Source: Lunularia cruciata
Lineage: Eukaryota > Streptophyta > Marchantiopsida > Lunulariales > Lunulariaceae
NCBI GenBank assembly: GCA_948567375.1
Contig: OX419755.1
Coordinates: forward strand, 8,375,001-8,439,000
DNA length: 64,000 nucleotides
Direction of reading: 5' to 3'
This document shows, one piece after another, positions 1-64,000 of the stretch. The notes under the pieces were generated by a model. The model was not told where the DNA came from. It saw nothing but the letters and a program-made list of their open reading frames with translations, and ran no database searches. Positions within the stretch are counted from its first letter, which is position 1. Every line of letters starts with the position of its first letter. A program made the position numbers and the translations under genes.

Positions 1-798
1 TAGGTTCACTATCTATACCTTCAATTTGTAACTCACTTTCCCCTAATAACTCATGTAACTGAACCGAAGATATTTATAGTCTAATCTTGCACTTCAGGTT
101 TATTCACTACTGTTATTTCTCTTCTAATTCTCTCATATCTTCAATCAAAACTAAAATTGAAGTCATGGGTATCCTAACTATCTTCTTTCCCTACTCTAAC
201 TTCATGTGATCCCTCTTGCAAAACTCTCAAATTCACCTTCACTGCACTCCGAGGTCCGACTTCCTCGGGTTGAATCATATTTGTCTTAAGGTAGTCTTTA
301 GACCCAAAGTCATGTAAACCCAAAGTCCGAAGTACAAAGTACGAAGTCACATTGACCCAAAGAACCTCAACCCAAAGTATATCTACTCCCAAAACTTCAA
401 ATGCTTGTTATTTCTTGTACAGACCTCCAAACTTTGCAATTTTGGTGGCAATGGAAAGCCTTGAACAAGACGCTTCCAACGAGATATATTACGCATGATT
501 TAGACTTGTGATCACTGAGATATGGCCACCGCAAGAATCATGACCTGCAACTTTTATTTCTCCTTCAGGTTTGCTCTCCTTCAACATCTTATCCAAGTTT
601 TTCCCTTCTCTGACACGAAGTAAGCTTCTTTGGGTTTGACTCAATTTGAGTCCTTCTTCCTCTAACACAAATTCAACTTCCTCAGGCTTGATGAAAACAC
701 AAGTTTCCACTCATTTCTTCTGCATTTGGTTTCAGTTTGGTTTCAGCAAGGCATTTCTTCTTCAAAACTTGTCCAAAATGAAAAATGTGGGTACCACA
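1..798 (-). mobile_element. A-short LTR, 5' portion, cut by window edge
   Basis: On the minus strand the sequence starts at 798 with TGTGGTACCCACATTTTT, the family A LTR start, and runs off the window at base 1. It aligns well with the plus-strand LTR at 7870-8600. Both share stretches not found in the long A LTRs, such as the one encoding KPEEVEFVLEEEG at 489-710. It interrupts the D-family LTR at 799. The other end and target duplication lie outside the window. No complete gene is present. Confidence 0.75.
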
Positions 799-1011
799 AA
801 ACCTAACTATTTTCAAGTACTAATTCATCCATTTATGCCTCCAAAAATAACTTTAAAGTTTTTAGGCTATTTTTTACTTCTGCTCTATTAGTAAAAGTAC
901 GCTTTTGGTGATACCTGTGTTTGATCTACCGAGCCCATTGTACACAACATCCTTCAAGATGTTACCAAGCCAATTTTCACCTCTAGATAACATGTCTATG
1001 CTTGTATTATA
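799..1011 (-). repeat. Family D 3' LTR, first ~213 bp
   Basis: This lies directly downstream (minus strand) of the chromodomain stop and a purine tract. It begins TATAATACAAG and contains one copy of a unit that is present twice in the related repeat at 14390-15187: GGTGAAAATTGG, TGGTAACATCT, GTATCACCAAAAG, then ACTAATAGAG. The A-short LTR cuts it at 799. Homology with the second copy supports LTR identity; the other end is not seen. Confidence 0.6.
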
Positions 1012-1026
1012 GACCTCTCTCCTTTT
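1012..1026 (-). other. Polypurine tract of D element
   Basis: The minus strand reads AAAAGGAGAGAGGTC immediately before the D LTR. It overlaps the TAA stop of the chromodomain frame. Position and composition fit the plus-strand primer site of an LTR retrotransposon. Confidence 0.5.
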
Positions 1027-1242
1027 AAGACACAACATCCTCATAGTGAAGTTGTTGCTCAAAAGATTGAACTAACATTGATGCGTTGGTCAAGTTGGCT
1101 ATTGGCTCCCATGTTGCCTTGTATAGTGGATACCCTTTCCAATGGACCAAATATTTCACACAAGGATGGCAAGTACCACGAATGCATTTTTGGAGAATAT
1201 GTTTGACCTCATTCTCCTTTGCCTCATCAATGAGGATTGGAT
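1025..1242 (-). pseudogene. Chromodomain, C-terminus of D-family chromovirus pol
   Basis: The frame encodes a chromodomain: VKHILQKC..., then KYLVHWKGYP, a TWEP motif and a C-terminal helix ending FEQQLHYEDVVS and a stop. YLVHWKGY and TWEP are the aromatic-cage core strand and helix entry typical of chromodomains. In chromoviruses this domain ends integrase and directs insertion to chromatin. Only this end is present because the B3 LTR interrupts upstream coding at 1243. The last ~20 codons of the longer open frame (MRDRSAH) are B LTR sequence, not gene. Minus strand, followed by a purine tract and LTR. Confidence 0.75.
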
Positions 1243-1683
1243 TGTGAGCCGACCTATCTCTCACTCAAGATGAACCTCTGATGGTATTATGATAGTGCAC
1301 CATGGACTAAGAAGGCAAAGAACCCCAACTCCATCATACTACTCCAAGGCTAACACTCCAAGACTCAAGATATTGCTCACTAAAGAACTCAATGAGAGAA
1401 AGATAGTTGCAAATGAAAGGATGATGAGTACTTTCTCACCCCTAGTTTATATACTTGTGATATAGTTATGCACCAAAGTTATTGTTTACCATAGTAGCTC
1501 AAGTAACTAGGCTAAAATTCAAGTAAATTCAAAAAGTATAAAGGAATATCCATCCACATGGGCATATTCTACTAAGCATGTGATCTTATCTTGACCCAAC
1601 TACTAAGTCAAAGATTCCTTCACATGGGCTATCCTTGGACTAAAATATCACAATACCACACACATGCACAAATGGGTGCTACA
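1243..1683 (-). repeat. B3 3' LTR (internally deleted)
   Basis: On the plus strand it runs from TGTGAGCCGACC to AATGGGTGCTACA, with TG...CA ends. It is 441 bp against 687-692 bp in the other B LTRs. The missing ~250 bp lies after TTGGACTAAA at about 1643, where full copies continue with AGAATC. The flanking bases GGAT at 1239-1242 are the only visible target-side sequence. Confidence 0.85.
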
Positions 1684-1731
1684 TTTACCTCCCAACTAAG
1701 TTTTCACTTTGTACTCAAAGTGAAGGTCTCT

Positions 1732-2392
1732 CTACCTTCTATGATACATTTTCAACTTATCATGGCTAATCCTATCAAAGTGTCTTCCTCCCAACTCCTT
1801 GAGATAATAGGTGTAATTGCCCCACACCTTCTCCATTATAAAAGATCCAAAGTACTTAGGCAAAAACTTCTTTTGCACTCTCTTGAATGGCATATAATCA
1901 AACAACACTACCCAATCACCTTCTTTGAAAGGCTCCACCTTCTTCTTGCCTTACCTCTTGTCATAGCTCTCCTTTTGTTTCCTTTGGGTTTGCTCCACTC
2001 AAACCATAGCAACTGCTCTTGCCTCTTCCAACTCCATGAGTTGATCCTCCTTTGACTTCTTTACATCAACTCCTTGTGCTTTCTTCAATCTCCTATGAAT
2101 GCTTTGGAAGGTAGGAAGATCAAAGTGAATAAGTAAAGTAGACTCAATACCATATACCAATTGAAATGGAGAATATCCGGTGGAAGTCTTCATGGTTATC
2201 CTATACTCCCACAAAATTGCATGAATCTTCTTATTTCAATGATGTTAAAACCCCTTCATTTTTGCATCTTTGGCCAACATCATGCACAAGGTCTGATTGG
2301 TTCTCTCTGCCAAGCCATTGGAATTTGGTTTATAAGATGTAGTTACTCTATGTATGATAGAGAAATGTTGTAGCATGGTTGTAGTGATGCTT
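1732..2392 (-). pseudogene. B3 integrase core and pol C-terminus
   Basis: Fragments in two frames match the B1/B2 integrase: GYSPFQLVYGIES after the catalytic core (1999-2214), then PFKEGDWVVLFD and KFLPKYFGSFIMEKVWG, ending KMYHRR and stop at 1732. The catalytic aspartates and the HHCC zinc domain are lost in the 2393 deletion. The second half resembles the C-terminal SH3-like segment of gypsy integrases. Non-functional. Confidence 0.7.
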
Positions 2393-3173
2393 CTTGTAAA
2401 CTCTCCTCCAAGATCTCATCAATGAATGGCAATGGGTAGTAGTACTTCTTGGTAACAATGTTGAGCTTCTTGTAATCCGTACATATTTGAAGCTTGCAAT
2501 TCTTTTGATTCACAATGACAATTGGAGACACCCATACTGTATTCTCCACCTCAAAGATAAATTTGGCCTCCTTGAGCTTATCAATCTCCTCCTTCACAAC
2601 CAAAGATATTGGTGGGCTAATGTGATGTTGCTTTTGGCGGATTGGTCTTGCATGTAACTCCACCTCTATCTTGTGCTTCCCAAAAGTGACTTCCTTCAAA
2701 TCATTGTACCTAAAAGTAAACACATAGATGAACTTGCGGAAAATCTCCTCAAATCTTACCTTCTTCCCCTTGGTAACATTTGGGCCATACTTGAGGGTAG
2801 ATAACCTCCTCTTTATCTCCTCAAGTGTCAATGATGATTTATCTGGGTCCTTCAAAACCTCTAGCTTAGGTGAAAAATCCATAGCATAGAAATAATTCAC
2901 ATCTAAATCAGATTCAGATTCAGATTCATCTTCCTCCATGGAAGTCTCCTCATCTAAGCTTGTGTCCACACCTGAAGCTCCTCCTGAATCTGATTCCCAA
3001 TAATCAGAAAATGATGTATCTGAATGTGAAGTGTTGGTAGTGTTAGTCATATGAGCTGTGACTCTATGGTTTGATGACCCAATCCTCAAGTACCCTTTGT
3101 GCCATTGATCAGTTGTGCGTGTTGCTCTCAACCATGGCTTCCCAAGAAGTAAGTCATAGCTTGAATCCTTCAA
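2393..3173 (-). pseudogene. B3 RT N-terminus and acidic linker
   Basis: From 3173 downwards the frame reads from the end of protease (LLLGKPWLRATRTTD) through a Ser/Asp/Glu-rich linker (SMEEDESESESD) into RT fingers: EVELHARPIRQKQHHISPP, then WVSPIVIV and KLQICTDYKKLN. It stops at FIDEILEE, where the deletion joins integrase. The YxDD box is missing. Compare the intact stretch in B2 at 27663-28934. Confidence 0.75.
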
Positions 3174-3630
3174 GACTTTGGAAATTCATGAGATTTTGAA
3201 CTCCCATAACTGAATCTACCACCTTATCCATCACCCCTATTGGTCAAACTTGTTGCTTGTTTACCATGCTCACCACAAATGTTAAAGGTCTAGAGGGTAT
3301 CATACCCAACTTCTTCATCAACCTTTTTGACATGGCATTCACTATTGATCCTCCATCAACCAATGCATCCTTGATGTTGTGACCATTCACTCTCACATCA
3401 ATCTTGGGAGCATATTCACAAGCCTTCCATGGTGTTGGCTTGGTATCCACCACCCCCATTGATACTAGAGCTTTTGCCTTCTTCTTCTTCTTGCTCCTTG
3501 CAAAACTCAGGCCATCTCTAAGCTCCTTTCTCAAAGTAGGATTCAAAGCAACTAGTTGGTCCATTGTGATATTAGCCTTGTGACTACCAACATCCTCCAA
3601 GACATTGTAGTTCATTGTTGCTTTGATATT
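3174..3630 (-). pseudogene. B3 protease region
   Basis: The retropepsin-like segment carries ALVDGGSIVNAMS (D-G-G-S, the family B version of the active-site triad) and KLGMIPSRP, preceded by basic KKKKKAKA. A frameshift near 3244 separates it from the linker downstream. Aspartic protease of the gag-pol polyprotein by position and motif. Confidence 0.65.
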
Positions 3631-4857
3631 AAGAAGTCCTCCATCCCCAACTTCTTTCTTGGAGTCTTCTTTGTTGATGGTGTTGAGGTGCTTGTGGGAG
3701 TTCTCCTAGTAGGCATAGGGGTATCTTGGCTAGGAGTAAATCATTGAGAAGAGTGCACATCCTCTGTAAAACGAGCTCTCTTCTTCTCTTGCACCAAAAG
3801 ATCCAAATGAAGAACTTTGGAGTTTGAGCACTCTCCCTTCTCATACTTGCTCTCAACCATATCTATGGAAGCTATCCCCTTACCTTTGTTTGGATTAGGA
3901 GCCACTTGGGCTTCACTTCCTCTCTCTTTCCCTCTATTGGCTCCTCATAACCCCTTCCTCCATGGTAAGTGAAATTTGGGCAATTCCTTTGGATATGGCT
4001 TCTTCCTCCACAACCAATTCACTTTCTATCATTGAAATTGTTGGCTGGTTGTCTTCCTCTATATAGATAGTTTCCATAACTCTTAGGCTCTCTCCCTAGA
4101 TTTTGATCAACCTCTCTCTTCTCTCATAGTTGCACCACATTAATCTTGAGATTTGCAAGTTGTTCTGTGATGGTTTGAAGTGGATCCTTTAGTAAAGGAG
4201 CAACTGGAGCAACTACTACTTGTGGTGCAACCCTTGTCACCAAAGTATCAGAAGTTCCACCATACTTCTTACCTTGAGGAGGATGCACAACCTCCTTCAC
4301 CACCAAATCACTCTCATCCTCTTCCAAACCCTCCTCCATACAAATTGTGATCTTGATAGCTTCAACCTTGGAAGAAAGTTTCTCATATCTCACCTTGCTT
4401 CTAATTTTTGGTCTTGATCCTCCCACAAAATTCTTGGTGAGCATGGCCTTATGCCAATCATAGTAGTCTCCACATCATCCCCACCCTTCCTCAACACTAT
4501 GCAAAATTTGGACTCTAACTTTTCCAGTCTTTCCACATAGACTCTCACTTTCTCTCCATCTCCTTGCTTGAGCAAGGTACTCTTACTCATAATCTCTCAT
4601 AACTCTTATCTGGAACAAAATTATCAATGAGTGCTAAAGTCAAACTCTCCCAAGACTCTTCTTGCCCATCTCTTCTCTCTCTCTTTTGGTATTCTAACTC
4701 ATACCATGTAGATGATGTATCCTTAATAAAATGGTAATAAAGAGGCCCAGTCATTCTTCCTCCTCTCATTGTTTCCTATGCAATCTCTCTTGAAGTCTCT
4801 CACAAAGGCCTCCACATCTTCTCCATCCTTGCCAAAGAAAACCAGAAGTTTCCCTAT
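3631..4857 (-). pseudogene. B3 gag remnant
   Basis: Broken frames match B1 gag: QGDGEKVRVYVERLEKLES, NFVGGSRPKIRSKVRYEK and the DLVVKEVVHPPQGKKYGGTSDT region. The start codon has decayed: where B1 has ATG (61554-61556), B3 reads ATA (4855-4857). The zinc-knuckle segment near 4000 is frameshifted. Non-functional capsid/nucleocapsid precursor. Confidence 0.65.
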
Positions 4858-4920
4858 CTTAACTCCTCACTATCTTTCTTTGCTCTCAAATTTTTTTCTC
4901 TCTCACTCTATAACTAATAG

Positions 4921-7797
4921 TGTGACAACCCGGCAACTATTACTTTTGCAAAAATCAGGTAAGTAAAATTCATTCCCGCAAAGATACAATTCAGAATTGG
5001 TCAAATACAAAGCAACAATAACAATCTCAATTCTTCTTGGTTGCATCTTTAGTCTCTTAGGTAGAAACTACACCTAGAACAGAGTAACAAGCACTGACTC
5101 ATAGTCTCATCACAAGTTAACGTTCATTAATCATAGCTCCATCAAACACTTGTCCAAACAATTCTTGATTGTGATGATTCATATTCTCCCAAAGACTACA
5201 CTTCATTGCTAAACAACTTTGTCTCAAAATTGTGTTCCACCCCTCCATTGAAGGCACAACTTCCTCAATCAAAATTGCTTCACATCAACATTGCATTGCA
5301 CTCACAACTACAGAATATTACCAACACTACAATTCCTCTTAGATCTGTCAAGGCATTGCTCCAATTGCACTACACTCAAGATCAAACACACAGAATGAAG
5401 ATCAAGTTTGTGGAATCCAACATCCAACAAACACACTGACTTGCACTTTAGAGTTCTCTAAATACTCACAATTGTAGAAACACAGAGTTGATACCCAAAA
5501 TCAAGCTCAAGCAACAAGCACTAAATTCAGCACTTTGCTTTATCTATCTTTAGAAATTATGACTTTTGAACAACATAACACTGTGAATGCCTCCTTTAAA
5601 TAGTAGAGCAATCAATAATTGCTAATAACTATACCGTTCTACAACAACTCTACAAACATGCAGATCCAAAATGATAATGCACCTCTTCATATCTGCCTCT
5701 ATATATCTCACAATTGTTACTACTCCGATCCAATGTCAACATCAACTTCGGCTTCCAAACCCAATGATACTCCTATTACTTTTCCTTCTTTGGGTCTATC
5801 TTCAATTACCAAATCCTTCACATTTTCTATTGCTTCTTCACTATGAACTACAATTGAGGTCATGGGTAACCTTTCTATCTCTTTATCTCCCAACTCACTC
5901 TTCTCTAATTTATTATAGAACAACTCCAAAGACACCTGTACTCCTACCTCTGCTACTTTGGACTTCTTATCTTCTTGCACACTACTCCTAAGACTCTCTA
6001 ACTCTGAGTTCACTAAATCTAATCCAAGACTTACATTGTCTCCTAGCTCCAACATCTTTCTATCTACTCTTTCTCTTAAACAAATTAGAAGAGTGTTCAT
6101 ATCTACATCTTTTGCTCTCCTCTTCCAAGTTTCTTGCACTAGCAATATCAATTTGTGCAGTCTTGCTTCCTCCAACCTTCCTTTAGACTCTGTGCTCAGC
6201 ATGGCTTGCAATCTTCCAACAACTTCTCCTACTAATTTTGATGCATACCCCCAAGATCGTTCTACCTTCAACTCTTCTTGGTACATCTTCAAATTGTCTT
6301 TGTACTCAACAACAAGCATCTTCTTCTCCTCCGCATACAGAGAACTATGTAGCTCAACACTTCTTACCAAGCCTCTCAATCTTTCTTCCTCTTGGTGTCG
6401 GATCGACAACTCTCTCTACCATGCTTGATCCTTTCCTCCTGCACTCTTCTTCAGGCTCTCTAACTCCTACTCCATCACAGCTGCCATCACTTTCACATGA
6501 ATACTCTTGATGTGAGCTTCACCGACATCCTCTTTCATCTTTGTCAACAACATTATTTGCCCCTTCAACTCTTTGGCTTGACAATGTATCTCTTTTCCCT
6601 TCTTCTCAAAACTCTCTTGCAAATTCTATAACGTCTCCTTCTTCAAGATTGCATCCACCCAAAGCTCCTCAACTTCTTCTTCTCTTTGGGTTACATTTTC
6701 CCGCAATCCCTTCACCTTGTTTAACAGATACTTCACCACTTGCAACTCATTCTTCACCTTCATATGATCTTGCAAGATTACCTTTTGCTGCACTTCAACA
6801 ACTCCAACAATGGAGTTACAATCTGCATTAAATATTGTACCCCCTAAAGCTCTCTTTGTCGTTGGCTCCATCTTTGTACTTGGTTTCTTCCACCAGTGCC
6901 TTCTCCCAAAGTCTTGATCTTCATACTTTTAGCGATATTGCTTTTGAGCTTTCTTCTTCCTTACCGGCTGAACTTGGTCCTGCAAGGTCTTCCATTGTTG
7001 ATTTCTTGTCTCTGCCTCCCTTCCGGTCTTCCTTCTTTGGCTTTGCATCCATCTGTTCCATGGCCAGTTATAAACAAGGATTATCTATTCCCTCCATATG
7101 GTCAGTTGCCACATGAAATGCTTCATCTTCTTCCGCTTCAGCCAATTGTTGAACTTCCTCTTCACCATCACTCTCATTTCTGGATTCCTCACTTTGTAGT
7201 ATGAGCTCCGCTTCTTCTAAGTCTCCTCCTCTGGACTCTATCTCTCCTTTAGACTCTATTTCCAATGTCTTCTCATTCACTACCTTCTTACCTTGTAGAG
7301 TAAGTCTTTGGGTCTTCTGTTGTGGTTGTGGTTGAGGCAACACTACATCTTCGGATCTAGTCTGCTTCTTTGTCTTCGGACTTCTTCCTTCCACCCGCTC
7401 TCTTTGTCCCGTTCTGGTAAAGTGATCATTGCTGGCTTGTTGATGTGACATGTAGTGCTACTCCTCTTCATCCACTTCTTGCTATAGATGACGATAGAAA
7501 TGTGACACCATGCAATGCCTCTCCTCCGCTGTTAGCAAATTCAATCCAAAGTAGAAGTGTGCTGCAAACGGTGTGAAGTAATGCGGAGGTGAATTGGTTC
7601 TCCAATTGATGATCATCTACCTTGTTCATTGGTGGAAGCAATTTGCCCAATTCACCTCCACTCTTGCAAAAATTTGGTGGAAGGAGACAACCTACTGCAT
7701 ATTCACATATGTCATTTGTTCGGGTTTGAACATGGCCATTATTGCTCCGACAATGCTTTATTTAATTGGGTCCCAATAGGACTCCATTTTGTAATCA
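4921..7797 (-). mobile_element. Family A LTR, 5' truncated, in B3 leader
   Basis: It starts at 4921 with TGTGACAACCCGGC, the reverse complement of the A LTR end. It is inserted after AATAG (4916-4920). Homology continues to about 7797 and then stops inside the U3 reading frame, so the LTR's first ~750 bp are gone. Bases 4921-5719 hold the R-U5 part and TATA region with no gene; 5720-7797 hold the U3 reading frame. No matching target duplication is seen on the damaged side. Confidence 0.8.
5720..7797 (-). pseudogene. U3 reading frame, C-terminal three quarters (copy b)
   Basis: This is homologous to the U3 frame of A1. The mobile-domain-like stretch is present but broken (7468-7650). Then follow the acidic/basic middle (RERVEGRSPKTKKQTRSEDVV, EEAELILQSEESRNESDGEEE) and the coiled-coil C-terminus (RVDRKMLELGDNVSLGLDLVNSELESLRSS), ending DVDIGSE and stop at 5720. 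Stops and frameshifts break it. Its N-terminus is missing with the truncated LTR. Function unknown. Confidence 0.65.
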
Positions 7798-7869
7798 TCG
7801 GTAGTACGTGGTTTTGGGGAATTTTTTTGGCCTCAAGAGTGCATCGAGCACTTGGCTGCTTGTGCTTAG
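7798..7869. other. Unassigned 72 bp junction
   Basis: This short stretch lies between the truncated minus-strand A LTR and the plus-strand A-short LTR. I cannot match it to any other part of the window. It may be filler from the rearrangement or the remnant of an older flank. Confidence 0.4.
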
Positions 7870-8547
7870 TGTGGTACCTACATTTTTATTTTGGACGAGT
7901 TTTAAAGAAGTGCCTTGCTGAAACCAAATTGAAACCAAATGGAGAAGAAATGAGTGCAAACCCGTGTTTTGATCAGGCCTGAGGAAGTCTACTTCATATT
8001 GGAGGAAGAAGAACTTGGATTAGATCAAACCCAAAAAAGCTTACTTTGTGTCAGAGGAGGGAAAAACTTGGACCAGACGCTGAAGGTGGGTTTCTTCAGA
8101 ATGAAGGTTACAAGTTAGGAATACTGTTGGGGCTATATCTCAATGACCACAAGTCCAAATCAAGCGTGATATATTTCGTTGGAAGCATCTCTTTTAGGGA
8201 TTTCTATTGCCACCAAAATCGCAAAGTTTGGAGGTCTATAGAAGAAGTTACAAGTATTTGAAGTTTTGGGAGTAGATGTACAAAGTAGTTTGGTGTCTTT
8301 GGATCAATGTGACTTTGGACTTTGGACTTTGAGTTTACATGACTTCGGGTCAAAAGACTTTGGCTCAAGACAAATATGATTCAACTCAAGGAAGTCAGAC
8401 CTCAGAGTGTTGTGAAAGTGACTTTGGGAGTTTTGCCAGAGGGATCAGAGGAAGTTAGAGTAGGGAAAGAAGATAGTTAGGATACCCTTGACTTCAATTT
8501 GAGTTCTGATTGAAGATAGAACATGAATTGAAGGAGAAGTAGCAGTA

Positions 8548-8901
8548 GTGAGTAAACCCAAAGTGCAATATCAGACTGTAAGTGTCTTCGGGTCAATTAC
8601 AATTCTTGATGATGACATAGTAGAATTAGTAAAGGAATTAATAGTAGTAAAACCCAAAGTAGATGAAGTAGGAGTGAAGATGTCTTTGGAGTTACCATTA
8701 GAGACATTAGAGAAGAATGGGTCGGGAGATAAGGAGTTGGATAGATTACCCACTAGTGGAATTTCAGATCAAGAAAGAGAATTGTTAGATTTGGTAGAGG
8801 AATTAGGAGTTGAGAAACTCAAGGACAAAGTAGTAGTGAGTGAAGTTACTTTGGGTTCGGGTTTGAAAGCGGAGGAAGAAGTAGACATTGGATTGGATTA
8901 G
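8548..8901 (+). pseudogene. U3 reading frame, C-terminal remnant (A-short)
   Basis: It is colinear with the last ~115 codons of the A1 U3 frame: VKPKVDEVGVKMSLELPLETLE, GDKELDRLPTSGISDQERELLDLVEELG, and the end LKAEEEVDIGLD and stop. It is open over this length. The rest of the frame is absent from this LTR type, so it is a relic or a separately kept C-terminal module. Confidence 0.6.
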
Positions 8902-9014
8902 TAACAGTTTTGAGATTTGAAGAGGCAAATATGAAGAGGTGCATTGTCATTTCGAATCTGTAGGTTTGTAAAGTTGTTAGGAAATGGTATTTTTGTTAGA
9001 ATTGTCGATTGCTT

Positions 9015-9024
9015 CACTATTTAA
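9015..9024 (+). promoter_or_regulatory. TATA-like box of A-short LTR
   Basis: TTCACTATTTAAGAGTGGCATT occupies the same place as in the other A LTRs, about 670 bp from the LTR end. It would define the U3/R border. Assigned from sequence and conserved position only. Confidence 0.45.
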
Positions 9025-9701
9025 GAGTGGCATTCGCAATATTATGTTGTTCAGTGCCCATAATTTATGAGAATAGATAAAGCAAAGTGCTATGAAGCAG
9101 TGCTTGTTGTTTGAGCTTGATTTCAAGTATCAACCTTGTGCTTGTGTTTGTGAGTGTCTAAAGAAATTCAAAGTGCAAGTCAGTGTGCTTGTTGGATGTT
9201 GGATTCCATAGCCTTGATCTTTATTCGGTGTGTTTGATTTTGAGTGAATTGCAATTAGATCAATGCTTTGATAGATTTGAGAGGAATTGTAGTGTTGGTA
9301 GTATTTTGCATTTGTGAGTGCAGTGCAAAGTTGATGTGAAGCAATTTTGATTGAGGAAGTTGTGCCTTCAGTGGAGGGGTAGAACACAATTCTAAGGCAA
9401 AGTTGTTTTGCATTGAAGTGTTATTTTCAGGAGAGCCGAATAATCACAATCAAGATTGTTTGGAAAGATTTGATGGAGTTGTGATTAAGAAGTGTTAATT
9501 CGTGACAAGACTACAAATCAGTGCTTGTTACTCTCTTCTAGGTGTGGTTTCTACCTGAGAGACTAAAGAAGAACTCAAGAAGAATTACATTGTTACTGTT
9601 TGCTTCATGTTTGACCAATTCTGAATCGTATCTCTGTGGGAACAAACTTTACTTACTTGATTACCACAAAAGTGATATTTGCCGGGTTGTCACATGATTT
9701 T

Positions 9702-9720
9702 TGGCACCGCTACCGTGGAT
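9702..9720 (+). other. Primer-binding site, tRNA-Asp type (C1)
   Basis: TGGCACCGCTACCGTGGAT begins seven bases after the LTR. It resembles the complement of plant tRNA-Asp 3' ends (TGGCGCCGTTGCCGGGGA) and the A1 and A2 sites, with several transitions. The next ~35 bases still resemble the A1 leader before C-type sequence starts. Confidence 0.6.
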
Positions 9721-9780
9721 ACAATTGTCAGGAGTGGAAGGCTATGAAGTGCAATTTCTGCCCTTACTTCTGATACAACT

Positions 9781-10395
9781 ATGGCTACTTGGATTGAGCA
9801 GTTGGCAAAGATTGGCTAGTATAGCTATTGCTCAAAGGAGATCAGATTCGGGTGTTGAGGCTTCTACCTCATATGTTGGTGATAGAGATGCTTTGGATTT
9901 CATGTACGGAGCAGCACAAGTGGATGAATTTGTAGCAATAACTAGGAGTGCAGTACATGCTCTAGAGCCTAGAGGAGCATCAGTAGAGTTGGACCCACAA
10001 AGAGGAGAGGTTGAGAGATAGGTCAGACTTCCTCAGTCTTTCACACTATCTGAGGCATTACGGACGACATCCATGGTTCCTAGACGTCCTAGTGTAGGAG
10101 TTAGGTGGTGATGGAGTGCATGATAGACTACCTACCAATCAACACCTACTACTACATAGACTGAGTCTAGCATGATGTTGGGGGTGGCTCAACTAATGAT
10201 GCGGTGTCCTTTGTTTTTGGCCAGTGGCATGTTTACATTAGCCCCAGTGTTCTAGTTGGATGCCACACTTTGTGAGAGTAGGGATGATGTGGTTCCTACT
10301 TCTAGAGCAAAGGTGGTTGGTAGTGGAGCTGGCTTGGTTGAGGAGCATGAGATCCGTTCAGTGACCAATGGTTATGGCAGGCAGCAAAGGCTAGA
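9781..10395 (+). pseudogene. C1 N-terminal (gag-like) region
   Basis: An ATG at 9781 lies 79 bp after the primer site, close to the 81 bp of A1. The frame is short and shifts, but conserved stretches such as YVGDRDALDFMYGAAQVDEFVAI-like and VRLPQSFTLSEALRTTSM follow. The later part, PLFLASGMFTL and LCESRDDVVPT, matches C2 at 63812-64000. No zinc knuckle is visible. Gag is assigned by position only. Confidence 0.45.
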
Positions 10396-10692
10396 GTGGA
10401 AGAGTTGCTAGCAAGACCAGCCTTTGAGAGAGCACGGTTCACACATGGTGTTGTCTTATTGGATAACTATTGGAGAATTTTCCGTTTGGTGGGACCACAA
10501 AGAGTCTTGTTAGACTCTGGTGCACAACCCCTTATGTTGGGGAAGGCGGCAGTGGTCAATCTAGAGTTACGGAAGACCGATGTGGAGAGGTGTCCATTTC
10601 AGATCCAGACATCTCTAGGTGGTGGTTTGACATAGTACATCACATGTGGGGAGCTTGTTGTCCAAGTTCAGCTTGGGCATCCGACTGATAGC
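10396..10692 (+). pseudogene. C1 aspartic protease
   Basis: The frame contains RVLLDSGAQPLMLGKAAV, a retropepsin active site (D-S-G-A) with a following hydrophobic strand. Upstream, FERARFTHGVVLLDNYWRIF is conserved in C2. One TAG at 10633-10635 lies between this and the downstream domain, which is in the same frame, so protease and methyltransferase appear to belong to one polyprotein. Confidence 0.7.
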
Positions 10693-12190
10693 TTGGTGGT
10701 GAGAGCTCAGGGTATTGCAACAATAGCTGAGTCATATGATGTGCTAGTTGGGAGAGCAATGTTATACCCCATGGGTTTCAACATTGACTATTGGGAGGAG
10801 ACAACCTCCTATAGACCCGATTGGCAATTTGGTGAGGGATGGGTATGTCGCCTACCAGTATGCTTCAGTAGTGGCAGTCTTGGCTCACTACAGTTTGGGA
10901 CCATGGCAACATCAATTTTAGCTTTCAGTGGTGCAATTACTTGGCCTAGTGACTTGTTGGAGGGGAACGCCCATGGAGAGGATACTCCAGTACCAGAGGA
11001 GATCACTCAGATTTGGAGTACAAGTAGGATTGTTCCATCCACCTTAGATGTTCCATTATGGAGTTCAGAAGAGGCATTGCAGCAACATGTAGATCAATTG
11101 GTGCAACAAGCTTGGAGTGGAGCCTTTGTACCATCAAGAGATGAGTGTGAGGATGAGCCTCCAGAGTTGATTACTTTGACACCTCTAGATACCACATTCA
11201 TTGCTTGGCAGTATCCAGCAGAGAGGATATGTCTATTGGAGTTGTTCGGTGGGATTAGCACCGGACTAGCTGCGGTATTACAGGCGGGTATACGAGTATA
11301 GAGGTACTTGTATGTAGAGAGAGATGAGATTGCTAGGCAAGTCTCTCTACATCAATGTGGCACACTTGGCCCATCCATATCTAGAGTTATTATCAATGTC
11401 AGTAGTTAGAGGTTACCAAAAGGCTCTACCAACATACATTTCCTTACTGGGAGTGCATGATCTGGAGAGACATGGGCCTATTCACTTGGTGATTTCTGGA
11501 TGGCCATGCCATACACGTGCTAGTAGAGGTTTGGGTCTTCATGATCCTTGTTTTGGTGTGTTTTGGGAGATGTTACAGATACTATGACATCTCCAAGTTC
11601 ATCAGTCCGTTTCTCTAGCTTACTTTTTGGAGATTGTGCCTTTGATGGGTGATTCTTGCACCAAAGTGGTGGCGATTACACATCAGGTCTAGTCTTGGAT
11701 GGGACCTGCTGTATTGTTAGATGCAGCCATAATGGGATCACAGGCTCATCGTCTTCATCTTTGGTGGACAAACCTCTTACTTAGAGAGGTTCTATAGCGT
11801 GCTTATGATGGGATTCAACAACTTGACCACATCCTTGTTGATGATATCTTGGATGTTGGGCGTTAGTCTTAAACAATGGTAGTGGCTGATAGGTCATCTA
11901 TGGCAGTGGTGAACCTAGTTGGACAGCCTAGAGCCGCATTTCCTACACTCATGAGTTTCCTAGGCTCTCATGCTTTTTGAGAAGGAGGACCTGGACTAGT
12001 TTGGGACTCACAATTATAGCAATTGATGGAGCTCAATGTTGATGAAAGAGAGCGGGTGATGGGTTTTTGTACCAATATTACCATTGTTCTAGTAGTGTCA
12101 GAGACATCCATGCATCAAGTGTTAGGTTAGGCTATGGACCTAAACTATTTGACATGGATTATGAGCCTTGGCTTTGTAGAGCAACATAGG
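10693..12190 (+). pseudogene. C1 DNA cytosine-5 methyltransferase domain
   Basis: A transposon-borne C5-methyltransferase in canonical motif order. Motif I LELFGGISTGLAAV is at 11239-11277 (AdoMet binding). Motif II YVERD is at 11311-11325. Motif IV is GWPCH with the catalytic Cys codon at 11507-11509, followed by GLGLHDP and FGVFWEM. Motif VI is degraded to FLEIVP at 11624-11641 (C2 has LLENVP). Motif VIII is AHRLHLWWTN, within 11732-11779. Motifs IX-X are LNVDERERVMGF at 12032-12067 and MDLNYLTWI from about 12134. About 170 codons upstream (AQGIATIAESYDVLVG, GFNIDYWEE) are C-specific. Stop at 11299 and a frameshift near 11400; dead copy. Motif order and the PC/FWEM context favour DNMT3-like over DRM or MET1. 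Confidence 0.85.
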
Positions 12191-12600
12191 ATGCGCTTGA
12201 TAGGCATCACCACTCGAACACTTGTGAGCCTTGTGCCTATCGAGACGATTCAGGCACATGCTAGGGGCAATGGACCAAGTGGACATGGTATTCTTGGGAC
12301 ACAGCTAGTAGCTACTAGGGAGAGTGGTCTATTTGGAGTCCATCTAGGTGAGTGTGGGCTACTTGGAATACATCCTTGGTTCACTTGGCATGTAGCTAGA
12401 GGACGTGTGGAGCTTGCAGCCAGAGTGGAGGGAGTTTTTCACACAGAGGTTGGGATCTCTAGTGGTCAAAGGCATGACACTATTGCTCCCAAGGGCCCAA
12501 TGTAGCAGCTAGTCAGTACGTCTTCTACTCCTACTATAGTTACAGAGGATACTTGGGTGCTAGATCTTGAACCAAGCTTACTGGAGAGGAAAGATGGAGG
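12191..12600 (+). pseudogene. C1 linker between methyltransferase and RT
   Basis: A Gly/His-rich stretch with a degenerate repeat (GILGTQ, GLFGVHLGE, GLLGIHPW) is followed by ELAARVEGVF. C2 has the same linker at 50770-51050. No known domain recognised. It probably connects the methyltransferase to RT in the polyprotein. Confidence 0.5.
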
Positions 12601-13540
12601 GTTTGGAGGTTCTTGAGGAGCCACACAAGTTGTTTTGTCTTCAATATGAAGGATTTGGGTGCTCTAAAGGGGCTTGGTATATGAATTGAGCTGACTAGCA
12701 ATACACCAGTTTTTTGATGTCCTTATCAATATAGTGAGATGGAGAGGACATTGATTCAAAGCCACAGTAGTGACCTTTTTGAGGTTGGTTTGGTGGAGAT
12801 TTCACATAGAGAGTATGCATCAACAACAGTGATGCTAGCCAAGAAGGATATGCATGGCAACTACACAGATAGGCAGATGTGTGGAGATTACCGTTCTATC
12901 AACCAATAGACCAGGGCTGATCGTTATGCCATGCCTACACCGGAGGAGATTTTTGATGCAATTGGGCATGCAAAGGTCTTCAGTACTTTGGATCTTAGAG
13001 CGGGATATCATCAGTTGCCAATCAAAGAGGAGGATAAGTCCAAGACAACATTTTGGGCTATTGATCCTCACGGCAAGGATGTGTTATATCAGTGGAGGTT
13101 CTTACCATTTGGATTAAAGAATGCTCTTGCTGAGTTTTAGAGGGTCATGGATAGGTTCCTATTTGGATTGGATTTTGCTTGGTGCTATATTGATGACATT
13201 TTGGTCTATAGCACTACTGTGGAGGAGCATGAGAGAGTTGTTGGAGGTGTTTGAGAGGTTGAGATCTCATGGACTCAAATTACATCCTGGGAAGTGTAGG
13301 TTCTTCCACAAGCAGGTTGAGTATTTGGGTCACACTATCTACCCCGGAGGACTTGGTGTTCAGCAAACCAAGGTAGAGGCTATTGCATGTATTCCTTGGC
13401 CTATGGATGTGAGTAGAGTGCAAGCATTCCTTCGGTTGGCAAACTTCTATTGCTGCTATGTTAGAGGATTTAGTGCCATTACCAAGGCCTTGGCAAAGTT
13501 GACCAAGCTTACACAGGAGTGGTGTTGGGGAGATGAGCAA
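12601..13540 (+). pseudogene. C1 reverse transcriptase
   Basis: RT blocks in order: MERTLIQS, LVEISHREYAS, MCGDYRSIN (fingers), DAIGHAKVFSTLDLRAGYHQ (palm, first Asp), LPFGLKNA, and the catalytic YIDD at 13186-13197. Then LHPGKCRFFHKQVEYLGH and the thumb. Stops at 12908 and 13138 and a shift near 13240 break it. Ty3/gypsy RT by block pattern. The RT part largely shares the protease frame. Confidence 0.8.
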
Positions 13541-14085
13541 GAGAGAGCTTTTGTAGAGCTCAAGGAGAGGTTGATATTTGCTCCTATGTTGAGGAGACTG
13601 ATCAGAGGACGACCATTTAGGTTCATATTGATTGGAGTATGTTGGGGCTTGGAGCGGTGCTCACCCAACATGATGATGAGGGGAAGGAGTTTGTGGTGGC
13701 CTATGCTAATCGATCCAACAATTCAGCAGAGGCAAAGTATAGTTCATATGAGGGAGAGTGCTTGGTAGCAATTTGGGCAGTAGCACATTTTTGATGTTAC
13801 CTTTTTGGTAACCCCTTCACTCTCATCATTGATCATCAGCCACTAAAGTGGTTGATGGAGTCCGACAAGCTTTCAAGGAAGCTTGCACGATGGGCTTTGA
13901 TGTTACAGGAGTATGATTTCACGGTTGTTCATAGACCTAGAGTTATGAACCGTGATGGAGATGGGTTGAGTAGAAACCCATGTCCTAGCCAGCAAGATCA
14001 GATTGGAGCACATTGGCATGGTGAGACAGATGAGGAGATGGTGTCAGGTTGGCATGCATTGGTCTCTTTGTGTATATTTTCATAG
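13541..14085 (+). pseudogene. C1 RNase H
   Basis: Gypsy RNase H: the first strand is shifted (GVCWGLERC), followed by YSSYEGECL with the catalytic Glu, TLIIDHQPLKWLM with the catalytic Asp in DHQ, then ARWALMLQEYDF and DGDGLSRNP (connection end). A TGA at 13792 and frameshifts are present. C2 49100-49708 is the same domain in better shape. Confidence 0.75.
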
Positions 14086-14389
14086 GCTCTGGTAGTATCT
14101 CTCATATCGCATACAAGAGGAGTTATTGAGGTCACATATCCAGAGAGTGAAGATATTGGTACAATTCAGCGAGACATTCATGATGATGTCTTAGTGATGG
14201 ACTATCTTTACACTGGTGTTGTGGGTGGCATAGTTGGGGCCAAGGATAGAGACCATACTACCTCCTGAGATCACCTTGAGGCAGAGGGCTTAGCAGAGAG
14301 AGTGGTTTAGATGGTGAAGAGAGGATTGCAAAAGTATGGTTTGTAGAGAGGCCACTTGGGAGATTGAGATCTCTTGTTACCTTGGTTGG
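14086..14389 (+). pseudogene. C1 integrase remnant, part 1
   Basis: After VIEVTYPESEDIG and DDVLVMDYLYTGVV (matching C2 upstream of its HHCC domain) the sequence jumps to HLEAEGLAERVV and QKYGL, the end of the DDE core including its Glu region. The zinc domain and most of the catalytic core are deleted. It ends DLLLPWLV, where the D-type LTR begins. Confidence 0.6.
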
Positions 14390-15187
14390 TGTAATACCAA
14401 GAGCTAGCCATATGATCTAGATGTGAAATTTGGTTTGGTAACATCTAGAATGATGTTATACATGATGGTCAAAATAGATTAAATAGAAGTATCACCAAAA
14501 GAGTACTTCTACTAATAGGGCAAAAACCAAAATAGACTTGAGAACCTTAGAACCAATAGCTAAACATATGACTTAAAGGTGAAAATTGGTTTTGTAACAT
14601 CTAGAAGGATGTTACGCATGATGGACTAAGCAGATCAAAAAGAAGTATCACCAAAAGGGGACTTCTACTAATAGAGTAGGAATCGAAAGATGCCTGAAAT
14701 CTTTGAAGGCAATTTCAAAGGCCTAAATGGATGAATTAGGCCTTGAAAATCTGTTGATTCACCCCACAAGCTAGCCTCCCTTCCCCATGCTTTGTCTCAT
14801 CGAGAGCTTTCCAATGGTACCTTATGTGATTCTGAGATTCCTACAGGAAGATTCCCTAAAAGATTCTCTCTGGTCTAGGTCCTATCTGGTTGTTTGACCA
14901 ACCAGACATGTCACCCATCCAAGTAAGTAATCCAAGGGTGGAGCTTGCTGACACATCACCTATTTGTGTGCCTAATCCCATGGTGGAGCTTCCTTGGAGG
15001 AGATCCTCTTTGTCTATATAACAAAGAGAAGGTGCTCCTTTGGAGCATCGAATGTTTAAGGTGTAATCTATTTTTCTCTCTTCTCTTATCCTCGGAGTAT
15101 TACCGTCGGCCATGGGCTATCGGTTCAGCCGGCAAGCCTCCTTAGCATCATTCTCTCCATACTTTCTACTCTGTGGACGAGATCCAG
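14390..15187 (+). repeat. D-family LTR (solo or fragment) in C1
   Basis: It begins TGTAATACCAAG and matches the D LTR at 799-1011 in plus orientation. Two ~155 bp tandem units (about 14425 and 14580) repeat the GGTGAAAATTGG...ACTTCTACTAATAG block. The second half carries a TATA box and a CT-rich leader. The right end at about 15187 is inferred from where C1 integrase coding resumes (QDATVVLDWDDP). No clear target duplication. No gene inside. Confidence 0.5.
15015..15021 (+). promoter_or_regulatory. TATA box in D-type LTR
   Basis: TATATAA is followed 20-60 bp later by a purine/pyrimidine-rich start region and CTCTCTTCTCTTATC. Upstream are imperfect direct repeats (ATCCAAGGGTGGAGCTT and ATCCCATGGTGGAGCTT). 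This fits an LTR promoter. Confidence 0.5.
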
Positions 15188-15352
15188 ATTTACCTATAGC
15201 CATTTGTCAAGATGCTACTGTAGTTTTGGACTGGGATGACCCTGATGTATGGATGAGCGCATGTTCCTAGTGGGCAAAGATCTTTTGGAGAGCAATGCCA
15301 ATGGCTTTTGAAAACTTGATGATTGCTCAGCATAGAGATAATTTATGCTATG
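15188..15352 (+). pseudogene. C1 integrase C-terminal remnant, part 2
   Basis: The frame reads QDATVVLDWDDPDVWMSAC, a TAG, then WAKIFWRAMPMAFENLMIAQHRDNLCY, at which point the A2 LTR begins (15353). The AFENLxIAQHRD stretch typically follows the integrase core in elements of this type and precedes the basic C-terminal domain. The PHD part of C1 is outside the window. Confidence 0.6.
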
Positions 15353-16412
15353 TGTGGTGCCCACATTTTTTGTTTTGTTTTCAAAATAGAGAAGAAGAAG
15401 GGTATAGAGAAGTTGGATTGCGCCTATATGGCTAAAGGAGGCAAAGAAAAGAGTCTTCGGGATGAAACCCAAAGTAAAGTGACTTTGGGTCATAAGGCAA
15501 AGTACTTGGATATGCCCTATCAGCATACAACCCAAAGTAAGGAATCTTCGTATCAGAGGGAGCTCAACCCGAGGCAAAGACAGTGTAACAACCTTTCGTC
15601 GGGGTGAGAAATTTAAGAAGGGACCGTTCAAAATTGGTGGCCCATATATGTGATGTACAATTGATTGTGACAGGCGCATGCAAGAGGTGTGATTTCTTGG
15701 TAGAAACTCAAATTGAAGAGAGACAAAGAAAGCACAACTCTATAAAAATTGGGCTAACAACGAAGTAATGTCAAGCAATTTTCCTTTGCCGTTGAGAAGT
15801 CATCCTGCAGGTGATCGTGGGAAGGGAAATAGAGTTGAAGACGTGCTAGTGTGTAGAGGAGAAGTTGAGAGAGTGAAACCAAGAGACATTGAGAAAGTAG
15901 GAGAGATGGGAGGAGGAAAGAAGAACTCCGAATTTGCAGTGAGGAATCATGTGATTCGGAGGTTAGACGTGATCGCAAGAATCAAAGTTTTGAGCCGACT
16001 TCAGATCACATTCTTGGCATGGAACTGGAATGTCAGTTTTCTAGGTTTCATGACCGAGATAATCAAGAGTAAGTGTCTTGATGGCCCTAAGGAAGAGATG
16101 AAGAGAGGAAATCTGGCTTGCTGGATAGAGTCGGATTGGAGATTAGTACTCATGAGAGAGGCAGGCACGGAGCAGGGTGCCACATTCTTGGGTAAGGGAG
16201 AAGTAGCAAAAGAGACTCAAGAAGTGAGAGATGCTTTCTCTTCAAAGAGAACAAAGAATCGGTGCGGTTTCTACCTGAGAGATTAAAGAAGAAACCAAGA
16301 AGAACTAAATTGTTACTTTGCTTTGTATTTGACTAATTCTGAATCGTATCTCTACAAGAACAAACTTTACTTACCCGATTACGGCAAAAGTGATATTTGC
16401 CGGGTTGTCACA
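15353..16412 (+). repeat. A2 5' LTR (internally deleted)
   Basis: Runs from TGTGGTGCCCACATT to CGGGTTGTCACA. It is 1060 bp against 3782 bp in A1. The break at about 16266 joins the middle of the U3 frame (after ACAAAGAATC) to the U5 sequence GGTTTCTACCTGAG, so the TATA region is gone. No promoter is left. Confidence 0.85.
15768..16266 (+). pseudogene. U3 reading frame, N-terminal part (A2)
   Basis: Opens with ATG MSSNFPLPLRSHPAGD, the same start as A1 5' LTR and LTR copy e. It continues through RRLDVIARIKVLSRL and ITFLAWNWNVSFLGFM to GEVAKETQEVRDAFSSKRTKN, where the LTR deletion cuts it. It is open over its 166 codons. This copy supports the ATG at MSSNF as the real start. Confidence 0.65.
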
Positions 16413-16419
16413 TGATTTT

Positions 16420-16438
16420 TGGCACCGCTGCCAAGGAT
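16420..16438 (+). other. Primer-binding site, tRNA-Asp type (A2)
   Basis: TGGCACCGCTGCCAAGGAT begins eight bases after the LTR and is homologous to the A1 site. The CpG in GGCGCC has become CA here, as expected for deaminated methylcytosine. Confidence 0.7.
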
Positions 16439-16504
16439 ACAAATCTCAGAAGTGGAAGAATACGAAGCCAAATTTGAAATTGGGTATCAACGTAATATGA
16501 ACGT

Positions 16505-19100
16505 CTGCATCGAGAGAACAATGGGAAGAGAGCTCAAAGACAAGCATTGCAGCATGAAGAAGACAAATGTCTGAACGTCCCATCCACTATTGACGAAACC
16601 AAATGAGAGGCGTTGGACTTTCAACTCCTTCACAAAGTGCAAGAAGCCCTACAAGAATTTGACCATAAGAAATGCGAGGGTGGTTGGAAAGGCTACTTCA
16701 CATCTCCCTCTTCGTCCAAGAAGAAGAAAGATTTGAGTGGCCAAACATATGCATTGCGGCCCAGTACATCGACTTCCCCTAGAGCTGTAAAGGAAGTCGC
16801 GTCCTTAAAGAACTTTGTTCGAGAAAAGATAGCACGAACACTTACGGAAGAAGAGTGTCAACATCTTCTATGAACAATTCCTTGGTTGTCCCGAAGGAAT
16901 TTTGAAGAACACATCAAAGGTGTTAATCTTGAATCTTCCACCTGGGTTGAAGTCGACACCTTCATAGAAGAAATTGTTGAAGAAGACCCCACCTTGAATT
17001 TGACGAATTGGAACCCCTAGGCTGACAACACGGCGTCAATTCCAGCCAATCCCTTAGTTCCGTCAAGTTCAACACTACCTCAGCCGATCCCAGTGCATCA
17101 AATGATGACTTCGTTGCCTATCACCCGACACACCTATCAAAAGTATAAGAGGACAGAACAAGACAAAGACCCTGATGAATTTATCAAAGAATTTGAAGTC
17201 ATCTCCTTTGCTAACAAGGAGCATGACTTGGCGGATCAACTGTGAATTTTCCCAAGTTTGCTCCGAAAGAAAGCTCGGAGCTGGTACACCCATGTGACCC
17301 AGAAGGGGTTCATACCGGCAGACTGTGTAGACTTGAGAAACAACTTCATGGAACAATTCCAAGAGGTTGACTACGACACAAGTGTCTTCACGGCACTCAA
17401 AAATTTAGACCGAGGCAAGAAGGAGAAGTTGAGAGACTACTCTGAGCAGTTCATGGCACTCTTGAACCGAGTTCCCAAGCAATTGGGGGTGGTGGGTTAC
17501 TTTGATGCCCAAGCCATCACCTGGTTCCTCGAGGGACTTTCACCAAAGATCCAAATCTTTGCAAGGGAGAGGAATGTAACTTCCCTTGACAAAGTACTCA
17601 AACATGTTGCTTGTTACGAGGTGGCCCACTCTCACTCTATCGGCAACTAGAGAAATCGGGAGAAGAAAGGCAAGAAGCCTAGAAGGAGAGCTTCAAGCAG
17701 CACATCCCCTTCTTTGGAAGAATCCTCCATGTCTTCAAGCTCTTCTTTGGAATCCAAAGAAGAATTCAAGCCAAGACGAGTAAGAAGACGTGGGGTTAAG
17801 AAACCAGTGACTCCTCCAGCAAAGAGTGTACATAAGGCGGATTCCAAGCTGGATGCCCTCATCAAGGAGCTTTTGGATTTTAAGATCTAGATGATTGGGG
17901 CCAAAGATAGAAAGAAGGCCCCAACATTTGGCAGATTGAATGTATGGTGCACCGCATGTGGCAAGTCAAGCCATGCAAACACGGAATGCAATACTTGTAA
18001 TGCATTCTCGGTGTAGCAGATTGATTGGGTTCCGGGATGGAACCAAGATGAGGAAGAAGAGGTTGTGTACCAAACGCAAGAGGTACAGCCTCAAGCTAGC
18101 ACATTGTATCAAGGTCCGAGGTTTGGACCAAGGGAGTATAACCCCAATGCTCCTCCACGAAGACCATCAATGAGCAACCAAAATTGACCTCAAAATGTTG
18201 CACCCGGAGCCTGTTACAATTGTGGCTCAATGGGACATTGGTCTCCAAACTATTTGGAGCCAAGAAGGCAAATTGGGTACGTTCCCCTGTGTGGAAATTG
18301 TAAAGGATCGAGTCATACGGGCAACCAATGTCCTCACCCACTGAACCCAAAGCCGCCTGTAAAATATGTACAGACCCCCATTGAGCGTGCAGCAATTCAA
18401 GCAAAGGGGGATACAAATGTAAATTGCATCATGCTTGAGGAGGAGAGACCTCAGGAAGGGAGTCCGGCCTTGGAAGGAGAATGGCCGGACCTTGAAATTT
18501 TGAAGGTTGAGACACACGCCAGTAAGAAGAAGCGTGATCCCAAAGAACGGAGTATGACCTCCTCATCTTCCAGAAAGACAAAGAGACTGCGCCCAAAAGC
18601 AATTCTTTCTGCCAAGGAGGAAAAGATCCTATTGAAAGCCAAAGCTCAAGCCTTGCAAAAAGAACTAAAGGAGGCAGTACTCAGGACTCGGGAACTGAGT
18701 TTGGAAGAGGAGATGAAGACAAAGTCTCTAGTTTTTCCGGTGGACATCCGATCCAAAGTAAAGGGTCTGATCCAAGCCAAGGTGGGCCAACCCGAGGAAC
18801 CTCGAGTTAAGGCCACTAGCAATCCCATCACTATTTTGAAGCGTCCCGAAGTCAAGATGGAACATGGAGAGACTTCAAACCCAAAGCCGAAGGCAAAGAC
18901 GGTCAAATTGGGAGGAGTACTCCAATACGATATTGTAACAGATTTGGCAGTCACAAATGCCAACATTACATTCAAGCAATTGTGGGAAGACAACAAGCTG
19001 TACAAGAAGCAGCTAAATTCGGCCCTCAAGAAGGTGAGGTTGATGTCAAAGAAGGACCTGCCGGCTATTTATTGTATTAAACAAGAAGATTTGGGATCTC
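16505..19100 (+). pseudogene. A2 gag
   Basis: Gag colinear with A1: QLLHKVQEALQEFDHKK, LSGQTYALRPST, then the capsid-like part (SWYTHVTQKGF, LRDYSEQFMALLNRVPKQ, ERNVTSLDKVLKHVACYE). An SR-rich basic stretch and three CX2CX4HX4C zinc knuckles follow (CTACGKSSHANTEC near 17950; CYNCGSMGHWSPNY with the last Cys lost; CGNCKGSSHTGNQC). The ATG matching A1 has become ACG. Stops include a TGA at 16871-16873, shared with A1. Non-functional. Confidence 0.8.
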
Positions 19101-19880
19101 CCAAGGTAGACGTGGAGATTGCAAGGTGCATGATCACATTGATACCCATTGATTCGGGGTCCAGAGTGAATGTCATGACCAAAGATACTGCAAATCGACT
19201 CAGGTATCATATGTTTGAGCCAACACCCCCTTGAAATTTGCAAACCAAACCAGGAGACGGCCTTTGGGCATGCTGTCAAACATAACCATGATCATTGGAG
19301 GGGTGCCCTTCAAGTTGAATTACATTGTGTTGCAACCAGTGACAAAGATTGGTTACCCTATGTTGATTGGAAGACCTTTGTTGTACAATGCCCAAGTTGT
19401 GGTGGATTGGCATCAGCAAAAGTTAAGATTCAAGGACATTTTGTCCGAAGATCAAAAGCTGGTGACTGTGAGTTGGACAAAAGTTCCACACCTCAGAGAA
19501 AAAATTTTGTCGGAAGAAGAGGATGAATCCAAAGACTCCTTGTCTTTGTCCTCAGACGAATCCGAAGACAAAGTCCAAGTGAACTATTTGGAATGCTACA
19601 AGGTGGATGTCAAAGACAAAGATCCATATGACCTCGCCTTGGGTGAACCTGACTTGGAGGAAGGGGGTTTGATGGTAGCTTGCCTCGGGTTAAGCCGAGT
19701 AAGCCACGTTGAAGGAGTCATCAACCTTGATGACTGTCAAGATCTTGTATTGACTGAAGGAAAAGCTTTAAAAATTTTAAAGACAGTCACTTCGGAGGAG
19801 TTGGCAGGATACACTACCCTGTTCATAGAATTCCAGGATGTATTTGCCTGGTCTATTGATCAAATGCCGGGTATTCCATG
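19101..19880 (+). pseudogene. A2 protease and linker
   Basis: Retropepsin-like: PIDSGSRVNVM (D-S-G-S), then RRRPLGMLSNITMIIGGVPFKLNYIVLQ and YPMLIGRPLLYNAQVVVDW. A frameshift near 19230 falls inside it. The acidic linker SEEEDESKDSLSLSSDESEDK leads into RT. A2 keeps the D-S-G motif that A1 has lost (D-S-R). Confidence 0.75.
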
Positions 19881-20760
19881 AGAATTTGGAGAACATTGGA
19901 TTGATCTGGTTGAAGGTGCAGTTCTGGTTTGGCAGAGACAATACCGCCTGAACCCGAAGTACTCACTTTTGGTGAAAGATGAAATCGACAAGTACTTAGG
20001 GGCCGGAATCATCTTCTCTATCTTAAGCAGACAATGGGTTTCTCCCATTGTCATTGTCCCGAAGAAGAAAACAGGGAAGATCTGAGTGTGCCAAGACTTT
20101 TGTAAGTTGAACGCAGTCACAAGGAAGGATCATCATCCCTTGCCTTTTACCGATACAATTTTAGATCAAGTAGCTGGTCACCATTGTTATAGCTTTCTCG
20201 ATGGATTTTCAGGGTACAATCAAGTATCCATTCAAGAAGAAATCAAGGATAAAACTACATTCACGACTGATTAGGGCACTTTTGCTTACAATCAAATGCC
20301 CTTTGGGTTGTGTAATGCACCCACTACTTTCTAGCAGATGATGAATTCAATCTTCAAAGGTTTATTGCGCAAATTTGTAGAAGTCTTCATTGATGATTTT
20401 TGTGTGTTTGGGCAAAGAGATGTACATTTAGATTACCTTTGCCAAACTTTTGAAAGGTGTCATTTTGCTGGCTTGTCATTACACCCAGAGAAATGCTTCT
20501 TTGCAATGAAGGAGGGAATTCTTTTGGGGCATCGGGTGTCAAGCCGAGGTATTGAAGTCGATGTCAAGAAGGTTAAAGTAATTGCAGCTTTGGAATCCCT
20601 GAAGAACATCCGGGAGCTGAGAGCCTTCTTGGGACATGTCGGATACTATAGACACTTTGTGTCAAATTATGCGGTGCTTGCTGCACCCCTTACAAAGCTT
20701 CTGAAGAAATCCAAAGACTATCTGTGGGAAGCAAATCAAGAAGAAGCTTTCCAGGTGTTG
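19881..20760 (+). pseudogene. A2 reverse transcriptase
   Basis: Blocks: QYRLNPKYSLLVKDEIDKYL, VSPIVIVPKKK, VCQDFCKLNAVTRKDHHPLPF, YSFLDGFSGYNQVSI, MPFGLCNAPTTF, and an intact FIDDFCVFG catalytic box near 20385. Then LHPEKCFFAMKEGILLGH and the thumb. TGA/TAG codons at about 19879, 20083, 20272 and 20333 are G-to-A or C-to-T type changes from TGG, CGA or CAG codons. Confidence 0.8.
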
Positions 20761-21180
20761 AAGAAGAAGTTGGTTGAAGCACCAGTTATGAGAGCCCTAA
20801 ATTGGGACGTCCCTTTTCATGTATATGTGGACACTTTGTCCATGGCCATCGGAGTTGTCTTAAGTCAGAAAGACGAGAAGAAGAAGGACTATACGGTGTA
20901 ATATGCCAACCAACAACTTTCAGTTTCTGAAAAGAACTATTCAATGACTGAAAGAGAAGCACTCGGAATGGTGTATGCCTGCAAGAAATTTTGCCACTAC
21001 TTGTTGGGATACGAGTTTGTCTTCTATGTTGACCATTATGCATTGCAACATTTGGTCAAGAAGGCAGATTTGTCTGGGCAAATTGCAAGATGGATCTTGT
21101 TGTTACAAGAATTCACATATATTGTACAAGTAAGGAAGAGAGCTTTGCATTCGAATGCGGACTTCCTGTCCAGGTTAGAA
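20761..21180 (+). pseudogene. A2 RNase H
   Basis: VPFHVYVDTLSMAIGVVLSQ (first Asp), EREALGMVYACKKFCHYLLG (Glu) and FYVDHYALQHLVKK (Asp), then connection to NADFLSR. One stop at 20899. No second (archaeal-type) RNase H follows, unlike many Tat elements. Confidence 0.8.
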
Positions 21181-21860
21181 ACTCAAGACCAAGAGAGGGA
21201 AATTGACAATCGGTTCCTTGACGAAGAGTTATATCAATTATTAGCAATGCAAAGTACAAGGTATGCAACAGAATATCATTATCTGCATACTCTCCATTGT
21301 CCTGAAGGGATGGACCCGGAGCAAAGGGTAGTCTTTCTTAGGAAAATGGGGCCATACTAGCTCAAACACAACATTTTATTCAAGATGGGTGAAGATGAAG
21401 TACTTCAGCGATGCTTGGAGTCATACAAAGTAGGAGGAGTGATTGAATCTTTACACTCTAAAGCATTGGGAGGACACTATGCTCTGAAGAATACTCTAAA
21501 GAAGATTCTTTTGGCAGGGTATTGGTGGCCTATAATGTACAAAAACGTGCATGCTCATATCCAAAGCTGTGATGCTTGTCAAAGAACAGGGAAGCCAATG
21601 GCTACTTCTCAATGACCTCTGAGACCAATTTTGCCTTTAGCCCCATTTGAGAAATGGGTGATTGATTTTGTGGGTCCCATTCAACCATTGACCCAAGTCA
21701 CAAGAAAGCGATACATTTTGGTTTGCACTGACTATGCTACCAAGATGGTCAAAGCTGAAGCAACTCGCAGAAATGATGCTGAAACTATGGCGGAATTTTT
21801 CTTTTGAAACATCATCTCCCGATATGGGTGTCCTCTGGAATTGGTCAGTGACCAAGGAAC
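21181..21860 (+). pseudogene. A2 integrase, cut by B2
   Basis: Zinc domain H-x-H-x-C-C: SLHSKALGGHYALKN and CDACQRTGK. Core: IDFVGPIQ (first Asp), CTDYATKMVKAEA, then CPLELVSDQGT, where the B2 LTR starts directly after GGAAC. The second catalytic Asp (SDQG) is within five codons of the break. Stops near 21358, 21613 and 21805. Confidence 0.8.
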
Positions 21861-22552
21861 TGTGAGCCGGCCTGTCTCTCGCTCAGGATGAACCTCTGAT
21901 GGCTATTATGGTAGCGCACCATGGACTAAGAAGGCAAGGAACCCCAACTCTATCATACTCCTCCAAGGCTAACACTCCAAGACTCAAGACATTGCTCACT
22001 AGAGAACTCAATGAGAGAGAGATAGTTGCAAATGAAAGGATGATGAGTACCTCTCACCCCTTGTTTATATACTTGTGAAACAGTTACGTATCAAAGTTAC
22101 TAATTACCGTAGTAACTCAAGTTACTAGACTAAAAGTCAAGTAAAGTCAAAAAGTAGAAAGGAATATCCATTCACATGGGCATATTCTCCTAAGCATGTG
22201 GTCTTATCTTGACCCAACCACTAAGTCAAGGATTCCTTCACATGGGCTATCCTTGGACTAAAGAAGAATCTAAAACAAAAAGGCTTGCGGGCCCAAGAGT
22301 TCTCAACTCTTTCCTCAAAGCCAAACACCTAGGAATAATACCAAGTCAACATACTAAAATCCAAAATAGTGGTGCTCATCTTTTCTACTTCCTCTTAAAG
22401 TAAGGTCCCCTCTATCTTAGCTATGACTAACTTTAGCTAAGCATGACTAATATAGAACCATCCTTTATCTCTATATAAATAATATCTCTCAAGTACTTGT
22501 AATACCAAGCTAAATATCACAATACCACACACATGAAAAAATGGGTGTTACA
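21861..22552 (-). repeat. B2 3' LTR (692 bp)
   Basis: TGTGAGCCGGCC...GGGTGTTACA on the plus strand. It is nearly identical to the B1 LTRs. Read on the minus strand it starts TGTAACACCC and contains a TATA box (GTATATAAACAAGG near 22070). The GAAC flank at 21857-21860 equals the left flank of B1. Confidence 0.9.
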
Positions 22553-22600
22553 TTTACCCCCCAACTAAGTTTTCACTTTGTCCTCAAAGTGAAGGTCTCT

Positions 22601-24024
22601 CTACCTTCTATGGTACATCTTCAACTTATCATGGTTAATCCTATCAAAGTGTCTTCCTCCCAACTCCTTGAGATCATAGGTGTAATTGCCCCACACCTTC
22701 TCCACTATGAAAGGTCCAAAGTACTTAGGCAAAAACTTCTTTTGCACTCTCTTGAATCGAATGGAATCAAACAACATTACACAATCACCTTCTTTGAAAG
22801 TCTCCATCTTCTTCTTGCCTTGCCTCTTGTCATAGCTCTCCTTTTGTTTCCTTTGGGCTTGCTCCTCTCAAACCATAGCAATTGCTCTTGCCTCTTCCAA
22901 CTCCATGAGTTGATCCTTCCTTGACTTCTCTGCATCACCTCCTTGTGCTTTCTTCCATCTCCTATGAATGCTTTGGAAGGTAGGAAGATAAAAGTGAATA
23001 GGTAAGGTAGACTCAATACCATAAACCAATTGAAATGGAGAATATCAGGTGGAAGTCTTCATGGTTGTCCTATACTCCCACAAAACTGCATGAATCCTCT
23101 TGTCCCAATGATGTTTAGCCCCCTCCATTTTTGCATCTTTGGCCAACATCATGCACAAGGTCTGATTGGTTCTCTCTGCCAAGCCATTCGAATTTAGCTT
23201 ATAGGATGTAGTTACTCTATGTGTGATAGAGAAATGTCGTGGCATGGTTGTAGTTATGCTTCCTATAAACTCTCATCCTCTATCAAAAACTAACTCCAAA
23301 GGGCATCCAAACCTAGTGATAATGTGTTCATAAAAAAATCTACCCACTTCATCTTCATTCTTGTCCCTCAATGGTCTAGCCTCAACCCACTTGGTAAGGT
23401 AATCAGTAACTACCACAATGTACCAATTTTTCCTTGGGGTTCTATTGAGAAGACCTACAAAATCAATTTCCCACTTCTCAAAAGGTCCTAGCAATGGAAT
23501 TGATCTAAGTGGTGGAGTGGATGTAGACTTTCTAGCAAAAGCTTGACAAACATGACAAGTTTTGCAATAATCAAGACAATCCTTGAAAATCCCTCCCCAA
23601 TGGTAACTTGCATCTAGAATCTTGAAAGCAATCACTTTTCCTGCAAAGTGTCCTCCACATACTAAACTTTCATGAAACTCCTTTATGAGTAGGATAGACT
23701 CTGCCTTACCCACTGCTCTTCGAAGTAGAGCATCTGCTCCTTGGTGAAAAAGAATATCCTCCACCATTGTGTAAGGTCTAGATCTTGCTGCAAGGGCCTT
23801 CCTCTCCCTAGCATGCATCCCTTCTGGATAGTTACTTCTTGTGACAAAATCCACAATTTCCTTGTACTCCATTGGAACCTCTTGAGTGATTGAGATTGTC
23901 ATGAGCTCCTCATCCAGGAAGGAATCAACCATTGGCTCATCTCCATCATGAATTATAGGCTCTAGATAACAAATCAGCATTTGTATGTTTCTTTCCTGGC
24001 CTATCCTCAATGGTGTAGTCATAT
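22601..24024 (-). pseudogene. B2 integrase
   Basis: From 24024 down: pre-integrase DEELMTISITQEVPMEYKEIVDF, zinc domain (H in FHESLVCGGHFAG, then CKTCHVCQ), core WEIDFVGLLN, VVTDYLTKWVEARPL and CPLELVFDRG. After a frameshift come LNSNGLAERTNQTLCMMLAKD (Glu region), KRIHAVLWEYRTTMKT and the C-terminal KFLPKYFGPFIVEKVWG, ending KMYHRR. The D-D-E residues are largely recognisable but the frame breaks at about 23260, 23030 and 22800. Confidence 0.8.
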
Positions 24025-27000
24025 TATGACAACCCGGCAAATATCACTTTTGCGGTAATTGGGTAAGTAAAGTTTGTTCCCGCAAAGAATCTGGTCAGAG
24101 TTGGTCAAATACAAAGCAAAGTAACAATTTTAGTTCTTCTTGGTTGCGTCTTTAATCTCTTAGGTAGAAACCACACCCAAAAGAGAGTAACAAGCTCACA
24201 AACTTGACAACTTGTCACGAATGCACACTCCTTAATCACAACATAGCAAATTCCGTCCAAACAAATCTTGATTGTGATGATTCAGATTCTCCAAACAAAG
24301 ATGGCACTTCACTGCAAAAACAACTTTGCCTTAGAATTGTGTTCCACGCCTCCATTGAAGGCACAACTTCCTTGATTGAAATTGTTTCACATCAACTTCA
24401 TGCTGCACTCACAAATGCAGAATACTATCAACACTACAATTCCTCTCAGATCTGTCAAGGCATTGCTCCCATTGCACTTTGCTTAGGATCACACATACAA
24501 AATGAAGATCAAGGTTGTGGAATCCAACATCCAACAAGCACACTAACTTGCACTTCAAAATTCTCGACATACTTACAAACATACACAAAAAGTTGAAACT
24601 AGGAATTAAGCTCAAGCAACGAGCATTGAAAAAAACACTTCACTTTATCTATCTTTAGAAATATGAATATTGAACAACATAACACTACGAATGCCACTTT
24701 TAAATAGTGAAGCAAATGACAGTTCTAACAAAAATATCATTCTATAACAACTCTTCCTACCTGCAGATCCAAACTAACAATGAAAGCCTTCATATTTGCC
24801 TCTTCAAATCTCAAATCTATTTCTACCCCGATCTGATGTCTACCTCGTCATTGGCTTTCAAACACAATGATCTTCCTATCACTTCTTCTTCTTTGGGTAT
24901 ATCTACCACTACTAAATCCTTCACTATTTCTACTATCTCTTCTCTACAATCTACAATTGAGGTCATGGGTAATCCATCTACTTCTTTATCTTGCAACCCA
25001 CTCTTCACTAATGTGTCAAATAACAAGTCCAAAGACACCTGAATTTGTACTTCTGCAACATTGTACTTCCTCTCCTTTGTCACACTACTCCTAATTCTCT
25101 CTAACTCTGACTTGACTAAATCTAATCTGAGACTGACATTGTCTCCTACTTCTAACATCTTTTGATCTACTCGCTCCCTTAATCCGATCAGTAAAGTGTT
25201 CATATCCACATCTTTGGCTTTCCTCTTCCGAGTTTCTTGCACACGCAACTTTAACTCGTGTAGATGTGCTTCTTTCAATCTCCCTTCAGCCTCTGTGATC
25301 AATATTGCTTGCAACTTTCCTGCAACTTCTCTTGTTGATTTTGACTCATAACCTCGACATCACTCTGCCTTCAACTCTTTGCTTTACATCTTCAACTCAT
25401 CTTTGTACTCAGCAGCAAGCATCTTCTTCTCCTCTGCAACCTGTGAACTATGTAATGTAACACTTCATACCAGTTTGCGCAATCTTTCTTCTTCTCGATG
25501 CCTGACTGCCAACTCTCTTTGCCATGCTTGATCCTTCCTGGCTGCACTCTTCCTCAAGCCCTCCAACTCCTGCTCCATTATTGCGGCCATCGCCTTCACA
25601 TAAATACTCTCGATGTGTACATCACTGACCTCCTCTTTCATCTTGGTTAGCAACATTACCTTCTCTTTCAATTCTTTGGCTTGCTTTTGCATTTCCTTAC
25701 CGTGTGAATCAAAACTCTCTTGCAACTTCCCGAAAGTCTTCTTCTTCAAGACTTCATCCACCCAAAGTTCTTCAACTTCCTTGTCTCTTTGGACTACATG
25801 CTCTTGCAAACCCTTCACTTCAACCAGTAGATACTTCACCACCTGCAACTCATTCATCACCTTCATACAATCTTGGGGAATTACCTTTTGGTACTCCTTC
25901 AACAATTCTAACAATCGAGTGACAACCTTTGATATAAATTGTATTCCACCAAAGTTTTCTTTGTCTTTGGCCCCATCTTTGTACTTTGCCTCTTCCATTG
26001 GCTCCTTTTGCCAAAGTTGCGATCTTTGTATCTTCAAAGACATTGCTTCCGAGCTTCTTTCTTCCTTACCTACTGAACTCGGTCCCATAGGGTACTCCTT
26101 CCTTCTTTCAGCCCCCTTCTCTTCCACAACTAGGGCTACGCAATGATTTGTCTTTCTTGGTACACTATCAATCATTGCATGACAAGCTTCACCCACTCCA
26201 ACTGATTGTTGAACTTGTGTTCCTCCTCACTCTCACTTCCGGATTCCTCACTTTGTGAAGTGAGTTTGTCTTCTTCTAAGTCCTCTCCTTGAGACTCTGT
26301 CTCCCCTTCAGACTCGGTTTTTGACGGTGCTTCTTTCACCATCTTCTTACTCTACAGAGCCAGTCTTTAGGTCTTCCTTTGTGCTGGAGGTGACTTTGCA
26401 TCTTTGGGTTTACTGCGCTTCTTTTCTTTGGGCTTGTGACTTCTTCCATCTTCCATTGTCCCATCCTCAAGAAGTGATCATCATTGGCTTGCAGGTATGC
26501 CATATATTGTTGCTCTTCTTCATCTGCTTCCCGTCTCAAATCAGGATGGAAATGCAATGCCATGCAATGCTCCTCCTCTACTGTCAGCAAGTTCAACCTG
26601 AAGTAGAAGTGTGCTACAAACGGTGCAAAATAATGTGGAGGCAAACTTGTCCTCCAATTGACCACCATCTGCCTTGTTTGTTGGTGGAAGCACTTTGCCC
26701 AATTCACCTTCACTCTTGCAAACATCTGGTGGAAAAAGACCGCCTGCTACATGTTCATGTAAGTTGTTTGTTCTGGTCTGAACATGGCCATTATTGTCCC
26801 CATGTTACTTCATTTAATTGGGTCCCGATAGGACTCCACCTTGTAACTATTTGTTGTATGCGGACCTATTTGTTCTACTTGACATATTCAACTTGTTCCT
26901 ATGCAATTGCAATTTTATATTACCCCAAATTGCAGTCATTTTCAACCGATTTCAAAATCAACTTCCCCTTCTTTTGTGTGTTGTTGTCCTGTCACTATCA

Positions 27001-27300
27001 AGACATGCTTCTTCTACCTCCACTGTTTCTTGAAGTGTACTTTCTTACCACGTACCAAGGTTGTTTGATGGTGTTCGTATCGGCCTTTGCTTCTTGATCC
27101 AAAGACAATGCTCTTCTGGACTTCTCTCTTTGTACTCCTCTCCTAAGTACCTCCATTGTCAGATCCAAAGTTTACTTCTTTGGATTTCCTCCCAAGAAAC
27201 TCCTGTCCATTCCTTCTTTTGCAATTCATCTTTCTTTGCTTACTTCTTCTCCCAAATGCTAATAAATCAAAAAATAAAAATAAAAATTGTGTGCACCACA
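24025..27300 (-). mobile_element. Solo family A LTR in B2 (target duplication CATAT/CATAC)
   Basis: It starts TATGACAACCCGGC (TGTGACAACC with one change) and ends GTGTGCACCACA, both A LTR termini on the minus strand. The flanks CATAT (24020-24024) and CATAC (27301-27305) form a 5 bp target duplication with one transition. B2 RNase H resumes directly on both sides. 3276 bp, with a deletion around 26860-26930 in the N-terminal U3 frame. 24025-24820 is R-U5 plus TATA region without a gene. Confidence 0.9.
24823..26820 (-). pseudogene. U3 reading frame (copy d)
   Basis: Mobile-domain-like QAVFFHQMFARVKVNWAKCF and TRQMVVNWRTSLPPHYFAPF (26600-26725), a shifted acidic middle, then SLKIQRSQLWQKEP and a long coiled coil (VVKYLLVEVKGLQEHVVQRDKEVEELW), RVDQKMLEVGDNVSL and the end KANDEVDIRSG and stop at 24823. 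The WNWN-containing segment is deleted. It breaks near 25330 and 26230. Confidence 0.65.
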
Positions 27301-27662
27301 CATACTCAGACAAGAGTATCATCCACCTTGCTAGTCTCCCTTCAACATTAGGCTTGTTGAAGATGTACTTCATGGCCTTGTGATCAGTGACAATGGTGGC
27401 TTTCCTTCCAATCAAGTAGTGTCTAAACTTCTTGAGACCGAAGATCACTGTAAACCCTTCTCTCTCTGTGACAAAGTAGTTCTTTTCTATTGAAACCATC
27501 TGCCTACTAGCATAAGCTATTGAATGATCATACCCATCTTGGTCTAATTGACTAAGAGTGCATCCTATAGCTACATTAGAAGCATTAGTGTAGAGGATGA
27601 AAGTCTTACTTCAATCAGGTTTAGCAAGAATTGGAGCTACAACAAGGGATTGCTTGAGCTCC
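27301..27662 (-). pseudogene. B2 RNase H
   Basis: SIEKNYFVTEREGFTVIFGLKKFRHYLIG (catalytic Glu in TERE), IVTDHKAMKYIFNKPNVEGRLARWMILLSEY (Asp in TDH). The first strand is shifted near 27600 (KTFILYTNASNVAIG-like). The solo LTR interrupts just after the last helix. This domain is missing from B1 and B3. Confidence 0.75.
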
Positions 27663-28934
27663 TCAAAAGCTTTGAGAGCCTCCTTGTCCTCCAATAACCA
27701 TGTTATCTACACCCTTCTTCATGTAGATGGCTAATGCATAAGCCTTGTTGAAAAATGAGAAGATGAACCTCCTATAGTATCCAACCATCCCCAAAAATTG
27801 GCATAACTTTGTCAGGCTTGAATGGAATGGAAGGTTTGAGATTTTCCTCACCTTCTCAAGATCAACTGCTATTCCATCCTTGGAGATGATGTGTCCCAAA
27901 AGTAGACCTTCTTCACATCCAAAACTGCACTTCTCTAGGTTGAGTGATGCATTTGCCTCATCTAAGCATTGTAAGACCTTGATTAGGTGCTCAAAGTGCT
28001 CTTCCTTGCTCCCATAGACACAAAAGTCATCAATGAAGTCTCTCACAAATTTCCCAATGAAAGATTCAAATACCTTGTTCATGAACCTTTGGAATGTGGC
28101 TGGAGCATTGCAAAGCCCAAAAGGCATGACCTTGAAAGCATAAGTTCCCCAAGGTGTGGTGAATGTGGTGAGTTGTTGATGCTCTGGTGCAATCTTGATT
28201 TGGTTATATCCACTATAACGATCTCCAAAACTATACCTCTCATGACCTGCGACCTCCTCCAAGAGCTCATCAATGAATTGCAATGGGTAGTAGTCCTTCA
28301 TGGTAACAACATTGAGCTTCTTGTAATCCACACATACCCAAAGCTTGCCATTCTTTTTCTTCACAGTCACAATTGGGGACACCCATTCTGAATTCTCCAC
28401 CTCAAAGATAAAGCCGGCCTCCTTGAGCTTATCAATCTCCTCCTTCACAACAAAAGATATTGGTGGGCTAATGCAATGTTGCTTTTGGCGGATTGGTCTT
28501 GCATGTGACTCCACCTTTATCTTGTGCTCCTCCAAGGTGAATTCCTTCAAATCCTTGTAACTAAAAGAAAACACATGGATGAACTTGCAGAAAATCTCCT
28601 CAAATCTCACCTTCTCCTCCTTGGTAACATTTGGGTCATACTTGAGTGTAGCTAACCTTCTCTCTACCTCCTCAAGTGTCAATGGTGATTTATCTGGGTC
28701 CTTCAAAACCTCAGGCTTAGGTGCAAAATCCATAGCACACAAGGGATACACATCTGAATCCGATTCAGATTCATCCTCCTCCATGGAAGTCTCCTCCATG
28801 CTTGTGTCCACACTTGAAGCTCCTTCTTCAAAATTTGATTCCCAATAATCATAAGATGGTGTATCTGAATGTGAATTGTTGGTGGTGTTAGTCAAAGGAA
28901 CTATGACTCTATGGTTTGAAGGCCCAATCCTCAA
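27663..28934 (-). pseudogene. B2 reverse transcriptase with acidic linker
   Basis: A 423-codon uninterrupted frame. It has an acidic linker (SMEEDESESDSD), EEIFCKFIHVFSFSYKDLKEFTLEEH, fingers KIKVESHARPIRQKQHCISPP and WVSPIVTVKKKNGKLWVCVDYKKLN, palm YSFGDRYSGYNQIKI, MPFGLCNAPATFQRFMNKVF, catalytic FIDDFCVYG (about 28020-28046), then NLEKCSFGCEEGLLLGH and thumb GMVGYYRRFI. It ends in out-of-frame sequence. The most complete RT in the window, but part of a dead polyprotein. Confidence 0.85.
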
Positions 28935-29555
28935 GTACCCTTTGTGCCATCAATCCATTGTGTGTGTTGCTCTCAACCATGGCCTCCCAAGAAGTAAGTC
29001 ATAGCTTGAATCCTTCAAGACTTGGAAAGTAATGAGATTTTGAACTCCCATAACTAAAACTACCACCTTATCCATCACCCCTACTGGTCGAACTAGTTGC
29101 TTGTTTGGTATGCTCACCAAAAATGTTGAAGGTCTTTAGGGTATCATACCTAACTTCTTCATCAACCTTTTCTACATGGCATTCACTATTGATCCTCCAT
29201 CAACAAGTGCCTCCTTGATGTTGTGACCATTCACTCTCACATCAATCTTGGAGGCATATTCACAAGCCTCCCATGGCGTTGGCTTGGCATCCACCACCCC
29301 CATTGATATTGGAGCTTTTGCCTTCTTCTTCTTCTTGCTCCTTGTAGAACTCAAACCACCTCTAAGCTCCTTTCTCAAGGTAGGGTTCAAAGCAATCAAT
29401 TGGCCCACTGTGATGTGAGCCTTGTGACTACCAACATCCTCCAACACATTGTAGTTCCATTGTTTCTTTGAAATCAAGAAATCCTCCATCCCCAACTTCT
29501 TCCTTGGAGTCTTTGTTGCTGATGTTGTTGATGTGCAAGTGCTCCTAGTAGACAT
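28935..29555 (-). pseudogene. B2 protease region
   Basis: ALVDGGSIVNAM (active-site D-G-G-S), preceded by ACEYASKIDVRVNGHNIKE and the basic KKKKKAKAP, and followed after a TAG by KKLGMIP-like sequence. A stop separates it from RT. Retropepsin by motif and position. Confidence 0.7.
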
Positions 29556-30519
29556 AGGAGTATCCTTTCTTGGAGTAAATCCGTGAGAAGAGTGAACATC
29601 CTCTACAAAACAAACTCTCTTCTTCTATTGTGCCAAAAGCTGTAAATTAAGACCATTGGAGTTTGAGCATTCTCCCTTCTCATACTTGCTCTCAACCCAC
29701 ATCTATGGATGCAATCTCCTTACCTTTGTTTGGATTAGGAGCCACTTGGGTTTCACTACCTCCCTCTTTCCCTCTATTGGCTCCCTCATAACTCCTTCTT
29801 CCATGGTAAGTGGAATTTGGGTAATTCCTTTGGATATGGCCTCTTCCTCCACAACCAAAAAAATTCTATCATTGAAATTGTTGGCTGGTTGACCTCCTCT
29901 ATATGGATAGTTTACATAACTCCTAGGCCCTCTCCCTACATTTTGATTCACCTCTCTCTTCTCCCCTAGTTGCACCACATTGATCTTGAGATCCGCAAGT
30001 TGTTCTTTGATGGTTTGAAGTGGATCCCTTGGTAGAGGTGCAATAACTAGAGCAACTATTACTTGTGGTGCCACCCTTGCCACCAAAGTATCAGAAGTTC
30101 CACCAAACTTGTAGCCTTGAGGAGGATGCACAACCTCCTTCACCACCAAATCACTCTCATCCCCTTCCAAACTCTCCTCCGTATGAATTACAATCTTGAT
30201 AGCTTCAACCTTGGAAGAAGGTTTCTCATATCTCACCTTGCTTCTTATTTGTGGTCTCAACCCTCCTATAAAATTCTTGGTGAGCATAGCCCCTATGCCA
30301 ATCATAGTCTCCAAATCATCTCCACCCTTCCTCATCACTATGCAAAATCTGGACTCTAACTTTTCCAATCTTTCCACATAGACTCTCACTTTCTCTCCAT
30401 CTCCTTGTTTGAGAAAGGTAACCTCACTCATCAATCTCTCATAACTCTCATCTAGAAGAAAGTTCTCAATGAGTGTTGAAGTCAAACTCTCCCAAGACTC
30501 TTCTTCTCCATCTCTCCTC
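29556..30519 (-). pseudogene. B2 gag, N-terminus removed
   Basis: LIENFLLDESYERLMSEVTFLKQGDGEKVRVYVERLEKLES, LTKNFIGGLRPQIRSKVRYEK, then the linker and NVGRGPRSYVNYPYRGGQPANNFND. The zinc knuckle is frameshifted (IFLVVEEEA in place of CFGCGGRG). The N-terminal ~60 codons are cut off by the C2 LTR at 30519/30520. Confidence 0.75.
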
Positions 30520-30641
30520 TGTCATGTGTATATACATTGCTACACAACATACATTGCTACACAACATACATTGTTGTCAACATCATACACAATAGAAGCA
30601 CAACTCACACATAAGTCATACATAGACTCTAAAGTGCCACA
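30520..30641 (-). repeat. Terminal direct repeat, distal copy (122 bp)
   Basis: Plus strand: TGTCATGTGTATATACATTGC...AAAGTGCCACA. Contains a tandem ~22 bp duplication (ACATTGCTACACAACATACATTG) absent from the partner at 31094-31198. Confidence 0.8.
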
Positions 30642-31093
30642 ATAATCAGATTGTTTACTATTCTCAACTCAACTCAACTCAGATCAATGCTTGATCTGTC
30701 ACTCTCTAAATTGCCAACAATTGGGCACTAATTATAGTCAAGCCACACCCACTCAAGCATAGAGAATCCAGGTGATGCTCACCGGCCTCTGTCCACCATA
30801 GCCATGAACTCGAAGGCTCAACATCAGAGAAGTGAGCTCTCTAGAGCTGCACTTCGAAAGTATACCCCCTGGACTTGAGCAAGGTTTGAACCTTAACGGC
30901 TCTGCTGATGGCACACTTGATGGTGCAAACCGTGCAAAGTGACGGTGGGCCCTACCATGAAGTCAGTACTCCAAACACAAAATCTAACCATCGGAAAGTA
31001 GTCTCTGAGAAACTACTGAAATAACTCTAACTACTATCACTAGAACTCTAGTGTCCAAGCATCTAGATGCGACACTACAAATGGTGTGACAAC

Positions 31094-31198
31094 TGTCGTG
31101 CATATATACATTGCTACACAACATACATCGCTGTCAACATCATACACTATAGAAGCACAACTCACACATAAGTCATACATAGACTCTAAAGTGCCACA
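31094..31198 (-). repeat. Terminal direct repeat, proximal copy (105 bp)
   Basis: Plus strand: TGTCGTGCATATATACATTGC...AAAGTGCCACA. It differs from 30520-30641 by a few substitutions and the 22 bp unit. It abuts the purine tract, so its outer edge is the LTR start. Confidence 0.8.
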
Positions 31199-31209
31199 AT
31201 TGCCTCCCT
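31199..31209 (-). other. Polypurine tract of C2
   Basis: Minus strand AGGGAGGCAAT directly before the LTR start TGTGGCAC, about 160 bp downstream of the pol stop codon. Confidence 0.5.
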
Positions 31210-31365
31210 AGCTAGCGGTTAGGTCCCTCTAGCTCCAGATTGCCATCTACTCCAAGTATATGGTATACCTTATAATGGGCAAAGATCAGGAGGCCGGGTG
31301 CTATGGAGCCCCATCGTTAGTCACATGTCTGCAATCTATACCATATAAAGAATGAACTAGTTATA

Positions 31366-31567
31366 AGTCAAGTACATCTAGGATATAACCACTGTCCTTG
31401 AGGAACCATTGTGAGGGGAGGAGTCATACATGCCATATGCCATCCTCTTGAACAGCTATCACACACTAACATAGTAGCAACTCTACCATAAGAGCCACAT
31501 AACATACACCTCAAGCTTGCACGTACAAGTGCCAAGCTTGGGTCCATAGTACCATCAATGTTTGGGA
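31366..31567 (-). pseudogene. C2 pol C-terminus: PHD finger (3' portion)
   Basis: Reading across A1 (from 45174-45113 into 31572 downwards) one frame continues: LVLEGHDVVVWKDHMHNCAPCH, LPNIDGTMDPSLALV, then CMLCGS, MLVCDSCSRGWHMACMTPPL and VPQGQWLYPRC, followed by TGA at 31366-31368. The C-x2-C, C-x2-C, H-x2-C, C spacing with W before the last pair is the PHD Cys4-His-Cys3 pattern; one late Cys is Tyr (WLYPRC). PHD fingers read histone H3 tails. Here it replaces a chromodomain at the end of pol. Frame open across the joint. Confidence 0.8.
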
Positions 31568-31572
31568 GGTGG
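31568..31572. other. A1 target-site duplication, left (GGTGG)
   Basis: GGTGG directly before the 5' LTR. Identical to 45108-45112 directly after the 3' LTR. Gives exact element borders. Confidence 0.95.
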
Positions 31573-31986
31573 TGTGGTGCCCACATTTTTTGTTTTTTTT
31601 CAAAATAAAGGAGAAGAACTGTATAGAGAAGTCGGATTGCGCCTGTTTGGCCGAAGAAGACAAAGAAAACTGTCTTCGGGGTGAAACCCAAAGTAAAGTG
31701 ACTTCGGGTCATAAGGCAAAGTACTCTGAAATGCCGTGTCAGCATACAATACAAAGTAAATTGTCTTCTGCTCGGGGGGAGCTCAACCCGAGGCAAAGAC
31801 AGTCTAACAACCTTCCGTCGGGGTGAGAAATTCAAGAAGGGGCCGTTTCAAAATTGGCGGCTCATACGCACGAAGGTGGGGCGACAGTGACAGGTGCATG
31901 CCGGAGGTGTGATTTCTTGGTAGAAACTCAAAGTGACGGAAGATGAAGAAGTGCAACTCTATAAAAATCAAAACTGCAACGACGAA

Positions 31987-34560
31987 ATGTCGAGCAATTT
32001 TCCTTTGCCATTGAGGAGTCGTCTTGCAAGTGATCGGGGAAAGGGACATAGAGTTGGACTCGTGTTAGTGCGTAAGGGAGAAGTTGAGAGAGAGAAATCG
32101 AGAGACCGAAAGAAAGCAGAAGAGATGGGAGGAGGGAAGAAGAACTCCGAATTTGCAGTGAGAAATCATGCAATTTGGAGATTAGATGTAGTAGCGAGGA
32201 TCGAAGTCTTGAGCCGACTTCGGATCACCTTTCTGGCATGGAATTGGAACGTAAGTTTTCCAGGATTCATGATAGAAATCATGGAGAGTAAATGTCTCGA
32301 TGGTCTCGAGGAAGAAGGGAAGAGATGAAATCCGGCTCGCTGGATAGAGTCGGATTGGAGACTCGTACTCGGAAAGGAGGCAGGCTCGGAGCAGGGAGCC
32401 ACGTTCTTGGGGAAAGGAGAGATAGCTCAAGAAACGCAGGAGGTGAGAGAAGCCTTCTCGTCAAAGAGGACAAAGAATGGGTATAAAGTTGAGAGTTATA
32501 AGGACCCAGTGAGGAGGGGAATTGTGAGTGCACTAATGGCCCTCCTGAAGCCAGAGAGAACTACCTATGTGATGAAACACCAAGCGGTGTTCTTTCACAA
32601 GTTATTTGCAGGAGAACCGATAAATTGGGCAAGGTGCTTTCACGGAAGAACGAGGCAGATGGTGTGGAATCTGCGAGATAAGTCGCCTCCACACTATATC
32701 GTACCATTTGCAACCCACTTTTACCTCGGGTTAAATCTGCTCAATGTGGCTGAGTGTAATCAAATGGTGTCTCATTTCCATCCTGATTTGAGAAGAGAAG
32801 TCGATGCGGAGGAGCAGCAATACATTCTCTAAATCCGGAGCACAGATGATCACTACGCAAAGACAGGGAAGAACATGGAGCTCGTTGAAAGTACCCCAAC
32901 GAAGAAGAGAACTCGACAAGCAGACGCCAAAGAAAACAAGAAACCTTGGAAGATGCAAAAAAATAACCCGAGGCGAGGAATGGTGGTGATTGAGTCGGAA
33001 GATGAAGACTCAGAAGGCGAAGCCGAGCTCAAGACGGAGGACTTGGACCGTGAGGAGGAACCTGAGCTGACACTGCAGAGTGGAGATACAAGCAGTGACA
33101 GTGAAGACGGTGGAGAAATGACCTCGGCACGAGTGGCTGAAGAATACGAAGAAGAAATTCAAGCTGAAGTAAAAGCCAAAGACAATGCGGCGCTGGAAGA
33201 CGAAGTACCGGTGCTAGAGGAGAAGAAGATCGCAGTATAGCGAGGAATTTGCTCGAGACGTAAGGCGAAGTGTGAAGCGGGACCGAGTAGAGTGAAGGAA
33301 GAGGTAGAAGGAAGCTCGGGCAGTGAGGCATCAATTCTGATACAAAGACTCCAGAGAAGAAGGCGAGTATCGGGAGAACACAAAGAAAGAAGAGAGACTA
33401 CTCCGCGGGAGGAGGAAGGTATCAGTAATGGAGAAGATTACCTGCAGATGGTAGTATGTCCGCTGTTGGTGAAGTTGGAGAAGAAGAAGAAGGAGATGCA
33501 GTCGACTTGTCCAGAGGTAAAGACTGTATTGCAGGTGGTATCGAGATTAGAAGAAGAAAACTCGGAGTTGAAGAAGAGTATAACCCGAGGTGAGAAGGAG
33601 AGAGAAGTACTGCCAGCAGAAGCAGTGGAGAGAAGTTAGGTAATCGAAGACCTGAAGAGAGAAGTGAGCTATCAAGAGGATCTTGCGAGGAAGAGTGACG
33701 TCGTAAGGGAGAGACAAGTAGCTGAATTTGAAATCTTGAAGCAGCAGTTTGCTGATTCAAGAGTAGAGCTCATCCATGCTATGGCGAGGGTAGCATCGAA
33801 GGATCAAGAGCTCGATCGAGTGATGGAGAGTATGGAGGAGAAGAAGCAACTTTGGCAGCGAGAGTTGGCTACGAGATATGGAGAAGAAGAGAGATTACGA
33901 GACTAACTTTGTAATCAGGAAGAGAAGGTTGCACAGAAGGAGAAAGAGAAGGACGCGGTGAAGGCTGAATTCGAAGAAGAATTGGCGATGTACAGAGAGG
34001 AATGGCTTGCAGATCGGGAACGAGAAAGGAAGACAAGATTAGAGCCATTGCAGGAGATAGTCCTCAGGGTAAACGCGATGTTAAGTACAGAGACCAGCAT
34101 TCGAATTGAAGAAGCGCGTCTGCACGAGTTGAAGCTTTTGGTGCAGGAGACGAGGCGAAGACAAGCGAAAGATACAGATATGAATGCCTTGTTGATTAAA
34201 TTGAGAACTCGTGTAGATAGGAAGATCTTAGAAGTAGAAGACAATATCGCGATTAGATTAGACTTAGTAAGAATAGAGTTAGAAAAGCTTCGGCAGGATG
34301 TTAAAGCAAAACCCAAAGTAGATAACATCGGGATCCAAATGTCCTCTGAGTTGCCCTCAGCGACAGTAGAGAAGAGTGGGTCGAAGGATGAGGAGTTAGA
34401 TAGATTACCCGCTAGTGCAATTTCAGATCAGGAAAGAGAATTGCTGGATCTGGTAGAAGATGTAGGAGTTGTGAAACCCGAGGACAGAGTAGTAGGAAGT
34501 AAGATTACTTCGGGTTCGGGTTTGAAAGCCGAGGAAGAAGTAGACATTGGATCGGATTAG
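31987..34560 (+). pseudogene. U3 reading frame, 857 codons (A1 5' LTR)
   Basis: One frame from ATG (MSSNFPLPLRSRL) to the stop after EEEVDIGSD. Parts: basic N-terminus with KAEEMGGGKK; a globular region of about residues 55-280 with FLAWNWNVSFPGF, DWRLVLGKEAG-like, YKDPVRRGIVSALMALLKPE, QAVFFHKLFAGEPINWARCFH, RQMVWNLRDKSPPHY, FYLGLNLLNVAE; a Lys/Glu-rich middle; then about 400 residues of charged coiled coil ending RTRVDRKILEVEDNIAIRLDL. Five in-frame stops (32326, 32830, 33238, 33637, 33904), none shared with the 3' LTR copy. No signal peptide or membrane segment. Function unknown. The globular part is vaguely like plant mobile/transposon-associated domains (weak). Confidence 0.75.
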
Positions 34561-34677
34561 TAACCGATTTGAGATTTGAAGGGGCAGATATGAAGAGGTG
34601 CATTGTCATTTCGGATCTGCAGGTTAGAATAGTTGATGTAGAAACGATATAGTTGTTAGAACTGTCAATTGCTTCAC

Positions 34678-34684
34678 TATTTAA
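34678..34684 (+). promoter_or_regulatory. TATA-like box of A1 5' LTR
   Basis: CACTATTTAAGAGTGG, conserved in every A LTR that keeps this region. About 675 bp from the LTR end, so U3 is ~3.1 kb and holds the whole reading frame; transcription would start near 34710. Assigned from sequence only. Confidence 0.5.
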
Positions 34685-35361
34685 GAGTGGCATTCGCATG
34701 AAATTGTTGTTCAGTGCTCATTATTTCTGAGAATAGATAAAGCAAAGTGCTGTGAAGTAGTGCTCATCGCTTGAGCTTGATTTCGAGTATCAACTTTGTA
34801 ATTGTGTTTGTGAATGTTTGGAGAAATTCAAAGTGCAAGTCAGAGTGCTTGTTGGATGTTGGATTCCACAGCCTTGATCTTCATTCTGTGTGTTTGATCC
34901 TGAGTGAAGTGCCATCGAAGCAATGCCTTGACAGATCTGAGAGGAATTGTAGTGTTGGTAGTATTCTGCATTTGTGAGTGCAGTGCGAAGTTGATGTGAA
35001 GCAATTTTGATCGAGGAAGTTGTGCCTTCAGTGGAAGGGTGGAACACAATTCTGAGGCAAAGTCGTTTTGCAGTGAAGTGCCGTTTTTGGGAGAGCTTGA
35101 ATCATCACAATCAAGATTGTTTGGAAAGATTTGATGGAGTTGTGACTATGGAGTGTTAATTTGTGACAAGACTGCGAGTCAGTGCTTGTTACTCTCTTTT
35201 GGGTGTGGTTTCTACCTGAGAGATTAAAGACGCAACCAAGAAGAACTGAAATTGTTACTTTGCTTTGTATTTGACCGATTCTAACTTGTATCTCTGCGGG
35301 AACGAACTTTACTTACCCGATTACTGCAAAAGTGATATTTGTCGGGTTGTCACATGATTTT

Positions 35362-35380
35362 TGGCGCCGCTGCCGGGGAT
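35362..35380 (+). other. Primer-binding site, tRNA-Asp (A1)
   Basis: TGGCGCCGCTGCCGGGGAT is complementary to the 3' end of plant tRNA-Asp except for one base (GCTGCC for GTTGCC). Seven bases after the LTR. tRNA-Asp priming is known from Athila/Tat elements. Confidence 0.85.
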
Positions 35381-35442
35381 ACAAATCTCAGAAGTGGAAG
35401 AATACGAAGCCAAATTGAACACTGGGTATCAAGGCAATATGA

Positions 35443-38060
35443 ATGTCTGGATTGAAAGAACAACGGGAAGAGAGAGCCCGAAGACGAGCACTTCAGCGTG
35501 AAGAAGACGAACGTTTGAACGTCCCATCCATCGTTGACAAAACTGAGCAAGAGGCGTTGGAGTTTCAACTCCTTCATGAAGTGCAAGAAGCCCTGCGAGA
35601 ACTTGATCACAAGAAACGCGAAGGCGGTTGGCAAGGCTACTTTGCATCTCCCTCTTCTTCCAAGAAGAAGAAAGAATTGAGTGGGCAAACATATGCATTG
35701 CGGCCCAGTACACCAACTTCCCCTAGAGCTGTAAAGGAAGTTGTTTCCTTGAAGACCTTTGTTTGAGAAAAGACAGCACACACACTTACCGAAGACGAGT
35801 GTCAACATCTTCTATGAACGATTCCTCGGTTGTCCCGAAGGAATTTGGAAGAACCTATTGAAGGTGTTGATCCTGAATCTTCCACTCGGGTTGAAGTCGA
35901 CCCTCTCATAGTAGAAATTGTTGAAGAAGACCCTGTGTTTAATTTGACGAATTGGAATCCCTGGGCTGACAACACGGCGTCAATTCCAGCCAATTCTTCC
36001 GTTCCGTCAAGTTCTACATTACCTCAGTCAATCCCAGTGCATCGAACAATGACTTCACTTCTTGTCACCCGACACGCCTATCAGAAGTATAAGGGGACGG
36101 AACAAGACAAAGACCCCGATGAATTCATCAAAGAATTTGAAGTCATCTCCTTTGCTAACAAGGAGCATGACTCGGCGGATCGACTAAGAATTTTTCCAAG
36201 TCTGCTTCGCAAGAAAGCTCGGAGCTGATACACGCATGTGACTCAGAAGGGGTTTGTACCATCGGACTGGGCAGACTTGAGAAACATATTCCTGGAACAA
36301 TTCCGGGAGGTTGACTATGATACGAGTGTCTTCACGGCACTAAACGATTTGGACCGGGGCAAGAAGGAGAAGTTGAGAGACTACTCTGAGCGGTTCATGG
36401 CATTGCTGAACCAAGTTCCCAAGCAATCGGGGGTGGTGGGATACTCCGATGCCCAAGCCATTACCTGGTTCCTTGGGAGCCTATCACTAGAGATACAAAT
36501 CTTTGCCAGGGAGAGGAACGTAACTTCCCTCGATAAAGTACTCAAACATGTCGCTCGTTATGAAGCGGCACACTCTCACTCTGCCGGTAACCGGAGAAAT
36601 CGGGAGAAGAAGGGCAAGAAGCCCAGAAGGAGAGCTTCGCGCAGTACCTCCCCTTCTTTGGACGAATCCTCTACGTCTTCAAGCTCTTCTTCGGAATCCA
36701 AAGAAGAATCAAAGCCAAGACAAGTCAGAAGACGTGGAGGCAAGAAACCAGTGACACCACCAGCCAAGAGTATACATAAGGCGGATACGAAGCTGGATGC
36801 CCTCATCAAGGATTTTTTGGATTTCAAGATCCAGATGATTGGGGCTAAGGACCGAAGAAAGGCCCCAGCATTTGGACAATCTACTGTGTGGTGCACCGCC
36901 TGTGGAAAATCCGGCCACGCCAACACAGAATGCAATACTCGTAATGCATTCCCGGTGCAGCAAATTGATTGGGTTCCGGGATGGAACCAAGACAATGACG
37001 AAGAGGCGGTGTATCAAACTATGGAAGTACAGCCTCAACTGAGCACATCATATCAAGGTCTGAGGTTTGGACCCAGGGAGTATAACCCCAATGCTCCTGC
37101 ACGAAGACCACCGATGAGCAACCAAAATCACCCTCAGAATGTTGCGCCCGGAGCCTGTTATAATTGTGGCTTGATGGGACATTGGTCTCCAAATTGTCTC
37201 GAGCCAAGAGGGCAAATTGGGTACGTTCTCCTATGTGGAAATTGTAAAGGATTGGGGCATACGGGCAACCAATGCCCTCACCCGCCGAACCCGAAGCCTC
37301 TTGTAAAATATGTACAGACCCCCGTTGAGCGTGCAGGACTTCAGCCGAAGGGGGATATGAATGTAAATTGTATAACTCTTGAGGAAGAAAGACCTCATGA
37401 AGGGAGTCCGGCCTCAGAAGGAAAATGGCCAGACCTTGAAATTTTGAAAGTTGAGACACGCTCCACCAAGAAGAAGCGTGATCCCGAAGAACTGAGTACG
37501 ACCTCGTCGTCTTCCCGAAAGGCGAAGAGACAGTGCCCAAAAGCAATTCTTTTGGCCAAGGAGGAAAAGATCCTTGCAAAAGCTAAAGCTAAAGCCTTGC
37601 AGAAAGAATTAACGGAGGCATTACTCAGGACTCGAGAACTAAGTTTGGAAGAAGAGACGAAGATGAAGTCTCCAATTTTTCCGGCGGACATCCGATCCAA
37701 AGTAAAGGGTCTGATTCAAGCCGAGGTAGGCCAACCCGAGGAAGCTCGGGTTAAGGCCATCAGCAAGCCCGTCACCATTTTGAAGCGTCCTGAAGTCAAG
37801 AGGGAGCATGGAGAGTCCTCGGACTCAAAGCCGAAGACGAAGACGGTCAAATTGGGAGGGGTTCCCCAATATGATATTATAGCCGACTTGGCCACCACAA
37901 ATGCCAATGTTACATTTAAGCAATTGTGGGAAGATAACAAGCTGTACAAGAGACAGCTTAATTCGGCCCTCAAGAAGGTGAGGTCGATGTCAAAGAAGGA
38001 CCTGCCTGCTATCTATCGTATTGAACAAGAAGATTTGGGATCTCCCGAGGTAGACGCGGA
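35443..38060 (+). pseudogene. A1 gag
   Basis: ATG at 35443 follows an in-frame TGA and starts MSGLKEQREERARRRALQ. Then QLLHEVQEALRELDHKK, SGQTYALRPSTPTSP, capsid-like DEFIKEFEVISFANKEHD, THVTQKGFVPSDWADL, LRDYSERFMALLNQVPK and LDKVLKHVARYE. Then an Arg/Ser/Lys-rich stretch and three CX2CX4HX4C zinc knuckles at 36892-36933, 37156-37197 and 37234-37275. A long charged tail leads to protease. Stops at 35764 (TGA where A2 has CGA), 35815 (TGA, also in A2) and 36226 (TGA where A2 has TGG). Same frame as pol. Confidence 0.9.
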
Positions 38061-38799
38061 GATTGCAGGTTGCATGATCACATCGATACCCATTGACTCT
38101 AGGTCCGGTGTGAATGTCATGACTGAAGATACTACGAATCGACTCGGGTATCATACGTTTGAACCAACACCCCAAGTTTTGAAGTTTGCAGACCAAACCA
38201 GGAGACGGCCCTTGGGCATGCAGTCAAACATTACCACGATCATTGGAGGGGTACCCTTCAAGTTGAATTACATTGTGTTGCAGCCAGTGACAAAAACTGG
38301 TTACCCTCTGTTGATCGGCAGACCCTGGTTGTATAGTGCCCAAGTTGTAGTGGATTGGCATCAGCAGAAGTTAAGATTCAAGGACATTTCGTCCAAGGAT
38401 CAGAAGCTGGTGACTGTGAGTTGGACGAAGGTTCCCCATCTCGGGGAAACAAGTTCGTCAGAAGAGGAGGACGAGTCCAAAGATTCATCGTCTTCGTCTT
38501 CAGACGAATCCGAAGAAGAAGTCCAAGTTAATTACTTGGAATGCTACGAGGTAGAGGCTGACGACGAAGATCCATATGACCTCGCCTCGGGTGAACCTGA
38601 CTTGGAGGGAGAGGGTTTGATGGCCGCTCGCCTTGGGATAAGCCGAGTAAGCCACGTTGAAGGAGTCATCAACCCCGATGACTGTCAAGAGGTGTTACTC
38701 ACTAAAGGAAAAATTTTAAAAATCTCGAAGACAGTTACTTCGGAGGAGTTGGCAGGATACACTGCCCTGTTTATAGAATTCCAAGATGTATTTGCCTAG
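38061..38799 (+). pseudogene. A1 protease and acidic linker
   Basis: Retropepsin region: IPIDSRSGVNVM at 38089-38124, where A2 has D-S-G-S; the active-site Gly is Arg here. Then GMQSNITTIIGGVPFKLNYIVLQ and YPLLIGRPWLYSAQVVVDW. The acidic linker SSEEEDESKDSSSSSSDESEEE follows, then VTSEELAGYTALFIEFQDVFA and a TAG at 38797 (TGG in A2). Confidence 0.8.
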
Positions 38800-39740
38800 T
38801 CGATTGATCAAATGCCGGGTATTCCACAAGAATTTGGAGAACACCGGATTGATTTGATTGAAGGTGCAGTTCCGGTTCGGCAACGACAATACCGCCTGAA
38901 CCCGAAGTACTCGCTCTTGGTAAAAGATGAAATCGATAAGTACTTAGGGGCCGGAATCATCTTCCCTATCTTAAGCAGTGAATGGGTCTCCCCCATTGTC
39001 ATTGTCCCGAAGAAGAAAATAGGGAAGATCCGAGTGTGCCAAGACTTCCGAAAATTGAACGCAGTCACAAGGAAAGATCATCATTCCTTGCCTTTTACCA
39101 ATACAATCTTAGATCAGGTAGCTGGGCATCCTTGTTATAGTTTTCTCGATGGATTTTCAGGGTACAATCAAGTATCCATTCGAGAAGAAGACAAGGATAA
39201 AACTACATTCACGACCGATTGGGGCACTTTTGCTTACAATCAAATGCCCTTTGGGTTGTGTAATGCTACTTTCCAGCGGATGATGAATTTGATCTTCAAA
39301 GATTTCCTACGCAAATTTGTCGAAGTTTTTATTGATGAATTTTGTGTGTTTGGACGACGGGATGTACATAGAGATTACCTTTGCCAAACGTTTGAAATGT
39401 GTCGTTTTGCCGGCTTGTCATAACACCCGGAGAAATGCTTCTTCGCAATGAAGGAGGGAATTCTTCTGGGGCATCGGGTGTCAAGCCGAGGTATTGAAGT
39501 TGATGTTGAGAAGGTTAAAATAATCGCAGCTTTGGAATCCCCGAAGAACATCCGGGAGCTGAGAGCCTTCTTGGGACATGTCGGATATTACAGACGCTTC
39601 ATGTCAAACTATGTAGTGCTTGCTGCACCACTTACAAAGCTTCTGAAGAAATCCGAAGACTATCTGTGGGAAGCACATCAAGAAGAAGCCTTCCAGGTGT
39701 TGAAGAAGAAATTGGTTGAAGCACCAGTCATGAGGGCCCC
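38800..39740 (+). pseudogene. A1 reverse transcriptase
   Basis: RQRQYRLNPKYSLLVKDEID, SEWVSPIVIVPKKK, RVCQDFRKLNAVTRKDHH, YSFLDGFSGYNQVSI, MPFGLCNA followed by a two-codon deletion (A2 has NAPTTF, A1 NATF), and the catalytic box changed to FIDEF (39331-39339; A2 has FIDDF). TAA at 39421 (TTA in A2). Then MKEGILLGHRVSSRGIEVD and the thumb GHVGYYRRFM. The Asp-to-Glu change alone would cripple catalysis. Confidence 0.85.
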
Positions 39741-40140
39741 GAATTGGGACGTCCCTTTTCATGTGTATGTGGACACTTCGTCCATGGCCATCGGGGTTGT
39801 CTTAAGTCAAAAGGACGAGAAGAAGAAAGACTACCCGGTGTATTACGCCAGCCGACAACTTTCAGTTTCTGAAAAGAATTATTCGAAAATGGAAAGAGAA
39901 GCACTCAGAATGGTGTATGCCTGCAAGAAATTTCGGCATTATTTGTTGGGGTATGAGTTTGTCTTCTATGTTGACCATTATGCATTGCAACATTTGGTCA
40001 AGAAGGCAGATTTATCGGGATGAATTGCAAGATGGATCTTGTTATTACAAGAGTTCACATATACTGTACAAGTGAGGAAGGGAGCTTCGCATTCGAATGC
40101 GGACTTCCTGTCCAGGTTAGACACTCAAGACCAGGAGTGG
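39741..40140 (+). pseudogene. A1 RNase H
   Basis: VPFHVYVDTSSMAIGVVLSQ, YYASRQLSVSEKNYSKMEREALRMVY, KKFRHYLLGYEFVFYVDHYALQHLVKKAD. The catalytic D, E and D are present. TGA at 40021, then ARWILLLQEFTYTV and NADFLSRLD. Followed directly by the integrase with no additional RNase H. Confidence 0.85.
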
Positions 40141-41508
40141 AAAATTGACGATCGGTTCCCTGACGAAGAGTTGTATCACTTATCAACAATGAGAAGTACA
40201 AGGTATGCAGATGAATATAATTATCTGAATACTCTCCATTGTCCTGAGGGGATGGATCCGGAACAGCGGGCAGTCTTTCTCCGGAAAATGGGGCCGTACC
40301 AGCTTAAACACAACATTTTATTTAAGATAGGCAAAGACGAAGTACTTCGGCGATGCTTGGAGTCATACAAAGTAGGAGGAGTAATTGAATCTTTACACTC
40401 CGAGGCATCGGGAGGACACTATGCTCTGAAGAATACTGTAAAGAAAATTATTTCGGCAGGGTATTGGTGGCCTACAATGTACAAAGATGTACATGCTCAT
40501 ATTCAAAGCTGTGATGCGTGTCAGAGAACGGGGAAGCCAACGGCCACTTCTCAATGGCCTTTGAAACCAATTTTGCCTTTGGCCCCCTTTGAGAAATGGG
40601 GGATTGATTTTGTGGGTCCCATTCAACCAGTAACCCGAGTCACAAGAAAGCAATATATTTTGGTTTGCACTGATTACGCTACCAAGATGGTTGAAGCGGA
40701 AGCAACTCGCAGAGATGATGCTGAAACTGTGGCAGAATTTTTCTTTCGAAACATCATCTCCCGATATGGGTGTCCTCTAGAATTGGTCAGTGACCGAGGA
40801 GCACATTTTTTGAACTTTGTAATGGAGGAGTTAACCAAGTATTTTCAGATTAAACATCGGAAGACGACTCCTTATAACCCAAAAGCAAATGGCTTAACGG
40901 AAAAAGCGAATGGGTTACTTTGTAAAATTTTGAATAAGGTGACTGTCAATTATGCCTATGACTGGGATACAAAATTACCAGCCGCGTTATGGGCCTATCG
41001 GACAACAAAGAAGATTACAACCAAACAAACCCCATACTTCTTGACATATGGCTTGCACTCCATACTGCCAGTTGAATTTGAAGTTCCGACTTATCGAGTC
41101 CTGTGCAAAGAACGAATGTCGGAAGAGGAAAGTCAGGATCTTCGGATTCATCAACTGATGTGGTTAGAAGAGAGAAGAGACGATGCAATGCAACCCACAA
41201 AAGAAGTACAAGCACAGAGGAAAGTCAGGCACAATCAGAGAATCAAGCCTGTGACTGTACGAGAAGGGGATTTGGTTTTGTTATATGATAATCGCCAAAT
41301 ATTTTTTCCAGGCAAGTTGCATTTGCGATGGATGGGTCCCTATCAAGTTCGTCATCTTTACAAAAATGGATCCATGCAACTCATCGATTTGGAAGGTAAT
41401 CCTTTTGCCACTCGAGTAAACGGATGGAGAGTTCGGAGATATTGGACCATAGACTCGGAAGTTTCTAAGACACCCGAGGTCTATGTTCGCGGGGACGCTC
41501 ACATTTGA
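40141..41508 (+). pseudogene. A1 integrase and pol C-terminus
   Basis: Open from 40039 to TGA 41506-41508. Zinc domain SLHSEASGGHYALKN and CDACQRTGK (HHCC). Core D-D-E: WGIDFVGPIQP, VCTDYATKMVEAEAT, LVSDRGAHFLNF, TPYNPKANGLTEKANGLL. C-terminus: AYRTTKKITTKQTPYFL, VREGDLVLLYDNRQIFFPGKLHLRWMGPYQV (SH3-like), VNGWRVRRYWTI. No chromodomain or PHD finger. The best-preserved integrase in the window; part of a polyprotein broken upstream. Confidence 0.9.
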
Positions 41509-41517
41509 GGGAGGGGG
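41507..41517 (+). other. Polypurine tract of A1
   Basis: GAGGGAGGGGG overlaps the pol stop codon by two bases and lies two bases before the 3' LTR. Confidence 0.85.
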
Positions 41518-41933
41518 TATGTGGTGCCCACATTTTTTGTTTTTTTTCAAAAGAAAGGAGAAGAAGTGTATAGAGAAGTCGGATTGTGCCTGTTTGGCCA
41601 AAGAAGACAAAGAAAACTATCTTTGGGGTGAAACCCGAAGTAAAGTGACTTCGGGTCATAAGGCAAAGTACTCTGAAATGCCATGTCAGCATACAATACG
41701 AAGTAAATTGTCTTTGGCTCGGGGGGAGCTCAACCCGAGGCAAAGACAGTCTAACAACCTTTCGTCGGGGCGAGAAATTCAAGAAGGAGCTGTTTCAAAA
41801 TTGGCAGCTCATACGCACGAAGGTGGGGCGACAGTGACAGGTGCATGCCGGAGGTGTGATTTCTCAATAGAAACTCAAAGTGACGGAAGACAAAGAAGTG
41901 CAACTCTATAAAAATCAAAATTGCAACGACAAA

Positions 41934-44313
41934 ATGTTGAGCAATTTTCCTTTGCCATTGAGGAGTCGTCTTGCAGGTGATCGGGGAAAGGGACATAGAG
42001 TTGGACTCGTGTTAGTGCGTAAGGGAGAAGTTGAGAGAGAGAAATCGAGAGACCGAAAGAAAGCAGAAGAGATGGGAGGAGGGAAGAAGAACTCCAAATT
42101 TGCAGTGAGAAATCATGCAATTCGGAGATTAGATGTAGTAGCGAGGATCAAAGTCTTGAGCCGACTTCGGATCACCTTTCTGGCATGGAATTGGAACGTA
42201 AGTTTTCCAGGATTCATGACAGAAATCATGGAGAGTAAATGTCTCGATGGTCCCGAGGAAGAAGGGAAGAGAGGAAATCCGGCTTGCTGGACAGAGTCGG
42301 ATTGGAGACTCGTACTTAGGAAGGAGGCAGGCTCGGAGCAGGGAGCCACGTTCTTGGGGAAAGGAGAGATAGCTCAAGAAACATAGGAGGTGAGAGAAGC
42401 CTTCTCGTCGAAGAGGACGAAGAATGGGTATAAAGTTGAGAGTTATAAGGACCCAGTGAGGAGGGGAATTGTGAGTGCACTAATGGCCCTCTTGAAGCTG
42501 GAGAGAACTACCTATGTGATGAAACACCAAGCGGTGTTCTTTCACAAGTTATTTGCAGGAGAACCAATAAATAGGGCAAGGTGCTTTCACGGAAAAACGA
42601 GGCAGATGGTGTGGAATCTGCGAGATAAGTAGCCTCCACACTACATCGTACCATTTGCAGCCCACTTTTACCTCGGGTTAAATCTGCTCAATGTGGCTGA
42701 GCGTAATCGAATGGTGTCTCATTTCCATCCTGATTTGAGAAGAGAAGTCGACGCGGAGGAGCAGCAATACATTCTCCAAACCCGGAGCACAGACGATTAC
42801 TACGCAAAGACAGGGAAGAATGTGGAGGTCGTTGAAAGTACCCCGACAAAGAAGAGAACTCGGCAAGCAGACGCTGAAGAAAATAAGAAACCTCAGAAGA
42901 TGCAAAAAAATAACCCGAGGCGAGGAATGGTGGTGATTGAGTCGGAAGGTAAAGACTCAGAAGGCAAAGCCGAGCTCAAGACGGAGGACTTGGAACGTGA
43001 GGAGGAACCTGAGCTGACACTGCAGAGCGGAGATACAAGCAGTGATAGTGAAGACGGTGGAGAAATGACCTCGGCACCAGCGGCTGAAGAATACGAAGAA
43101 GAAATTCAAGCCAAAGTGAAAGCCGAAGACAATGCGGCGCTGGAAGACAAAGTACCGGTGCTAGAGGAGAAGAAGATCGCAGTACAGCGAGGAATTCGCT
43201 CGAGACGTAAGGCAAAGTGTGAAGCGGGACCAAGTAGAGTGAAGGAAGAGGTAGAAGGAAGCTCGGGCAATGAGGCATCAATTCCGATACGAAGACTCCA
43301 AAGAAGAAGGCGAGTATTGGGAGAACACAAAGAAAGAAGAGAGACTACTCCGCGGGAGGAGGAAGGTGTCAGTAATGGAGTAGATTACCTGCAGATGGTA
43401 GTATGCCCGCTGTTGGTGAAGTTGGAGAAGAAGAAGAAGGAGATGCAATCAACTTGTCCAGAGGTAAAGACTGTATTGCAGGTGGTATCGAGATTAGAAG
43501 AAGAAAACTCGGAGTTGAAGAAGAGTATAACCCGAGGTGAGAAGGAGAGAGAAGTACTGCCAGCAGAAGCAGTGGAGAGAAGTCATGTAATCGAAGACCT
43601 AAAGAGAGAAGTGAGCTATCGAGAGGATCTTGCGAGGAAGAGTGCGTCGTAAGGGAGAGATAAGTAGCTGAATTTGAAATCTTGAAGAAGCAGTTTGCTG
43701 ATTCAAGAGTAGAGCTCATCCATGCTATGGCGAGGGTAGCATCGAAGGATCAAGAGCTCGATCGAGTGATGGAGAGTATGGAGGAGAAGAAGCAACTTTG
43801 GCAGCAAGAGTTGGCTGTGAGATATGGAGAAGAAGAGAGATTACGAGACTTACTTCGTAATCAGGAAGAGAAGGTTGCACAAAAGGAGAAAGAGAAGGAC
43901 GCGGTGAAGGCCGAATTCGAAGAAGAATTGGCAATGTACAGAGAGGAATGGCTTGCAGATCGGGAACGAGAAAGGAAGACAAGATTAGAGCCATTGCAGG
44001 AGATAGTCCTCAGGGTAAACACGATGTTAAGTATAGAGACCAGCGTTCGAATTGAAGAAGCGCGTCTGCACGAGATAACATCGGGATCCAAATGTCCTCG
44101 GAGTTGCCCTCAGCGATAGTAGAGAAGAGTGGGTCGAAGGATGAGGAGTTAGATAGATTACCCGCTAGTGCAATTTCAGATCAGGAAAGAGAATTGCTGG
44201 ATCTGGTAGAAGATGTAGGAGTTGTGAAACCCGAGGACAGAGTAGTAGGAAGTAAGATTACTTCGGGTTCGGGTTTGAAAGCCGAGGAAGAAGTAGACAT
44301 TGGATCGGATTAG
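41934..44313 (+). pseudogene. U3 reading frame (A1 3' LTR)
   Basis: Starts ATG MLSNFPLPLRSRLAGD. Stops at 42384 (TAG for CAG) and 42630 (TAG for TCG), a frameshift at about 43645 and the 193 bp deletion in the coiled coil. None of these occurs in the 5' LTR copy, and all five stops of the 5' copy are sense here. Middle segment 42693-43652 open for 320 codons (RREVDAEEQQYIL, KKRTRQADAEENKK, DTSSDSEDGGEM). Ends EEEVDIGSD. Confidence 0.75.
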
Positions 44314-44430
44314 TAACCGATTTGAGATTTGAAGGGGCAGATATGAAGAGGTGCATTGTCATTTCGGATCTGCAGGTTAGAATAGTTGATGTAGAAACGA
44401 TATAGTTGTTAGAACTATCGATTGCTTCAC

Positions 44431-44437
44431 TATTTAA
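44431..44437 (+). promoter_or_regulatory. TATA-like box of A1 3' LTR
   Basis: TATTTAA in the same context as in the 5' LTR. In this LTR it could drive read-out into flanking C2 sequence. Confidence 0.4.
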
Positions 44438-45107
44438 GAGTGGCATTTGCATGAAATTATTGTTCAGTGCTCATTATTTCAGAGAATAGATAAAGCAAAG
44501 TGCTGTGAAGTAGTGCTCGTCACTTGAGCTTGATTCCGAGTATCAACTTTGTAATTGTGTTTGTGAATGTTTGGAGAAATTTGAAGTGCAAGTCAGAGTG
44601 CTTGTTGGATGTTGGATTCCACAGCCTTGATCTTCATTCTATGTGTTTGATCCTGAGTGAAGTGCCATCGAAGCAATGCCTTGACAGATCTGAGAGGAAT
44701 TGTAGTGTTGGTAGTATTCTGCATTTGTGAGTGCAGTGCGAAGTTGATGTGAAGCAATTTTGATCGAGGAAGTTGTGCCTTCAGTGGAAGGGTGGAACAC
44801 AATTCTGAGGCAAAGTCGTTTTGCAGTGAAGTGCCATTTTCAGGAGAGCCTGAATCATCACAATCAAGATTGTTTGGAAAGATTTGATGGAGTTGTGATT
44901 ATGGAGTGTTAATTTGTGACAAGACTGCGAGTTAGTGCTTGTTACTCTCTTCTGGGTGTGGTTTCTACCTGAGAGATTAAAGACGCAACCAAGAAGAACT
45001 GAAATTGTTACTTTGCTTTGTATTTGACCGATTCTGACTCGTATCTCTATGGGAACGAACTTTACTTACCCGATTACTGCAAAAGTGATATTTGTCGGGT
45101 TGTCACA

Positions 45108-45112
45108 GGTGG
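45108..45112. other. A1 target-site duplication, right (GGTGG)
   Basis: GGTGG directly after the 3' LTR, identical to 31568-31572. Confidence 0.95.
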
Positions 45113-45174
45113 CATGGCGCACAATTGTGCATATGATCCTTCCAAACAACAACATCATGTCCTTCTAACACAAG
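45113..45174 (-). pseudogene. C2 pol C-terminus, part upstream of PHD finger
   Basis: Minus strand PCLVLEGHDVVVWKDHMHNCAPCH, in frame with LPNIDGTMDPSLA on the other side of A1. This Cys/His-containing stretch precedes the PHD finger. Its upstream neighbour, the basic integrase C-terminus, is lost at the junction with the A LTR at about 45175. Confidence 0.7.
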
Positions 45175-48100
45175 GCAAGGCAAGGACAGTGTAACAACTT
45201 TCTTTCGGGGCAAGAAATTCAAGAAGGGACCGTTCAAAAATTGGCAATCATACGCGTGAAGGATACTTGACAGTGATAGGAGCATGCAAGAGGTGTAATT
45301 TCTTGGTAGAAACTCAAATTGAAGAGAGACAAAGAAGGCGTGACTCTATAAAAATTGGGCTATTAACGAAGCAATGTCAAGCAATTTTCCTTCACCGTTG
45401 AGGAGTCGTCTTGCAAGAGATTGTGGGAAGGGAAGTAGAGTTGAAGACGCGCTGGTGTGTAGAGGAGAATTTGAGAAAGCTAATCCAAGAGACAATGAGG
45501 AAGAAAGAAAGATGGGAGGAGGAAAGAAGAGCTCCGAATTTGTAGTGAGGAATCATGCAATTTGGAGGTTAGATGTGATCGCAAGAATCAAAGTCTTAAG
45601 CTGACTTCGGATCACATTCTTGGTGTGGAACTGGAATGTGAGCTTTCCAAGATTCATGACAGAGATAATCTAGAGTAGATGTCTTGATGGTCTTGAGGAA
45701 GAGAGGAAACCTGGCTTGCTAGACGGAGTCGGATTGGAGATTAGTACTTGGAAGAGAGGCAGGCACGGAGCAGGGTGCCATGTTCTTGGGGAAGGGAGAG
45801 GTAGCCGAAGAAACCCAAGAAGTCATGGATGCATTCTCTTTGAAGCGTACAAAGAATGGGAACAAGGTAGAGAGTTATAAGGATCCTGTCAAGAGAAGGA
45901 TTGTGAGTGCTCTCATGGCAATCTTGAAGCGGGAGACAACAACTTATGTGATGAAGCACCAAGCAATGTTCTTCCATAAGATGTTTGCAGGAGAGCCAAT
46001 TAATTGGGCGAGGTACTTCCATGGGCAAACAAGACAGATGGTGTGGAACTTGTGGGATAAATTGCCTCCACATTACTTGTGCCATTTGCATCACATTTCT
46101 ACCTGGGGCTGAATTTGCTCAATGCGGCGGAGCGCAATAGAATGGTGTTGCATTTTCATCCCGACTTGAGAAAGGAGGTCGACACAGAGGAGCAACAGTA
46201 CATTCTTCAGATCAGAGGCAGCAATGAGTACTACATGCAGACAAGGAAGAGTGTGTAGGTGGACGTGAGTACTCCAAAGTCAAAGAAGAGGAATCAACAA
46301 GGAGAAGGCAAAGACGTTGAGAGAACAAGACCTCAAAAGACCAGAAGAGTAAACCCGAGGAAAGCTATGGTGGTAATTGCATCATTGGAAGAAGACTCGG
46401 AAGGCAAAGCTGAGTGCAAGTCCGAAGACTTAGAATGCAAGGAGGAACCCAAGCTCACACTACAGAGTGGAGACACGAGTAGTGACAGCAACGAAGGCAG
46501 AGAGATGATGTTGGTTCCCACAGTAGAAGAAGAAGTCAGGATTGAGCTCGAGGTGGAAGGTAACGTGAAGTTAGAAGATGAAGTGCCAGAGCAGGAGGAG
46601 AGAAAGGTTACCATTCAAAGAGGAGTTTTGTTTAGGCAAAAGGTGAAGTGTGAAGCGAGTCCAAGCAAGGTAAGGGAAGAGGAGAATGCCGGTTTGAGGA
46701 GTGAAGCGTCCATTCCGATACAAAGATTGCAGCGAAGAAGGCGGTATTGAGAGAAGAAGAGGTAAAGAAGATGATCACTCCGCTAGTTGAAGTTGTCGCA
46801 ACTGATGGAGTGGAGTACCTTTGCAAAGTTGTGTGTCCTCTTGAAGTAGCAGTTTGCTGATTCAAGATTAGAGATTATCCATGCTACGGCAAGAATAGCC
46901 GGGAAGGAACAAGAGCTTGATAGGGTGATGGAGAGTGTAGAAGAGAAGAAGCAATTGTGGCACAAGAGTTGGCAGTGAGATATAGGGAAGAAGAGAGGTT
47001 GCGTGAGTTACTTTGTAGTCAAGAGGAGAAAATTGTACAAAAGGAGAAGGAGAAGTAAGCTGTGAAAGCCGACTTTGAGGCAGAATTGGCAATGTACCGA
47101 GAGGATTGGCTTGCAGATCGGGAATGAGAGAGGAAGATGAGACTGGAGCCATTAAAGGAGATTGTAATTAGGATGAACACGATGTTGAGTATAGAGGCCA
47201 GTGTGTGTATGGAGGAGACGAGGCTGCACAAGTTGAAGTTGTTGGTACAGGAGACGAGGAGGAGACATGCGAAGGACACCAATTTAAATACATTGTTGAT
47301 TAGTCTCAAAACTTGTAGATAAGAAGATATTGGAGGTAGAAGACAATATCACAATTAGATTAGACTTAGTGAAATTGGAGATAGATAAACTTGGGAAAGA
47401 TGTCAAAGCAAAACCCAAAGTAGATGAAGTAGGAGTGCAAATGTCTTTGGAGTTGCCATTGGAGACATTAGAGAAGAGTGGGTCGGGAGATAAGGAGATA
47501 GATAGATTACCCACTAGTGAAATTTCAGATCAGGAAAGAGAACTGTTAGATTTGGTAGACGATGTAGGAGTTATGAAACCCGAGGACAAAATAGTAGGAA
47601 GTAAAGTTACTTTGGGTTCAGGTTTGAAAGCCAAGGAAGAAGTAGACATCGGATCGGATTAGAAACAGAATTAAGATTTGAAGATGCAAATATGAAGAGG
47701 TGCATTGTCATTTTGGATTTGCAAGTTTGTAGAGTTGTCAAGAAACGGTATAGTTGTTAGAACTGTCGATTGCTTCACTATTTAAGAGTGGCATTTGCAA
47801 GAAATTGTTGTTTAGTGCTCATTATTTATGAGAATAGATAAAGCAAAGTGTTGTGAAGTAGTGCTTGTTGCTTGAGCTTGATTCTGAGTATCAACTTTGA
47901 GTTTGTGTTTGTGAGTGTTGGGAGAAATTTGAAGTGCAAGTCAATGTGCTTGTTGGATGTTGGATCCCGTAGCCTTGATCTTCATTCTGTGTGTTTGATC
48001 TTGGATGAAGTGCAATTGGAGCAATGCCTTGACAGATCTGAGAGGAATTGTAGTGTTGTAGTATTCTGCATTTGTGAGTGCAATGCGAAGTTGGTGTGAA

Positions 48101-48455
48101 GCAATTTTGATCGAGGAAGTTGTGCATTTAGTGGAGGGGTGGAAAACAATTCTGAGGCAAAGTCATTTTGCAATGAAGTGCCATTTTTGGGAGAGCCTGA
48201 ATCATCACAATCAAGATTGTTTGAAAAGAATTGAAGGAGTTGGGATTAAGGAGTGTGAATTTGTGACAATATTGCTAATGAGTGCTTGTTACTCTCTTCT
48301 GGGTGTGGTTTCTACCTAAGAGATTAAAGATGCAACCAAGAAGAGCTACATTGTGACTTTTGACTTTGTATTTGGACATTTCTGACTCATATCTCTGTGG
48401 GAATGAACTTTACTTACCCAATTACTGCAAAAGTGATATTTGCCGGGTTGTCACA
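45175..48455 (+). mobile_element. Family A LTR, 5' truncated, in C2 integrase (copy e)
   Basis: Homology to A1 LTR starts at about 45175 (AAGGACAGTGTAACAAC), about 215 bp into the LTR, and runs to TTGCCGGGTTGTCACA at 48455. Right flank TAGTA. The left end is missing together with C2 integrase C-terminal coding, so one deletion removed both. TATTTAAG at about 47780. 47663-48455 holds no gene. Confidence 0.85.
45374..47662 (+). pseudogene. U3 reading frame (copy e)
   Basis: Starts ATG MSSNFPSPLRSRLARD. Then AIWRLDVIARIKVLS, a stop, QAMFFHKMFAGEPINWARYFHGQTRQMVWNLWDKLPPHY, acidic middle (DTSSDSNEGREM) and the coiled-coil end KPKVDEVGVQMSLELPLETLEKSG, ending EEVDIGSD at 47662. A deletion near 46800 and several shifts break it. 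Diverged from A1 yet colinear. Confidence 0.65.
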
Positions 48456-48808
48456 TAGTACGGTGATCAATCAAAACCTTGTCACACAAGACATGAAACT
48501 CCCCCAAGAACTCTATACCTTGATCAAAACCTCAGTTGGTGCACCAAAATGACTTGGAACTCGATCCAGGAATGAGTAAGCTATCCCTTCACTAGACTTG
48601 TCAGGAAGTGCCACCAACTCAATCCACTTGGAGAAGTGCTCCACCATCACGAAAACATATCGAGGATGCCTCACAATCATCGGTAAAGGTCCAGCAAAGT
48701 CCAAACTCCAACAATAACCCAATCCATGATAGGTAATGGATGTAAATATGGCATAGGAGCAATGAATGATGCTCTAACTCAATCACAAACCACACATCTA
48801 ATACGAAA
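48456..48808 (-). pseudogene. C2 integrase core
   Basis: YCWSLDFAGPLPMIVRHPRYVFVMVEHFSKWIELVALPD (first Asp), RVPSHFGAPTEVL, then shifted DQGIEFLGEFHVLCDKVLIDHRT, where LTR copy e begins. The Glu-containing part is deleted. Core of a DDE integrase. Confidence 0.75.
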
Positions 48809-49708
48809 CTATTGTACCTTGGTCTGCATAGCGTGCCACCAATAATGACTTTGGAGTAAGCTACATGTACGCTTCACTCCAAAATGTCCTAGCTCCTCAT
48901 GAGCATGACGGACCAACTGTGGTCTTTGGGATGGAAGTGGTATTACTTGCACTCTACCATCCTCCCATACACTCAAAAGGTGTCTACCCTCCAATCTGAA
49001 CCGTCTAGCTTGCTGAAGAACACGGTCTCTCTCCTTGGCCCCAATTGTGTCACCTACAACACTAGTGCAAAGATAGTCCATGACTAAGACATCATCATGA
49101 ATGTCTCGACAAACTATACTAATATCTTCACTCTTTGGATTTGTGACCTCAATAACTCCTCTTGTATGCGCTGAGAGAGATACCACCAAAGCCTCTACAA
49201 ATATACATAAAAAGGCCGATGCATGCCAACTTGATACCATCTCCTCATCTATCTCACCATGCCAATGTGCTCCGGTCTGATCCTGCTGGCTGGGACATGG
49301 GTTTCTACTCAACCCATTTGCATCACGGTTCACCACTCCAGGTCTGTGAACAACCGTGAAATCATACTCCTGTAAAATCAGAGCCCATCGTGCAAGCTTC
49401 CCTGAAAGCTTGTTGGACTCCATCAACCACTTTAGTGGCTGATGATCAGTGATGAGAGTGAAGGGGTTACCAAATAAGTCACATCGGAAATATGCTACTG
49501 TCCAAACTGCCGCCAAGCACTCTCCCTCATATGAACTATACTTTGCCTCCTCTGAATTGTTGGAGCGACTAGGACAGGCCACCACAAACTCCTTCCCCTC
49601 ATCATCATGTTGGGTGAGCACCGCTCCAAGCCCCAACATACTCCAATCAGTATGAACCTGAAATGGTCGTCCTCTGATTGGTCTCCATAAAATAGGAGCA
49701 GATGTCAA
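48809..49708 (-). pseudogene. C2 RNase H and integrase zinc domain
   Basis: 300-codon open frame: RPFQVHTDWSMLGLGAVLTQHDDEGKEFVV (Asp), SSYEGECLAAVWTV (Glu), FTLITDHQPLKWLME (Asp), ARWALILQEYDFTVV, ANGLSRNP. After a linker: HAHEELGHFGVKRTCSLLQSHYWW, the His pair of the HHCC zinc domain. The Cys pair is just downstream and damaged. Confidence 0.85.
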
Positions 49709-50769
49709 CCTCTCCTTGAGCTCTACAAAACCTCTCTCTTGCTCATCTCTCCAACACCACTCTTATGTAAGCTTGGTCAGCTTTGTCAATGGCACTAAAT
49801 CCTCTAACATACCGGTGATAGAAGTTCGCCAACCCAAGGAATGCTCACACTCTGCTCACATCCGTAGGCCGAGGAATATGTGCAATAGCCTCCACCTTGG
49901 TCTGCTGAACACCAAGTCCTCCGGGGTAGATAGTGTGACCCAAATACTCAACCTGCTTGTGGAAGAATCTACATTTCCGAGGATGTAATTTGAGTTCATG
50001 AGATCTCAACCTCTCAAACACCTCCAACAATTGTCTCTCATGCTCCTCCACAATAGTGCTATAGACCAAAATGTCATCAATATAGCACTAAGCAATATCC
50101 AATCCAGCTTGGATCCTATCCATGACCCTCTAGAACTCAGCAAGAGCATTCTTTAACCCAAATGGTAAGAACCTCCACTGATATAACACATCCTTGTTGT
50201 GAGGATCAATAGCCCAGAATGTTGTCTTGGACTTATCCTCCTCTCTAATCGGCAATTGATGATAACCCGCTCAAAGATCCAAAGTACTAAAGATCTTTGC
50301 ATGCCCAATTGCATCAAAATCTCCTCTGGTGTAGGCATGGCATATCAATCAGCCCTAGTTTGTTGATTGATAGGATGGTAATCTCCACACATCTGCCTAT
50401 CCGTGTAGTTGCCATGCATATCCTTATTGGCCAGCATCACTGTCATTGATGCATACTCTCCATGTGAAATCTCCACCAAACCAGCCTCAAAAAGATCACT
50501 ACTCCAACTTTGAATCAATGTCCTCTCCATGTCACTATAGCAATAAGGACGTCGCAAAATTAGTGTATTGCTTGTTAGCTCAATCTGTATACCAAGTCCT
50601 TTCAAAGCACCCAAATCCTTCATACTGAAGGCAAAACAACTCGTGTGACTCCTCAAGAACCTCCAAACCCTCCGTCTTTCTTCTCTAGTAAGCTTGGGTC
50701 CAAGATCTGGCTCCCAAATATCCTCTATAAATGTAGTAGAAGTGGAAGACGTACTGACTGGCTACTACA
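49709..50769 (-). pseudogene. C2 reverse transcriptase
   Basis: MERTLIQSWSSDLFEAGLVEISHGEYAS, VMLANKDMHGNY, MCGDYHPIN, then MPTPEEI (shifted) and the palm, catalytic YIDD at 50073-50084, then ERLRSHELKLHPRKCRFFHKQVEYLGHTIYPGG and thumb. Frameshift at about 50300; stops from CGA/CAG. Colinear with C1 12601-13540. Confidence 0.8.
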
Positions 50770-52003
50770 CTAGGCCCTTGGGAGCAAAAGTGTCATGCCC
50801 CGCCCACTAGAGGCAAACTCATGAAAAACTCCCTCCACTCTAGCTGCAAGCTCCACACGTCCTCTAGCTGCATCCCATGTGGACCAAGGGTGTAATCCAA
50901 GTAGTCCACGCTCACTTGGATGGACTCCAAGTAGACCACTCTCCCTAGTAGCTATTGGATGTGTCCCAAGAATACCATGTCCACTCGGTCCATCGCCCCC
51001 AGCATGTGCCTGAATCATCTCAATAAGCACAAGGCTCACAAGTGTCCGAGTGGTGACGCCTATCAGGTGCATCCTACGCTGCTCTGCCAAGCCAAGGCCC
51101 ATAATCCAAGTCAAACAGTTCAGGTCCATAGCCTGACCTAACACTTGATGCCTGGATGCCTCTGACACTACTGGAACAATGGTAATACCGGTGTGAAAAC
51201 CCATCACCCGCTTTCTCTCATCAGCATTGAGTTCCACCAACTGCTATAACTGTGAGTCCCAAACAAGTCCAAGTCCTCCTTCTCAAAAAGCATGAGAGCC
51301 TAGGAAACTCATGAGTGTGGGAAATGCAGCTCTAGGCTGTCCAACTAGGTTCACCACTACCATAGATGACCTATCAGCCACTACCATTGTTTGAGACTGA
51401 CGCCCAACATCCAAGATATCATCAACAAGGATGTGGTCAAGTCGCTGAATCCCATCATAAGCACGTTGTAGAACCTCTTTGGGTAAGAGGTTCGTCCACC
51501 AAAGACGAAGACCATGAGCCCATGATCCCACTCTGGCTACATCTAACAATACATCCAAGAATGGACCTGATGTGTACTCGCCACCACTCTAGTGTGAGAA
51601 TCACCCATCAAAGGAACATTCTCCAAAAGGTAGGCTAGAGAAACAGACTAATGAACCTGGAGATGTTGTAGTATCTGTAATATCTCCAAAACACACCAGA
51701 ACGAGGATCTTGAAGACCCAATCCTATACCAGCATGTGTATGTCCCTGACATGGCTATCCTAAAATCACCAAGTGAATAGACCCATGTCTCTCTAGGTCA
51801 TGCACCATAGTAAGGAAATGTCTACTGGTAGGGCCTTTTGGTAACCTCTGACTATTGACATTGGTAATAACTCCGGATATCGATAGGCCAAGTATGCCAC
51901 ATGATGTAGAGAGACTTGCCTAATAGTCTCATCTCTCTCTACATACAAGTACCTCTATACTCGTATACTCGCCTGTAACACCACAGTTAGTCCGGTGCTA
52001 ATC
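50770..52003 (-). pseudogene. C2 methyltransferase, motif I tail to motif X, and linker
   Basis: From 52003: STGLTVVLQAGI (rest of motif I), RYLYVERDE, motif IV with PCQ (catalytic Cys codon 51749-51751) and GLGLQDPRSGVFW, motif VI LLENVPLMGDSHTRVV (51600-51630), motif VIII SWAHGLRLWWTNLLP (51283-51558 frame), motif IX-X LNADERKRVMGFHTGI, HQVLGQAMDLNCLTWI (51100-51240). Then the Gly/His linker. Motif VI ENV and motif IV PCQ, damaged in C1, are intact here. Stops at 51755 and elsewhere. Confidence 0.85.
51999..52003. other. Target-site duplication TAATC, left
   Basis: TAATC before the solo LTR 52004-55727; repeated at 55728-55732. Confidence 0.9.
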
Positions 52004-55000
52004 TGTGACAACTCGGCAAATATCACTTTTGCGGTAATCGGGTAAGTAAAGTTCATTCCCGCAGAGATATTATTCATAAATATCCAAATACAAAGTCAAA
52101 AGTCACAATTGCAGTTCTTCTTGGTTTCTTCTTAAATCTCTCAAGAAGAAACTACACCCAAAAGAGAGTAACAAGCTCACAATCTTGACAACTTGTCACG
52201 AATACACACACGTAATCACAACATAACAAATTTTGTCCAAACAACTCTTGATTGTGATGATTCAGATTCTCCCAAAGATGGCACTTCACTGTGAAGAATG
52301 ATTTCACCTCAGAATTGTGTTCCACCCCTCCACTGAAGGCACAACTTCTTCAATCGAAATTGCTTCACATCAACTTCATGCTGCACTCACAAATGCAGAA
52401 TACTACCAACACTACAATTCCTCTCAGATCTGTCAAGGCATTGCTCCGATGCACTTCACTCAAGATGAAGACACAAAATGACACACAAAATGAAGATCAA
52501 GGCTGCAAAATCCAACATCCATAGACACACTGACTTGCTCTTTAGAATTCTCCACACACTCACAAACACAAACACAAACACAGAATTGACAATCGGAATT
52601 AAGCTCAAGCAACGAGCACTAAGAATAGCACTTTGCTTTATCTATCTTCAGAAATATGAATACTGAACAATATTGTATTGCAAATGTTCCACTTAAATAC
52701 TGAAGCAAACAGCAGTTCTTCCTACCTACGCACCGCTTCCTAACATCTCTTCCTACCTGCAAATCCCAACTGACAATCTATCTCTTCATATCTGCCGCTT
52801 CCTATCTCAAAATCAATACTTATCCCGATCCGATGTTGACCTCATCATCGGCTTCCAAACCCAATGATCTTCCTACTACTTCTCCTTCTTCAGGTATAGC
52901 TAGTTCTACTAATTCCTACACTAATTCTACTACTTCTACACTAGGAACTACAATTGAGCTCACGGTTACTCCATCTACTTCTTTATTTCCTGACCCACTC
53001 TTCTCTAATGTGTCAATTACCAAGTCCGATGACACCTGAATTCCTACTTCTGCAACATTGGGTTTCTTCTCCGCTGTCACACTATTCCGAATCTTCTCTA
53101 ACTCTGAATTGACTAAATCTAATCTAAGACTAACATTGTTCTCTACTTCTAACATCTTCTGATCTACACGGTCTCTCAATCAAATCAACAACGTGTTCAT
53201 GTCCACATCCTTGGCTTTTCTCTTCCAAGTTTCCTGCACAAGCAACTTCAACTCATGTAGGCAAGCTTCTTCCAATCTCCCTTCAGCCTCTGTGCTTAGA
53301 ATTGCTCTCAACTACCCCGCAACTTCTCCCACTGATTCCAATGCATATCCTCAAGAGCGCTCTACCTTCAATTCTTCACGATACATCTTCAACTCATCTT
53401 CGTACTCCGCAGCGAGCATCTTCTTCTCTTTTGCATACTGCGTGCTCTGCAATTCCATGCTTCTGACGAGCTCTTGTAATTGTTCCTCTTCTTCCTGCTT
53501 GGCTGCTAACTCCCTCTGCCATGCTTGATCCTTCCCCGCTGCACTTTTCTTCAAGCTATCCAACTCCTGCTCCATTATGATGGTCATTGCCTTCAAATGA
53601 ACATTCTTGATGCGCACATCACTCACTTCCTCCTTCATCTTGCTCAGCCACATCGCTTATTTCGTTAATTCTTCGGCTTGCCTCTACAATTCTTTTTCTT
53701 TAACCTCACAGCTTTCTTGTAACATTGTGAAAGTCTTCTTCTTCAAGACTTCCTCCCTCCGAAGTTCTTCCATTTCTTCACTTCTTTGGACTTGTTGCTC
53801 CTGCAACCCTTCACTTCACTCAGCAAATGCATCACCACCTGCAACTTGTTCATCCCCTTCCTACGCTCTTGGGGAATTACTTTCCGATGCTCCTTCAGTA
53901 ACTCCAGCAATGGTCTGACCACTTTTGTCAAATAGGATATCCCACCAAAGTTCTCTTCCTCTTCATTGCCGTCTTCGTCTTGAGTCTTCACCTCCTTCAT
54001 TGGCTCCTTCATCCAAAGTCGTGATCTTTGTATCTTCAGAGACATCATTTCTGTACTTTCTTGGTCTTTGCTTATTGAACTTGGCCCTGCTGGATACTCC
54101 TCCTTCTCCTCTGGTCTCGACTTGTTCACCACCATCGCTTGACAAGCTTCACTGACCGCCACCGATTGCTGAACTTCTGGCTCCCCCTCGCTATTGCTTC
54201 TGGACTCCTCACTTTTTAAGGTGAGCTCCTGTTCTTCGGATTCCTTCTCTTGCGACTCGGTTTCTTCCTCAGACTCTGATCCTGATGATGCTTCTCTCAC
54301 CATCTTTGTATTCTTCATAGTCAGCCTTTGAGTCTTCTTTTGAGTGGGAAGCAACTTTGCTTCTTCGGGTTTTCCGCATTTCTTTGTCTTTGGACTGGTG
54401 ATTTCTTTGACCTTCCACTGTCTAGTCTTCAAGAAATACTCATTGTTGGCTCGCAGATGTAGCATATACTGGCGCTCTTCTTTGTCCGCTTCTCATTGTA
54501 AGTCAATATGAACATGAGACACCATACGATGACGCTCCTCTATTGTCAGTAGGTTCAACCCAAAGTAGAAGTGTGCTACGAACGGTGCAAAATAATGCGG
54601 CGGAGAACCTATTCGCCAATTGATCACCATTTGCCTCGTTTGGTGGTGAAAGCATTTTGCCCAATTCACCAAAACTCCTACAAACATTTGGTGGAAGAAG
54701 ACGGCTTGCTGCATGTTCACATATGTGGTTTGTTCTGGCTTGAACATGGTCATCATCGCCCCCACGATGCTTCTCCGAATCGGGTCCCGATAGGACTCCA
54801 CCTTGTATTCATTTGTCGTTCTTGGAGCAAAAAACAAGTTGTGGATTTCCGCCGTCTCTTCTGCAGCATCACACTTCCGATAGAAGGTAATCCCCATTGG
54901 CTCTCCTGCTTCTCTCCCCAGTACTAACCTCCAATCCAACTCTGTCCATTGAGCCGGATTCCCTCTCTTCTCTTCTACCTCGGGACCCTCCTCACAATTA

Positions 55001-55727
55001 CTGGCAGCTATTTCCGCCATCACTCCCGGGAAATTGAAATTCCAGTTCCATGCTAAGAAAGTAATGCAAAGTCTAGTCAAGACTTCAATTCTAGCTACTA
55101 CATCTAATCTTTGAATTGCAAAAATTCACACCGCCAATGCATTGGCCACCTTCTTTGCCATAATCTGTTCTTTCATTCTACGATGCTGAAAGATGATACC
55201 CTCTCCTGGACGAGACACTCTAACTCCCTCGGGATTGCGGAAAATTTCACTCTTGATGGGCTTTCGGACACGCATTATTGCAAGATGACTACTCAAAGGG
55301 ATTGGAAATTCACTTGGCAAATTCAACTTGTCCCTATGTAGTCGCAATCTAATATTACCCCAAATTGTAGTCATTCTTCAGTCGATTTCAAATTTGACCT
55401 TCTCTCTTCTACGTGCAAATCTTGGTCACTGTCAAGACATGCTTCTTCTACCTCCGCCGTTTCTTGAAATGTACTTTCTTGCCACATACCAAGGTTGTTA
55501 AATGGTCTTTGTATCTTCTATGCCTTCCGACCCAAAGACGGTGCTCTTTGGACTTTTTCTGTCGTACTCTTTTTCTGAGTACCTCCATCATCGAATCTGA
55601 TGTTGTCTTCTTCGGATGTCCTCCAAAGTTACTTCTGTCCATTCTTTGTCCGCAATTTGACTTCCAATGCTTACTTCTTCTCTTAAACACTAATAAACAC
55701 AGAAAAACAAAAAATGTGGGTACCACA
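52004..55727 (-). mobile_element. Solo family A LTR in C2 methyltransferase (copy f)
   Basis: TGTGACAACTCGGC...ATGTGGGTACCACA with perfect TAATC duplications. 3724 bp, no internal region, so formed by LTR-LTR recombination. 52004-52819 is R-U5 and promoter part with no gene; 52820-55374 is the U3 frame; 55375-55727 shows no gene. It splits methyltransferase motif I. Confidence 0.95.
52820..55374 (-). pseudogene. U3 reading frame (copy f)
   Basis: From 55374: MTTIWGNIRLRLHRDKLNL, SEFPIPLSSHLAIMRVRKP, a TGA at 55126, IQRLDVVARIEVLTRL, ITFLAWNWNFNFPGVM, EYKVESYRDPIRRSIVGAMMTM, QAVFFHQMFVGVLVNWAKCFH, acidic SGSESEEETESQEKESEEQE, then coiled coil and end EADDEVNIGSG. The first ~500 codons are open apart from two stops. 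Clearly diverged from A1, so the frame has been kept over some time. Here the frame is open upstream of the A1 ATG. Confidence 0.7.
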
Positions 55728-55732
55728 TAATC
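55728..55732. other. Target-site duplication TAATC, right
   Basis: TAATC directly after the solo LTR; partner at 51999-52003. Confidence 0.9.
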
Positions 55733-56282
55733 CGACCGAACAACTCCAATAGACATATCCCCTCTACTAGATACTGCCAAGCAATGAGTGTGGTATCCAA
55801 AGGCATCAAAGCAATCACCTCTAGAGGGTCATCCTCACACTCATCTCTTGATGATACGAAGGCTCCACTCCAAGCTTGTTGCACCAACTGATCTACATGC
55901 TGCTGCAATGCCTCCTTTGAACTGCACAATGGAATATCCAAGGTGGATGGAACAATCCCACTTGTACTCCAAAGCCAAGTAATCTCCTTTGGTATTCGAG
56001 TATCCTCTGCATGGGCGTTCCCCTCCAACAAGTCACCAGGCCAAGTAATTGCACCACTAAAAGCTAAAACTGATGTTGCCATGGTCCCGGACTATAGTGA
56101 GCCAAGATTATCACTATTGAAGCGTATTGGTAGGCGACATACCCATCCCTCACCAGACTGCCAACCAGGGCTATAAGAGGTTGTCTCCTCCCAATAGTCA
56201 ATGCTGAAACCCATGGGGTATAACACTACTCCCCCAACTAGCACATCATATGACTCAGCTATTGTTTCAATAGCCTGAGCTC
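55733..56282 (-). pseudogene. C2 methyltransferase, N-terminal region and start of motif I
   Basis: ESYDVLVGGVVLYPMGFSIDYWEETTSYS, a shift, MATSVLAFSGAITWPGDLLEG, EEALQQHVDQLVQQAWSGAF, LDTTLIAWQYLVEGICLLELFG, at which the solo LTR cuts motif I. Colinear with C1 10693-11256. The ~170 residues before motif I match no domain I know. The frame is open from 56376 to the break apart from one TAG near 56093. Confidence 0.8.
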
Positions 56283-56653
56283 TCACCATTGAGCTATCAG
56301 TCGGATGACCAGGCTGAACCTGGACAACAAGCTCCCCAACAAGCTCCATGTGTGATGTACTATGTCGAACCACCACCTAGAGATGTTTGGATCTGAAATG
56401 GACACCTCTCCACATTGGTCTTCTAGACTGACAACTGCAGCCTTCCCCAACATAAGGGGTTGTGCACCAAAGTCTAGCAAGACTCTCTGTGGTGTATAGA
56501 CCTTCCCTGAAGGTCCCACCAAGCAGAAAATCCTCCTTTGGTTATCCAATAGGGCAACACCAGGTGTAAACCGTGCTCTCTCAAAGGCCGGTCTAGCTGC
56601 CAGTTCCTCCAATCTAGCCGTTAATGCCTTCCACAAACCATTGGTTGCTGAAC
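56283..56653 (-). pseudogene. C2 aspartic protease
   Basis: ELAARPAFERARFTPGVALLDNQRRIFCLVG, then RVLLDFGAQPLMLGKAAV. C1 has the active site D-S-G-A; here it is D-F-G-A. Upstream coding continues beyond B1 at 63812. Shift near 56370 into the methyltransferase frame. Confidence 0.7.
56650..56653. other. B1 target duplication, left (GAAC)
   Basis: GAAC before the LTR pairs with GAAT at 63812-63815 with one transition. Comparison with uninterrupted C1 (GATCCGTTCAGTGACC near 10350) shows that only about four bases are duplicated. Confidence 0.5.
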
Positions 56654-57340
56654 TGTGAGCCGGCCTGTCTCTCACTCAAGATGAACCTCTGATGGCTATT
56701 ATGGTAGCGCACCATGGACTAAGAAGGCAAGGAACCCCAACTCCATCATACTCCTCCAAGGCTAACACTCCAAGACTCAAGACATTGCTCCCTAGAGAAC
56801 TCAATGAGAGAGAGATAGTTGCAGATGAAAGGATGATGAGTACCTCCTCACCCCTTGTTTATATACTTGTGAAATAGTTACGTACCAAAGTTACTAATTA
56901 CCGTAATAACTCAAGTTACTAGACTAAAAGTCAAGTAAAGTCAAAAAGTAGAAAGGAATATCCATTCACATGGGCATATTCCCCTAAGTGGTCTTATCTT
57001 GACCCAACCACTAAGTCAAGGATTCCTTCACATGGGCTATCCTTGGACTAAGAAGAATCCAAAACAAAAAGGCTTGCGGTCCCAAGAGTTCTCAACTCTT
57101 TCCTCAAAGCCAAACACCTAAGAATAATACCAAGTCAACACACTAAAGTCCAAAATAGTGGTGCTCATCTTTTCTACTTCCTCTAAAGTAAGGTCCCCTC
57201 TATCTTAGCTATGACTAACTTCAGCTAAGCATGACTAATATAGAACCATCCTTTATCTCTATATAAATAATATCTCTTAAGTACTTGTAATACCAAGCTA
57301 AATATCACAATACCACACACATGCACAAATGGGTGTTACA
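56654..57340 (-). repeat. B1 3' LTR (687 bp)
   Basis: Minus strand TGTAACACCC...GGCTCACA. Near-identical to 63124-63811. TATA box at 56858-56866. No gene. Confidence 0.95.
56858..56866 (-). promoter_or_regulatory. TATA box of B1 3' LTR
   Basis: Minus strand GTATATAAACAAGGGG, about 480 bp into the LTR. Identical in the 5' LTR at 63328-63336. Confidence 0.55.
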
Positions 57341-57349
57341 TTTACCCCC
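57341..57349 (-). other. Polypurine tract of B1
   Basis: Minus strand GGGGGTAAA immediately before the 3' LTR. Confidence 0.65.
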
Positions 57350-57388
57350 GGACTAAGTTTTCACTTTGTCCTCAAAGTGAAGGTCTTT

Positions 57389-58701
57389 CTACCTTCTATG
57401 GTACATCTTCAACTTATCATGGTTAATCCTATCAAAGTGTCTTCCTCCCAACTCCTTGAGATCATAGGTGTAATTGCCCCACACTTTCTCCACTATGTAA
57501 GGTCCAAAGTACTTAGGCAAAAACTTCTTTTGCACTCTCTTGAATCAAATGGAATCAAACAACATTACCCAATCACCTTCTTTGAAAGGCTCCACCTTCT
57601 CCTTGCCTTACCTCTTGTCATAGCTCTCCTTTTGTTTCCTTTGGGCTTGCTCCACTCGAACCATAGCAACTGCTCTTGCCTCTTCTAACTCCATGAGTTG
57701 ATCCTTCCTTGACTTCTCTGCATCACCTCCTTGTGCTTTCTTCAATCTCCTATGAATGCTTTGGAAGGTAGGAAGATCAAAGTGAATAGGTAAGGTAGAC
57801 TCAATACCATACACCAATTGAAATGGAGAATATCCGGTGGAAGTCTTCATAGTTGTCCTAAACTCCCACAAAACTGCATGAATCCTCTTGTCCCAATGAT
57901 GTTTAGCCCCCTCCATTTTTGCATCTTTGGCCAACATCATGCACAAGGTCTGATTGGTTCTCTCTGCCAAGCCATTGGAATTTGGCTTATAGGATGTACT
58001 TACTCTATGTGTGATAGAGAAATGTCGTAGCATGGCTATAGTTATGCTTCATGTAAACTCTCCTCCTCTATCAGAAACCAACTCCAAAGGGCATCCAAAC
58101 CTAGTGATAATGCGTTCAAAAAGAAATCTACCCACTTCATCTTCATTCTTGTCCCTCAATGGTCTAGCCTCAACCCACTTGGTAAGGTAATCAGTAACTA
58201 CCACAATGTATCGATTGTTCCTTGGGGTTCTATTGAGAGGACCTACAAAATCAACTCCCCACTTCTCAAAAGGTCCTAGCAATGGAATTGATCTAAGTGG
58301 TGGAGTGGATGTACACTTTCTAGCAAAAGCTTGACAAACATGACAAGTTTTCCAATAATCAAGACAATCCTTGAAAATCCCTCTCCAATGGTAACCTGCA
58401 TCTAGAATCTTGAAAGCAATCACCTTTCCTGCAAAGTGTCCTCCACATACTAAACCTTCATGAAACTCCTTTATGAGTAGGATAGACTCTTCCTTACCCA
58501 TTGCTCTTTGAAGTAGACCATCTGCTCCTTGGTGAAAAAGAATATCCTACACCATTGTGTAAGGTCTAGATCTTGCTGCAAGGGCCTTCCTCTCCCTAGC
58601 ATGCATCCCTTTTGGATAGTTACCTCTGGTCACAAAATCCACAATCTCCTTGTACTCCATTGGAACCTCTTGAGTGACTGAGATTGTCATGAGCTCCTCA
58701 T
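57389..58701 (-). pseudogene. B1 integrase
   Basis: DEELMTIS-like pre-region, zinc domain FHEGLVCGGHFAG and CHVCQAFA, core WGVDFVGPLNRTPRNNRYIVVVTDYLTKWVEA, RFGCPLELVSDRGGEF, then (shift near 58040) NSNGLAERTNQTLCMMLAKDAK, HWDKRIHAVLWEFRTTMK and C-terminal KFLPKYFGPYIVEKVWG, ending KMYHRR at 57389. D-D-E all present. Stops near 58550 and 57545. Very close to B2. Confidence 0.85.
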
Positions 58702-59385
58702 CTTCTTAGGATCAACTGCTATTCCATCCTCTAAGATGATGTGCCCCAAAAGTAGACCTTCTTCACATCCAAAAATGCACTTCTCTAGGTTGAGTGATGC
58801 ATTTGCCTCATCCAAGCATTGCAAGACTTTGATTAGGTGCTCAAAGTGCTCCTCCTTGCTCCCATAGACACAAAAGTCATCAATGAAGTCTCTCACAAAT
58901 TTCCCAATGAAAGGTTCAAATACCTTGTTCATGAACCGTTGGAATGTGGCTGGAGCATTGCAAAGCCCAAAAGGCATGACCTTGAAAGCATAAGTTCCCC
59001 AAGGTGTGGTGAATGTGGTGAGTTTTTGATGCTCTGGTGCAATCTTGATTTGGTTATATCCACTATAACCATCTCCAAAACTATACCTCTCATGACCTGC
59101 AACCTCCTCCAAGATCTCATCAATGAATGGCAATGGGTAGTAGTCCTTCTTGGTAACAACATTGAGCTTCTTGTAATCCACACATACTCGAAGCTTGCCA
59201 TTCTTTTTCTTCACAATAACAATTGGAGACACCCATTCTGAATTCTCCACCTCAAAGATAAATCCAGCCTCCTTGAGCTTATCAATCTCCTCCTTCACAA
59301 CCAAAGATATTGATGGGCTAATGTGATGTTGCTTTTGGCGGATTGGTCTTGCATGTGACTCCACCTCTATCTTGTGCTCCTCCAA
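58702..59385 (-). pseudogene. B1 reverse transcriptase
   Basis: KIEVESHARPIRQKQHHISP, SEWVSPIVIVKKKNGKLRVCVDYKKLNVVTKKDYY, YSFGDGYSGYNQIKI, MPFGLCNAPATFQRF, catalytic FIDDFCVYG, SLNLEKCIFGCEEGLLLGH. Ends AVDPKK at the deletion that removed the thumb and RNase H. A 1 bp deletion at about 59392 shifts it from the upstream linker. Confidence 0.85.
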
Positions 59386-60308
59386 GGTGACTTTTTTAAA
59401 TCCTTGTAACTGAAAGCAAACACATGGATGAACTTGCGGAAAATCTCTTCAAATCTCACCTTCTCCTCCTTGGTAACATTTGGGCCATACTTGAGGGTAG
59501 CTAACATTCTCTCTACCTCCTCAAGTGTCAATGCTGATTTGTCTGGGTCCTTCAAAACCTCAAGCTTAGTTGCAAAATCCATAGCACACAAGGGATACAC
59601 ATCTGAATCAGATTCAGATTCATCCTCCTCCATGGAAGTCTCCTCTTCCATGCTTGTGTCCACATCGGAACCTCCTTCTTCAAAATCTGATTCCCAATAA
59701 TCAGAAGATGGTGTATCTGAATGTGAAGTGTTGGTGGTGTTAGTCACAGGAACTGTGACCCTATGGTTTGATGGCCCAATCCTCAAGTACCCTTTGTGCC
59801 ATCGATCAGTTGTGCGTGTTGCTCTCAATCATGGTCTCCCTAGAAGTAAGTCATAGCTTGAATCCTTCAAGACTTGGAAAGTCATGAGATTTTGAACTCC
59901 CATAACTGAAACTACCACCTTATCCATCACCCCTATTGGTCGAACTTGTTGCTTGTTTGCCATGCTCACCACAAATGTTGAAGGTCTTGAGGGTATCATA
60001 CCCAACTTCTTCATCAACCTTTCTGACATGGCATTCACTGCTGATCCTCTATCAACCAATGCATCCTTGATGTTGTGACCATTCACTCTCACATCAATCT
60101 TGGAGGCATATTCACAAGCCTCTCATTGTGCTGGCTTGGCATCCACCACCCCCATTGATACAAGAACTTTTGCCTTCTTCTTCGTCTTGCTCCTTGTAGA
60201 ACTCAAACCACCTCTAAGCTCCTTTCTCAAGGTAGGGTTCAAAGCAACTAATTGGCCCACTGTGATGTTAGCTTTGTGCCTACCAACATCCCCCAACACA
60301 TTGTAGTT
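59386..60308 (-). pseudogene. B1 protease and acidic linker
   Basis: SMGVVDAKPAQ, ACEYASKIDVRVNGHNIKDALVDRGSAVNAM (active-site Gly replaced: D-R-G-S; B2/B3 have D-G-G-S), KQQVRPIGVMDKVVVSVMGVQNLMTFQVLKDSSYDLLLG, then linker SMEEETSMEEDESESDSD and VRFEEIFRKFIHVFAFSYKDL. Stops at 59826 (TGG to TGA) and about 60120. Same frame as gag. Confidence 0.75.
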
Positions 60309-61556
60309 CTATTGTTGCTTTGAGATCAAGAAGTCCTCTATCCCCAACTTCTTCCTTGGAGTCTTTGTTGTTGAGGGTGTTGAGGTGCGAGTGCTCCTAG
60401 TAGACATAGGAGTATCCTTGCTTGAAGTCAATCCTTGAGAAGAGTGAACATCCTTTGCAAAACGAGCTCTCTTCTTCTCTTGTGCCAAAAGCTCCAAATT
60501 AAGACCATTGGAGTTTGAGCACTCTCCCTTCTCATACTTGCTCTCAACCACATCTATGGATGCTATCCCCTTACCTTTGTTGGGATTAGGAGCCACTTGG
60601 GTTTCACTATCTCCCTCTTTCCCTCTATTGGCTCCCTCATAACCCCTTCTTCCATGGTAAGTGGAATTTGGGCAATTCCTTTGGATATGGCCTCTTCCTC
60701 CACAACCAAAACAATTTCTATCATTGAAATTGTTGGCTGGTTGGCCTCCTCTATATGGATAGTTTCCATAACTCCTAGGCCCTCTCCCTACATTCTGATC
60801 CACCTCTCTCTTCTCCCATGGTTGCACCACATTGATCTTGAGATCCGCAAGTTGTTCTGTGATGGTTTGGAGTGGATCTTTTGGTGGAGGTGCAAGAATT
60901 GGAGCAACTACTACTTGTGGTGCAACCCTTGTCACCAAAGTATCAGAAGTTCCACCATACTTGTGGCCTTGAGAAGGATGCACAACCTCCTTCACCACCA
61001 AATCACTCTCATCCCCTTCCAAACTCTCCTCCATATGAATTGCGATCTTAATAGCTTCAACCTTGGAAGAAGGTTTCTCATATCTCACCTTGCTTCTAAT
61101 TTGTGGTCTCAACCCTCCCACAAAATTCTTGGTGAGCATGGCCCCTATGCCAATCATTGTAGTCTCCACATCATCCCCACCCTTCCTCAACACTATGTGA
61201 AATTTGGACTCCAACTTTTATACTCTTTCCACATAGACTCTCACTTTCTCTCCATCTCCTTGCTTGAGAAATTAAACCTCACTCATCAATCTCTCATAAC
61301 TCTCATCAGGAAGAAAGTTCTCAATGAGTGTTGAAGTCAAAATCTCCCAAGACTCCTCTTCCACATCTCTCCTCTCTCTCTTTTGGTATTCTGACTCATA
61401 CCATGTAAGTGCTGCATCCTCAAAGAAATCTGGTAATAATGAGGCCCACACATTCTTCCTCCTCTCATTGTTTCCTATGCAAGCTCTCTTGAAGTCTCTC
61501 ACAAGGGCCTCCACATCTTCTCCATCCTTGCCAAAGAAAACCGGAAGTTTCCCCAT
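60309..61556 (-). pseudogene. B1 gag
   Basis: ATG at 61554-61556: MGKLPVFFGKDGEDVEALVRDF, WASLLPDFFEDAALTWYESEYQKRER (retrotransposon gag capsid pattern), DESYERLMSEV, stops at 61272 and about 61218, then NFVGGLRPQIRSKVRYEK, a Pro/Gln linker, NVGRGPRSYGNYPYRGGQPANNFNDRN and one CX2CX4HX4C zinc knuckle CFGCGGRGHIQRNC (60672-60713). Ends SKQQ and a stop, then protease. One knuckle, against three in family A. Confidence 0.85.
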
Positions 61557-61790
61557 CTTAACCCCTCACTATCTTTCATTTCTCTCAATTTTTTTTTCTT
61601 TTTTCTTTTCTCTCACTCTATTACTAATAGAATATATACATGACTAACACCATCTGAGAATAATCCACTCTAGGGAATACAAAAGGTTCAGGTTGCTCCA
61701 AGATTTCTATAGCAATATCAAATCCTAGAGTGCATATTAATCTAACTCTCATGGATAGTTTATCCATAAGTTGAAAGATTATCTCCATCA
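61557..61790 (-). other. B1 leader, gag-proximal part
   Basis: Low-complexity A/G-rich (minus) stretch AGAGAAAAGAAAAAAG near 61590 and no ORF of note. B3 shares the part next to gag up to its LTR insertion. Confidence 0.4.
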
Positions 61791-62264
61791 CTAATCTTGA
61801 GAACTAGCTGATGAAGGTGGTAGAATTTCTCTAGCTGTACTAAGACTCTCTCCAAGATCCTTCACCAAAGTTTCCAAAAGTGCTTTTACTCCACTACACT
61901 CATGTCCTTTTGGAAGTCCTTCAACTCCACAAACCTCACACAACTCCTTGGTCTTAGATCTTCTCCCTCCCAATCTTGGTGAAGAAGGTCCAACATGCAA
62001 ACCCAAGTCAAGTAAGCCTCTCCTTTCCCTCAATCTCTTGCTCTCAAAGGTCAATGGACATGAACTTGCCTTTTGTTCTTTCTCTCCACATAGAAAGCAC
62101 TTAGACTCACTCTTTCTTCCAAGTGGTGTAGGTTTTTGGATCCTCTCAATACTCTCTTCAAATTCTATTGTAAACTCTCTTTTCTTCAAATCAACCCCTA
62201 CAATCACCTCAAACCCTTGGGGAACCTTGCATAATCTCAATTGCCACTCTTGATGACCCTCCAT
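61791..62264 (-). CDS. Leader ORF of B1, 157 codons, Cys-rich, function unknown
   Basis: Sense-strand ORF between the 5' LTR and gag: MEGHQEWQLRLCKVPQGFEVIVGVDLKKREF, then CFLCGEKEQKASSCPL, RGLLDLGLHVGPSSPR, CEVCGVEGLPKGHEC and a Leu/Ser-rich tail. Two CxxCG-type knuckles (the second C-x2-C...H-x-C) suggest metal binding, possibly a nucleic-acid or protein contact. Coding similarity may extend upstream in another frame (MRYRLGDLSDIV... at 62394), so the N-terminus could be longer and shifted. Extra ORFs upstream of gag are known in some Tat-lineage elements. Only one copy here, so conservation cannot be tested. Confidence 0.45.
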   Translation of the reverse strand: MEGHQEWQLRLCKVPQGFEVIVGVDLKKREFTIEFEESIERIQKPTPLGRKSESKCFLCGEKEQKASSCPLTFESKRLRERRGLLDLGLHVGPSSPRLGGRRSKTKELCEVCGVEGLPKGHECSGVKALLETLVKDLGESLSTAREILPPSSASSQD

Positions 62265-63100
62265 GTTCCCAAGATGAATCTAAACACTCAAACATGCTTT
62301 TTGTTGATCTCAAACTCCTCATGCATGAGATCTCCACTCTGCAGAATTGACCCTTCCTCACAATGTCACTCAAATCTCCCAACCTGTATCTCACAGTCCT
62401 CTGAAATTTTGCACACTTAATAAAAACTCTAGGACGTCTCTCCTTGAAAAATTTCAGATCTTTTCATCAAGCCATTTGGCCTAGACACCTCTCTATTCAG
62501 CACACATATTTCAGATTTGGTTTGAAAACCACCCCCCTCATTTCAAAAACTCATAACTCCCTGCGCAAGAACGATCTCTCTCTAACTTTTGTGGCAGCAG
62601 GTAGGATACAATAAACTGAATTTTTTTGAGAATTTTCAAGACAATTTACCGAAAATTGAAGAAATGGCAGACTCTGTACAATTTTCTAAAGAGCATGCAG
62701 TTGCGGGAGCACTTTACCCTATCAACTTTCAAAAATTCTAGCCTAGTGCGTATAGAAGCTCTCACAATAATTTTAAGTGTGCTAACTGGAAAATAACCCA
62801 AGCTATCATGTGTAGAAATTTCAAGTCCAGATCTCAAACTTGAGATTTTGCCCAAAATCACCTTAATCCCCAAAATCTGCAATCCACCTCACACAATCTC
62901 TCCAATTCCTCTCATGTGTACAAGATGTACAAAATCAACTCAAATACATCATAATGAACTACAGGGTATACAAATGGATCTTGGTTCTCTAACATAAGTT
63001 CAGCCCTCTCCTCTCCTAATGTCCTCTCCAAGTGAGCTCTCATAGCCTCCTTCTGCCTAATGTAGAATTGGACACGGAACATTATCTTCCCTTCTAGAGA
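62265..63100 (-). other. B1 leader, 5' part
   Basis: About 830 bp between the primer site and the leader ORF. Only short frames (62209-62394, 62646-62882, 62912-63145). I see no domain. The 62394 frame may be a shifted extension of the leader ORF. Confidence 0.4.
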
Positions 63101-63119
63101 GGTCTTGGCAACGGAACCA
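63101..63119 (-). other. Primer-binding site of B1 (divergent)
   Basis: Minus strand TGGTTCCGTTGCCAAGACC begins four bases after the LTR. It keeps TGG, CCGTTGCC and spacing of the tRNA-Asp site but has TT for CG and AAG for GGG. Either a diverged tRNA-Asp site or another tRNA. Confidence 0.55.
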
Positions 63120-63123
63120 AAAA

Positions 63124-63811
63124 TGTGAGCCGGCCTGTCTTTCACTCAGGATGAACCTCTGATGGCTATTATGGTAGTGCACCATGGACTAAGAAGGCAA
63201 GGAACCCCAACTCCATCATACTCCTCCAAGGCTAACACTCCAAGACTCAAGACATTGCTCCCTAGAGAACTCAATGAGAGAGAGATAGTTGCAAATGAAA
63301 GGATGATGAGTACCTCCTCACCCCTTGTTTATATACTTGTGAAATAGTTACGTACCAAAGTTACTAATTACCGTAGTAACTCAAGTTACTAGACTAAAAG
63401 TCAAGTAAAGTCAAAAAGTAGAAAGGAATATCCATTCACATGGGCATATTCCCCTAAGTGATCTTATCTTGACCCAACCACTAAGTCAAGGATTCCTTCA
63501 CATGGGCTATCCTTGGACTAAAGAAGAATCCAAAACAAAAAGGCTTGCGGGCCCAAGAGTTCTCAACTCTTTCCTCAAAGCCAAACACCTAGGAATAATA
63601 CCAAGTCAACACACTAAAGTCCAAAATGGTGGTGCTCATCTTTTCTACTTCCTCTAAAGTAAGGTCCCATCTATCTTAGCTATGACTAACTTTAGCTAAG
63701 CATGACTAATATAGAACCATCCTTTATCTCTATATAAATAATATCTCTTAAGTACTTGTAATACCAAGCTAAATATCACAATACCACACACATGCACAAA
63801 TGGGTGTTACA
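63124..63811 (-). repeat. B1 5' LTR (688 bp)
   Basis: Minus strand TGTAACACCCATTTG...GGCTCACA. TATA box at 63328-63336 (GTATATAAAC). No gene. Confidence 0.95.
63328..63336 (-). promoter_or_regulatory. TATA box of B1 5' LTR
   Basis: Minus strand GTATATAAACAAGG. Would start the B1 genomic transcript near 63300. Confidence 0.55.
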
Positions 63812-64000
63812 GAATGGATCCCATGCTCCTCAACCAAGTCAACTCCACTACTAACCACCTCTACTCTAGTAGTAGGAACCGCATCTTCCCTACTCTCACA
63901 AAGTGTGGCAGCCAATTGGAACACTAGGGCTAGGTCAACTCCCAATGTAAACATGTCATTGGCCAAAAACAAAGGATACCGCATAATCAGCTGAGCCGCC
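63812..64000 (-). pseudogene. C2 gag-like region, continues beyond window
   Basis: Minus strand MRYPLFLANDMFTLGVDLALVFQLAATLCESREDAVPTTR, then VDLVEEHGIHS. Matches C1 10180-10360 (LFLASGMFTL, LCESRDDVVPT, LVEEHEIRS). Open to the window edge. It continues at 56653 across B1 into the protease. No known domain recognised. Confidence 0.65.

Follow-up and report, generated by a model that had tools for sequence, protein, structure and literature searches.

What does a retrotransposon gain from carrying an enzyme of the kind used for its own silencing? This is an open question, and it is raised by a locus in a 64-kb stretch of DNA, called the window below. The original prediction placed a DNA cytosine-5 methyltransferase (MT) inside a Ty3/gypsy polyprotein at this locus. 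The protease, MT and reverse transcriptase (RT) motifs that it named are all found in the sequence at the places given and in the order given. Protease and the N-terminal part of the MT share one frame, as had been stated; this is frame 0, with the remaining MT in frame 1. The MT sits between a retropepsin and a Ty3/gypsy RT, and the element reaches well beyond the interval 10693..12190 that had been marked. The features of this copy (copy 1) are given below; L001 is a relative with open frames that is described further on, and the P numbers are related proteins.

9833..10087, plus strand: linker 3' of gag, where the preserved element starts (tblastn: 51% at 9833-10009 to residues 5-61 of Sphagnum P0011; 47% at 9848-10087 to residues 55-140 of P0023)
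10375..10960, plus strand: retropepsin-like protease region (LLDSGAQ; RVP_2 at E 0.28 only)
10510-10530, plus strand: LLDSGAQ, retropepsin motif (sequence)
11227..12170, plus strand: DNMT3-like cytosine-5 methyltransferase domain (frame 0 for motifs I-II, frame 1 for IV-X)
11245-11268, plus strand: FGGISTGL, MT motif I (sequence)
11311-11325, plus strand: YVERD, MT motif II (sequence)
11498-11509, plus strand: GWPC, MT motif IV (sequence)
11744-11773, plus strand: AHRLHLWWTN, MT motif VIII (sequence)
12041-12067, plus strand: DERERVMGF, MT motif IX-X (sequence)
12134-12160, plus strand: MDLNYLTWI, MT motif IX-X (sequence)
12503..12511, plus strand: candidate leaky stop TAG CAG CTA between MT and RT (its place matches TAG CAA TCA at 3489 of L001)
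12577..13624, plus strand: reverse transcriptase (PF00078, RVT_1, E 9.5e-12; tblastn with L001 ORF2, 54-57%)
13186-13197, plus strand: YIDD, reverse transcriptase motif (sequence)
13501..14253, plus strand: end of RT, RNase H and start of linker (PF17917 E 1.1e-31; 49% to L001 ORF2)
14251..14391, plus strand: integrase remnant (tblastn with L001 ORF2, residues 771-818, 65%)
15109..15351, plus strand: second integrase remnant (L001 ORF2, residues 818-898, 59%)

About 190 residues are missing 5' of the first integrase remnant, and the second is interrupted by a long terminal repeat (LTR) starting at 15353. The left edge of copy 1, up to about 9757, is an LTR with a primer site resembling another family, and no gag is seen within the 64-kb window. 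Both window copies are cut at their ends, and the LTR to the left of copy 1 may be another family's. As proof of an element without gag this LTR was rejected, since the leader looks like that of another family and a deletion may have made the junction.

Copy 1 is decayed. It has two stops in frame 0 (10633 and 11299), a frame change near 11360 and eight stops in frame 1 between 11357 and 12502, and residues of the MT motifs have been lost (EIV for ENV, HRLH for HRPR). Because of this decay the C5-methyltransferase profile PF00145 does not reach E 10 on the MT pieces of copy 1 in the Pfam scan. In searches of 177,635 distinct PDB sequences, all 25 matches of the N-terminal piece (motifs I-II) are DNMT3A, 3B or 3C, with a best E of 0.095. 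For the C-terminal piece (motif IV onwards), 12 of the 13 phmmer matches at E<=10 are DNMT3B and one is unrelated (best E 0.018). Each of these E-values is weak, but two separate pieces match the same enzyme family in the correct order, and this takes the family call beyond chance.

A profile made from seven sequences (A2) gives the same family first. Among its 52 PDB sequences at E<=10, the top 29 are DNMT3A/3B/3C (E 2.6e-15 to 4.5e-9), followed at 1.1e-5 or worse by DRM2, HhaI, DNMT2 and HaeIII, plus one unrelated protein; DNMT1 and chromomethylase do not occur among the names of these 52 chains. As for PF00145, which the original prediction had proposed as a check, the outcome is divided: the window pieces are missed, whereas L001 is matched at E 3e-12 and four of six relatives scanned pass the cut-off (P0001, P0003, P0010 and P0011; E 2.4e-6 to 4.3e-9). 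P0012 is under the cut-off at E 0.031, and P0009, which is without the motif IV part, does not match.

The DRM enzymes, the rearranged methyltransferases of plants, have motifs VI-X ahead of motifs I-V. A DRM identity was considered for the element MT and is ruled against by its motif order, which is unpermuted, with motif I leading and motif X last, both in copy 1 and in those aligned relatives whose sequence covers the whole domain. Positions 1-128 of the A2 profile align with DRM2 in the C-terminal part of its chain only, which is what a rearranged enzyme should give. Host DNMT3 enzymes have PWWP and ADD as regulatory domains, and neither Pfam domain is found in the L001 ORF pieces or in six relatives (E<=1); the PHD finger described below is a module of its own, 3' of the integrase. 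With both halves matching DNMT3 chains and the profile of the relatives placing them first, the predicted unpermuted DNMT3-like C5 methyltransferase within a Ty3/gypsy polyprotein is confirmed at the level of sequence.

Could this be an accident of one locus, that is, a host methyltransferase pseudogene caught in or beside a single decayed gypsy element? Copy 1 on its own would agree with this, being decayed, bordered to about 9757 by the LTR and primer site of another family, and missed by PF00145. The window, however, holds a second copy of the family (copy 2) on its minus strand, at about 64000-31374 and broken by nested LTR insertions.

63806..64000, minus strand: linker, running off the window end (blastn 82% to copy 1 10183-10365)
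56653..63806, minus strand: nested 7.15 kb LTR retrotransposon, foreign to the element (terminal repeats of about 687 bp, 98% identical)
55728..56653, minus strand: protease to MT start (blastn 85.4% to copy 1 10356-11257)
52003..55728, minus strand: nested 3.7 kb solo LTR within the MT, foreign to the element (5-bp target duplication GATTA)
50992..52003, minus strand: MT domain (blastn to copy 1; tblastn with P0016)
50759..50767, minus strand: TAG TAG CCA where copy 1 has its candidate leaky stop (alignment; position counted by hand)
48457..50722, minus strand: RT, RNase H, integrase zinc finger and start of the integrase core (PF17917 1.5e-32, PF17921 7.3e-11; translation; tblastn with L001 ORF2)
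31564-48455: third-family LTR sequences, interrupting the integrase core at about 48457, with the PHD finger on the far side
31374..31560, minus strand: PHD finger 3' of the integrase (PF00628 E 4.9e-10; 56.5% to L001 ORF2 residues 967-1034)

The pieces at 64000-63806, 56653-55728 and 52003-49024 were located by tblastn and blastn. The last of them has 88.5% blastn identity to copy 1 (3012 bp, from 11253 of copy 1) and covers MT, RT and RNase H. The breaks in copy 2 are there because of the nested insertions, and the order PR-MT-RT-RH-IN (protease, MT, RT, RNase H, integrase) holds. Both window copies are dead. The refuting observation that the original prediction had named, family copies that lack the MT, is not borne out by the one further copy in the window, which has it. 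It is worth noting that this prediction did not include copy 2, the MT-RT stop or the PHD finger.

An element with open frames is provided by L001 (contig CADCWO010000201.1, 9285 bp), which is filed under a Synechococcales MAG and was the one confirmed case among seven pattern matches in a scan of prokaryote genomes. Its ends overlap by 72 identical bases, as in a circular assembly path through one LTR. ORF1 (bases 3-3491, 1162 aa) is open and contains the PF00145 match, together with weak matches to a zinc knuckle (E 0.008) and an aspartyl protease (E 1.8e-4), both under the Pfam cut-off. ORF2 (3492-6635, 1047 aa) lies in the same frame and encodes RT, RNase H, integrase and a PHD finger (E 4.3e-10). 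A frame started by ATG at 8609 runs into the overlap. Since both long ORFs are those of a retroelement, L001 is taken as mis-binned eukaryotic DNA. A bacterial or phage origin was considered and has no support: viral contigs scanned with the MT alignments and with the L001 ORFs gave no relative, and the prokaryote scan confirmed L001 alone.

L001 ORF2 shares 50-61% identity with copy 2 over the RT, RNase H and integrase stretches and 56.5% near the PHD finger, whereas its matches to the other gypsy elements of the window are at 25-39%. The Ty3/gypsy order PR-RT-RH-IN, with the integrase after RNase H, is present in copy 2 and in L001, and the L001 layout is matched piecewise in the window except for gag and the integrase end. 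The layout of the family is very likely gag - PR - MT - UAG - RT - RNase H - IN - PHD finger. A one-off capture of a host gene is refuted by the second copy, the relatives and L001. The accident of a single locus is extremely improbable in view of a second copy with the same order, the open frames of L001 from gag to PHD finger, and open PR-MT or MT proteins in Sphagnum and Calypogeia.

How far does the family extend? At E<=10 the C-terminal MT piece of copy 1 has 12 protein matches, of which 11 reach E<=3e-58 and six have a precomputed PF00145 assignment. The A2 profile finds 437 proteins at E<=1e-3 among 8000 candidates scored. Of these, 120 were listed, and the 12 that carry an organism name are all from mosses or liverworts (Sphagnum troendelagicum 2, S. 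tenellum 1, Calypogeia fissa 5, Marchantia polymorpha 2, M. paleacea 1, Riccia sorocarpa 1). The unbroken gypsy ORF at 40024-41508 of the window points the same way: it has 786 protein matches at E<=1e-20, and among the 120 listed, 10 of the 11 that are named or tagged are liverwort proteins (Riccia 5, Marchantia 3, Calypogeia 2). Their identities are 53-76% for Riccia, 56-66% for Marchantia and 52-56% for Calypogeia, against 38% for a protein tagged PITA, which we take to stand for Pinus taeda (pine). The vascular-plant-like genome that had been assumed is not supported, given these identities and the bryophyte origin of the 12 named MT carriers. The host is more probably a liverwort, perhaps of the complex thalloid type (Riccia belongs to Marchantiopsida).

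In a tree of the MT domain (122 rows, of which 39 were dropped for low coverage and 83 kept, host DNMT3 genes not being in the tree), the two window copies pair as sisters (support 1.0). The clade in which they fall includes sequences from Sphagnum, Calypogeia and Marchantia, and their position next to Marchantia paleacea and Riccia has a support of only 0.28-0.30. The catalytic residues are mostly kept in the aligned relatives. Counting the top three residues per column, the motif IV cysteine is present in 83 rows against 2 with Tyr and 1 with Trp. Motif VI has Glu in 95 rows (Lys 10, Gly 2) and Asn in 107 (1 and 1 for the next residues). In motif VIII the first Arg is found in 88 (His 17, Cys 6) and the second in 97 (Gln 8, Cys 2).

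A second domain order is also found among the relatives. P0012 has RNase H followed by the MT, and P0061 has the MT followed by an integrase zinc finger and the start of the core, so in these proteins the MT lies between RNase H and integrase and not ahead of the RT. This placement could mean that the bryophyte family and the elements of the other order made separate captures of similar DNMT3 genes. Such a history seems rather improbable, as the RNase H and integrase of P0012 and P0061 are 55% and 40% to L001 ORF2, against 39-40% and 26-30% to the other gypsy elements compared, and their MTs match that of L001 at 36-41% over about 330 residues. Because all three parts resemble L001, one old capture, in a lineage within which the MT has moved, is the simpler reading.

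The next question is how the MT would be expressed relative to the RT. In L001, TAG CAA TCA at 3489 separates ORF1 from ORF2, and the corresponding stop reads TAG CAG CTA in copy 1 and TAG TAG CCA in copy 2. The context UAG CAR YYA is the leaky stop of tobacco mosaic virus, a plant-virus type. The stops of L001 and copy 1 fit it, and the copy 2 stop resembles a decayed version. An in-frame stop with a leaky-type context between an upstream and a downstream ORF is present at 3489 of L001 and at 12503 of the window. The string TAGCARYYA follows from one of 101 TAGs in L001 and one of 807 on the plus strand of the window, both at the MT-RT boundary; on the minus strand it accounts for two of 920, neither at the MT-RT boundary of copy 2. 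As chance alone would give 1.7 on the plus strand of the window and 0.17 in L001, the evidence for the stop is its common place and not the count.

The lengths of related proteins fit a fixed stop 3' of the MT. According to a pattern search, motif X is reached by 53 of the 120 listed relatives, with tails of 4 to 266 aa beyond it, and among these 53 the tail is exactly 93 aa in six (two of them from Calypogeia), 108 aa in four and 141 aa in three. An RT motif is seen in one of the 120, a Riccia gene model. The search for relatives has a length ceiling of 1.75 times the query (about 826 aa), which places longer MT-RT fusions outside its scope, and the tail lengths are weaker support than they appear. 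Synthesis of RT and integrase by readthrough of the UAG is likely on this sequence pattern, an estimate already lowered because the search that yielded the relatives limits their length. In murine leukaemia virus the protease lies downstream of the UAG. That virus likewise has a readthrough-type in-frame UAG, which stands between an abundant Gag and Pol according to the text consulted (PMC5009743). The same text attributes stimulation of the readthrough to a pseudoknot (PMC5009743), whereas in the window family the stop follows PR-MT and has a UAG CAR YYA-type context.

Turning to the 3' end, a PHD finger is found in two elements, L001 and copy 2. That of the window belongs to the MT element, because L001 ORF2 is closer to copy 2 than to other gypsy elements. 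Among the PDB matches listed, its neighbours include CHD4, PHF12, UHRF1, KMT2C/2D, KDM5 and ATXR5. PHD fingers read histone tails, and many of those named bind H3 that is unmethylated at lysine 4. A derivation from a captured DNMT3 ADD domain was considered and rejected, as no DNMT3 chain is present among the best 60 of 82 and of 71 PDB matches. Chromoviruses are Ty3/gypsy elements with a chromodomain, a histone-binding module, at the C-terminus of their integrase. The module of the window family is instead a PHD finger (PF00628), and by analogy with the chromodomain it could guide integration. A further use of PHD fingers by retrotransposons is found in the CR1 and L2 LINEs, where the domain is proposed as a targeting aid (PMC4120745, in the text consulted). 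These are non-LTR elements with the PHD mostly in ORF1, and no methyltransferase is mentioned in that text (PMC4120745). No report of a PHD finger on a gypsy integrase was found in the literature searched, most of which was judged by titles and the openings of abstracts.

What, then, would the enzyme do for the element? With gag-PR-MT ahead of the UAG and RT-RH-IN-PHD following in frame, the MT is probably made together with Gag, and RT and integrase by readthrough. Most translation would stop at the UAG, giving Gag-PR-MT as the main product in structural amounts. Joined to Gag and protease, the MT would be packed into the particle beside the cDNA, and occasional readthrough would add RT, RNase H and the PHD-bearing integrase. 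The MT would then most likely act on fresh double-stranded cDNA, methylating its CG sites ahead of integration or as it happens, and the PHD finger may bias the chromatin site at which the integrase joins the cDNA. New copies would arrive premethylated, hidden from sensors of unmethylated DNA, and would stay quiet until the methylation is lost. Taken as a whole, a gypsy family with a Gag-level DNMT3-type MT, a leaky UAG, a PHD-bearing integrase and self-methylation of its cDNA is quite likely the explanation of the locus. As the selected function of the MT in particular, cDNA self-methylation is conceivable, though short of probable.

Cytosine-5 methylation of cDNA before integration would be the simplest role for the MT. 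It has been proposed for the DIRS elements of dinoflagellates in the main text of de Mendoza 2018 (PMC5890265). In the same text, SymbioDIRS-Dnmt3 domains methylate CG de novo in yeast, and the domains of KnitGypsy-Dnmt3 and SymbioLINE show no activity there, a result that the authors call inconclusive (PMC5890265). The absence of DNA methylation by these two domains in yeast, and the position of the MT upstream of the stop with Gag, where RNA-binding parts belong, would also suit an enzyme that acts on the RNA of the element (as DNMT2 acts on tRNA) or that serves mainly as a nucleic-acid-binding part of Gag, with DNA methylation not its role. This is improbable given the DNMT3-like profile, in which DNMT2-type chains score far lower (23.0 against 59.5 bits), the mostly conserved catalytic Cys, Glu and Arg of the relatives, and the CG activity of SymbioDIRS-Dnmt3 on DNA (PMC5890265).

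The kind of element is already known from KnitGypsy-Dnmt3 of the alga Klebsormidium nitens, of which several copies with conserved key residues are described in the main text of de Mendoza 2018 (PMC5890265). Both are multicopy, with an unrearranged DNMT3-type MT in the Gypsy polyprotein of a streptophyte. In that main text the MT of K. nitens is under purifying selection (Ka/Ks below 0.2), and the element has a DIRS-like repeat arrangement with the DNMT in the Pol ORF (PMC5890265). The window family has its MT between the protease and the candidate leaky stop and a PHD finger after the integrase, a comparison made with the main text only, so the two domain orders may coincide. SymbioDIRS-Dnmt3 and SymbioLINE-Dnmt of Symbiodinium are similar in that a retrotransposon encodes the DNMT and that two domain orders coexist, SymbioDIRS-Dnmt3 being DNMT3-type and CG-active in yeast (PMC5890265, main text). 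They differ in being DIRS and LINE elements, whereas the window family is an LTR Gypsy with a DDE integrase.

None of the words PHD, moss, Physcomitrella and Sphagnum occurs in the main text of PMC5890265, and bryophytes come up there a single time, in connection with host DNMT3. Beyond the kind described there, no report of LTR elements carrying a DNMT in bryophytes or vascular plants was found in the literature covered, which was judged mostly by titles and the openings of abstracts, with preprints and most subscription papers outside. Within this literature the bryophyte family, the leaky stop and the PHD finger appear to be new. The plant-lineage example in the main text of PMC5890265 is one alga, and the same kind is present here in Sphagnum, Calypogeia, Marchantia and Riccia. 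The layout predicts both the amount and the site of the MT (in the particle, with Gag), and there are members that keep the catalytic residues. These bryophytes include liverworts that are genetically tractable, and self-methylation of the cDNA is therefore open to direct test. With a PHD finger on its integrase, one selfish element would combine the writer with a reader. A bolder version, which is doubtful, is an old bryophyte-wide lineage in which the chromatin writer (the Gag-level DNMT3-type MT, made by way of the leaky UAG) and the reader (the integrase PHD finger) act together to mark the cDNA and choose chromatin that tolerates the mark, a pairing that would predate the split of mosses and liverworts.

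Do the window copies themselves bear a trace of methylation? Between copy 1 and copy 2, transitions are found at 40 of 94 CG sites (42.6%), 79 of 178 CHG sites (44.4%) and 125 of 1166 CHH sites (10.7%). The excess at CG and CHG looks as if the host had methylated the copies and the cytosines had then decayed. A concentration of this sort would also be expected if the MT silenced its own element in cis after integration, as a self-restraint that spares the host instead of a means of hiding cDNA. However, host maintenance enzymes give the same pattern on any silenced plant transposon, and selfish elements do not easily retain a trait that reduces their copy number, which makes this role fairly unlikely. 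The CG and CHG pattern, taken from the two MT-bearing copies alone, speaks for the silencing of the copies and not for the enzyme of the element.

Purifying selection on the MT is not visible between the window copies, because their differences are spread evenly over the codon positions (41, 39 and 44). Two of the other regions compared are similarly even (12, 9 and 12; 14, 12 and 13), and of the four regions compared only the start of the RT has an excess at third positions (6, 4 and 17). Finally, three stops are common to both copies at the same MT codons, and these may be due to repeated deamination or to a common ancestor that was already dead.

Between the two decayed copies of the methyltransferase-carrying Ty3/gypsy family, CG and CHG sites show transitions at about four times the frequency seen at CHH sites (copy 1, forward strand, 11253-14254, compared with copy 2, reverse strand, 49024-52003). 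This excess is a record of methylation decay.

Upstream of copy 1, window positions 9502-9790 carry the end of an LTR, a primer site and a leader that probably belong to the long-LTR gypsy family described below. The likeness of the leader to that family drops off near a common TATG...TGGATTGA, which suggests two possible readings of copy 1: it is a chimera, or it has its LTR in common with the long-LTR family. Next to copy 1's integrase remnant lies a tandem repeat, which also resembles window positions 809-998 on the opposite strand:

14396-14707, two 156-bp units in tandem, 78% alike

The window also contains a gag-pol gypsy element with unusually long LTRs of about 3.6-3.8 kb each, their identity being 95.5% and 97.7% over the aligned parts. 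Long ORFs lie within these LTRs, and none of them matches a Pfam family at E 0.1:

31564-35354, LTR
33907-34560, ORF within LTR
41520-45107, LTR
41871-42386, ORF within LTR
42633-43652, ORF within LTR

The protein hits P0012 and P0061 come from related elements in which the methyltransferase is located between RNase H and integrase, not between protease and reverse transcriptase. The open-frame relative L001 (CADCWO010000201.1, positions 1-9230) is a retroelement contig assigned to a cyanobacterial MAG, and looks like mis-binned eukaryotic DNA.
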